DNA from: an uncultured Clostridia bacterium
Lineage (GTDB): Bacteria; Bacillota; Clostridia; Oscillospirales; Acutalibacteraceae
DNA: 39,474 bases
Assembly (NCBI GenBank): GCA_947585965.1
Contig: CANPXK010000017.1
Location: 1 to 39,474, forward strand
Direction of reading: 5' to 3'
The notes under the pieces were generated by a model. The model worked only from the letters and a program-made list of their open reading frames with translations. It was not told where the DNA came from and ran no database searches. Below are positions 1 through 39,474 of the stretch, in pieces; position 1 is the first letter of the stretch, and each line of letters begins with the position of its first letter. The position numbers were made by a program, and so were the translations under genes.

Positions 1-38
1 CAAGCCGGCGGAGGAAAAAACCTAAGGAGGATTTTATT

Positions 39-779
39 ATGGCATCAGTAGTATCAATGAACCAGCTTTTGGAGGCGGGCGTACATTTCGGTCACCTTAC
101 AAAAAGATGGAACCCCAAGATGGCTCCCTACATTTTCACGGAGAGAAACGGTATCTATATTATCGATCTCCAGAAAACGGTTAAGAAGCTTGAAGAAGCT
201 TATAACTTTGTTCGTGAGCTTTCAGAAGAAGGAAAGTCTGTACTCTTTGTAGGAACAAAGAAGCAGGCACAGGATTCGGTCAGAGAAGAAGCTCTCCGTG
301 CGGGCGCTTATTATGTAAACGCAAGATGGCTCGGCGGTATGCTTACAAACTTTACGACGATCCGCAGAAGAATTGAAAGACTTAACCAGCTCCGCACAAT
401 GGAGTCGGACGGAACCTTTGATCTTCTCCCGAAGAAAGAGGTTATCAAGCTCAATCTTGAGATTGAAAAGCTGGAAAAATTCCTTGGCGGTATCAAGGAT
501 ATGAAGGAATTGCCCGGAGCACTCTTTATAGTTGACCCCCGCAAGGAAAGAATTGCGGTTGCGGAGGCAAAGAAGCTCGGAATCCCGATTGTAGCTATTG
601 TAGATACGAACTGTGATCCCGATGAGATCGACTATGTAATTCCCGGCAACGATGACGCTATACGTGCCGTTAAGCTTATTTCAAGTGCTATGGCTAATGC
701 TATTATCGAGGGCAACGAGGGAAGAACAGGTGCAGCAGCCGAGGATGCAGAAGATGATGAAGAGGCTGTTGAGGAATAA
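39..779 (+). CDS. rpsB: 30S ribosomal protein S2
   Basis: Structural protein of the small ribosomal subunit. The 246-residue product has the S2 N-terminal pattern ([19 protein letters not shown]), the central segment [12 protein letters not shown] and the [13 protein letters not shown] motif. The C-terminal tail is acidic ([12 protein letters not shown]), which is common in Firmicute S2. Length is normal. A near-perfect TAAGGAGG ribosome binding site lies about 8 bases before the ATG. It is followed by tsf, the usual bacterial order, but a strong hairpin terminator separates the two genes. Confidence 0.98.
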
Positions 780-790
780 TCAGTAAACTA

Positions 791-824
791 AATAGCCGCA
801 ATTGTCGTTGCGGCTATTTTTTGA
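791..824 (+). terminator. rpsB-tsf intergenic terminator or attenuator
   Basis: A perfect 11-bp inverted repeat (AATAGCCGCAA with TTGCGGCTATT, 6-base loop) runs directly into a T tract, a textbook intrinsic terminator. It sits between two genes normally co-transcribed, so it probably lowers tsf expression relative to rpsB. A weak promoter (TTGCGG, 16 bases, TATAAT at about 831-836) overlaps its right arm and could give tsf its own start; that part is a guess. Confidence 0.85.
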
Positions 825-858
825 GTAATTATAATTTTGTATACGGAGGTTATTAAAC

Positions 859-1767
859 ATGGCATTTACAGCTAAAGATGTAATGAAATTAAGAGAGAAG
901 ACCGGCTGCGGTATGATGGACTGTAAAAAGGCTCTTACGGAAGCAGACGGAGATATGGACAGAGCAATAGATGTACTCAGAGAGCAGGGACTTGCAAAGG
1001 CTGCAAAGAAGGCTTCAAGAATTGCTGCCGAGGGTGTGGCTTTCGCAATGACTAATGATGATAAAACAGCAGGTGTTGCAGTCGAGGTAAACGCTGAAAC
1101 AGACTTTGTTGCAAAGAATGCGGAATTTCAGGCATTTGTAAAGACAGTAGCAGAAACCGTTATGGCTGAAAAGCCGGCGGATGTTGAGGAGCTTCTTACA
1201 AAGACAGCATTCGGAACATCTGTGACAGTTGCGGAACTCCTTCAGGAGAAGATTCAGACAATTGGTGAGAATATAATCATCCGTCGTTTCAAATTTTTCG
1301 ATGGAAACGTTGCGGCATATGTACACATGGGCGGCAAGATTTCCGTTCTTGTCAAGTTTGACACAGATGTAGCAGGTACAGACGGCTTTGCGGAATATGC
1401 AAAGGATATGGCAATGCAGATTGCCGCCGCTAATCCTCTTTATATGACAAAAGAGGATGTTCCGGAGGATGTTATTGAGCATGAAAAGAAGATCATGACA
1501 GAGCAGGTTGTTAATTCCGGTAAGCCTGCAAATGTTGCCGAGAAGATCGTAATGGGAAAGATCGGTAAGTATTATGAGGAAAACTGCCTGCTCTTCCAGT
1601 CCTTTATCAAGGATAACAAAGCTACTGTTGAGCAGTACACAAAGCAGAAGGCAAAGGAACTTGGAGGTAAGATTGAGATCGTTGATTTTGTACGTTTTGA
1701 AAAGGGCGAAGGTCTTGAGAAGCGTTCCGACGATTTTGCTGCCGAGGTTGCCAGCATGGTAAAATAA
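859..1767 (+). CDS. tsf: Translation elongation factor Ts
   Basis: Guanine-nucleotide exchange factor that recharges EF-Tu with GTP during translation. The 302-residue protein opens with the N-terminal module containing LREKTGCGMMDCKKALTEADGD. It continues with the core signature VEVNAETDFVAKN and a dimerisation domain carrying AANPLYMTKEDVPEDVIEHEK. Length matches long EF-Ts proteins. The start has an ACGGAGG binding site. It lies downstream of rpsB and is followed by a terminator. Confidence 0.98.
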   Translation: MAFTAKDVMKLREKTGCGMMDCKKALTEADGDMDRAIDVLREQGLAKAAKKASRIAAEGVAFAMTNDDKTAGVAVEVNAETDFVAKNAEFQAFVKTVAETVMAEKPADVEELLTKTAFGTSVTVAELLQEKIQTIGENIIIRRFKFFDGNVAAYVHMGGKISVLVKFDTDVAGTDGFAEYAKDMAMQIAAANPLYMTKEDVPEDVIEHEKKIMTEQVVNSGKPANVAEKIVMGKIGKYYEENCLLFQSFIKDNKATVEQYTKQKAKELGGKIEIVDFVRFEKGEGLEKRSDDFAAEVASMVK

Positions 1768-1838
1768 TCGGTAGATCGACAGATTTTCCGACTGGCGTGT
1801 CCGAAAAATTCGGAATATGGATTTATGAGAAAGAGAGA

Positions 1839-1876
1839 GGGTTGCAGGCTGTTAGTCCTGTGACCCTTTATTTCGG
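1839..1876 (+). terminator. Terminator after tsf
   Basis: Arms GGGTTGCAGG (1839-1848) and CCTGTGACCC (1857-1866) pair with one internal mismatch and an 8-base loop, followed by TTTATTT. It closes the rpsB-tsf unit before the accessory island. Confidence 0.75.
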
Positions 1877-1963
1877 CAGTCTGATTTATAACAGATAAGC
1901 ATACACTCATGTATATTAAAAAAACGATATATGTAATATTGCTTGTGGTGAGGTGTGTAAAAA

Positions 1964-3928
1964 ATGGGGGAGAGAACAAAATTATTTGCAAACAAATTTA
2001 TATTGATACTTGCAATATCGTCATTTGCCGTGTCTGTTTTGGAGGGGCTACTGTACTATTCCAATGTGCAGGTATTTTTCAGAATTTTATTGATTTTTGA
2101 TAACAGTATCAGCGCTTTTACGTTCACTCCGGATATTTCACTTGCAGATGCATTAGAATTTATGGATTTGCATAATTCATTTTTTTATAATGTTGTGGGA
2201 TATTTATACGGTGTGGCGGTGTTTTCCGCACCGTACTGCACTATTGCCGTTGCGTATAAGGCGTTGGAAAATGTTTTACGATTTGTATTTATATTTCATA
2301 GAAGAAAAATCTCGCATAAAGTGATTATCTTTGGCTATAATGAAAGCACGAAATCACTGATTAAAAACTACTCCTTTGAGAAAAACAAAAAAGTATCGGT
2401 ACATATAGTTTCAAATGCGGAATTTGATTCTTCCGAAAGGTATGAGTTGATAAAAAAAGGTTATGTGCTGCATAATTTTGACATACTGAAAGCGGAGGGT
2501 GAAGATATTCACTATCTGTTAAAAAAGGCAGAGGCGGACAGCGCAGACAATATCATAATTTTTAATGATAATTCTGTTAAGAATTTTTCATTGCTGCAAG
2601 TGTTCAGTCTGATAAAGGGTGACGGACGTTTTGTTTTAAAGGCAGGGGCAAAAATAACGTGCAGATGTGAGGACGATAGCATAAGGGAGCTTATTGCCGA
2701 TTATTATAATATAGGCAAGAAGGAAAGCTGTTATGATTTGGAAATAGTGAGTATTCCCGAATTGCAGGTAAGGAAAATGTTTGATGAATTTCCGCTGCAC
2801 AGTTATTACCTGAACACGGATAGTAAGCTGGACGACTGGAACGTACATTTGCTTATAATGGGTTTTGGTTCGATCGGTCAGCAGACACTTTTACAAGCTA
2901 TGAATTTGGGTGTCGTAAGCAAGAAAAATTCCATAGTTGTAGATGTATATGATATTGATATTAAGAGTAAAATGGAAATTTTTACAAACCGTTTCAGTTC
3001 GGATACATTTTATATGGATCAAGGCACGATACGTATTAAAAATACGTCGGCAGACGGCACGTTTGTTGTAAACTGCCACAATTTGAATATAAAATACAGG
3101 GAGTTTATCGAACAGGTGCGTTTGGAAAACTCCAAAAACCCGTACACATATTCCGTCATAGCGATTGATGATATTAACGGTGGAGTGAATTGTGCGATGC
3201 GGCTTGCCAACATATTTGACGAAGACGGAAAAGGCGAAACTCCTATTATATTGCGTATGGATACTGACAGAGTACTTGCAAAGTATATATCTGCCAACAA
3301 CCGTACATTTTCCAATGTGCAGCTTATGGACGATATGAAAGGTGTTATTTCTTTGGAGCTTATACTAAACAAAGAGATAAATATTATGGCGAAAGAGTTC
3401 CACTATTTTTATTCTGCCATACAAATTATCGACAAAGACGAAACACCTTGGAAATCGGAAGAGAACAGTATGGAGGAGTTTTGGAATCACACGTCCATGT
3501 TCAAGAGAGAGTCAAGCAAGGCATTGGCTGCCCATGAAAGTGTGAAGCAAGTCATATTTGAGCGTTTGGAGAGGGAACTGAATATAGATGTTGATGAACA
3601 GATCAACAGTGAGATAGGAGAAAACGGCAGTCTTGTGGAGTATAACGGCGAGATATGGCGATTGATGACAAATGAGGACGATTTTATTAAGGCTCTTATG
3701 AACGATAAATTTGCAGGGTTTATTGCTGATCTTGAACATAGAAGGTGGTGTTATTTTGTTGCCTCACAGGGTTGGAGATATGGAAGTGTGCGGAATGATA
3801 ACAAGAAGACACATAACTGTTTGCAGCCGGTTGATAAGCTGTTGCAGGGGGAAAGGACTAAAACTACGTATAAATATGATATAATGTCGCTTATGTTAAG
3901 ATATGTCAATAATAAAAACAAGCAGTAA
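1964..3928 (+). CDS. Membrane protein with tandem TrkA_N/RCK-like Rossmann domains and a C-terminal RyR domain
   Basis: The 654-residue protein has hydrophobic segments at about residues 10-47 and 72-100. These are followed by a basic turn and two Rossmann-like domains. The first starts at about 117 (VIIFGYNEST, degenerate glycine motif); the second at about 294 carries an intact GxGxxG (GFGSIGQ). The C-terminal part has RESSKALAAHESVK and then, at about 590-640, EHRRWCYFVASQGWRYG...KTHNCLQPVDKL, the hallmark of the RyR (ryanodine-receptor repeat) domain found in bacterial proteins. The layout recalls channel subunits with tandem RCK domains (CASTOR/POLLUX, BK type), with RyR as a likely nucleotide-ligand sensor; channel activity and ligand are inference. 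The start has a GAGGTG site. It is convergent with a TIR gene. Leucine codon use (more TTG/TTA) looks different from the ribosomal genes upstream, though I did not count it. Confidence 0.8.
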   Translation: MGERTKLFANKFILILAISSFAVSVLEGLLYYSNVQVFFRILLIFDNSISAFTFTPDISLADALEFMDLHNSFFYNVVGYLYGVAVFSAPYCTIAVAYKALENVLRFVFIFHRRKISHKVIIFGYNESTKSLIKNYSFEKNKKVSVHIVSNAEFDSSERYELIKKGYVLHNFDILKAEGEDIHYLLKKAEADSADNIIIFNDNSVKNFSLLQVFSLIKGDGRFVLKAGAKITCRCEDDSIRELIADYYNIGKKESCYDLEIVSIPELQVRKMFDEFPLHSYYLNTDSKLDDWNVHLLIMGFGSIGQQTLLQAMNLGVVSKKNSIVVDVYDIDIKSKMEIFTNRFSSDTFYMDQGTIRIKNTSADGTFVVNCHNLNIKYREFIEQVRLENSKNPYTYSVIAIDDINGGVNCAMRLANIFDEDGKGETPIILRMDTDRVLAKYISANNRTFSNVQLMDDMKGVISLELILNKEINIMAKEFHYFYSAIQIIDKDETPWKSEENSMEEFWNHTSMFKRESSKALAAHESVKQVIFERLERELNIDVDEQINSEIGENGSLVEYNGEIWRLMTNEDDFIKALMNDKFAGFIADLEHRRWCYFVASQGWRYGSVRNDNKKTHNCLQPVDKLLQGERTKTTYKYDIMSLMLRYVNNKNKQ

Positions 3929-3951
3929 AACACTGCGGTTTTGTACAGCGC

Positions 3952-3994
3952 AAAAGCAACCGGCGGAAATTCTCCGAACGGCTGCTTTTAATTT
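3952..3994 (+). terminator. Terminator after the RyR gene
   Basis: AAAAGCAACCG (3952-3962) pairs with CGGCTGCTTTT (3979-3989) with one mismatch, and TTTTAATTT follows. The A-rich left arm means it could also serve the opposite strand. Confidence 0.75.
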
Positions 3995-4036
3995 ACATAA
4001 ATATATTTACGTCAATTCTGCGGTTGATATAAAATA

Positions 4037-4057
4037 CCCCCGCCTTAACGACGGGGG
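4037..4057. terminator. GC-rich hairpin between convergent genes
   Basis: CCCCCG and CGGGGG flank a 9-base loop, with A-rich sequence on the left. On the minus strand it is followed by TATTTTATA, so it probably terminates the TIR-gene transcript coming from the right. Confidence 0.55.
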
Positions 4058-4093
4058 GTTATACGGTTATGTACGGATTTTTTAATAGAATTT

Positions 4094-5173
4094 TCAGGAT
4101 TCAAAGGGGTTTTCAAAGCTAAATATGTACCAATTAGAACAAACCTTTTCACCATTGTTTACCCCAACGGCACGGACGGTAATACTAAGTTCTTTACCGT
4201 AGAAGGGGTCGAGTGCGGCTCTAAAACTCGGAGAATTTATTTCTTTGACTTCGTCAACATATCCAACTTCATAACCGGTTGTATTTGGTACAGAAGCCCA
4301 TTTAATATTAACCCCTTCACTCTCAGCCATAAACCTAGGCATAAAGTAAAACTTACCACTCCACTCATTGTCTTCAGGGTTGAACATGCTTACAGGTCTG
4401 AACGATACAGAAAAATTGGTCGGTATACTTAGGGTAGGCGTATAACTAATTTTCTTTCCATTTTTGTATGTTTCCCACTCGTTAGTATTTCCGTTTGTGT
4501 CACGGTATATGAATGTTCCGTTGTTATTGTCTTGGTAGTAATCACCTGTGTAGGTGTAGCGTTCACCGTTTGCACAATACCCACGCTGCGTTCCTTGTAG
4601 GTACTCGTTTTTTAAAATGTACCATCAAATTCACAAGTATCGCCGTTTTGATAAATAATAGTATATGTTCCTTCACCATTAAGGCAGCCGTCTACATAAT
4701 TGTCTTTATCAGTTTCATTACTCCTATCTCCTCCATTAAATTTAATGGTTAATTCTCCATTACTGTTAAGCGCTCCACTTTCAAACAGACCATCACAAGT
4801 AGTCGTACGGTCCGAGAGGTATTGCGTACTTATACTTGAAGAATAGCCGTAAGAACTACTCGAAGAGGAATCATAAGGAATATTTTGAGAAGAAAAGTTC
4901 GAGATTACAAGCACTACCACTAATACTGCAACAACAGCAACTACACTCGCTGCTATTGGAATAACAATCTTTTTAGTGTTTTTATTTTTCTCCCAGTCAC
5001 CAGCGGCGGGTATCATTTGAGAATTATTAGAAACAGCAGACGGCACTTGCTGTGTTTGCATAGGATTTCTCGGTGTTGCAGCAGTTCTCGGAACACCGTT
5101 GAATCCGGATATATTATCTATCTCCTCCTGTATGTTTGAGCCATCGGCACTATTTATATGGAGATGATCAATA
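4094..5173 (-). pseudogene. Frameshifted continuation of the TIR gene: linker, membrane segment, MORN-like repeats, FN3-like tail
   Basis: Just beyond the stop of the TIR-MORN-TIR reading frame, a one-base shift restores a linker (IDHLHINSADGSNIQEE...ISGFNGVPRTAATPRNPMQTQQ) clearly homologous to the linker after the first TIR domain. The same frame continues with a strong membrane segment (IPIAASVVAVVAVLVVVLVI, plus coding around 4900-4990) and MORN-like text (GLFESGALNSNGELTI, GCLNGEGTYTI). It stops at 4612. A second shift of opposite sign there, in an A/T homopolymer (TTTTAAAAAA on the minus strand), restores KNEYLQGTQRGYCANGERYTYTGDYYQ. The text then runs into a tail ending at 4094 with an FN3-like IKWASVPNTTGYEVGYV segment. 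The tail is back in the frame of the upstream TIR domains. The only internal ATG of note (5061) lacks a ribosome binding site. Reading: one former long gene with two lesions, or sequencing errors. Confidence 0.8.
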
Positions 5174-6571
5174 TTAAGTGTTGTTTGTTATATTTTGTAC
5201 GGATTTGCCCGTAACGCCCGCAATAATGGAATAAAGCTCATCTAATTTGTAGTTGCCATTGCTGTAATCGGCGGTTATCCAGTGCGCACCGGTAAGATAA
5301 GATTCGAAAAAACGGGGAAGCTCAGTATCGTCGATTTTGTATGGAATAACAAAAACACCCTCCTCTACCGCCATACTTATCTCAGCTTTTACCGAGCAGG
5401 AAGAAACACTGTTCTTGCTGACGAGAACAAGAAATACCTTTGATGTTTCGATTGCGGTGTTTATAGAAGCAACCCAGTCACTTTCCGGCAAAATATCCCT
5501 AGGAGCCATCCAACAGGTGAGTCCCTTTTCCTCAAGAAAAGCACACACCCTTTCAACAGCCTCCCTGTCTTTTGGGCTGTGGCTTAAAAATACATTGCCT
5601 TCTTTTACATTATAAGTGCCGTTTTTAAATTTGTTGTGTATTTTTCTCTCGCCATTTAACTGTCCGTTCTTAAACGTACCATCTTCAGTTTTCACACCGT
5701 CCGGGGTAAATAGTTTCACTACACCTTTATCGGTTATCATGTTGTCTTGAAATATACCCTCATAGGTAATAGAAATTGTGTTGTTATCATCATCAATATA
5801 AGTACCTTTGAAACTGCCTTTTCCGTCTGCTTCATTTAGTGTATTTACTTCCCCTCTATATATACCTTTGCAGATCCAATCTCCATAGCTTACGCTAAAA
5901 TTATATATTGTATGCTGTGTCTTTTGTGAAAACGGCACTTCCTCCGTTTGCTTTGAAACAGTTCGTTGTGGGGGCGTTACCGTCTGTATATTCTGTGTTT
6001 GATACGGGGACGGTGTTTGCTGTGTTTGCACCGGGTTTCTTCGTGTTGCAGCAGTTCCCGAAACACCGTTAAACCCGGATATACTACTCAATTCGTCCTG
6101 TATGTTAGAACCACCGGAATTGTGTATATGGAGATGCTCAATATATGTATTGTTTGTGATATTCTGCACGAACTTGCCCATAATACCTGCAATAACGGAA
6201 TAAAGCTCCTCCAATTTGTAATCGCCTTTGCTGTAATCGGCGGTTATCCAGTGCACACCGGTAAGATAATATGCGAAAGTACCGGAAAGCTCGGTATCAT
6301 CAATTCTGTAGGGAATAACAAAAATATTCTTTTTCTCCGCAATCGATAGCTCACGTTCTACGTCTTTTGAGGCAGCACTATTCTTACTAAAGAGAATAAG
6401 AAATACCTTTGATGTTGTGATTGCGGTATCTATACAAGCAGGCCATGCATATCCCCCTATAATATCCCTCGGAGCCATCCAACAGGTGAGCCCCTTTTCT
6501 TCGAGAAAAGCACACACCCTCTCAACAGTCTCCCTGTCATTTGAGCTGTGGCTCAAAAATACATCAGACAT
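5174..6571 (-). CDS. TIR-MORN-TIR protein
   Basis: Two TIR domains about 323 residues apart (roughly residues 2-134 and 326-457 from this start) share FLSHS, CAFLEEKGLTCWMAPRDI, SKVFL, a glutamate in the (R/A)E(L/I)S(I/M)A helix, VIPY.IDDTEL and LTG.HWITADYS. That glutamate is at the position of the catalytic residue of NAD-cleaving TIR domains. Between them lie a polar Q/T/P-rich linker and MORN-like repeats (GKGSFKGTY, YEGIF, DGTFKNGQLNG). TIR domains of this TIR_2-like type in bacteria are typically NAD-consuming or signalling enzymes; activity here is inferred. I prefer the ATG at 6571 (MSDVFLSH, AGGG 9 bases upstream) over the ATG at 6589. The second TIR domain follows the MORN part without a start codon, so it is a true fusion. 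The frame ends abruptly after NITNNT, where the homologous linker should continue. Confidence 0.85.
   Translation of the reverse strand: MSDVFLSHSSNDRETVERVCAFLEEKGLTCWMAPRDIIGGYAWPACIDTAITTSKVFLILFSKNSAASKDVERELSIAEKKNIFVIPYRIDDTELSGTFAYYLTGVHWITADYSKGDYKLEELYSVIAGIMGKFVQNITNNTYIEHLHIHNSGGSNIQDELSSISGFNGVSGTAATRRNPVQTQQTPSPYQTQNIQTVTPPQRTVSKQTEEVPFSQKTQHTIYNFSVSYGDWICKGIYRGEVNTLNEADGKGSFKGTYIDDDNNTISITYEGIFQDNMITDKGVVKLFTPDGVKTEDGTFKNGQLNGERKIHNKFKNGTYNVKEGNVFLSHSPKDREAVERVCAFLEEKGLTCWMAPRDILPESDWVASINTAIETSKVFLVLVSKNSVSSCSVKAEISMAVEEGVFVIPYKIDDTELPRFFESYLTGAHWITADYSNGNYKLDELYSIIAGVTGKSVQNITNNT
5177..6565 (-). repeat. Tandem direct duplication of the TIR-coding module, 969-bp period
   Basis: DNA for TIR copy 1 (about 6146-6565) and copy 2 (about 5177-5596) is very similar at nucleotide level. 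For example, the stretches starting near 5511 and 6480 differ at only a few positions over 60 bases. Similarity extends past the TIR end into the linker. This points to a fairly recent duplication, or continuing gene conversion, that fused two TIR-MORN units. Confidence 0.8.
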
Positions 6572-6609
6572 AATAACCAACCCTTTCATAAATAAATTGT
6601 ACCCTCTCC

Positions 6610-6638
6610 AGTATAAGGTAAATCTGCAAAAAAGTCAA
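6610..6638 (-). promoter_or_regulatory. Promoter of the TIR gene
   Basis: On the minus strand TTGACT (6638-6633), a 17-base spacer and TATACT (6615-6610) precede the TIR start by about 40 bases. This is a good sigma-A match, so the TIR gene is its own transcription unit. Confidence 0.75.
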
Positions 6639-6769
6639 TATATTGTGTCAAAAATTGGAACTATTTTGTTGTAGGTCATAAATTTTACTAAAGAAAATTG
6701 TTACACTTCATAACTCAATAAAAACTTTCTATTTTATCCAAAAGCTCCTGATTTTTCATAACAGATGTA

Positions 6770-8377
6770 TTATTCAACGATTTTTTCGGCATGGAAAAAA
6801 TCAACCTCGGCTCCGAACGGGTGGAAAATTATGCCTTTGACATTTCCGGCACTTGCATAATATCTGTTTTCAATATAAAGAGGATAGAATATACCTCTGT
6901 CCAACAGATCCTGTTCAACTCTTTTTATATTGTCCGCCTCCGCGGCTACCTGATTTTTTCTTATTTTTTCCACATCCGAATCATACTCCTCATCATGAAA
7001 TGAAGCGGTATTATATTTGCTTGATGATTCAAACATTTCCAAAGTGCTCAGAGGTGTATTCCCCTGAATGGTAAGCGGGGCAATAACGATTTCAAAATCA
7101 CCGCTGCCTATTCTGTCCTTCAATTCGGAAACAGGAACAGGCTTTTTATTGAAGTATCCTCCGCTTAGTCCGTTCCATGTTTCAATCAGATTATTGACAA
7201 ATAACTGAGTTTTGTCATCATCCGAGCATAGTATGGTTATGTTTGTGATATTGTCAAGCTTCAGGTTCTTCATACCCTTTGCAAGAAGCTTATCCGGGAA
7301 TTCGCTCTTTTCAAATGTAATGTTGCCTGCAATTTCCCTGTATTTTTTATCGTCAAGTACGGCACTGTCCGGAATGATGTTTTCCGTAATAATGCAGTTA
7401 TCCGGCATATTCGCGAGAATATAATCTCTGTCAATTGCCGACAAAAAAGCTTTCCTTATGTCTTCGTCTTTAAAAATTTCATCCGTATTGTTAAATGAGA
7501 TACCCCATATTGTATCTCCGAATCCCTTGATATTGAATCCGAGACTTTCTGCCTGTTCTTTATCGGCTGATGTTATGGAACCGCAGTCTATTATTCCGTC
7601 CTCTATTGCACCGCATATATCGTCCGGGGTATCACCGATAGTAATATTTACCCCCGCAGGCACCGGTTTATCTTCTCCCGTATATTCCTGATTTTTTCGC
7701 AGATATATATATTCGTCATGCACCCAGCCGTCCTCTCTGATATAAAAAGCACCGTTGCAAAGAAGCTTGTCATCCTCTCTGCCGTATTGACCTGCCGTTT
7801 TTTTAAAAAATGATTCGTTGCAGGGCATTGCAGGTGCTGTAGCTAAGAGCTGCAGGAAATCCGGATCAGGATATTCAAGCTGAAATATTATCGTGGACTC
7901 ATCCGGTACAAAAACGCCGAGAGAGGAAATATCCGCTTCTCCCGTACTGACTTTTTCCGCATTTTTTATACAGTAGAGCGTCGAAGCTGTCGGCGAAGAG
8001 GTCTGCGGCATAAGAGTTCTCTGTATACCGTAAATGAAATCATTTGCTGTAAGCTTGGTTCCGTCATTCCATTTAAGATTATCACGCAGACGGAAAGTAT
8101 ACATTAGTCTGTCCTTGCTTATTTCCCAGCTTTCGGCCGCACCGGGAATTATATTATTTTCCTCATCTATGCGGACAAGACCTTCAAAAATATTCATGAT
8201 AACAAGTCTTGAGCTTGAATCGTTTGCAATCTGGGGATCAAGCGTAACAGGTTCGTAGTCGGTATTATAATTTATAATCTGATCCTCGGGGAGCTCAGTA
8301 TCCCTGTCGCAGCCACAGACTGATATAAAAAGGCTAAGAGAAAACACTATACATAACAATTTTTTTATCATTTTCAA
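6770..8377 (-). CDS. Family 5 extracellular solute-binding lipoprotein (peptide/oligopeptide type)
   Basis: Substrate-capture lipoprotein of a dipeptide/oligopeptide-type ABC importer. A lipoprotein signal (MIKKLLCIVFSLSLFISVCGC, lipobox VCGC) precedes the family-5 core: YEPVTLDPQIAND, IFEGLVRIDEENNIIPGAAESWEIS, YTFRLRDNLKWNDGTKLTANDF. I prefer a TTG start at 8377 because GGAG lies 8 bases upstream; an ATG at 8371 and one at 8401 are alternatives with poorer spacing. About 535 residues, normal for OppA/DppA. No permease or ATPase gene lies beside it, so it is an orphan binding protein whose ligand cannot be told. It is divergent from the cytidylate-kinase-like operon. Confidence 0.9.
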   Translation of the reverse strand: MKMIKKLLCIVFSLSLFISVCGCDRDTELPEDQIINYNTDYEPVTLDPQIANDSSSRLVIMNIFEGLVRIDEENNIIPGAAESWEISKDRLMYTFRLRDNLKWNDGTKLTANDFIYGIQRTLMPQTSSPTASTLYCIKNAEKVSTGEADISSLGVFVPDESTIIFQLEYPDPDFLQLLATAPAMPCNESFFKKTAGQYGREDDKLLCNGAFYIREDGWVHDEYIYLRKNQEYTGEDKPVPAGVNITIGDTPDDICGAIEDGIIDCGSITSADKEQAESLGFNIKGFGDTIWGISFNNTDEIFKDEDIRKAFLSAIDRDYILANMPDNCIITENIIPDSAVLDDKKYREIAGNITFEKSEFPDKLLAKGMKNLKLDNITNITILCSDDDKTQLFVNNLIETWNGLSGGYFNKKPVPVSELKDRIGSGDFEIVIAPLTIQGNTPLSTLEMFESSSKYNTASFHDEEYDSDVEKIRKNQVAAEADNIKRVEQDLLDRGIFYPLYIENRYYASAGNVKGIIFHPFGAEVDFFHAEKIVE

Positions 8378-8424
8378 GTTATCAGCTCCAATCATAGACA
8401 TATTTTAAATACATTATAGTTATT

Positions 8425-8453
8425 ATGATAAGATTTTCCTTTGATAAAGTCAA
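8425..8453 (-). promoter_or_regulatory. Promoter of the solute-binding protein gene
   Basis: Minus strand TTGACT (8453-8448), 17 bases, TATCAT (8430-8425). Confidence 0.65.
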
Positions 8454-8520
8454 CAACAAAACGGATACGAATTTATTACAACTGTGTAGCCTTGGAATAT
8501 AGATAAAAAACATGAAAATA

Positions 8521-8549
8521 TTTACATAAAACTGTTTAAATTTTATAAA
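8521..8549 (+). promoter_or_regulatory. Promoter of the cytidylate-kinase-like operon
   Basis: TTTACA (8521-8526), 17 bases, TATAAA (8544-8549), followed about 45 bases later by GGGAGG and the ATG at 8607. Confidence 0.6.
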
Positions 8550-8606
8550 AAATATGTTACAATAATATAATAAAAGTGCAGTATAAGTAAATCGGGAGGT
8601 TTTATT

Positions 8607-9224
8607 ATGGTAATTACAATAGCAAGGCAATTCGGCAGCGGCGGCAGAAAGATAGGTTATAAGCTTGCCGAGAAACTTGGCATAGAATATTACGATAAAA
8701 ATCTTATCAATATAGTTGCCAAGGAAAGCGGACTTGATCCTGATGTGATAGAAGGGATGGACGAAAAATCCACAAGCAGCCTTTTATATTCGCTTTCGGT
8801 CGGTGCGGCTGCCGTTTATGACAGCGGATTCAGGATTGAACCGCAGCTTCCGCTGAACGACAGACTTTTTCTTGCACAGCATGACGTTATAAGGAAAATA
8901 TCAGTCAAGCCGTGTGTCATTGTCGGAAGGTGCGCGGATTATATTCTTTCGGAAAGAAAGGATGTCGTAAAGCTGTTTATTTATGCCGATATGGATAAAC
9001 GTGTTGAATATGCAATAAAGGAATACGACGTAAATCCTAAAAAGGCACAGAGTGTTGTAACAAAGACAGATAAGAGCAGGGCGAATTATTATAATTTTTA
9101 TGCATCCGGAAAATGGGGAGATCCGAATAATTATGATTTGTGCATAAACAGCGGAAAAATAGGACTTGACGGAAGTGTTCAGTTAATAATTTCATACCTC
9201 AGACAGAGGGGTATGGTAAGATAA
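8607..9224 (+). CDS. Cytidylate kinase-like family protein
   Basis: A 205-residue P-loop nucleotide kinase of the Cytidylate_kin2 family. It starts with ITIARQFGSGGRKIGYKLAEKLGIEYYDKNL, in which GSGGRKIG is the family's variant of the nucleotide-binding loop. It also carries PCVIVGRCADYIL, a helical lid region KRVEYAIKEYDV, and the family tail (YYNFYASGKWGDPNNYDLCINS). These proteins are distinct from Cmk and their substrate is not firmly known. A strong GGGAGG site precedes the ATG. It overlaps the next gene by one base (TAATG), so the two are translationally coupled. Confidence 0.88.
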   Translation: MVITIARQFGSGGRKIGYKLAEKLGIEYYDKNLINIVAKESGLDPDVIEGMDEKSTSSLLYSLSVGAAAVYDSGFRIEPQLPLNDRLFLAQHDVIRKISVKPCVIVGRCADYILSERKDVVKLFIYADMDKRVEYAIKEYDVNPKKAQSVVTKTDKSRANYYNFYASGKWGDPNNYDLCINSGKIGLDGSVQLIISYLRQRGMVR

Positions 9225-9727
9225 TGAAGGGATTTTTTTCTGTGGCTCTGTCAGGGGTGTTTTTGTCGTTATCTGTTGCTTCATTATGCTCATGCGGAAA
9301 CGCTCCCGAGGAGGAAACTGTTTCCGGTGAGGATATAAGCTATGTTTCTATGGGATCGGATACGGCGGATATGCTTGAGGATGTTATAACAAATTATCTG
9401 TCGGCGGTTACCGAACAGGATCATATCGGTATTATGAGCTATACCACGGAGGATTTTATCTGGAACTATGATGAAACGGCGTTTTATGATTATTCGAGAT
9501 ATATAACGGATTTTTCGGTAACTGATGTGGATGAGGAGCATATTATGTGCAGGGAAAACGAATATACCGTGCCTGTTTCATATGTGCTGACCTATTCCGG
9601 TGTGCATACCGATGATAACGGCAACAGTCAGGATGCCGGGGAATATGAATATTCCCGTAATTTTATTATTATATACGAGGAGGACAGATATCTGATATCG
9701 GATATAACCGAAATGGTGATGGGTTGA
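9224..9727 (+). CDS. Small lipoprotein with NTF2-like fold pattern
   Basis: 167 residues. The N terminus is a lipoprotein signal (SLSVASLCSCG, lipobox LCSC), followed by an acidic stretch and a domain of about 110 residues (DVITNYLSAVTEQDHIGIMSYTTEDF ... YLISDITEMVMG). The helix-then-curved-sheet pattern resembles NTF2/SnoaL-like domains, but I cannot assign a family. Its start overlaps the stop of the kinase-like gene by one base. Probably a surface-anchored ligand-binding or structural protein. Confidence 0.75.
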   Translation: MKGFFSVALSGVFLSLSVASLCSCGNAPEEETVSGEDISYVSMGSDTADMLEDVITNYLSAVTEQDHIGIMSYTTEDFIWNYDETAFYDYSRYITDFSVTDVDEEHIMCRENEYTVPVSYVLTYSGVHTDDNGNSQDAGEYEYSRNFIIIYEEDRYLISDITEMVMG

Positions 9728-9745
9728 CGATTGAGGATGGAAATT

Positions 9746-10000
9746 ATGAAGGAATATACTTATTTGGGAAAGTCAGACGGAAAAAGATTTTGTATAGACG
9801 GTGTGGATGTTTTTTCGCATAAGTGGCGGTCATTCGGAGAATGTGATGTAGTGCTGCACCCGCAGACAAAAAAACCGTATAGCTTTTCGGTTTATACAAT
9901 AGAAACACCCGGGAAAAATATAAGGTTCCTTGCAGGTAAATTTGACAGTGACGATTGGGTATTCTATAAGGAATTTGATGACGACGATATTATTTTTTAA
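9746..10000 (+). CDS. Hypothetical protein, 84 residues
   Basis: Small soluble protein beginning MKEYTYLGKSDGKRFCIDGVDVF and ending in an acidic run (EFDDDDIIF). I do not recognise a family. I chose the ATG at 9746 because GAGG lies 9 bases upstream; a TTG at 9731 and ATG at 9737 extend the frame but have no binding site. It lies 18 bases after the lipoprotein and 17 before the beta-helix gene, so it belongs to the same operon. Confidence 0.65.
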   Translation: MKEYTYLGKSDGKRFCIDGVDVFSHKWRSFGECDVVLHPQTKKPYSFSVYTIETPGKNIRFLAGKFDSDDWVFYKEFDDDDIIF

Positions 10001-10017
10001 CAGGGGGTTTTTGAGTA

Positions 10018-10689
10018 ATGATAAATAATAATCTTACGGTAGGAAATTTGCTTGATTTGTCGAAAAGTATTGCATCGGGGCTTTTTGAGGGACTCACATA
10101 TCCTTGGGAAGCCTTGCCGAAGATATCTGAATATATAATTTCTATAGGAGGCAGTCTGTCGGAGGATGAATATGAATATAAGGGTGACGGTATATGGATA
10201 GCAAAAACTGCAAATATAATGACGTCAGCCTATCTTGCCGGACCGCTTATCGTCTGTCCGGATGCCGAGATAAGGCATTGTGCATTCATAAGGGGAAGTG
10301 CAATAATAGGCAGAGGAAGCGTTATAGGCAATTCCTCGGAGCTTAAGAACTGCATTATTTTCGACAATGCACAGGTACCGCACTATAATTATATTGGTGA
10401 CTCGATTCTCGGTTACAAATCACATCTCGGTGCCGGGGCTAAAACCTCGAACCTGAAATCTGATAAGACACCGGTAACGATAATGGCGGACGGTGAAAAA
10501 ATAGATACAGGACTTAAAAAATTCGGTGCTGTTGTGGGGGACAATGTCGAGGTCGGATGCAATGCGATACTGAATCCGGGAACGGTTATAGGCAGAAATA
10601 CGACAGTTTATCCGCTTTCTATGGTCAGGGGATATATTCCGGGCGGAAGTATATATAAAAAGCAGGGCGAAATCGCCGAGAAAATGTAA
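10018..10689 (+). CDS. Left-handed beta-helix protein (GlmU C-terminal/UDP-GlcNAc pyrophosphorylase-like)
   Basis: 223 residues. After an N-terminal helical part of about 60 residues come isoleucine-rich hexapeptide repeats (IWIAKTANIMTSAYLAGPLI, AEIRHCAFIRGSAIIGRGSVIG, GDNVEVGCNAILNPGTVIG), which build a left-handed beta-helix. The protein resembles the acetyltransferase half of GlmU and the short UDP-N-acetylglucosamine pyrophosphorylase-related proteins of Clostridia. It has no nucleotidyltransferase domain, so if it is an enzyme it is more likely an acyltransferase. Last gene of the operon that starts at 8607. Confidence 0.8.
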   Translation: MINNNLTVGNLLDLSKSIASGLFEGLTYPWEALPKISEYIISIGGSLSEDEYEYKGDGIWIAKTANIMTSAYLAGPLIVCPDAEIRHCAFIRGSAIIGRGSVIGNSSELKNCIIFDNAQVPHYNYIGDSILGYKSHLGAGAKTSNLKSDKTPVTIMADGEKIDTGLKKFGAVVGDNVEVGCNAILNPGTVIGRNTTVYPLSMVRGYIPGGSIYKKQGEIAEKM

Positions 10690-10757
10690 GGTGCTTTAAT
10701 AAAATAGTATTTTTTATATTGCAATTTATAAAATAACCCGACTTTTTAATTTTGGTA

Positions 10758-10786
10758 TTGAAAAAAGTTTATTTGGGTATTATAAT
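10758..10786 (+). promoter_or_regulatory. Promoter of the DUF1858 gene
   Basis: TTGAAA (10758-10763), 17 bases, perfect TATAAT (10781-10786); the ATG follows about 33 bases on with an AGAAAGGA binding site. Confidence 0.8.
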
Positions 10787-10819
10787 ATATGTATATAAAA
10801 ACAGAAAGGAATTATAATT

Positions 10820-11023
10820 ATGGCACAGATAACTAAGGATACGATAATCGGGGATATTCTTGATATTGATGAAACGACAGCGCCGCTTTTTCTTTCAATA
10901 GGAATGCATTGTCTTGGCTGTCCCGCATCAAGAGGTGAAACTGTTGAGCAGGCTTGTGCAGTTCACGGTGTTGATGCTGATGAGCTTGTCGATAAGCTTA
11001 ATGAGCATATAAATAATAAATAA
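10820..11023 (+). CDS. DUF1858 domain protein
   Basis: A 67-residue single-domain protein with the DUF1858 pattern: an N-terminal helix (TIIGDILDIDETTAPLF), then GMHCLGCPASRGETVEQACAVHGVD. The CxxCP motif is what gives the family its suggested redox role (hybrid-cluster-protein-associated disulfide domain). No biochemical function is settled. It has its own promoter and terminator, so it is monocistronic. Confidence 0.9.
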   Translation: MAQITKDTIIGDILDIDETTAPLFLSIGMHCLGCPASRGETVEQACAVHGVDADELVDKLNEHINNK

Positions 11024-11038
11024 TTATATTTATCTCCG

Positions 11039-11064
11039 AAGCCGCAGGGTGATCTCTGCGGCTT
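11039..11064 (+). terminator. Terminator after the DUF1858 gene
   Basis: AAGCCGCAG pairs with CTGCGGCTT across an 8-base loop; the T tract is short (TTTAT). Right after it, GGGAGGGG starts the next gene's binding site. Confidence 0.7.
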
Positions 11065-11088
11065 TATGTGTGTCGGGAGGGGTGGTTC

Positions 11089-11769
11089 ATGTTCAGACTC
11101 GATGACAGATTATCATTGTGTGCCTCATTTGTGCGTGAGGGCGTATCGCTTGCAGATATAGGCACGGATCACGGGTATTTGCCGATATGGCTTTTGGTCA
11201 ATAAAAAAATCAGTTATGCAGTTGCGGCAGATGTAAGAGAGGGACCGCTTGACAGGGCAAGGATGAATACGGAAAGGTACGGACTTACTGATAAGGTGAA
11301 AACCGTACTGTCGGACGGTCTTGACAATATAACGGCTGATGAGGCCGATGACATAGTAATGGCAGGTATGGGCGGTGAGCTTATAGCAAAGCTCATAGAC
11401 AGAACGCCATGGCTTAGGGATTCAAACAAAAATCTTATACTTCAACCGATGACAAGGGCGGAGGTACTGCGGGAATATCTTTGTAAGTCAGGCTTTTGCA
11501 TAAAGGAGGAAAAAGCCTGTATATCATTCGGCAAAACCTACAGTGTTATACTTGCGGCTTATGACGGAACAATAAGACCGTGTAACTTAAAATACAGATA
11601 TGTGGGTAAACTTGATGGCGATAAGTCAGCCGAGGCAAAACGGTATATATATGTCGTAAACGAGAAGCTTAAAAAAAAGCTGAACGGATATGAATACGGA
11701 ACTGAGGAATATAATTCCGTAAAAGCATTGATATCGGAATTATCGGAACTGACCGATACGGAGGAATAA
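11089..11769 (+). CDS. trmK: tRNA (adenine(22)-N1)-methyltransferase
   Basis: SAM-dependent enzyme that makes m1A22 in tRNA. The Rossmann start VREGVSLADIGTDHGYLPIWL holds the SAM-binding DIGTDHGYLP motif typical of TrmK. VMAGMGGELIAKLID and LILQPMTRAEVLREYL are further family signatures, followed by a C-terminal coiled part. I chose the ATG at 11089 (MFRLDDRL) because GGAGGGG is correctly spaced; an ATG at 11068 lies inside the terminator region. The gene is 2 bases from nif3, the same pairing seen in many Firmicutes. Confidence 0.93.
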   Translation: MFRLDDRLSLCASFVREGVSLADIGTDHGYLPIWLLVNKKISYAVAADVREGPLDRARMNTERYGLTDKVKTVLSDGLDNITADEADDIVMAGMGGELIAKLIDRTPWLRDSNKNLILQPMTRAEVLREYLCKSGFCIKEEKACISFGKTYSVILAAYDGTIRPCNLKYRYVGKLDGDKSAEAKRYIYVVNEKLKKKLNGYEYGTEEYNSVKALISELSELTDTEE

Positions 11770-11771
11770 TA

Positions 11772-12524
11772 ATGGTAACAGCGGGACAAATATTGAATTA
11801 CATAAATGAAATTGCACCTTTTGATACGGCTATGAGTTTTGATAATGTAGGACTGCTCATAGGAAGTGAAGATCAGACCTCTGAAAAGGTTCTGCTTGCG
11901 CTTGATATTACATCAGAGGTAATTGATGAAGCCGCGGCAGAGGGTGTAAAAATAATAATAAGCCATCATCCGATAATATTTAATCCGCTTAAAGTTATAG
12001 AAAAGGACAGTATATCCTATCTTGCGGTAAAAAATGATATAACGGTTATATCGGCACATACAAACCTTGATATTGCAAATGTGGGAGTAAATAATACACT
12101 TGCCGAGTCGGTCGGGGTAGTATCTGAAGGCGGTACGGATTCGGAATGTCTGCTTTTAGGGGAGCTTGAGGAGGAAATCAATTCCGACAAATTCGCAAAT
12201 AAAATCAAATCCGCATTATCCTGTCACGGACTGAGGTATTCAAGGAGAAAAGGTACAATAAAAAAGGTAGGGATATCCTGTGGAGCGGGCGGGAGCAATA
12301 TTTTTGCCGCCGCATCGGCAGGGGCTGAAGCTTTTGTAACAGGAGAGATAAAACATCACGAGATACTCTTTGCAAATGAAAGAAATATAGCGGTATTTGA
12401 TATAGGTCATTTCCGTTCCGAGGATATGATAATACCGAAGCTTGCCCTGCTTTTAGGGAAAGAATTCCGGGATACTGTTTTTAAACAGGCGGAAAGCGAT
12501 ACGGATAAGATGATGTATATTTAA
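11772..12524 (+). CDS. Nif3-like dinuclear metal centre protein
   Basis: NIF3/YqfO-family hexameric metalloprotein of uncertain function. Diagnostic motifs are SFDNVGLLIGS, ISHHPIIFNPLK, SAHTNLDIANVGVNN, TGEIKHHEILFA and DIGHFRSE, which supply the histidines, aspartate and glutamate of the two-metal site. At 250 residues it lacks the inserted PII-like domain of long YqfO forms. Coupled to trmK upstream. Confidence 0.93.
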   Translation: MVTAGQILNYINEIAPFDTAMSFDNVGLLIGSEDQTSEKVLLALDITSEVIDEAAAEGVKIIISHHPIIFNPLKVIEKDSISYLAVKNDITVISAHTNLDIANVGVNNTLAESVGVVSEGGTDSECLLLGELEEEINSDKFANKIKSALSCHGLRYSRRKGTIKKVGISCGAGGSNIFAAASAGAEAFVTGEIKHHEILFANERNIAVFDIGHFRSEDMIIPKLALLLGKEFRDTVFKQAESDTDKMMYI

Positions 12525-12556
12525 AACAGTTATAATTTTCGATTCGGGGGTATATT

Positions 12557-14302
12557 ATGGCACTTGACGGTGTATTTTTAAGACATATAAAAAAGGAGCT
12601 TGAAGAAAAGCTTATCGGAAGCAGGATAGATAAAATTTATCAGCCTGCGAAGGATCGTCTGCTTCTTACAATGCGTTCAAGGGAGGGAAGCTGTAAGCTT
12701 CTGATTTCCGCAAGAGCAGATGCTCCGAGGATAAATATAACAACGGCCTCTCCGGAAAATCCTAAAGTACCGCCTATGCTCTGTATGCTTCTGCGTAAAA
12801 GGCTTTCGGGGGCAAAGCTGAGATCTGTAGGTCAACCCGACCTTGAAAGGACGCTTATGCTTGAATTTGAGGCTGTGAATGAGCTTGGGGATATCGTAAT
12901 GCTCAGGCTTGCGGTTGAAATAATGGGACAGTACAGCAATATTGTATTTGTTGACGAAAACGGCATAATTATAGATGCAGTCAAGCGTGTTGATGCTTCG
13001 ATGTCATCGCAGAGGCTTATACTCCCCGGGATAAAATATGAGATGCCGCCAAAGCAGATAAAGCTCTGTATGCTTGATAAGGATGCGGAGGATATAATAA
13101 ATGCGGTTGAAAACCTTCCCGGTTCACAGCCGCTTTCAAAGGCACTTCTTTCTGTTATACAGGGGGTGTCACCTATAATATGCCGTGAGCTTGAATATCT
13201 GACAGGCAGAGGGGCGGATGTATATTCAAATGATATGAATGAGGAGCAAAAAACACGTCTTTCATATTTTCTTAAGAGGGATATCAATATCGCAAGGGAA
13301 TGTTCGGGAATACCGTGCATTATAACGGATATAAATAATAAGCCGATAGATTTCACATTTGAACATATACAGCAGTACGGCTCCGGCAGGTCAAAGCAGA
13401 GAACCGATACATTCAGCGGTTTGCTTGATATTTATTATTCACAGCGTGATAATATCACTGCAATAAAATCAAAATCCGAAGATCTCACAAAACTCCTCTC
13501 CAATGCGGCAACACGTCTTATAAAAAAGATATATATACAAAGTGATGAGCTTAAGACCTGTGCCGACAGAGAGCATTTAAGAATATGCGGGGATCTTATT
13601 CAGGCTAACCTGTACAGAATAGAGAAGGGAGCAGCGGAATGTGAGGTTGAGAATTTCTATGATGAAAATACGGCGAAGATAAAGATAAAGCTTGACCCGT
13701 CGATTTCTCCGTCAGCCAATGCACAGAAATATTATAAAAGCTATCAGAAAGCAAAGACAGCCGAGCAGGTTCTGCGTTTGCAGATAGAGCAGGCGGAAGC
13801 CGAGCTTGATTATATATCATCGGTATCCGACAGCCTCAGCAGGGCGGAAAGTGTTAGGGAGCTTGACGAGATACGGCAGGAGCTTACCGAGGAGGGCTAT
13901 ATAAAGGTAAAGGGTAAAAAGCCGAAAAATGAAAAGCCGCTTCCGCCGCTTGAATTTACTTCACCTAACGGTTTTAAGATACTTGTAGGAAGAAATAATA
14001 AGCAGAATGATATGCTTACTCTTAAAAAATCGGATAAAAATGATATATGGTTTCATGTAAAGGATATACCGGGGTCACATACAATAATCATTACAAACGG
14101 AAAGACTCCCGATGAGGATGATATACTTTATGCCGCACAGCTTGCCGCTTGTCACAGTAAGGCGAGGGAGTCGGGAAAAGTACCTGTAGATTATACAAAG
14201 GTCAGATTTGTCAGCAAGCCGAGAGGCGCAAAACCCGGTATGGTAATATACGTCAATCAGACGACTGTATATGTTGCACCTCAGCGGCAGACCGATATAT
14301 AA
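12557..14302 (+). CDS. rqcH: Rqc2 homolog RqcH (NFACT/FbpA family)
   Basis: Ribosome-quality-control factor that binds 50S subunits with stalled peptidyl-tRNA and promotes alanine tailing; older annotations call it fibronectin-binding protein FbpA. The NFACT-N domain starts MALDGVFLRHIKKELEEKLIGSRIDKIYQP and contains NPKVPPMLCMLLRKRL and EIMGQYSNIV. A long coiled-coil middle occupies about residues 290-450. The C-terminal NFACT-R domain has GFKILVGRNNKQND, DIWFHVKDIPGSH and KPGMVIYVNQTTVYV. 581 residues, normal length. It lies 32 bases after nif3. Confidence 0.93.
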   Translation: MALDGVFLRHIKKELEEKLIGSRIDKIYQPAKDRLLLTMRSREGSCKLLISARADAPRINITTASPENPKVPPMLCMLLRKRLSGAKLRSVGQPDLERTLMLEFEAVNELGDIVMLRLAVEIMGQYSNIVFVDENGIIIDAVKRVDASMSSQRLILPGIKYEMPPKQIKLCMLDKDAEDIINAVENLPGSQPLSKALLSVIQGVSPIICRELEYLTGRGADVYSNDMNEEQKTRLSYFLKRDINIARECSGIPCIITDINNKPIDFTFEHIQQYGSGRSKQRTDTFSGLLDIYYSQRDNITAIKSKSEDLTKLLSNAATRLIKKIYIQSDELKTCADREHLRICGDLIQANLYRIEKGAAECEVENFYDENTAKIKIKLDPSISPSANAQKYYKSYQKAKTAEQVLRLQIEQAEAELDYISSVSDSLSRAESVRELDEIRQELTEEGYIKVKGKKPKNEKPLPPLEFTSPNGFKILVGRNNKQNDMLTLKKSDKNDIWFHVKDIPGSHTIIITNGKTPDEDDILYAAQLAACHSKARESGKVPVDYTKVRFVSKPRGAKPGMVIYVNQTTVYVAPQRQTDI

Positions 14303-14367
14303 TATTTGCAGATACCAAATTATTATTCTGCATATAATATAAAAAAAGTTAATATAATTAAAGGTTT

Positions 14368-14395
14368 TTGTATCAAAGATAGAAAAACTTATAAT
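14368..14395 (+). promoter_or_regulatory. Promoter of the Na/phosphate cotransporter gene
   Basis: TTGTAT (14368-14373), 16 bases, perfect TATAAT (14390-14395), leaving a leader of about 95 bases before the start. Confidence 0.6.
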
Positions 14396-14493
14396 TCTTA
14401 TAAAGAATATTAACTGTCGGATGTTGTAATATTATTGAAGGGTACAGATAAAGAGGATAATAATTAAGAGTAGGAAAAACGGAGGACTTTGGT

Positions 14494-16152
14494 ATGACCT
14501 TCAATGAGGAAATAATGATGCAGGTTATTCTTGCACTCGGAGGACTGGGACTGTTTCTATACGGAATGAAGCTTATGGGAGAGGGACTGGAGCTTGCCGC
14601 AGGTTCAAATCTGCGGACGCTTCTGGAGAAGCTTACGACAAACCGTTTTCTCGGTGCTTTGGTGGGAATTATAGTAACTGCAATTATACAAAGTTCAACA
14701 GCAGTATCAGTGATGTGTGTCGGCTTTGTAAATGCCTCGATAATGAATATAAGTCAGGCTATGGGAGTTATTATGGGAGCCACTATAGGTACGACAGTAA
14801 CGAGTGTGCTTCTTTCCATACAAATATCGGATTATGCACCTCTTGCGATATTCATTGGTGCATTTATGGTTGTTCTGAGTAAAAAGAATAACACAAAATA
14901 TATCGGTCAGATAATAGCGGGCTTCGGAATCTTGTTTTTCGGCATGACAACAATGAGCGGAAATCTTAAGCCGCTTGCGTCCTCTGAAGCTTTCTCTCAT
15001 ATTATAACTTCGGTAAGTAATCCGATTGTAGGCATACTATTCGGTATAGTATTTGCGGCGATTATACAAAGCTCCTCAGCTGCTGTAGGTGTACTTCAGG
15101 CATTGGGAGCCGCGGGGGCACTGACACTGCCTAATGCGGTATATATGGTATACGGTATTCATATAGGAGCCTGTGTAACGGCGGTTATATCGTCACTCGG
15201 TGCGACAAAGGCGGCAAAGAGAACAGCTATTTCCTATGTTGTATTTACCTCATTGGGTGCGATATTATTTGCACTTCTGTCCATGTTTACCCCGTTTAAT
15301 CAGTTTATAGAATCACTAACGGAGATAGTACCGTTCCGTATATCACTTGTACATATCATCTCAAGTATTGTAGCAACGCTTGTAATGCTTCCGCTTGAGG
15401 GAGTGATAATAAAGCTTGCCTGTATTGTCATACCGGGTGAGGATGAAAATGAAAAGGAAGCGAGCAGGCTCAAATATGTTGACGAACGTATGCTTAAGAC
15501 GCCTCCGTTTGCCGTTTCACAGATTACAAAGGAAATTGAGAGGATGGGTATGCTTGCAAAGAAAAACTTTACAAAATCAATGCAGGCATTTATAAATCAG
15601 GACGAGAAACTTATAGCCGAAGTAGAGGAGAACGAGGAAGTAATTGATTATCTTAACATGGCTATAACAAATTATCTTGTCAAGATAAACGGATTGAACC
15701 TTGAAGACAGCGACCGGGTAAAAATAGGTTCATATTATCATGTTGTGAGTGATATGGAGAGAATAGGGGATCATGCTGAAAATATATGTGAGCTTGCACA
15801 GAATATTATAAAAAAGGGAGAAACCTTTAGTGATACGGCTCTTGAAGAAGCAAATAAGATGCAGGCGTTGGTCGATAGTATTCTTGATGAATCGTTAAAT
15901 ATGTTCAAGTCATCCTATTTCGATAATAAAACAGCGGATATTGTAAGCAGCATTGAGCAGGAGATAGATGATAAAACGGCGGAATACAAGGAAAACCACA
16001 TTGAAAGACTAAGCACAGGAAAGTGTAATGCAACGGTGGGTACATTGTTTATGGAGCTTCTTACCAATCTCGAAAGAATAGCTGACCACAGCATAAACAT
16101 AGCATTTTCCACATCAACAAAGAAATCAACCGGTGCAGCGGTTACAAATTGA
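14494..16152 (+). CDS. Na/Pi cotransporter family protein with C-terminal PhoU domain
   Basis: 552-residue sodium-dependent phosphate transporter of the NptA/PNaS type, in the membrane. The N-terminal membrane half holds the two inverted repeats with the family's QSS motifs (IIQSSTAVSVMCVGFVNA and IIQSSSAAVGVLQALGAAG) and GLFLYGMKLMGEGL. The C-terminal half (from about residue 340) is a helical PhoU-like domain with YYHVVSDMERIGDHAENICE and NLERIADHSINIA. The start has an ACGGAGGA site. Its own promoter and terminator make it monocistronic. Confidence 0.93.
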   Translation: MTFNEEIMMQVILALGGLGLFLYGMKLMGEGLELAAGSNLRTLLEKLTTNRFLGALVGIIVTAIIQSSTAVSVMCVGFVNASIMNISQAMGVIMGATIGTTVTSVLLSIQISDYAPLAIFIGAFMVVLSKKNNTKYIGQIIAGFGILFFGMTTMSGNLKPLASSEAFSHIITSVSNPIVGILFGIVFAAIIQSSSAAVGVLQALGAAGALTLPNAVYMVYGIHIGACVTAVISSLGATKAAKRTAISYVVFTSLGAILFALLSMFTPFNQFIESLTEIVPFRISLVHIISSIVATLVMLPLEGVIIKLACIVIPGEDENEKEASRLKYVDERMLKTPPFAVSQITKEIERMGMLAKKNFTKSMQAFINQDEKLIAEVEENEEVIDYLNMAITNYLVKINGLNLEDSDRVKIGSYYHVVSDMERIGDHAENICELAQNIIKKGETFSDTALEEANKMQALVDSILDESLNMFKSSYFDNKTADIVSSIEQEIDDKTAEYKENHIERLSTGKCNATVGTLFMELLTNLERIADHSINIAFSTSTKKSTGAAVTN

Positions 16153-16191
16153 TATGGGAGTTGTTACCGGGAATTATATAACATACAAAAT

Positions 16192-16230
16192 GGGAGTGCC
16201 GATACTGAACTGACACTCCCTTATTTTTTT
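16192..16230 (+). terminator. Terminator of the Na/Pi gene, overlapping the convergent glycosyltransferase end
   Basis: GGGAGTG (16192-16198) pairs with CACTCCC (16214-16220), followed by TTATTTTTTT. The T tract overlaps the last codons of the convergent minus-strand gene. Confidence 0.8.
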
Positions 16231-17177
16231 CTTTCCGGCTGGATAATATTGTAAGGCAATTCCGGATAACCCTCCACCGGTACGTAATCGTCGGAAATAA
16301 TGTATTTATAAAGCTTTTTATTGGTGCGGAGATTGGTTTTCATGCCCTTGAAATTGCCGCAGATAATATGCTGCCTGATAATTGAATAAATATTGATAAG
16401 CCGCATTTTAAGAGCAACTGCCCTGACGGCTTTTTTGTATTTGTCATATTCCCCGTGAAGCTGTATATAATTCCTTGTAATCAGTATGGAAAGCAAAAGA
16501 TGTTCGATTTTTTTTGAGTTCATTGTTGACATGATACTTCCGGAGCGGCGGACATAATAATAGAGGTTTTTATCCGTTACGGCTATTTTGTTGGCATGAA
16601 AAAGCACTCTTGCACTTGTGGCAACATCCTCAAAATATATAATGGGGTAACGAATGTTATTATCCGTAAACAGGGTCCTCCTGTACATCTTGTTCCATGC
16701 ATAGCTATGCATACGGTTATCCCTTATAAGCATATCAAGTGCTTTATCTCTTTCTATAACCGATTTTTTCGGATTAATTGAAAATATTTTTATTTTCGTT
16801 TTGTCAACGGCGTGCTTAAATCTACAGTATGCCATATCAGCATTATTATTTATACAATCCTCATACATGGTTTTAAGGTAATCCTCATGAAGATAATCGT
16901 CACTGTCAACAAAGACAATAAATTCTCCCCTTGAATGCTCAATACCAAAATTCCTTGTATCGGAAAGCCCGCCGTTTTTTTTGCTGAATATAAGAAAACG
17001 ACTGTCATCTGAGGCATATTTCTCAGCTATTTGCATACTATTATCAGGCGTCTCATCGTTTATAAGGAGTACCTCAAAATCCCTGAAGGATTGATTTTTG
17101 AGCGTACTAAGACATTTGTCAATATATTTTTCTACATTGTATATAGGTACTATCACCGATACCTTCGGATTCTGCAT
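16221..17177 (-). CDS. Family 2 glycosyltransferase
   Basis: 318-residue inverting glycosyltransferase (GT-A fold) that transfers a sugar from a nucleotide sugar. It begins VSVIVPIYNVEKYIDKCLSTLKNQSF, with EVLLINDETPDNS, GGLSDTRNFGIEHSRGEFIVFVDSDDYL (DSDD is the metal/nucleotide DxD-type motif) and AWNKMYRRTLF. Acceptor unknown. It starts 13 bases after the neighbouring GT2 gene with GGGGTG as binding site. The two are paralogues in one operon with the flippase-like gene. Confidence 0.9.
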   Translation of the reverse strand: MQNPKVSVIVPIYNVEKYIDKCLSTLKNQSFRDFEVLLINDETPDNSMQIAEKYASDDSRFLIFSKKNGGLSDTRNFGIEHSRGEFIVFVDSDDYLHEDYLKTMYEDCINNNADMAYCRFKHAVDKTKIKIFSINPKKSVIERDKALDMLIRDNRMHSYAWNKMYRRTLFTDNNIRYPIIYFEDVATSARVLFHANKIAVTDKNLYYYVRRSGSIMSTMNSKKIEHLLLSILITRNYIQLHGEYDKYKKAVRAVALKMRLINIYSIIRQHIICGNFKGMKTNLRTNKKLYKYIISDDYVPVEGYPELPYNIIQPERKK

Positions 17178-17190
17178 GATATCACCCCGA

Positions 17191-18132
17191 TCATACTACT
17201 GCGTCGCCGTTGATCATGTCGTCAAGCTCATCAATCGGGACACGCAGGCACTTTATAACCGTTTTCATACCGGAAACGGAATTTTTTATAATTCCATTTT
17301 CAAGAGTCTTGTTTGCCTGTATAACCAAAAGCGGAACAGAAAAAAACACATGGAAAACGTGCCTGAAAAATGATTTTTTTGCCATTTCATAAAGTTCTTT
17401 CTCACCAAGATATTTTCTTACATATGGTACGGTTCTTATATAATCATTTATCCTGATTTTTGACATTGATACTTCCTGATGTTTTGAAACCGCTCTTTTA
17501 TATGTATATCCGCGGTAATCTATCGAAACTGCCCTGTTTATATGGCAAAAAACCTTTGAGCATACCACAATATCCTCATAAAACATATGAGGCATATCTA
17601 TATTATTATCTTTAAACAAAGACTTTTTCCATAATTTGTTCCATAAATAAAACCGGAACTTAGCATCACACAAAAGCTCCTTAAGTGCTTGATCTCTGTT
17701 ATATATCCGATTGTTTCCTATGGATAATTTGTTTGCTTTTACGGTTTTTCCTTTATTTATAAAATAAAAACAGAAATCACATACGGCAACATCGGCATCA
17801 TATTTAATTATTGCATTATATAAATTTTCAAGATATTTTTCCATTATAGTGTCATCACTGTCAATAAAAGCAAGATATTTACCCTTGGCTTTTTCGATAC
17901 CAAAGTTCCTTGCGTCTGCCGCACCGCCGTTGTTTTTGATATAAAGCGTAAAACGTTCATCAAGTTCCGTATATTTCTTTGCTATTCCAATACTTCTGTC
18001 TGTTGAGCCGTCATCTACCAATATTACCTCAAAATCTGAAAATGTCTGGTTTTTGATTGATTCAAGACAGTCATCAAGATATTGTTCAACGTTATAGATT
18101 GGCACTATAACAGATATTTTTACTTCTGACAT
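17191..18132 (-). CDS. Family 2 glycosyltransferase
   Basis: 313 residues, similar throughout to the downstream GT2: VSVIVPIYNVEQYLDDCLESIKNQTF in the same arrangement, EVILVDDGSTDRSI, GGAADARNFGIEKAKGKYLAFIDSDDTI and WNKLWKKSLF. The C-terminal half diverges, suggesting a different acceptor. The start has GAGGT. It lies 23 bases after the flippase-like gene, so the three probably form one operon for a cell-surface glycan or glycolipid. Confidence 0.9.
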   Translation of the reverse strand: MSEVKISVIVPIYNVEQYLDDCLESIKNQTFSDFEVILVDDGSTDRSIGIAKKYTELDERFTLYIKNNGGAADARNFGIEKAKGKYLAFIDSDDTIMEKYLENLYNAIIKYDADVAVCDFCFYFINKGKTVKANKLSIGNNRIYNRDQALKELLCDAKFRFYLWNKLWKKSLFKDNNIDMPHMFYEDIVVCSKVFCHINRAVSIDYRGYTYKRAVSKHQEVSMSKIRINDYIRTVPYVRKYLGEKELYEMAKKSFFRHVFHVFFSVPLLVIQANKTLENGIIKNSVSGMKTVIKCLRVPIDELDDMINGDAVV

Positions 18133-18155
18133 CGTTGATATTACCTCATTATATT

Positions 18156-19235
18156 TTAATATTCGTTTTGTTCAATTTCCGGTTGGGTATCCGGTTCACC
18201 GGTTTTATTTTTATTGCGGAGCCACGCAAACGGAGCGGAAACGGCAATGGTTCCGTAGTAGGTTATTGTTCTCCATAAAAGAATTGCGGATTTGATTGTC
18301 TGTGTTGTAAAATAAGCTCCGAAAAATACGCTGAATGAATATTCCGCAGCACCCGAACCGCCGGGAAGCGGAACAAGGCTCGATACCATACTCACATAAG
18401 CCTGAGCACAGAGCATATCGAAAATATCACAGTGTATACCGAAGGACATGGCTATACAGTACGGAGCAAGAAAATAAGCCGTCATCTGAACTGCGGTTAT
18501 AGCATATATCTTTACAAGCAGTGCTTTATTTTCGTTAAGGAGCTTATTGCTTTCATGAAACGAGGTGAGAGTTGCTTCAACGCTCTGCTTTTTTTCCTCA
18601 ACATTACGCACGACATGAATCTTGCCGAGGATGTTCAGAAAAAAATTAACCACCCTCGTTGTCAGCGGCTTGCAAAAGGATGCAAGAAGCAGGATGACAA
18701 TCATAAAAACCTGTGCTGCGAATCCTACTATAGACAAAACCCACATGGTCGGGTTCAGCTGCTGCGAAATGAAAGAGAATTTTGCGGTTACGGCGACTAT
18801 GCAGTATACAGCCATTGTAAACTGCCATACAAGAAATTTCTGTATTAATGCAGATGTGGAGTTGGAGGGCTTAATCCCCATTCTTGACATTGCAAGTATC
18901 TGCATAGGCTGACCACCCGAGGCACTCGGCGTTATGGCAGAGAAAAACTGACCCGTCATAGATGCAATGAGTGCATTCCATACGGAAAATCCGGGATTTG
19001 TTTGTTTTACAAAAAGAAATATAACAGTCATATCAAGTGCAATATTGAGAAGATGCACAAAAACAGCAGCCAAAAGCCATGCTACACTTATCTGAAGTCC
19101 GCTGCGTATGAGATCCATGAATCCCCCTTCGGAAAAAATAAAATAGACTATAAGAACTATTGTCAGGGCAATAATTGTAATATTAAATATCAATCCCCAA
19201 GGTATATGGAGCCTTTTTTCTTTTTTATTATCCAT
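18156..19235 (-). CDS. Flippase-like integral membrane protein (LPG synthase TM / UPF0104 family)
   Basis: Polytopic membrane protein of the family that includes the membrane part of MprF. Characteristic stretches are FFSAITPSASGGQPMQILAMSRMGI and SLVPLPGGSGAAEYSFSVFFGAYF, with about eight hydrophobic helices. It lacks the soluble LPG-synthase domain, so it is the flippase-like form. I chose the ATG at 19235 (MDNKKEKRL) because GGAGG lies 6 bases upstream; the longer frame from 19250 has no site. Neighbouring glycosyltransferases suggest it handles glycolipids, which is inference. Confidence 0.88.
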   Translation of the reverse strand: MDNKKEKRLHIPWGLIFNITIIALTIVLIVYFIFSEGGFMDLIRSGLQISVAWLLAAVFVHLLNIALDMTVIFLFVKQTNPGFSVWNALIASMTGQFFSAITPSASGGQPMQILAMSRMGIKPSNSTSALIQKFLVWQFTMAVYCIVAVTAKFSFISQQLNPTMWVLSIVGFAAQVFMIVILLLASFCKPLTTRVVNFFLNILGKIHVVRNVEEKKQSVEATLTSFHESNKLLNENKALLVKIYAITAVQMTAYFLAPYCIAMSFGIHCDIFDMLCAQAYVSMVSSLVPLPGGSGAAEYSFSVFFGAYFTTQTIKSAILLWRTITYYGTIAVSAPFAWLRNKNKTGEPDTQPEIEQNEY

Positions 19236-19282
19236 AATTCCTCCGAACACTGTAAAATTATCCGCAGATTACCATACAATTT

Positions 19283-19311
19283 ATAATAGCATTAATTTGA
19301 AAATAAATCAA
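19283..19311 (-). promoter_or_regulatory. Promoter of the flippase-GT2 operon
   Basis: Minus strand TTGATT (19311-19306), 17 bases, TATTAT (19288-19283). Confidence 0.6.
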
Positions 19312-19403
19312 TACGATATGAATATAAGAATTAAATAATGCAAAAATATAGCTGTTTGCTCAATAAAACATCACGGGTAATTAATTTTTTGTTATAAAAG
19401 AAG

Positions 19404-19441
19404 GGCAGCAACATTAAGCCTATGAAGACCTAATTGCTGCC
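19404..19441 (-). terminator. Terminator of the UgtP-like gene
   Basis: GGCAGCAA and TTGCTGCC form an 8-bp stem with a 22-base loop; the minus strand continues CTTCTTTTATAAC. It lies about 60 bases beyond the stop of the upstream minus-strand gene. Confidence 0.6.
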
Positions 19442-19498
19442 ACTGTCCCGATTATTATTTTATCGGTTTTTTGTATTCCGACATCAGCCGGCTGATAA

Positions 19499-20788
19499 TC
19501 AAATTTTGTTCTTTTTATATTTTTCTATAAGCTCAAGCATAAGCAGATAGATATTTGCGGCAGAATTTCCCTTTGAAAATGAATTAATTGATTTTTTCAT
19601 ATTTTGCAGCTTTTCGGGATTTCTGAGAAGATCTGTTATAACGGCGGTGCAGGAATCTTTTTTTTCAAGCATGACAGCCATATTTTTGCTCACAAGAAAA
19701 TCCGCATTCTGTTCTTCCTGCCCGGGTATTGCCTTGAATATAGCCATTGGCAGCCCCACTGCTATCGCCTCGCTCACCGTAAGACCTCCGGGTTTTGTTA
19801 CGATCAGGTCGGCCATACGCATATACTTGTCAACGTTGTCGGTATAGTACAAAAGTTCTGTCGGCTTTGAGGGTTTAAGATTTTTTGATACCGTACGCTG
19901 AGATTTTTGCTTTGCCGGGGACTTCATAAGATTTTTGGGATTTTTTGCTGACTTTGCAGCGGATTTTGCGGCATTTTCCGCTTTGACAGCTTCCCTCAAC
20001 TCAATGATAGTGTTGTTTATCGTTATCTTTCTCAGATAATCATCAAATGTTTCATATAGCTTTTCATTTTTTCCCGTAATTACAATAATCTGAAAATTTT
20101 CAGGAGATTTAACTATCTTATGATAAATTTTCAGAACATCTGTTACACCGAAGCTGCCCGCCATAATAAGTATTGTCGGCAGTGACGGATCCAGTCCTTC
20201 GCTTGCAAAAGCTTTTTCCCTGTCGATCTCTTCATAGAAGCTCTGCATTATTGGTATGCCATACGGATAGACATGAACTCTGTTCACACCTCTTTCGACA
20301 ACCTGATCTACCATTTCTCTGCTTGAAACAATATAGGCATCGACGCCGTCACTGATATATGCCTGATGTATTGCAAAGTCTGTGACAATATCAATGATAG
20401 GGAGATTGATTATGTTATTCTGCTTTAGTGCCGTAACAATTTCGGCAGCAAAAGGGTGTGTCGTTACGATTATATCCGGGTGAAAGTCATATACGAGCGG
20501 AAGAAGTTTATTTCGCAGTGAAGTTGTTGTAAGCTCTACCGTCTTGTTTATTGGTGTGGAGCTTTTATCGGCATTCTTATATATGCTCCCATACATTTTC
20601 GGTGTATTTCTCACCATGTATACATATCCGCCGGTTACCGCTTTATTCAAAAAAGGACTGACATACTCAATTGTATCGGATATCTTGACGATTGCACTAT
20701 CGTCCTGTTTTTTTATATATTCCTTGAGTGCGTTAGCGGCTCTCATGTGCCCGCCGCCCGTTGTGGCGGAAAGTATAAGTACTCTCAT
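19499..20788 (-). CDS. MGDG-synthase/UgtP-type glycosyltransferase (diacylglycerol glucosyltransferase family)
   Basis: 429-residue GT-B enzyme that adds hexose to diacylglycerol in the inner leaflet, making glycolipids and lipoteichoic-acid anchors. It starts MRVLILSATTGGGHMRAANAL, the family's GGGH motif, with PDIIVTTHPFAAEIV in the N-terminal domain. The nucleotide-sugar site is ITGKNEKLYE then MRMADLIVTKPGGLTVSEAIAVGLPM and IPGQEEQNADFL. Unusual: about 44 residues rich in Lys/Ala/Ser (about 266-309, KSAAKSAKNPKNLMKSPAKQ) sit inside the C-terminal domain where family members have a short loop. The start has AAGGATG. Promoter and terminator make it a separate unit from the flippase operon. 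Confidence 0.88.
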   Translation of the reverse strand: MRVLILSATTGGGHMRAANALKEYIKKQDDSAIVKISDTIEYVSPFLNKAVTGGYVYMVRNTPKMYGSIYKNADKSSTPINKTVELTTTSLRNKLLPLVYDFHPDIIVTTHPFAAEIVTALKQNNIINLPIIDIVTDFAIHQAYISDGVDAYIVSSREMVDQVVERGVNRVHVYPYGIPIMQSFYEEIDREKAFASEGLDPSLPTILIMAGSFGVTDVLKIYHKIVKSPENFQIIVITGKNEKLYETFDDYLRKITINNTIIELREAVKAENAAKSAAKSAKNPKNLMKSPAKQKSQRTVSKNLKPSKPTELLYYTDNVDKYMRMADLIVTKPGGLTVSEAIAVGLPMAIFKAIPGQEEQNADFLVSKNMAVMLEKKDSCTAVITDLLRNPEKLQNMKKSINSFSKGNSAANIYLLMLELIEKYKKNKI

Positions 20789-20835
20789 AGTATCATCCTT
20801 CCGTAGTAAAATATTCCAATAATACCACCACGAAT

Positions 20836-20864
20836 ATTATATCTCATAAATATAAATATTTCAA
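20836..20864 (-). promoter_or_regulatory. Promoter of the UgtP-like gene
   Basis: Minus strand TTGAAA (20864-20859), 17 bases, perfect TATAAT (20841-20836). Confidence 0.75.
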
Positions 20865-20989
20865 CAAAAAATAATTTTTTCTGTCTGCGGTTCTGTGTAA
20901 TTTTTTTTGTGTCGTAAAATAGTCTAAAAATAAAAAAAAAATTAAATTAAGTTTGTCAGTATTTACTTCTTTATTTAACGAAAAAAAGC

Positions 20990-21019
20990 TTTACATCCGC
21001 CCGTATTTTGGTGTATTAT
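20990..21019 (+). promoter_or_regulatory. Promoter of the VanW gene
   Basis: TTTACA (20990-20995), 18 bases, TATTAT (21014-21019), about 50 bases before the start. Confidence 0.55.
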
Positions 21020-21072
21020 ATAGACGGATAGAAAGGTATCCGCGGAACTCATTCTGATTGGAGGTTATCTTA

Positions 21073-22914
21073 ATGGATAAGGAAAAGAAAGATACAGACA
21101 TCATTTCCACAGAAAATGAAGATGACGAAGTGGTGTTCAGCGGCAGTATTGCAGGAAATCAAACAGGGGCTGTTAAAGCAGAAAATAATGAGTCGGATTC
21201 CGCATCTTTCCAAGGAGAAGATGACGGGGAAGAGGATATAGTTGTTTTTGCCGGGACCGCGGGCGGAAAGAAACAGGAAAGTAAGCGCCAACCGATGGGA
21301 CACGGCAGGGTAAAGAAAGCAAAGAGAAAAAACGGAAAGATTATAGCCATAACGGCCGCATCCGTTGTCATTGTTGCGGCTGCTGTGGGAATTACGTTCG
21401 CTGTCAACTACAATCGGGGTTCTGTACCGACAGTTTTAGAAACGGAAAGTGAGGCATCTCAGGAGTCAAAGCAGGCGGGTGTCTCGGAAAAGGAAGACAG
21501 CGAAGCATCCGCTGTTCCGGTTATAAGGGATGAGTCGGCAGAGATAAAGACGATAAATACGGCAACGATAGTTTTCGGGGATAATGTTACAGTTTCGGGG
21601 GTGGATCTGAGCGGAAAGACACTGAGTGAGGCTTATGATGCAATGCAGGATAAGCTCCTTGAGCTGCGTGATGATGTTGATATAACGGTAAGCTGCGACG
21701 GAAAAACCGTTAATCTGACCGAGGATGATTTTGAATTTGATACGGACATCTCGGATGTGCTTATTCAGGCATACCACTTCAGCAGAGGTGAGCTTGACGA
21801 ACCGACGGTAGGTACGGTATACAATGACGGTAAAACGGATTTTGTTGTTACATCCGTTCTCAATAAGGAATCAATAGACAAGGTTGTTGAAAAGGTAGCG
21901 AAGAAGATAGAAATTCAGCCGATTGATGCCCATGTCAAATCGTTTGAGCCGACAAAGACGGAGAAGTTTACATACGAGGACGGTACGGACGGTTTCCTTG
22001 TCGACCATAAGGAATTAAGTCAGAAAATGACAGATATACTTGATCAGGCAACAAAGACCGGCAGTATTTCCATGACAACCGTAAGAACTCCCTTTAAGGT
22101 AAGTCTTGCACAGATAAAGGCAAATACAAAGCTGATAGCTTCTCATTACACATCCGCACAGAATGTGTGGGCATCGAATTATAATATGGAGCTCGCAATT
22201 AAATCTGCAAACGGATATATTGTAAAACCCGGAGAGACTTTCTCTTTCAATGAGATGACCGGTGATACGACAAACGGAGATTTGGGTTATGTACCGTCAA
22301 CGGCTATAGTGCAGGGTCAATATGTGCAGGAATACGGCGGAGGTATATGTCAGGCATCCACAACGCTCTATATATGTGCATTGAAGGCTGATATGAAGGC
22401 TGTTGAAAGATACGCACACGCTTATCCCTCGGTTTATGCCGACAGGGGTCTTGATGCAACGGTGGATTACGGAAACCTTGACATGAAGTTTAAGAATACC
22501 AAAGATTATCCGATATATATTGCAACCTATGTATATGATTATAACGGTGACGGATATGATGAGCTATGTGTTGAGATGTACGGACCGCTTTCGACCGAGT
22601 ATGACGAAATAGTACCGGTAGGCTGGGTTGACGCCGCTTATGACGGCTCATATTCCGCAAAGGGAGCAAAGGTATATTTTAAGGACGGCAAGGAGGTAAA
22701 GAGAGAGATCCTTCCATCCGGCACATATGACTACCATTATGATTCATACAGCTATGTTTCATCTATGATACCGAGTGACCCGGAGAATGGTCCTTCGGAT
22801 GTATCTCCTACAAAATCGGAACCGAAGGTACTGTCACCTAACGGCTGCGGAAGCAGTGCACCGGTACCCTATGGTACGGCTGCGGAATATCTGAAAAAAG
22901 CGGAGAACTCATAA
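21073..22914 (+). CDS. VanW family membrane-anchored protein
   Basis: About 613 residues. The N terminus is a long acidic cytoplasmic region, then KKAKRKNGK and one membrane helix (IIAITAASVVIVAAAVGITF). Outside follow two repeats of the putative peptidoglycan-binding type seen before VanW (VSGVDLSGKTLSEAYDAMQDKL). The VanW domain itself has KPGETFSFNEMTGDTTNGDLGY, YGGGICQASTTLYICALKA and ERYAHAYPSVYADRGLDATVDYG. VanW proteins are cell-wall associated and are found in glycopeptide-resistance clusters and widely elsewhere; the molecular function is unknown. No other van gene is present, so resistance should not be inferred. I chose the ATG at 21073 (GGAGG 8 bases upstream) over 21058. Confidence 0.92.
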   Translation: MDKEKKDTDIISTENEDDEVVFSGSIAGNQTGAVKAENNESDSASFQGEDDGEEDIVVFAGTAGGKKQESKRQPMGHGRVKKAKRKNGKIIAITAASVVIVAAAVGITFAVNYNRGSVPTVLETESEASQESKQAGVSEKEDSEASAVPVIRDESAEIKTINTATIVFGDNVTVSGVDLSGKTLSEAYDAMQDKLLELRDDVDITVSCDGKTVNLTEDDFEFDTDISDVLIQAYHFSRGELDEPTVGTVYNDGKTDFVVTSVLNKESIDKVVEKVAKKIEIQPIDAHVKSFEPTKTEKFTYEDGTDGFLVDHKELSQKMTDILDQATKTGSISMTTVRTPFKVSLAQIKANTKLIASHYTSAQNVWASNYNMELAIKSANGYIVKPGETFSFNEMTGDTTNGDLGYVPSTAIVQGQYVQEYGGGICQASTTLYICALKADMKAVERYAHAYPSVYADRGLDATVDYGNLDMKFKNTKDYPIYIATYVYDYNGDGYDELCVEMYGPLSTEYDEIVPVGWVDAAYDGSYSAKGAKVYFKDGKEVKREILPSGTYDYHYDSYSYVSSMIPSDPENGPSDVSPTKSEPKVLSPNGCGSSAPVPYGTAAEYLKKAENS

Positions 22915-22941
22915 TAAATCGGAAATAAATAATTAATAATT

Positions 22942-22978
22942 ATCCCGCAGATGACGGTTTTTCCTGTCACTGCGGGAT
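22942..22978. terminator. Bidirectional terminator between VanW and the reductase gene
   Basis: ATCCCGCAG (22942-22950) and CTGCGGGAT (22970-22978) pair perfectly, with an inner TGAC/GTCA pairing. It is flanked by A/T-rich sequence on both sides and lies between convergent genes. Confidence 0.85.
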
Positions 22979-22981
22979 TAC

Positions 22982-23860
22982 TTATTTGTTTTTCCCTGAT
23001 TTCAGATATTTTATTATACTCATGGCAGCGTTTGCACCGTCTGAAACAGCCTTGGATATTTGTAAAAGACCTCCTGTGCAGTCGCCCGCCGCATAAAGAC
23101 CGGGTATGGTCGAAGCCATATTTTTGTCAACCGCAATATGGTCCCCGTCAACGGCGGCACCGATTTTCTTGGCAAGCTCCGTACTTCCTGCCGTTCCGAC
23201 TGCAATAAAAATACCGGAAACCTCAATGTATGAATTATCGTCAAAGATAATATATTCCGTCTTGTTTTTTCCTGCAATCTCCAGTATTTTCTTTTCGTTT
23301 ACCTTGATATTATCCTTAACCTCGGATTTGTATTCGGGACGATTACCGTTTGTGAGGATTGTAACACGGGAAGATGTCTGTGCAAGAATTTCCGCCTCAT
23401 GAAGTGCGTAATCTCCGTCACCTATTACTGCTGTCGGTTTTCCTCTGTGGAAAAATGCATCGCATATCGCACAGTAGCTTACACCTTTACCCTCGAATTC
23501 CTTCAGTCCCTTTATGTCCGGTGTTTTTCGTTGGGAGCCTGTCGCGAGCAGAACACAATCATATATGCCGCTGTCAGTCGGGGTAAATGCCTCGTATTTC
23601 ATTTCCTCTGTTAATCTTAAGTCCACAATTTCTGCATCTCTGAATTTTACACCGAGTCTTTTTGCACCGGCTTTACCGTTTTCAAGAAGCTCTTTCCCGG
23701 AAATCGGTTGTGCAAAGCCAAAATAATTTTCTATTTTGTCAGCCTTTTCAAGAGAACTGTGACCTGCGGATACAACGGTAACATCAATTCCGGCTCTTGC
23801 CAGATACAAAGATGCCGATATTCCGGCGGGACCGGAGCCTGTTATAAGAACCTTATTCAT
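22982..23860 (-). CDS. Thioredoxin reductase-like FAD/NAD(P)-dependent oxidoreductase
   Basis: Flavoprotein of the thioredoxin-reductase fold, about 292 residues. The FAD site is VLITGSGPAGISASLYLARAG; the active-site dithiol is SYCAICDAFF (CAIC instead of the usual CATC); the NAD(P) site is TAVIGDGDYALHEAEILA. The C-terminal FAD motif is PGLYAAGDCTGGLLQISKAVSDGA. Electron acceptor is not certain because no thioredoxin gene is nearby. I chose the ATG at 23860 (MNKVLITG) because AAGG is 9 bases upstream; the ATG at 23869 touches the same site. Confidence 0.9.
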   Translation of the reverse strand: MNKVLITGSGPAGISASLYLARAGIDVTVVSAGHSSLEKADKIENYFGFAQPISGKELLENGKAGAKRLGVKFRDAEIVDLRLTEEMKYEAFTPTDSGIYDCVLLATGSQRKTPDIKGLKEFEGKGVSYCAICDAFFHRGKPTAVIGDGDYALHEAEILAQTSSRVTILTNGNRPEYKSEVKDNIKVNEKKILEIAGKNKTEYIIFDDNSYIEVSGIFIAVGTAGSTELAKKIGAAVDGDHIAVDKNMASTIPGLYAAGDCTGGLLQISKAVSDGANAAMSIIKYLKSGKNK

Positions 23861-24057
23861 ATTAATCATCCTTTCGTTTTTGTCAGTATATCGTATATAC
23901 TTATTATAACATATGTACCTTATTGTTAAAAGAAAAAAGCTATTATGCGGGAAGAATGTAAATTATATACTTTGCATAGTTAATTTGCGAATTCATAGAA
24001 AAAAATGTAAAGTTCTTTGAAATGGCGATTAGATTGGATTTTAATCACAAAATGATG

Positions 24058-24086
24058 TTGACAAAAAATAAAAACAAGTGTATAAT
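24058..24086 (+). promoter_or_regulatory. Perfect consensus promoter of the exopolysaccharide operon
   Basis: TTGACA (24058-24063), exactly 17 bases, TATAAT (24081-24086): every position of the sigma-A consensus. The leader to the first ATG is about 70 bases. Confidence 0.9.
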
Positions 24087-24160
24087 GGTACGGTATGAGA
24101 TTGGCAATATTTTGATAAAGCATTTCACAACAGATAACTGATTTTCTAAGGAGAATGGAT

Positions 24161-24883
24161 ATGGAAGAAAAAGTTGAGAGTGTAAAGGAAAAAGAAATTG
24201 ATTTAAGGGTTATTTTTGGTATAATTCGCAAAAATCTTATAGCTATTATTTTGGTGACTATAATTTTTGGCGTTATATTTTTTTTATATTCAAAATTTTT
24301 TATTGCTAAGAAGTATGAAGCCGGCGCGGTGCTTATTGTGAATAATGTTTCGGAAGCCGGTACAACGGTAAACAATGCCGAGCTTACTGCGGCAGCAAGT
24401 CTGGCTGATGTTTATTCTATCATTATAAAATCGGATACGGTACTTAATGAAGTAATCAGTAACCTTAATCTGTCCACTACCCCGGAAGCACTTAAGGGTT
24501 CGATCAGTGTCTCTACGGTTGATTCCACACAGGTAATAAATATCTCAATGCGTTCTACAAAACCCGAATATGCAAAACAGGTTGTTGAAGAAATAATAAA
24601 GGTTGCTCCTCCGATAATTAAGGATAAGGTCGAAGCAGGTTCCGTTAAGATTATAAGTGAAGCGAGAATTTCAAATAATGGAGCTCCCGTAAGCCCTAAT
24701 TCTACGAGAAATGCGGTTATCGGAGCACTTATAGGTTTTGTTCTGATTCTTGCGTTTATAGTTGTAAGAGAGCTTGCGAACAATACCTTCAAAACAGAGG
24801 ATGATATTGTCAATAGTCTGAATATACCGCTCCTTGGAATTATTCCGGAGGTTGAAACAAAAGATTTTAACAAAAGAGTCTGA
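24161..24883 (+). CDS. Wzz/YveK-type polysaccharide chain-length/tyrosine kinase modulator
   Basis: 240-residue polysaccharide co-polymerase. It has an N-terminal membrane helix (NLIAIILVTIIFGVIFFLYSKFF), an external domain (KYEAGAVLIVNN ... AELTAAASLADVYSIIIKSDTVLNEVI), and a C-terminal helix (AVIGALIGFVLILAFIVV). The cytoplasmic tail FKTEDDIVNSLNIPLLGIIP is normally where the BY-kinase docks. I chose ATG 24161 because AAGGAG is 7 bases upstream. No BY-kinase gene (YwqD/CpsD type) follows, which is unusual for a Wzz-CpsB locus. Confidence 0.88.
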   Translation: MEEKVESVKEKEIDLRVIFGIIRKNLIAIILVTIIFGVIFFLYSKFFIAKKYEAGAVLIVNNVSEAGTTVNNAELTAAASLADVYSIIIKSDTVLNEVISNLNLSTTPEALKGSISVSTVDSTQVINISMRSTKPEYAKQVVEEIIKVAPPIIKDKVEAGSVKIISEARISNNGAPVSPNSTRNAVIGALIGFVLILAFIVVRELANNTFKTEDDIVNSLNIPLLGIIPEVETKDFNKRV

Positions 24884-24909
24884 TATACTTTTATGAACAG
24901 AAGGACGAA

Positions 24910-25659
24910 ATGATGCTTGATTTACATTGTCATATATTACCGGGGATTGATGACGGAGCCAAAAATCCCGATGTTTCCCTTGAGCTTCTTGAGGAAGAAA
25001 AAAAACAGGGAGTAGAGGCTATCACTTTCACACCGCATTTTCACATAAACAGAATAAGCCTTGAGGATTTTCTTCGTGCGAGGAAGCATAGCTATAATAA
25101 GCTTATGTCTGTTCCGGAAGTGGCGGATCTTGGTATCAGGTTCAAGCTTGGTGCGGAAATTTATTTTTCGACAAAGCTTAACGAAATAGAGCTTGATGAC
25201 TTGTGCTTCACAGATACTAACTACCTGTTGATAGAATTTCCGACTGACGAGCGGCCGTATGGTCTTACACATACACTTATTGATATAATCAACAGGGGGT
25301 ATCAGCCTATTCTGGCTCATGTGGAACGTTATCCGTATTTTACCTCGGATCCTACAAAGCTGTATGATCTGATTGAAAAGGGCTGCATAGCACAGATAAA
25401 CAGCGGCGCTGTACTTGATAATGATAAGATGGCTATAAAGTATATAAAGTGGGGAATGGCGCAGCTTTTGTCCTCGGATTGTCATAACATGAAGAAACGT
25501 TCGCCAAATCTCAGGGAAGGGTACAGGCTTATAAGGAAAAAGTTTGGTGAAGAATATATAAATTGGTTCGATAAAAATGCAAGAGATGTTTTTAGCGGAA
25601 GATATGTGGATATGACTATGCCGAAGAAGCCTAAGAAAGTTATGGGAATGTGGTTCTGA
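24910..25659 (+). CDS. CpsB/YwqE-type PHP-family tyrosine-protein phosphatase
   Basis: Metal-dependent phosphotyrosine phosphatase that dephosphorylates the BY-kinase of capsule or EPS assembly. The 249-residue protein has the PHP motifs DLHCHILPGIDDGAK, FTPHFH, ILAHVERYPYF and LLSSDCHNMKKRSPNL. It can start at either of two adjacent ATGs (24910, 24913); AAGGA favours the second. It lies 26 bases after the Wzz-like gene. Its substrate kinase is not encoded in the window. Confidence 0.92.
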   Translation: MMLDLHCHILPGIDDGAKNPDVSLELLEEEKKQGVEAITFTPHFHINRISLEDFLRARKHSYNKLMSVPEVADLGIRFKLGAEIYFSTKLNEIELDDLCFTDTNYLLIEFPTDERPYGLTHTLIDIINRGYQPILAHVERYPYFTSDPTKLYDLIEKGCIAQINSGAVLDNDKMAIKYIKWGMAQLLSSDCHNMKKRSPNLREGYRLIRKKFGEEYINWFDKNARDVFSGRYVDMTMPKKPKKVMGMWF

Positions 25660-25679
25660 AAATCCGGGGAGGATTGAAA

Positions 25680-26306
25680 GTGAATTTTAAGAGGAAGCCG
25701 TTTTACGACTTTGTAAAACGTTTATTTGATATAGTTTTTTCGTTTTTATTTTTGCTGATTTTTCTTGTTTTCTATTTGCTTGTAGCAGTAGTTGTAGCTG
25801 TGTCTGATAAGCAGGGTAAACCTTTTTTTATACAGGAGCGTGTCGGGAAAAACGGAAGAACTTTCAGGTTGTATAAATTTCGCACTATGTGCGTAGATGC
25901 GGAGATGAAGAAAAAGGAGCTTGAGGATCTCAATGAAGCGGACGGACCTGTTTTTAAGATAAAGGACGACCCGAGGATAACAAAAGTGGGAAAATTTCTC
26001 CGCAAGACAAATATAGATGAACTTCCGCAGATGCTCAACATATTAAAGGGCGATATGTCTTTTGTAGGTCCCCGTCCTCCCTTGCCTGCCGAAGTAGAGA
26101 AATACAGGGAAGAGGATAAACTAAGGCTCAAGGTAAAGCCGGGTCTTACGTGCTATTGGCAGGCAAGACCAAACCGCAATGATATATCGTTTGATGAATG
26201 GATGGAGTTGGACAGGAAATATATTGAGGACAGAAGTTTGTGGACGGACATAAAGATAATTTTCAAGACAGCCGGTGTTATTCTCAGTCATATGGACGGA
26301 AGATAG
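25680..26306 (+). CDS. Initiating phosphoglycosyl transferase (sugar transferase, PglC/WcaJ type)
   Basis: Transfers a sugar-1-phosphate to undecaprenyl phosphate, the first membrane step of EPS repeat synthesis. About 208 residues: FVKRLFDIVFSF and one hydrophobic hairpin, then FFIQERVGKNGRTFRLYKFRTMCVDAE, KDDPRITKVGKFLRKTNIDELPQMLNILKGDMSFVGPRPPLP and GLTCYWQARPNRN. I chose a GTG start at 25680 with GGGAGG 7 bases upstream; the longer frame from 25650 overlaps the previous gene. Later steps (polymerase, flippase, other transferases) are absent; the operon ends in a terminator. Confidence 0.92.
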   Translation: MNFKRKPFYDFVKRLFDIVFSFLFLLIFLVFYLLVAVVVAVSDKQGKPFFIQERVGKNGRTFRLYKFRTMCVDAEMKKKELEDLNEADGPVFKIKDDPRITKVGKFLRKTNIDELPQMLNILKGDMSFVGPRPPLPAEVEKYREEDKLRLKVKPGLTCYWQARPNRNDISFDEWMELDRKYIEDRSLWTDIKIIFKTAGVILSHMDGR

Positions 26307-26339
26307 ATTCCTGATTGATGTTTTTTATATAAAAAACAT

Positions 26340-26382
26340 GGGGTTGCCGATTTAAGCTATAATAAGCTTAGTCGGTAACCCC
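26340..26382. terminator. Bidirectional terminator after the EPS operon
   Basis: GGGGTTGCCGA (26340-26350) and TCGGTAACCCC (26372-26382) pair over 11 positions (one wobble), with an inner TAAGCT/AGCTTA stem. It separates the EPS operon from convergent hydF. Confidence 0.85.
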
Positions 26383-26405
26383 TTTGTTATGCGGCATACA
26401 ATTTT

Positions 26406-27608
26406 TTAATCAATAATGTTGGAAACACTTGGGAAAATTTCAAGACTTCTTTTAAGTATTCCGTTCATATATGCAATGGCTGTTCCGTAATTTGTAATCG
26501 GTATGCCTTCGTCCTGTGCGCATTTCAGACGGTATTTCATTTCACGCTCGTTAAGCATACAGCCGCCGCAATGAAGAATAAGCTTATATTTGTCAAGACT
26601 GTCGGGAAATTCCGTTCCGCTTGTCCATTCAAAATTGATATCATTCAGTCCGGTAAATTTCCTGATGAGGGCAGGGAGTTTCTGTGTTCCAATATCTCCG
26701 CACTGTCTGTGATGAGTACAGCCCTCCGAAATAAGAACCGTGTCGCCCTCCTTAAGCTCGGATATCACACGTACCCCCTCAACAACAAGCCTGAGATTGC
26801 CCTTGTAATTTGCAAAAAGAATGGAGAAAGAGGTAAGAAGGATATCCTTTGGAGTGTCCCTGCTGACTCTTGCGAAGGCCTGACTGTCCGTTATTACAAG
26901 CTTGGGCTTTCTTGCGAGGGAATCAAGAGTTGCCTTAAGCTCCGTATCCTGAGTTACAACTGAAATTGCATGACAATCCAGTATATCCCTGAGAGTCTGC
27001 TGCTGCGGCAGGATAAGTCTGCCCTTTGGAGCGGCGGCGTCAATCGGAACGACAAGAACAACCACATCATTCTCTTCAAGCATATCGGAAATGATATGCT
27101 TATTATTTTCCTGTCCCTTGGAAAGCTTACCGATAAGCTCCTTAAGCTCAAATATATTTTCCCCCGTTTTTGCACTGACAAGGATTTCATTTTCACCCGA
27201 AAGTGCAATATTTTTAAGGTCGCTTTTGTTATAGGCTATAATATAGGGTATATTTTTAGCCTTAAATCTTTCAATAAGCTTTTTATCCTCGTCAGAGATA
27301 CCCTCGTCAGCAGAGATTATCAGAACGGCTATATCCGTCTTATTCAGAACCTGATAGCTCTTTTTTACACGCAGCTTACCGAGCTCGCCCTCATCATCAA
27401 TACCCGGGGTGTCAATAATAACAACCGGTCCGAGGGGTAGAAGCTCCATAGCCTTAGATACAGGGTCGGTCGTTGTACCGAGCGTCTCGGAAACGATAGC
27501 AAGATCCTGACCTGTTACGGCATTTACTATACTTGATTTTCCCGCATTTCTTTTTCCGAAAAATGAAATATGCAGTCTATCCGCAGAAGGTGTTGAATTT
27601 AAACTCAT
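26406..27608 (-). CDS. hydF: [FeFe]-hydrogenase H-cluster maturation GTPase HydF
   Basis: Scaffold that carries the diiron precursor and delivers it to the hydrogenase. The 400-residue protein has a GTPase domain (GKRNAGKSSIVNAVTG, VIIDTPGIDDEGELG, AYNKSDL), a dimerisation domain, and the cluster-binding C terminus with CTHHRQCGDIG and LHCGGCML. The latter two give the CxH...HCxxC ligand set. Normal length. It lies 95 bases after hydE. hydG and hydA are not in the window. Confidence 0.95.
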   Translation of the reverse strand: MSLNSTPSADRLHISFFGKRNAGKSSIVNAVTGQDLAIVSETLGTTTDPVSKAMELLPLGPVVIIDTPGIDDEGELGKLRVKKSYQVLNKTDIAVLIISADEGISDEDKKLIERFKAKNIPYIIAYNKSDLKNIALSGENEILVSAKTGENIFELKELIGKLSKGQENNKHIISDMLEENDVVVLVVPIDAAAPKGRLILPQQQTLRDILDCHAISVVTQDTELKATLDSLARKPKLVITDSQAFARVSRDTPKDILLTSFSILFANYKGNLRLVVEGVRVISELKEGDTVLISEGCTHHRQCGDIGTQKLPALIRKFTGLNDINFEWTSGTEFPDSLDKYKLILHCGGCMLNEREMKYRLKCAQDEGIPITNYGTAIAYMNGILKRSLEIFPSVSNIID

Positions 27609-27703
27609 AACAATTCTCCTTAATCATTATTCCACTGCTGTATTGTTTTAACAGCAAGTGATTTTTACAATAAAGGTTATTTAATCATCATAACCAGAAA
27701 CAG

Positions 27704-28747
27704 CTAACGGAAATTTACGGCATCTCCTCTGTTTACAACTACCTTATAACCGATACTTTCCATTCTTTGCTCCATGCAGTGCCTGCATTCCGCCGCCTCA
27801 TCACCCGTACATATCTTGTTGTCATACAAAAGATATTTATTTCTGACGTTCGTCGGTGATAAATTCGGCATCACTACATTTGCACCCGCAAGTATGCCCA
27901 ATTCCCTGCCACGGGGGTGAATCGTTCCTAAAGCGGTTGTTGAGGGGAGAAGTACATCGGGCAGCGTAAGACGGATAAGTCCGAGCATAAAAAGCGTAAG
28001 CTCCAATGTTCCGCTTTTGAAATCCCTGAACGGTGTATCATGCTGGGCGATAAACGGTCCTATACCGACCATCTGCGGCTGTAATTCCTTTATGAACAGC
28101 AAATCCTCCGCAAGATTTTCCGCCGTCTGATACGGAGAGCCTACCATAAAGCCGCAGCCTACCTGATAACCGATTTCTTTAAGGTCATATAGACAGCGCT
28201 TGCGGTTTTCACAGCTTAACTCCTTTGGATGCAGCTTACCGTAATGCTCGCAATTTGCTGTTTCATGCCGCAGAAGATACCGATTTGCCCCTGCATCAAA
28301 AAATGCCTTATAGCTCTCATAGCTTTTTTCACCTATTGAAAGCGTAATTGCACAATCGGGATATTTTTTCCTTACGGAGCTTATTATATCAGTCATGAGG
28401 TCATCCGTAAAATAAGGATCCTCACCGCCCTGAAGTACAAAAGTACGGAATCCGAGAGCATATCCGCTTTCACAGCAGTCGAGAATCTGCTCCTTTGTAA
28501 GTCTGTAACGCTCCGCATTTTTATTGCTTCGTCTTATTCCGCAGTAAAGGCAGTCGTTTTTACAGTAATTTGTAAATTCGATAAGTCCACGGATATATAC
28601 ATCATGTCCGTAAAACTTATGCCTGATATTTCTTGATTTTTCAAAGAGGTACTCCGAAAGCTCCGGGGTAAAGTTCTTTATCAGTTCGGTATATTCCGAA
28701 AACTCCAACACGGAGTTTTTTTCAAGTTTATCAATAAGTTTTTTCAT
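27704..28747 (-). CDS. hydE: [FeFe]-hydrogenase H-cluster radical SAM maturase HydE
   Basis: Radical-SAM enzyme that acts in building the H-cluster dithiolate/diiron precursor. 347 residues. The SAM cluster motif is CKNDCLYCG (CxxxCxxC), followed by RRSNKNAERYRL and VLQGGEDPYFTDD. The C terminus holds a second cluster motif CTGDEAAECRHC (Cx7CxxC), as in some HydE proteins. The start overlaps the stop of the regulator gene by four bases (ATGA), so the two are translationally coupled. Confidence 0.95.
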   Translation of the reverse strand: MKKLIDKLEKNSVLEFSEYTELIKNFTPELSEYLFEKSRNIRHKFYGHDVYIRGLIEFTNYCKNDCLYCGIRRSNKNAERYRLTKEQILDCCESGYALGFRTFVLQGGEDPYFTDDLMTDIISSVRKKYPDCAITLSIGEKSYESYKAFFDAGANRYLLRHETANCEHYGKLHPKELSCENRKRCLYDLKEIGYQVGCGFMVGSPYQTAENLAEDLLFIKELQPQMVGIGPFIAQHDTPFRDFKSGTLELTLFMLGLIRLTLPDVLLPSTTALGTIHPRGRELGILAGANVVMPNLSPTNVRNKYLLYDNKICTGDEAAECRHCMEQRMESIGYKVVVNRGDAVNFR

Positions 28748-28989
28748 TTATTGGAAAATGCCACCTTTGAGCTTATTCCGTCAATCATGCCGATTTTTCC
28801 CGAAAGTGTATTTATAATATCAGTCGGTGCATCAAGCGCTATGCTTATAATATTGACATTTCTTTTGGGATAGGGCAGTCCCATTCTGCCAATGATATAA
28901 TCCGAATATTCGTGCAGAAGGTCGTTAAGCTTGTTTGTGGAATCAAGGTTTTCAACTATGATACCGATTATTGATACATGATTTTCCAT
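28744..28989 (-). CDS. TM1266-type iron-only hydrogenase system regulator
   Basis: An 81-residue ACT-like/ferredoxin-fold protein, ENHVSIIGIIVENLDSTNKLNDLLHEYSDYIIGRMGLPYP and IISIALDAPTDIINTLSGKIGMIDGI. It matches the small putative regulator found with hyd maturation genes. Its ligand is unknown. I chose the ATG at 28989 (MENHVSII), with AAGGAG 9 bases upstream. The in-frame extension to 29070 would be translated from the terminator hairpin and is rejected. First gene of the hyd operon. Confidence 0.88.
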   Translation of the reverse strand: MENHVSIIGIIVENLDSTNKLNDLLHEYSDYIIGRMGLPYPKRNVNIISIALDAPTDIINTLSGKIGMIDGISSKVAFSNK

Positions 28990-29160
28990 AAAAAATATCT
29001 CCTTATTTGCCGCGAAGCGAAAAGCACCCCTGATATATGCAAGGGTGCTGTCTTTAACGTAATATTCCACACACCCTTTGGTTCAGGAAAAGCCTTTTGC
29101 CTCAGAAGCAGCTATTTTTAATATGGTTTCACGTTCAGCACGGAGCTTACACGCTCAACC
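28990..29160 (-). promoter_or_regulatory. Structured leader with antiterminator/terminator switch upstream of the hyd operon
   Basis: The roughly 170-base leader folds, by eye, into three parts. First is a compact three-way junction closed by GGTT/AACC with GAGC/GCTC and CGT/ACG hairpins (about 29110-29150). Next is a hairpin TTC.GAGG.AAAA with TTTTCC.GAA (about 29080-29106). Last is a terminator with arms at 29041-29049 and 29022-29030 (AGCACCC/GGGTGCT, short T tract). AAGGGTG (complement at 29072-29078) can pair with CACCCTT of the left terminator arm, a mutually exclusive antiterminator. I recognise no known riboswitch class. Confidence 0.6.
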
Positions 29161-29167
29161 TGTTTTA

Positions 29168-29197
29168 ATTTTACCATACTCTTATGTTTTTTTTCAA
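29168..29197 (-). promoter_or_regulatory. Promoter of the hyd maturation operon
   Basis: Minus strand TTGAAA (29197-29192), 18 bases, TAAAAT (29173-29168), in the gap after the CDF gene. It makes the hyd leader a separate transcript start. Confidence 0.65.
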
Positions 29198-29214
29198 TAG
29201 GAAGACCGAATTTT

Positions 29215-30123
29215 TTATTCCGGATTTACATGAACCATGATATGTTTAAGATTTGGAAAATTTCTCTCCACTGTATTATGCACCTGTTCAGCTATTGCAT
29301 GACCTTCACTAAGCGTTTTGCTGCCGTCAACACAAATTTCTATATCGGCATATATTTTGTTCCCGAATATTCTTGTTTTTAAAAGATCTACACCGATAAC
29401 GTCCTCATGTGCGAGTACGCAATCGCGTATTGCATCTTCGGTTTCTTCGTCACATGAATGATCGACCATTTTATTGACGGCATCGGCAAAAATACTGTAT
29501 GCTGCCTTGATTATAAACAGGCATATAACAATGCTTGCAATCGGTTCAAGTATCGGTATTCCGTTTCTTGCGCCCACTATACCGATAAGAGCGCCCACAG
29601 ATGAGAGTGCGTCACTGCGGTGGTGCCACGCATCCGCCATAACAGCACCGGAATCAATAATTTTTGCATAATGCCTTGTGTACCGGAACATAGCCTCCTT
29701 TACGACAATGGAAATAACAGCGGCTATAAGTGCAAGTATTCCCGGCGGTGTAAATCCATTATAATCACCTGCGGTAATATCTCCTATTGCTTCCGCTCCT
29801 ATCATCAGACCTGTGAGAAACAGCAGAACGGCAAGTATTATAGCGGCAACACATTCAAAGCGTTCGTGACCGTAGGGGTGTTCGTTATCGGGTTTGTTTC
29901 CGGCAAGCTTTACTCCGATTATTACGATGATACTGCTGAAAACGTCCGAAGCTGAATGAACGCCGTCACTTACCATGGCACCGGAATTTGCAAAAAATCC
30001 CGCCGCAAGTTTGAAGAGGGAGAGGACGGAATTGGCGGCAATGCTTACAACTGATACTTCTACGGCTGTTTGTACATCATTTTTTTTGTTGTCTTTTTTT
30101 GATATCTGTTGTTGCTTACTCAT
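29215..30123 (-). CDS. CDF-family cation efflux transporter (probable Ni/Co exporter)
   Basis: Cation diffusion facilitator that exports divalent metal in exchange for protons. The 302-residue protein has six membrane helices with the metal-site motifs SDGVHSASDVFSS (helix 2) and DAWHHRSDALSSVG (helix 5), plus HPYGHERFE. The cytoplasmic C-terminal domain (DEETEDAIRDCVLAHEDVIGVDLLKTRIFGNKIYADIEI in pattern, ending KHIMVHVNPE) is typical. Family sequence alone would leave the metal open; the NiCo-type riboswitch just upstream points to cobalt or nickel. Binding site before the ATG is weak (GAAGTG). Confidence 0.93.
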   Translation of the reverse strand: MSKQQQISKKDNKKNDVQTAVEVSVVSIAANSVLSLFKLAAGFFANSGAMVSDGVHSASDVFSSIIVIIGVKLAGNKPDNEHPYGHERFECVAAIILAVLLFLTGLMIGAEAIGDITAGDYNGFTPPGILALIAAVISIVVKEAMFRYTRHYAKIIDSGAVMADAWHHRSDALSSVGALIGIVGARNGIPILEPIASIVICLFIIKAAYSIFADAVNKMVDHSCDEETEDAIRDCVLAHEDVIGVDLLKTRIFGNKIYADIEICVDGSKTLSEGHAIAEQVHNTVERNFPNLKHIMVHVNPE

Positions 30124-30157
30124 ATGATCACTTCTTTTCCGGATATTAAAAAACCGC

Positions 30158-30247
30158 GGGAACAGTAACTGAAATTACCGTCCCACGGGCAAATGCTCCG
30201 CTGTCACAAACGTGACCCGGATAAAGCGAAAGCTTCTCCTGATCAGT
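30158..30247 (-). promoter_or_regulatory. NiCo (czcD) riboswitch with overlapping terminator
   Basis: On the minus strand the aptamer (30247-30177) has, in order, the landmarks I know from the NiCo class: ACTGATCAGG, a helix AAGC/GCTT, CCGGG, a helix GTCAC/GTGAC, GCGGAGCA, and GTGGGACGGT. ACTG pairs with CGGT to close P1. GGGACGGTAA then also pairs with TTACTGTTCCC (30160-30184 region), making a 10-bp terminator followed by GCGG and TTTTTT. Aptamer and terminator share GGGACGGT, so metal binding would block termination and switch the exporter on. P4 is unusually short here. The class assignment is from memory of the consensus, not a covariance search. Confidence 0.82.
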
Positions 30248-30266
30248 ATATTATATATTATGCCCA

Positions 30267-30295
30267 AGTATACCATAAGAGAACTGAAAAGTCAA
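30267..30295 (-). promoter_or_regulatory. Promoter of the riboswitch-CDF transcript
   Basis: Minus strand TTGACT (30295-30290), 17 bases, TATACT (30272-30267). Transcription would begin about 12 bases before the aptamer. Confidence 0.8.
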
Positions 30296-30423
30296 GAAAA
30301 ACGGTTATATTTTGTGTGGATAATTGTGATGATTTTTGGGATAAATGCGGCAAATCTGAAAAACCATGGTTCGGTTAGTATGATGAGTGATTTCATCTCT
30401 CTATTTAAAATAATTTTTACATA

Positions 30424-30452
30424 TTGATGTTTTAAATAGGGTTTGTTATAAT
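30424..30452 (+). promoter_or_regulatory. Promoter of a small orphan transcript
   Basis: TTGATG (30424-30429), 17 bases, perfect TATAAT (30447-30452), pointing into a region with no sizeable gene on this strand. Confidence 0.6.
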
Positions 30453-30458
30453 ATAGGG

Positions 30459-30707
30459 CAGAGGACAGGCTGCGGATCTGCACAAGATATAAACCTATAT
30501 TTTTCAGAGGGGAGGATATGCATGGTCATTGATTGTGCAGATTGGCATAAGTGAGTGAAATTCGTGATATATTACCGAATACTTGATTTATATTTCTAAA
30601 ATTTTTAATAAGTTTTTATCATTATTGTGTTGAGACTTTTATTTTTGTAAAGCTAAGCAATAATTTATAAGACCCCGGTGGCAATACCTATGTATTGTGC
30701 CGGGGTC
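30459..30707 (+). ncRNA. Candidate small RNA or sORF mRNA
   Basis: About 250 bases between a good promoter and a strong terminator. It contains a 10-residue ORF at 30522-30554 (MVIDCADWHK) with an ideal GGGGAGG site six bases upstream. ATCTGCACAA (30476-30485) is perfectly complementary to TTGTGCAGAT (30533-30542), so the ribosome binding site lies in the loop and part of the sORF in the stem. The rest (30555-30670) is A/T-rich with no feature I can name. It could be a regulatory RNA, a microprotein gene or a leader whose downstream gene was lost. Confidence 0.4.
30671..30707. terminator. Bidirectional terminator after the degenerate protease gene
   Basis: GACCCCGG (30671-30678) and CCGGGGTC (30700-30707) pair perfectly with an inner CAATAC/GTATTG stem. 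ATTAATTTTTG follows on the plus strand and TTATAAATTATT on the minus strand. It lies between the small plus-strand unit and the minus-strand gene that ends at 30743. Confidence 0.85.
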
Positions 30708-30742
30708 ATTAATTTTTGCGTAATTAAAGCATTGTAAAATAT

Positions 30743-31822
30743 TTACTTTTGTTTCCTCTTTACTGCCAATATAACCACCACAGCAGCAACAACTGCTACC
30801 ACGGCTACTCCGATAATTATTAGAATTATTGACATATCATTTTCTTTTTTTTCATCAGAAACAGGACTTTTTGAAGTATCTTTGTCAGTTTGGGATTCCG
30901 TAACAGATTCAGAGCGATCAGAAACTGATGATTCGGAGCCGATGACCTGTTCGGATTGTTCAGAAATAGATGATTCAACATCAACGCTTGGCTCGGATGT
31001 AACGCTTGATTCCAGTTGAGAAGAAACGGATGATTCAGCATCAATACTTTCTTCTGTGGAGGATTCCTTAGGTTCACTTGCTTTTTTATAATCAATGGTA
31101 TTTGTATCAAGAACGCCCTCTATATCGTTTATCGGGATAGCCTTATATCCATCATCTCTGAGTGCAATCGTAACAGCAACTACCGAACCGTCCTGATCAA
31201 TTACAGGACTCCCTATAAATCCCCCTGTCGGATTGTTCATCGTGTATTCTATGCTGTTTGTATCTATCTTTGAAATTTTTCCCTCATTGATAACAGTTGT
31301 ATCCGAATCTGTCATAGAATAGCCTATACTATAAACCGTTTCGGCAGTTTCAATACTATCACTGTCTCCGAGAGGAAGGTCAAAATAATCAGACTGATCA
31401 AAATTGATAGCATTATTTAACCTCAAAACTGCAAAATTATTATCACTGTCACTGAGAACAGATGTTGCATCAACGTAGACGTTACTTATTTTTGTCCTTA
31501 CCTTGAGCTTTGAACTGTCAAACTTAAAATCCGGACCCATCGCCTCTGCCAGCACAGCTTCTGCACTTGCAGGCAAGACGCTCTTACTGGTGATAACAGT
31601 GCTATTATTTATTATAAACCCTGTGCACGATGATACAAGATAATTTGCATCTCCATACACACTTTCTATTTTTATAACACCGTTTTCATTTTGCTTTACA
31701 TTGTCGGAGACCCCCTCAACGGCAATTGCATCAAACGACGTTATCGCTCCGACAGAAGCAATCGTAATGACTGCTGTAACTACGGATAAGAATTTAGCAC
31801 CAATTATTTTCTTTAAACCCAT
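30743..31822 (-). CDS. Membrane-anchored trypsin-like protein with degenerate catalytic triad
   Basis: 359 residues: a signal/anchor segment (about 10-30), a trypsin-like beta-barrel (about 45-240), a Ser/Glu-rich stalk (about 250-325, repeats of the type ESSVS.Q.ES), one membrane helix (about 330-354) and KRKQK at the end. Aligned by eye with DegP/HtrA-like domains, TNAHVV becomes TSKSVL (His to Ser81), the D-x-A-V-L aspartate becomes Asn129 in NNFAVLRL, and GNSGGP becomes GFIGSP (Ser to Ile203). All three catalytic positions are therefore replaced, suggesting a secreted, membrane-tethered binding protein rather than a protease. No PDZ domain. The ATG at 31822 has AAGGGA about 10 bases upstream. 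Confidence 0.75.
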   Translation of the reverse strand: MGLKKIIGAKFLSVVTAVITIASVGAITSFDAIAVEGVSDNVKQNENGVIKIESVYGDANYLVSSCTGFIINNSTVITSKSVLPASAEAVLAEAMGPDFKFDSSKLKVRTKISNVYVDATSVLSDSDNNFAVLRLNNAINFDQSDYFDLPLGDSDSIETAETVYSIGYSMTDSDTTVINEGKISKIDTNSIEYTMNNPTGGFIGSPVIDQDGSVVAVTIALRDDGYKAIPINDIEGVLDTNTIDYKKASEPKESSTEESIDAESSVSSQLESSVTSEPSVDVESSISEQSEQVIGSESSVSDRSESVTESQTDKDTSKSPVSDEKKENDMSIILIIIGVAVVAVVAAVVVILAVKRKQK

Positions 31823-31949
31823 AAATTACCATTCCCTTCATTATCACAGAATACAAACACAGCAATATATCTGAAGATTTTAAAATTTTGTAAAAAAGCT
31901 TACGCTTAAAGATAGTGATTTGTGGCAGCGTATTGAACAGTACACCTTG

Positions 31950-31979
31950 ATTGTATCATAATTTGTTAATAAAAGTCAA
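31950..31979 (-). promoter_or_regulatory. Promoter of the trypsin-like gene
   Basis: Minus strand TTGACT (31979-31974), 18 bases, TACAAT (31955-31950). Confidence 0.7.
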
Positions 31980-32135
31980 GAAGAGAATACGTTTTTGTTG
32001 ATAAATTAATTTTGTAAAAAATTAATAGAAGTAAAATAGTTTATCCAATTCCTTAAGTCGAACAAAATCGTGAGTGTAAAACGAGATAAGCAAAAAGTCA
32101 TTAAAAACTGTTATTTTTTGTGTGGTTTTATGATA

Positions 32136-32164
32136 TTGCTTTTTGATAATGAATGGGGTACAAT
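32136..32164 (+). promoter_or_regulatory. Promoter of the RNA methyltransferase-dnaE operon
   Basis: TTGCTT (32136-32141), 17 bases, TACAAT (32159-32164), about 35 bases before the start. Confidence 0.6.
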
Positions 32165-32199
32165 TATGTTGTACAAATAAATGAAAATGAGGAAAAATT

Positions 32200-33336
32200 A
32201 TGGAAAAAATTCAATTTTCGGCACCGTGCCTTTTCGGGATAGAGGGTATATGTGCAGACGAACTGAAAAGAATGGATATAGAAAATGTGAGGGCGGAAAA
32301 CGGCAGAGTACTTTTTGAGGGTGATTATTCCACTCTTGCGAGGGTCAATCTTTGCTCACGCTATGCGGAAAGGGTGCAGATACTCCTTGGTGAGTTTCAC
32401 GCATACAGCTTTGAGGAGCTTTTCCGCGGAGTGGAAAAAATAGAATGGGAAATGTGGATTGAAAAGGATGATGCCTTTCCCGTAAAGGGACATTCCGTAA
32501 GCTCAAAGCTTGCAAGTGTTCCGGATTGCCAGAAGATAATAAAAAAGGCAGTTGTAAAGCGGCTTTCGTCAAAGTATCATACCGATTGGTTCGATGAAAC
32601 GGGGGGAAAGCACCAGATACAGTTTCTGATTATTAAGGATAAGGTAAGTATAATGCTTGATACCTCCGGTGAGGGACTGCATAAAAGAGGTTACCGCAGA
32701 GATTCCACAACCGCACCGATAAAGGAAACGCTTGCCGCAGCAATGGCTGATCTTTCCCATGTACGTCCGTTCAGTACCGTAGTGGATCCGTTCTGCGGTT
32801 CGGGAACTATACTTATTGAATCCGCACTTAAGGCACTCAATATTGCCCCCGGAATACTGAGGAGATTTGCCGCCGAGAAATGGGATGTTATACCCCCGGG
32901 GATATGGTCGGAGGAGAGGGAACGCTGCTTTGACCTTGTTGACCATAGTGCACAGTTTGAGGCATACGGCTATGATATAGACAGTGAAGCCGTTGAGCTT
33001 ACGCTCGCCAATGCCAAAAAGGCGGGAGTGGAAAAGCGTATTCATGCGGGGAGACGTGATATTTCGGAGTTTAAAGCGGAATTTGAAAGGGCGGCAGTGA
33101 TATGTAATCCGCCATACGGTGAAAGACTTCTTGATATAGACCGTTCAAGGGATATTTACCGTATAATGGGTAAAAAATTTGAAAGGCGGCAGGGCTATAG
33201 CTATACGATAATAAGTCCCGATGACAGCTTTGAAAATATTTTCGGCAGACCGGCGGATAAAAGAAGAAAGCTGTATAACGGTATGATAAAATGTCAGGTG
33301 TATATGTATTTTAAAAATTTTCAGATAAAAAAATAA
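32200..33336 (+). CDS. THUMP-domain class I SAM-dependent RNA methyltransferase (RlmL/YpsC-like)
   Basis: 378-residue rRNA guanine-N2 methyltransferase-type protein. The N-terminal ferredoxin-like/THUMP part runs FGIEGICADELKRMDIENVRAENGRVLFEGD to LDTSGEGLHKRGYR. The methyltransferase domain has TVVDPFCGSGTILIESALKALN, YGYDIDSEAVELTLANA and the catalytic VICNPPYGERL. It corresponds to the first half of E. coli RlmL, as in Bacillus YpsC. GAGG lies 8 bases before the ATG. Likely first gene of a unit with the GNAT gene and dnaE. Confidence 0.92.
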   Translation: MEKIQFSAPCLFGIEGICADELKRMDIENVRAENGRVLFEGDYSTLARVNLCSRYAERVQILLGEFHAYSFEELFRGVEKIEWEMWIEKDDAFPVKGHSVSSKLASVPDCQKIIKKAVVKRLSSKYHTDWFDETGGKHQIQFLIIKDKVSIMLDTSGEGLHKRGYRRDSTTAPIKETLAAAMADLSHVRPFSTVVDPFCGSGTILIESALKALNIAPGILRRFAAEKWDVIPPGIWSEERERCFDLVDHSAQFEAYGYDIDSEAVELTLANAKKAGVEKRIHAGRRDISEFKAEFERAAVICNPPYGERLLDIDRSRDIYRIMGKKFERRQGYSYTIISPDDSFENIFGRPADKRRKLYNGMIKCQVYMYFKNFQIKK

Positions 33337-33392
33337 TTATACGATTTTCCGAGGCTTATTTTTATGATATTAAGAGGAGATCAGGACTTGAT

Positions 33393-33911
33393 ATGATAAT
33401 AAAGACAGACAGACTTATTCTTGAAGTGCTTGGAACAAAGCATTTTCCCACAGCCTGCAAATATATGACTGATACGGAAAATGCAAAATTGATGGTGTTC
33501 CTGCCTTGCGAGGATAATAAGGAGGTATTGAATTATCTTCGTAAAGCGGAAATGCAGTGGGAAAATGAAAAGCCTGAATATCTTGACGCGGCGATGATAC
33601 TTGACGGCATACACATAGGAGCCGTAAGCATAGAATTTGTCGATAACGGAAAAACAGGCGAGCTTGGGTGGATAATTGATAAGAATTATTGGGGAAACGG
33701 TTATACATATGAGGCAGCAAAAGCTTTTATGGAATATTGCAGTGGAAAATATAACCTTACGCATTATATTGCCCATGCAGACAGCGAAAACCATGCCTCA
33801 ATCCGCATAATGGAAAAATTGGGTATGACATTCGTAAGCATATACGGCGGCAGGAAAAACCGTATTTCCGATGAAATAAGAAAAGAAGTTATGTACGAAT
33901 TATTTATTTAA
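33393..33911 (+). CDS. GNAT family N-acetyltransferase (RimJ/RimL-like)
   Basis: 172-residue acetyl-CoA-dependent transferase. It begins with IIKTDRLILEVLGTKHF, typical of the RimJ/RimL group, then GELGWIIDKNYWGNGYTYEAAKAFMEYC (acetyl-CoA-binding region) and AHADSENHASIRIMEKLGM. Substrate cannot be predicted. It lies 56 bases after the methyltransferase and 35 before dnaE. Confidence 0.88.
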   Translation: MIIKTDRLILEVLGTKHFPTACKYMTDTENAKLMVFLPCEDNKEVLNYLRKAEMQWENEKPEYLDAAMILDGIHIGAVSIEFVDNGKTGELGWIIDKNYWGNGYTYEAAKAFMEYCSGKYNLTHYIAHADSENHASIRIMEKLGMTFVSIYGGRKNRISDEIRKEVMYELFI

Positions 33912-33946
33912 GCTTAAGAGAATCATATCGGGAAAGGACAGTAACT

Positions 33947-36900
33947 ATGAGCGGTTTTGTTCATCTTCATGTACATACGGTATACAGCCTTCTTGACGGT
34001 GCGTGTAAAATAAAAGAGCTTGTAAGCACGGCAAAGGCACTCGGACAGGACAGTATAGCAATAACCGACCACGGCGTTATGTACGGCGTTATAGAATTTT
34101 ATAAGGCGGCAAAAGCCGAGGGGATAAAGCCGATAATCGGCTGTGAGGTATATGTTGCCCCTAGAAGACGAACAGACAAAGAGGGCGGAATTGACAGGGA
34201 AAACCGTCACCTCATACTTCTTTGCGAAAACAATACAGGATATCGTAACCTTATAAAGCTTGATTCCCTTGCATGGACAGAGGGCTTTTACGGTAAGCCG
34301 AGGGTGGATATGGAACTGCTTGAAAAATACCATGAGGGACTTATTGCCCTTTCTGCCTGCCTTGCGGGAGATATTCCCCGTGCGCTTATGAATAACGATT
34401 ATGAGGGAGCAAGGGCTAAGGCACTTGAATATAAGAAAATATTCGGAGAAAATAATTATTTTCTTGAAATACAGGATCACGGAATAGCACAACAAAAAAG
34501 AATAAATCCGCTTATAATAAGTTTGTCGAAAGAATTGAATATTCCCCTTGCTGCAACAAATGACTGTCATTATATAAAAAAAGAGGACAGCAAAACACAG
34601 AATGTACTTTTATGTATTCAGACAAATAAAACAGTAAATGAAGAAAATCCCATGGCATTCCCGACAGATGAGTTTTATCTTAAAAGCGAGGAAGAAATGC
34701 GTTCCGTATTTCCCGCAATACCCGAAGCAATAGAAAATACGGCAAAAATAGCGGAGCGTTGTAATGTTGATATAGAATTCGGAAAAATAAAACTTCCCCG
34801 ATTTGATGTACCCGGTAATGAGGATCATCTTGAATATTTCAGACGCCTTTGTTATGACGGACTCAGAAAATATTACGGTGATAGTCCCGACAAATCCGTG
34901 ACGGATCGTCTTGAATATGAGATAGGTATTGTGTCGCAAATGGGATATATAGATTATTACCTGATAGTTGCCGATTATGTAAATTTTGCAAAGACCTGCG
35001 GTATTCCCGTGGGGGCGGGCAGAGGCTCGGGTGCGGGAAGTCTTGCGGCATATTGCATAGGAATAACGGAAATTGACCCGATAAGGTATAATCTGCTCTT
35101 TGAGCGCTTTCTGAATCCCGAAAGGGTGAGTATGCCTGATTTTGATATAGACTTCTGCACGGAACGCAGGCAGGAGGTAATTGATTATGTTATAAGAAAA
35201 TACGGTTCGGACCATGTGGCACAGATAGCGGCGTTTGGTACAATGGCAGCAAGGGGAGCAGTCAGAGATGTCGGACGTGCGCTTGCCGTTCCGTATGCTG
35301 TATGCGACAAGGTAGCAAAGCTTATCCCCCGTGATATCGGAATGACTATTGAAAAGGCATTGCAGATATCAAAGGAGCTCAAAGCACTGTATGACGGCGA
35401 TAATCAGATACGCAGTCTTATAGATACGGCAATGAAGCTTGAAGGTATGCCGAGGAATACAACGACACATGCGGCAGGCGTTGTGATAACGGACAAGGCT
35501 GTTACGGATTATGTACCCGTTGCAAAAAATGACGATACGGTTGTAACGCAGTTTACAATGACGGAGCTTGATGAGCTTGGACTTCTTAAAATGGATTTTC
35601 TGGGATTGAGAAATCTTACGGTACTCCGGGAAGCCGAAAAAATGATACAAAAACACGAACCGGATTTTTCCGTCAATAATATTCCCGATGATGATAAGGG
35701 AGTATTTGAAATGTATTCTAAGGCCGATACCGAGGGTGTATTTCAATTTGAATCAAAGGGTATGAAGAACGTGCTTACACGTCTTTGTCCCGAAAGCATT
35801 GAGGATATCATAGCCGTAATTTCTCTTTACCGCCCCGGTCCGATGGACAGCATACCTAAGTATATAGAAAACCGTCACCACCCCGAAAAAATAACATATA
35901 AGCATCCGCTGCTCAAGCCTATCCTTGAGGTGACCTACGGCTGTATCGTATATCAGGAGCAGGTTATGCAGATATTCCGCACTCTTGCCGGATATTCCCT
36001 TGGACGTGCGGATATTGTCCGCAGGGCGATGGCAAAAAAGAAAAAAAGCGTTATGGAGCAGGAAAAGCAGATATTTATAAAGGGACTTACGGATGAAAGC
36101 GGTAATGTAATAGTTGACGGCTGCATACGCAGAGGAATATCCGAAGAAACCGCACTTGATATCTTTTCGGAAATGGAAAGCTTTGCTTCCTATGCATTCA
36201 ACAGGGCTCATGCGGCGGCTTATGCATATATTTCCTATCAGACTGCATATGAAAAATACCATTACCCGTGTGAATTTATGGCGGCTCTGCTTACAAGTGT
36301 GCTTGGTGATACCGGAAAGGTGGCATCTTATATAGACGAATGTTCAAGACAGAATATATCGGTATTGCCGCCCGATATAAATGAAAGTGATGTAGGCTTT
36401 GCCGTCAGCGGGAAAAATATCCGTTTCGGTCTTATGGCGATAAAAAGTCTTGGCAGGGGTCTGATAGAAGCGATAATTGAAGAAAGACAGAACGGTAAGT
36501 TTGTTTCGCTTTACGATTTCTGCAAAAGAGTATACGGTAAGGAGCTTAACAGACGGGCAGTTGAGAATCTTATAAAATGCGGAGCGCTTGACGGTATGGG
36601 AGCGAACCGCCGACAGATGCTTATGGCAGTGCCTGTCATGCTTGACAGTATAGCGGAGGAAAAGAGGATAAGCATAGAGGGGCAGATTAATATGTTCGGG
36701 GATGACAGTGATTTTCACAATGAGCCTGTTCTTCCTGATGTAGTGGAGTTTACAAAACGTGAGCTTCTTGATATGGAGAGGGAAACAGCGGGAATATACC
36801 TGAGCGGTCATCCTATGTCGGAATATGATGGGATAGTTGCAAAAAGCGGTACGGACAGACTGTGTGATATACTCAGCGAGGACGGAAACATATATCCGGA

Positions 36901-37423
36901 CGGCAGAAAAGTGGATATATTATGCATGATTTCCAAGATAAAATCAAAGACAACAAAAAACAATACCCGTATGGCATTTGTCAGTATTGAGGATAAGTAC
37001 GGCTCAGTAGAGATGATTGTATTTCCGAGAATACTTGATGAATACGGTGGTATGATTGCCGAGGGCAATATAGTAAGGGTATCCGGGACAGTCAGCAGAC
37101 GGGAGGATGAAGCACCTCAGATAATATGTGATAGGATTATGCCTGTATCAAAAAACATTCCGTCTGAGCCGACAAATTCACAAAAGAAAAACACCCCTCC
37201 GGGATTGTATCTTCGTGTACCGAACGATACCTGCACGGAATATATCAGGGCAAAGCAGATAATTGATATATTTGACGGAAGCGAGCCGCTTTATATATTT
37301 TTTACCGAAAGCAGAAAACTATGGCGGACACCGGCATCAATGAGAGTTGATGTTAATGATGTTATGCTTAGAGAGCTCTCAAAGAGAATCGGCGAAGAAA
37401 ATGTAAGCTTTGTAAAATCGTAG
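33947..37423 (+). CDS. dnaE: DNA polymerase III subunit alpha
   Basis: Replicative polymerase of the DnaE type, 1158 residues. The N-terminal PHP domain has HLHVHTVYSLLDGA, AITDHGVMYGV and ATNDCHYI. The polymerase core has GAGRGSGAGSLAAYCIGITEIDP, the catalytic MPDFDIDFC (two aspartates), LKMDFLGLRNL and YRPGPMDSIPKYIENR. HhH and OB-fold parts follow (AVENLIKCGALDGMG, SIEDKYGSVEMIVFPRIL). Length fits DnaE1/DnaE3-type enzymes. AAGGACAG precedes the ATG. Confidence 0.97.
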   Translation: MSGFVHLHVHTVYSLLDGACKIKELVSTAKALGQDSIAITDHGVMYGVIEFYKAAKAEGIKPIIGCEVYVAPRRRTDKEGGIDRENRHLILLCENNTGYRNLIKLDSLAWTEGFYGKPRVDMELLEKYHEGLIALSACLAGDIPRALMNNDYEGARAKALEYKKIFGENNYFLEIQDHGIAQQKRINPLIISLSKELNIPLAATNDCHYIKKEDSKTQNVLLCIQTNKTVNEENPMAFPTDEFYLKSEEEMRSVFPAIPEAIENTAKIAERCNVDIEFGKIKLPRFDVPGNEDHLEYFRRLCYDGLRKYYGDSPDKSVTDRLEYEIGIVSQMGYIDYYLIVADYVNFAKTCGIPVGAGRGSGAGSLAAYCIGITEIDPIRYNLLFERFLNPERVSMPDFDIDFCTERRQEVIDYVIRKYGSDHVAQIAAFGTMAARGAVRDVGRALAVPYAVCDKVAKLIPRDIGMTIEKALQISKELKALYDGDNQIRSLIDTAMKLEGMPRNTTTHAAGVVITDKAVTDYVPVAKNDDTVVTQFTMTELDELGLLKMDFLGLRNLTVLREAEKMIQKHEPDFSVNNIPDDDKGVFEMYSKADTEGVFQFESKGMKNVLTRLCPESIEDIIAVISLYRPGPMDSIPKYIENRHHPEKITYKHPLLKPILEVTYGCIVYQEQVMQIFRTLAGYSLGRADIVRRAMAKKKKSVMEQEKQIFIKGLTDESGNVIVDGCIRRGISEETALDIFSEMESFASYAFNRAHAAAYAYISYQTAYEKYHYPCEFMAALLTSVLGDTGKVASYIDECSRQNISVLPPDINESDVGFAVSGKNIRFGLMAIKSLGRGLIEAIIEERQNGKFVSLYDFCKRVYGKELNRRAVENLIKCGALDGMGANRRQMLMAVPVMLDSIAEEKRISIEGQINMFGDDSDFHNEPVLPDVVEFTKRELLDMERETAGIYLSGHPMSEYDGIVAKSGTDRLCDILSEDGNIYPDGRKVDILCMISKIKSKTTKNNTRMAFVSIEDKYGSVEMIVFPRILDEYGGMIAEGNIVRVSGTVSRREDEAPQIICDRIMPVSKNIPSEPTNSQKKNTPPGLYLRVPNDTCTEYIRAKQIIDIFDGSEPLYIFFTESRKLWRTPASMRVDVNDVMLRELSKRIGEENVSFVKS

Positions 37424-37452
37424 TGTATATGTGCTGTGAAAGGAGAATAGCT

Positions 37453-38958
37453 ATGAAAAGAAGTTTATTGAAAGCATTGATTATATTTAGTGCGGTTTCT
37501 ATACTCTGTACAGGCTGTAATTACAGAAACGGTACTGCTAAAAATACCGAACCGTCAGAAAGCATACCGGAGGAAAGCCCAAAAACGGAAACGGTCGGCG
37601 AAAAAACCGAAACAGAAGGACGGCAGTTCATTAAAAAGGCGGTTGATGTTAAAGAAAAACCTGAGATAACCGAATTTATATTATCTGCGATTTGTGACGG
37701 GGATATAAATAAGCTTTGCGATATCTATCCGTCATACCCCGGACACGTTATGGTAAGCAATACGGTGGGGATAATCGGTGCGCCGATTGAAATAATCGGT
37801 TCGGAGAATCTTAGGGAACCGACACTCAGACTTTGTTATAATGAGAATGAACTAAGGGGCGTACCCGAAAAGAATATCATGGCATTGCATTATCCGGAGG
37901 AAGTGGATGATTTTGAATTGATAAAGAGTGCCGAGGTTGACACGGAAAACAATACTGTAACATTTGATCTTATGGGTGACGGCTATTACATACTTGTCGA
38001 TATCTACGAATACGGAAAAGCAATGCAGTTTGATGTGTCGGAATATGCCTATGAAAAGGATGTTACAGCATATAAGTCAGACTGGGAGCGTGAGGGATAT
38101 ACAGGGGATATAATGAAATTAGCAGACAAAGAGTGGGCTGTAGAAAATGCACCGAATTTCCATGTTTCAACTCCGCAGGAGCTTGCAAGCGCCGTGTATT
38201 ACGCAAATGCAGTTGCAGACGGAGAAAGTCGGTTAAGTATTTACTTTGAAAACGACATAGATCTTTCCGGATATAAATGGGCACCTATAGGCTGGAGTAA
38301 CTTTACTAATCTTTTTATAAGCATTTACGGACAGAACCATACATTAAGCAATCTTGTTATTGCAACAAAAGAATTGGATGTCGGCATTACCGGATATGTA
38401 AGCGGTATTTCTGTAAGCGATATAACGGTAGATCAAGCTTATATTTCCGGAGAAGGACCTGTCGGCATTTTCAGCGGAGAGTGCAACGGCGATAAGAACT
38501 TCACGAATGTCAAAGCAAGCGGTCAGGTATATGGAAGAGAGAACGATTCAGGTGCCTTTGTTGGTTGGGGTTCAGGCGGAAGTTATGTGAACTGTGAAAA
38601 TAATGTAAAAGTAAACGGAGAGAATTTCCCGTATTACTGTTCTCAGGATAAAATACGTGCATTATATTCGGATGAAACGGTATATACGCTTAAAATGGAC
38701 GAAGAGGGAAATATCAGCAGAAGTGTATTAGACAATGAATATCACAATATCGGTTGGGTGATTACTGATGAAAACGGAGAATTGGTACTCAACAGAAATG
38801 CGGCAAATGAAACCGTATTTCCCATGAGCATAATGAGAGAGATTGACGCCGGTAAAGGAGGAAAATATACCATACATCTTGAAGGCTGGAGAGATAATGA
38901 TAACGGCAGCAGCGGATATGTAAAGCTGAGCAATACTATAGAATTTACAATTCAATAG
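37453..38958 (+). CDS. Secreted lipoprotein with GLUG-type beta-helix region
   Basis: About 501 residues. The lipoprotein signal is KRSLLKALIIFSAVSILCTGC. A Glu/Thr-rich linker follows, then an unrecognised domain (about 70-220). Next comes FHVSTPQELASAVYYANAV with DIDLSGYKWAPIGWSNF and GQNHTLSNLVI, the pattern seen before and within GLUG/right-handed beta-helix repeats of Firmicute surface proteins (VGIFSGECNGDKNFTNVKASG, SGAFVGWGSGGSYVNCENN). The C terminus is a separate small beta domain. I chose the ATG at 37453 with AAGGAG well spaced; the longer frame begins at the dnaE stop. Probably co-transcribed with dnaE (29-base gap). Ligand unknown. Confidence 0.8.
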   Translation: MKRSLLKALIIFSAVSILCTGCNYRNGTAKNTEPSESIPEESPKTETVGEKTETEGRQFIKKAVDVKEKPEITEFILSAICDGDINKLCDIYPSYPGHVMVSNTVGIIGAPIEIIGSENLREPTLRLCYNENELRGVPEKNIMALHYPEEVDDFELIKSAEVDTENNTVTFDLMGDGYYILVDIYEYGKAMQFDVSEYAYEKDVTAYKSDWEREGYTGDIMKLADKEWAVENAPNFHVSTPQELASAVYYANAVADGESRLSIYFENDIDLSGYKWAPIGWSNFTNLFISIYGQNHTLSNLVIATKELDVGITGYVSGISVSDITVDQAYISGEGPVGIFSGECNGDKNFTNVKASGQVYGRENDSGAFVGWGSGGSYVNCENNVKVNGENFPYYCSQDKIRALYSDETVYTLKMDEEGNISRSVLDNEYHNIGWVITDENGELVLNRNAANETVFPMSIMREIDAGKGGKYTIHLEGWRDNDNGSSGYVKLSNTIEFTIQ

Positions 38959-39030
38959 ATTTGTGAATGACAAGCTGAGGCAAGGGAATGAGCTGCAGAG
39001 CACCTGAATGAAAAATTAATTATGTGCAGT

Positions 39031-39126
39031 CAGTTCGTAACTAATTTACTTAGGTCAACTATTATATGGCTCGACCATAAATTTACTTGATGAACAAGAG
39101 ATGAGTTTGTCATTTGTAGTTGCGGA
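39031..39126 (+). repeat. 96-bp direct repeat, copy 1
   Basis: Starts CAGTTCGTAACTAATTTACT and ends TTTGTAGTTGCGGA. It contains GGTC...GACC and ACTTGATGAACAAG (hairpin with ATGAA loop). Same length as copy 2, with about 80 percent identity by eye. Confidence 0.85.
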
Positions 39127-39148
39127 GCGGGTGCCGTGCCGGCACTGT

Positions 39149-39244
39149 CAATCCGTAACTAATTTACTCGGGTAAGCTAATCTATAGCTCGACCGTTCAT
39201 TTACTCGATGAACAAGTAATAAGTATGTCATTTGCAGTTGCGGA
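39149..39244 (+). repeat. 96-bp direct repeat, copy 2
   Basis: Starts CAATCCGTAACTAATTTACT and ends TTTGCAGTTGCGGA. Preceded by a GTGCCGGCAC palindrome (39136-39145) that also precedes copy 3. An inner inverted repeat AGCTA/TAGCT is specific to this copy. Confidence 0.85.
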
Positions 39245-39264
39245 AAGCCTCGCAAGAGGCTTTC
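39243..39264. repeat. Perfect hairpin with GCAA tetraloop
   Basis: GAAAGCCTC, loop GCAA, GAGGCTTTC: nine perfect pairs closed by a GNRA-type loop, right at the end of repeat copy 2. A second hairpin, GGCGGC-AC-GCCGCC, lies at 39373-39386 just before the palindrome of copy 3. Confidence 0.8.
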
Positions 39265-39405
39265 ACGACACTTTCTTACGCATACCGACAGGCAAACCAA
39301 TTATCGCGGAAACAGACTGCCCTCCACTATAAACAAAGCGAACGCAGTGAGCGAACCCGCGAACATGACAGCGGCGGCACGCCGCCGGTGCCGTGCCGGC
39401 ACTGT

Positions 39406-39474
39406 CAATCCGTAATTATTTTACTCAGGTCAATTAATCTATAGCTCGACCATAAATTTACTTGATGAACAAGT
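39406..39474 (+). repeat. Direct repeat, copy 3, cut by the window edge
   Basis: First 69 bases of the same unit (CAATCCGTAATTATTTTACT to ACTTGATGAACAAGT). Preceded by GTGCCGTGCCGGCACTGT as in copy 2 (palindrome at 39393-39402). Confidence 0.85.

Follow-up and report, generated by a model that had tools for sequence, protein, structure and literature searches.

A predicted RCK-type channel with a C-terminal RyR domain, usually encoded beside TIR genes in gut bacteria, as a candidate TIR-signaling module

Do a membrane protein that ends in a ryanodine receptor (RyR) domain and a neighboring TIR protein act together, or do their genes merely share a site on the chromosome? The question is raised by a contig of an uncultured Clostridia bacterium of the Acutalibacteraceae (CANPXK010000017.1; the whole 39,474-nucleotide stretch analyzed is termed the window), for which a first-pass annotation had proposed a nucleotide-signaling immunity cassette set between housekeeping genes. 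The genomic half of that idea is supported by the results below, while its functional half stands as a proposal. The flanks are as annotated: rpsB (39-779) and tsf (859-1767) on the plus strand (39..1767), recognized by eye from their translations, and a family 5 solute-binding protein gene on the minus strand (6770..8401; Pfam SBP_bac_5). Ten further window ORFs (10018-23869) contained no defense-type Pfam families, and PADLOC returned no match for the membrane protein.

The membrane protein gene (1964..3928, plus strand) is an ORF of 654 amino acids in which RyR is the sole Pfam family above cut-off (PF02026, residues 586-635, 32.7 bits against a cut-off of 27.4; 35.5 bits in the genome search), the domain being placed at 3719..3898 (plus strand) by Pfam and the family alignment. 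Its sequence also matches animal RyR2 (E 1e-10) and an RyR1 chimera (E 1.4e-12). The two Rossmann domains that had been described for this protein do not appear as Rossmann families above cut-off in Pfam but are visible by fold comparison of the predicted model (m440001727d6a; pLDDT 85.5, pTM 0.79, with the first 120 residues lower, mostly 58-82). RCK/Rossmann domain 1 (residues ~117-275; 2312..2788, plus strand) was delimited by comparison with CASTOR/DMI1, GsuK, and MthK, and domain 2 (residues ~294-471; 2843..3376, plus strand) by the model, fold comparison, and the family alignment; the latter carries a glycine-rich loop in which G300 is kept in 25/25 rows, G305 in 23/25, and G302 in 20/25. 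The nearest solved folds of the model are the CASTOR/DMI1 gating ring, GsuK, Slo1, and MthK, as would be expected of the RCK-type channel that had been suggested for structure prediction; the GsuK alignment spans model residues 3-503, and GsuK structures with NAD (4gx2) and with ADP (4gx1) are among the matches. Unrelated Rossmann proteins also occur among the Foldseek matches of the model. In the membrane part (1970..2305, plus strand), predicted secondary structure and the family alignment point to a TM1 helix (3-31), a pore-helix-like segment (37-51), and a TM2 helix (73-114), these TM and pore labels being our interpretation of a stretch of moderate model confidence. An architecture of TM, pore helix, and TM followed by two RCK domains is thus present by prediction and fold comparison, and the protein is predicted to have the shape of a two-TM, double-RCK channel with a C-terminal RyR domain (hereafter, the channel). 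The canonical filter motif of K+ channels is TVGYG. As no TVGYG-like motif was seen by eye in the pore segments of the 25 alignment rows, the protein is not classed as a K+ channel.

Convergent with the channel gene lies a chimeric ORF of 471 amino acids (5174..6589, minus strand), delimited by ORF calling, Pfam, and alignment with a related locus (L010), with two TIR_2 domains (6236-6562 and 5267-5593, minus strand; Pfam profile search) and MORN-like repeats, seen by eye, between them. The frame scores 155 bits for TIR_2 against a cut-off of 28. Of the TIR-MORN-TIR gene annotated earlier, then, the two TIR domains stand, the MORN repeats had no Pfam match in the window pieces (E up to 1) or in the L010 proteins (E up to 0.1), and the gene itself is a damaged chimera whose former boundary at 6571 falls on an ATG inside the reading frame, whose start is at 6589. 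The full extent of the TIR gene is 6589-4094 (minus strand), comprising the 471-aa frame and then a remainder broken by two frameshifts (4094..5173, minus strand), the decayed rest of a second TIR gene lying off-frame from the 471-aa ORF and visible as ORFs 4612-5061 and 4094-4387 in other frames. In L010, whose channel is 95% identical, the TIR genes are two distinct genes in tandem, of which the outer is truncated by a contig end; by comparison, the window joins the front of one gene to the next gene, which is itself broken into pieces that lie in two frames, with two shifts. The TIR gene of the window is thus either a duplicate that has fused and carries two frameshifts or an assembly error, and because its own TIR partner is damaged, the window copy of the system may be impaired or inactive. 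An aligned glutamate, which we take to be the catalytic one, is present in 13/13 TIR domains. The window genome has TIR_2 at only two places (three matches) and a single RyR match. A hairpin search placed a terminator-like hairpin (8 pairs, 7 G-C) between the convergent genes (4037..4057, minus strand) and a second, weak one at 3922-3936; shuffled sequence gives about as many such hairpins (3.6) as the stretch 1700-6900 itself (4).

The pairing is repeated across genomes. A TIR gene lies within 5 kb of the channel gene at 18 of 23 judgeable homologous loci, where 0.2 would be expected by chance under a model of random placement that ignores the clustering of accessory genes in islands; homologs of the two genes are therefore not rare neighbors, a pattern that the first-pass annotation had named as contrary to its idea. 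Fifteen of the 18 pairs are on the same strand, many of them as overlapping or nearly abutting co-directional genes, and convergence occurs at only three loci, all in the genus to which the window belongs, so that the doubt formerly drawn from convergent orientation falls away. The channel of a Fusobacterium is also paired with a TIR gene. As a control, 0/89 TrkA_N matches in 20 genomes lay within 5 kb of a TIR match, distances being judged by eye, with several matches representing two domains of one gene and many probably being core. These 20 of the 27 genomes, from which four undetermined ones and three without a linked TIR (G466, G467, and G914) were omitted, favor the RyR channel, since 18/20 are paired there vs 18/23 overall. 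Chance neighbors are rejected on the basis of these counts taken together.

It should be noted that 27 channel loci were found, of which four (L011 and L017-L019) run into contig ends and were not scored; these have no TIR on the readable side and, counted as misses, would bring the pairing to 18/27. The 27 omit a spurious 68-residue match (L026), a 49-residue RyR-only match in G017 (L006), and Fusobacterium vincentii L040, which has the pair but fell outside the genome-wide TIR counts; L003-L005 are duplicates of L011, L015, and L014. No TIR occurs within 5 kb at five of the 23 loci (L024, L025, L051, L052, and L053), and two of those genomes are without any TIR_2 match. L025 is scored as a miss with its channel in two frames and, ~3 kb upstream, an ORF (5782-6864) that is TIR-like by eye and has no profile match. 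The genomes are mostly drafts, in which links across contig ends are not visible. The stretch around one of the TIR genes of G459 (L059) held no channel. No channel relatives were found in viral contigs or in phage records, a viral structure library gave no match to the channel model at E <=0.001, and the single match in a plasmid collection was a Fusobacterium record of chromosome size. Within the window's genus, the cassette is present in 6/64 genomes and is accessory. The tsf protein was matched in 19/19 genus genomes searched, the site 3' of tsf is variable within the genus, and a pyrH-like gene (by eye) directly follows tsf in 6/18 tsf regions from relatives; the channel as a core gene syntenic with tsf, the other pattern named as contrary, was rejected on these counts.

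RyDEP, a phage RyR-domain enzyme, binds 2'/3'cADPR and cleaves it using H75 and D117 (PMC13232231). In the family alignment, H592, W595, and D639 are invariant in 25/25 rows; the first two occupy the positions of RyDEP H75 and W78, and D639 is the likely equivalent of D117, a gap-free alignment between these two not having been obtained. Residue 617, at the position of RyDEP H100, is H in 15/25 rows and N in 10/25. This alignment and the tree, in which the tree tool flags long branches, omit L021, L022, and L025. Three distant homologs were scanned and 0/3 reached the RyR cut-off (L040 and L053 were without a match and L055 scored 19.4 bits); all three keep the EH(K/R)RW and YD motifs. TIR genes also adjoin RyR proteins that are not RCK channels, namely ~100-aa RyR genes (L085, L089, and L091-L093) and a 578-aa protein (L095); the TIR neighbors at L088 and L093 were called by a custom profile only, and that of L087, TIR-like by eye and without a match to the custom profile or Pfam, was counted as a miss. 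At nine further RyR loci from the class (L099-L107), whose products are membrane proteins by eye, the retrieved stretches contained no TIR, although two of these stretches are short contigs; RyR membrane proteins can therefore occur without TIR. In L014, a third gene matches RyR weakly, short of the cut-off (19.8 bits, E 9e-4), and among the four third-gene proteins scanned, that of L054 reached E 0.07 and two were without an RyR match. The third gene appears HD-like only from a His-Asp motif seen by eye, and its predicted structure has a pLDDT of 49.4.

Gut bacteria thus carry a channel-like protein with an RyR-related end, usually beside a TIR gene, and the genes concerned probably encode a TIR-signaling module whose role is most likely antiviral. 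Once a trigger is met, the TIR protein would convert NAD to a messenger of the ADP-ribose type, to be bound by the C-terminal RyR domain of the adjacent membrane protein. Through the double-RCK gating ring, this binding would act on the two-TM pore and alter the flow of cations, and the cell would be halted or killed before the phage multiplies. Ryanodine receptors of animals may respond to a related signal. More tentatively, and with the balance somewhat against it, a wider TIR-to-RyR axis can be proposed, in which TIR-made cADPR-type messengers open an RyR-gated cation channel in antiviral defense, RyR domains form a broader class of bacterial sensors of TIR products that includes the free-standing ~100-aa proteins and other fusions, RyDEP would be a captured sensor copy, and the animal cADPR-ryanodine receptor link could have a bacterial forerunner. 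If true, TIR signaling would gain both an ion channel as its output and a sensor domain new to it, phage RyR-domain proteins would gain a bacterial counterpart, and a small bacterial system would be at hand for examining RyR domains as possible receptors of cADPR-type molecules, an issue not yet settled for the ryanodine receptors of animals. On the phage side, published work describes RyR domains that bind cADPR-type signals, in an account that, as far as it was available, raises binding at the domain of the animal receptor only as a future question (PMC13232231). Among titles and abstract openings, that paper alone was found to join RyR domains with TIR signals. The terms "ryanodine receptor" and "TIR domain" both occur in PMC8295901 and PMC10242710, and RyR and TIR in PMC10715442. 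The earlier statement that RyR and TrkA_N domains have been proposed as sensors in conflict systems could not be traced, "RyR" and "ryanodine" being absent from the two papers on conflict systems that were searched (PMC7159879 and PMC9503650).

Four other explanations were weighed. First, the TIR protein might deplete NAD and RCK2 read the NAD/ADP state, with the RyR domain doing something else; the mostly kept glycine-rich loop and the NAD- and ADP-bound GsuK matches are consistent with this, but it leaves unexplained both the invariant H592, W595, and D639 and the TIR genes beside non-RCK RyR proteins, and we regard it as unlikely. Second, and quite unlikely, the order might be reversed, with the membrane protein sensing ions, voltage, or a nucleotide and switching on the TIR protein, whose NAD depletion would kill. 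Partner TIR proteins have large extra parts that could dock (beta-propeller or WD40-like, DUF4268, or repeats), and gene order is variable among loci, but these parts vary by clade while the RyR pocket is fixed, a pattern more in keeping with a common small molecule than with a surface for docking. Third, the RyR domain might damp the signal by binding or cleaving it, making the membrane protein a regulator of, or antidote to, TIR. Although the catalytic H75 of RyDEP has an invariant equivalent here, RyDEP alone cleaves among the phage proteins described, with 6/8 homologs binding and 0/8 cleaving (PMC13232231), and a damper would have no use for a pore in the membrane or for a gating ring; this reading is very improbable. 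Finally, the two genes might be ordinary neighbors, with an accessory ion channel and a TIR protein that has nothing to do with it encoded at one variable site. The variable site after tsf and the convergent window pair with its intervening terminator-like hairpin are in line with this, but it is highly improbable against the repeated, often co-directional pairing that extends to Fusobacterium and the empty TrkA_N control.

With gating of the channel by a messenger retained as the preferred reading, one of the nearest known counterparts is Thoeris, which likewise has a TIR gene paired with a neighboring effector-like gene. Since Pfam lists only RyR above cut-off in the channel, and neither SIR2 nor SLOG, the system is not filed as Thoeris of the SIR2-SLOG or TM-macro ThsA type. 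In SIR2-SLOG Thoeris, a TIR-made cADPR isomer is read by the sensor domain of the neighbor (PMC11204291; PMC9503650), as proposed here, but the channel is not a known NADase. Thoeris with TM-macro ThsA similarly combines TIR with a membrane effector bearing a nucleotide-binding domain, but has a macro sensor and clustering TM parts (PMC11204291), whereas the present candidate system has a proposed RyR sensor and a predicted RCK-gated channel. RyDEP (PDB 35TM) is of the same domain family, with H75 and W78 kept, but is a free-standing 138-aa phage counter-defense enzyme (PMC13232231), whereas in the present loci a channel-like host protein carries the domain, and its gene adjoins a TIR gene. 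The tandem RCK pair is shared with CASTOR/DMI1 and GsuK (6o7c, 7vm8, and 4gx5), and the two-TM pore with GsuK, but identity in alignments with the channel is only 9-14%. To the best of our knowledge, neither has an RyR domain. CASTOR answers to Ca2+ (PMC6697748). The C-terminal domain, lastly, matches the R12 repeat of the animal ryanodine receptor, where it is also carried by a cation channel. That receptor is a channel of ~5000 residues with another pore architecture.

Homologues of the 654-residue RyR-domain membrane protein (termed the channel here, after its predicted fold) occurred at 17 loci of a first genome collection, one of which (L026) was spurious, in 2 of 394 genomes of the order, 6 of 64 of the genus, and 2 of 391 of the class (the source genome being counted in each), in 9 of 299 genomes of the family to which the genome of locus L016 belongs (that genome included), and in Fusobacterium vincentii. 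Genome-wide TIR counts were available for 27 loci, four of them cut by contig ends (L011, L017, L018, and L019). A TIR gene lay within 5 kb of the channel gene in 18 of the other 23 loci, where random placement predicts 0.21. The first-pass annotation would have been refuted by homologues of the two genes seldom being neighbours; they usually are. Dropping five close kin left 13 of 18 loci paired versus 0.16 by random placement, and scoring the four cut loci as misses gave 18 of 27. A TIR-channel pair is present in the Fusobacterium as well, at a locus that stands outside these counts. No TIR gene was found within 5 kb at L024, L025, L051, L052, and L053; at L052 the distance was 5.2 kb. As a control, none of 89 TrkA_N matches in 20 of the 27 genomes fell within 5 kb of a TIR_2 match, versus 18 of 20 for the RyR channel; three of the seven genomes outside this control have no linked TIR gene. 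A MIF/tautomerase-like gene, identified by eye, sits just upstream of the channel gene in L024 (9367-9711) and L051 (2469-2819), the two loci whose genomes show no TIR_2 match.

In the window, rpsB and then tsf (both by eye) precede the channel gene (1964-3928, + strand, 654 codons), the TIR gene region (6589-4094) lies on the opposite strand, and a solute-binding protein gene follows beyond it on the same strand as the TIR region. This convergent orientation had been held to weaken the case for a two-gene system, a doubt that is removed by the finding that 15 of the 18 pairs are on one strand, convergent pairs being confined to the window, L010, and the locus fetched as L022 and L039. The TIR gene is upstream of and overlaps the channel gene in L012, L013, and L041, is directly upstream in L057 and the Fusobacterium locus (L040), upstream in L016, L054, and L058, and downstream in L020, L021, L023, L055, and L056; L014 and L015 have TIR genes on both sides, the downstream one carrying DUF4268. 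At L037, an open TIR frame starts right behind the channel stop codon. Beta-propeller or WD40-type matches were obtained for the TIR proteins scanned from L012, L040, L055, and L056. On a midpoint-rooted channel tree with long branches, TIR neighbours recur in each larger clade and partner types switch between clades, a pattern that favours a functional connection able to outlast partner exchange.

Seven loci encode a third co-directional gene: L014 (5761-7929), L015 (1124-3289), L016 (12000-13958), the nearly identical L020 and L021 (8012-9982 in both), L054 (6277-8340), and L058 (10105-12111). Its product carries the motif HRDHYSHS...FHDxGYPFE; no family scored above cut-off in the four proteins scanned, that of L014 matching RyR weakly at its C-terminus (E 9e-4, under the cut-off). 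In three loci the next gene after the TIR gene is, by eye, asparaginase-like: L020 (13074-14081, with one more ORF between), L021 (13105-14112), and L052 (15110-16000).

Two TIR domains lie within the 471-residue frame of the window TIR region (5174-6589), which is matched by ThsB and other TIR models of PADLOC; Pfam detected no MORN repeats, leaving the earlier MORN label without Pfam support. At L010, whose channel is 95% identical to that of the window, there are two tandem TIR genes. Aligned to these, the window frame appears as the front of one TIR gene running into the next, with the remainder of the second in shifted frames; thus, unless the assembly is wrong, the window gene is a duplicate that has fused and in part decayed. 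At L022 4253-5336 (L039 1846-2595), a broken RyR channel gene still adjoins a TIR gene, which makes this the second convergent pair in decay.

The channel gene directly follows tsf in the window and in genome G454. Among 18 tsf regions from genus relatives (L127-L144), a pyrH-like gene (by eye) came directly after tsf in six, after one intervening gene in one, and probably next but masked by an antisense frame in another; one region ended at a contig end, eight had other genes, and one (genome G030) held a cassette ordered third gene-TIR-RyR-TIR. Because the content downstream of tsf differs in this way, the cassette is accessory and placed at a variable site, rather than the RyR gene being core beside tsf as had been considered. 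Two quite different cassette versions, with channels about 43% identical, use the tsf site in the genus, where the region behind tsf is a common site of breakage or insertion.

The C-terminal RyR domain of the channel scores above the Pfam cut-off, an assignment confirmed in the PDB, where its sequence matches ryanodine receptors as well as small chains labelled putative ryanodine receptor. The predicted model (pLDDT 85.5, pTM 0.79), good overall and poorer in the membrane part, has at its N-terminus two long helices separated by a short one, and after them two Rossmann domains. Its top fold matches were the plant CASTOR/DMI1 gating ring, GsuK, KtrA, TrkA, Slo1, and MthK; the Foldseek matches also included a few Rossmann proteins that are unrelated. 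The GsuK alignment spans residues 3 to 503, membrane part included. Given this helix layout, the Rossmann domains, and these matches, the protein resembles a two-TM channel of the double-RCK type that carries an added RyR domain. No canonical K+ filter was visible by eye in 25 aligned channel rows, and the channel is therefore not assigned to a particular ion.

A 2026 preprint (PMC13232231) shows binding and cleavage of 2'/3'cADPR by RyDEP, a phage RyR-domain protein, as well as binding of 2'/3'cADPR signals by six of eight phage homologues, and identifies H75, W78, H100, and D117 as ligand contacts. Equivalents of H75 and W78 are kept in all 25 channel rows, the H100 position holds H in 15 and N in 10, and the invariant channel D639 probably corresponds to D117, though the match needs a gap. 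The three most distant homologues scanned fall below the Pfam cut-off for RyR and keep the EH(K/R)RW and YD motifs. On the simplest account, the TIR neighbour would make a messenger of ADPR type, and the RyR domain would read it to gate the channel, with a putative antiviral role. What the analysis shows is the anatomy of the proteins, their pairing, and the conservation of the pocket, whereas each step of the biochemistry and the role against viruses are inferred. Rival explanations are that RCK2 would sense NAD instead of a messenger being read, that signalling would run from channel to TIR, or that the signal would be damped.

Beyond the channel, PF02026 occurred in 21 of 291 genomes of the class, and a TIR gene lay within 5 kb in 8 of 24 such loci (23 fetched stretches plus the window): the window, L085, L088, L089, L091, L092, L093, and L095, the TIR neighbours of L085, L089, L091, L092, and L095 being Pfam-checked. 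No TIR gene was present in the fetched stretches L099-L107, whose nine RyR proteins have N-termini that look membrane-type by eye. TIR pairing is thus common for several RyR types and far from universal. Another TIR-RyR arrangement, distinct from the double-RCK channel, is a row of three genes for a 683- or 743-residue protein that matches RyR weakly, a roughly 100-residue RyR protein, and a TIR protein (L092 2152-7378; L093 1-4658). In three genomes (L100 5510-6955, L103 5574-7019, L107 5522-6970), a RyR protein of about 480 residues with a membrane-type N-terminus is encoded at one and the same position, close to a gene that is yebC-like by eye and with no TIR gene nearby; it looks core-type.

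PADLOC gave no match for the channel, and no description of a TIR-RyR channel pair was found in literature searched at title and abstract level, a scope outside which the closest TIR-systems preprint lies. The pair would work in a way similar to Thoeris, a TIR-pair defence system, but its effector is without the SIR2-SLOG and macro domains (Pfam) of the two Thoeris types compared and so belongs to neither.
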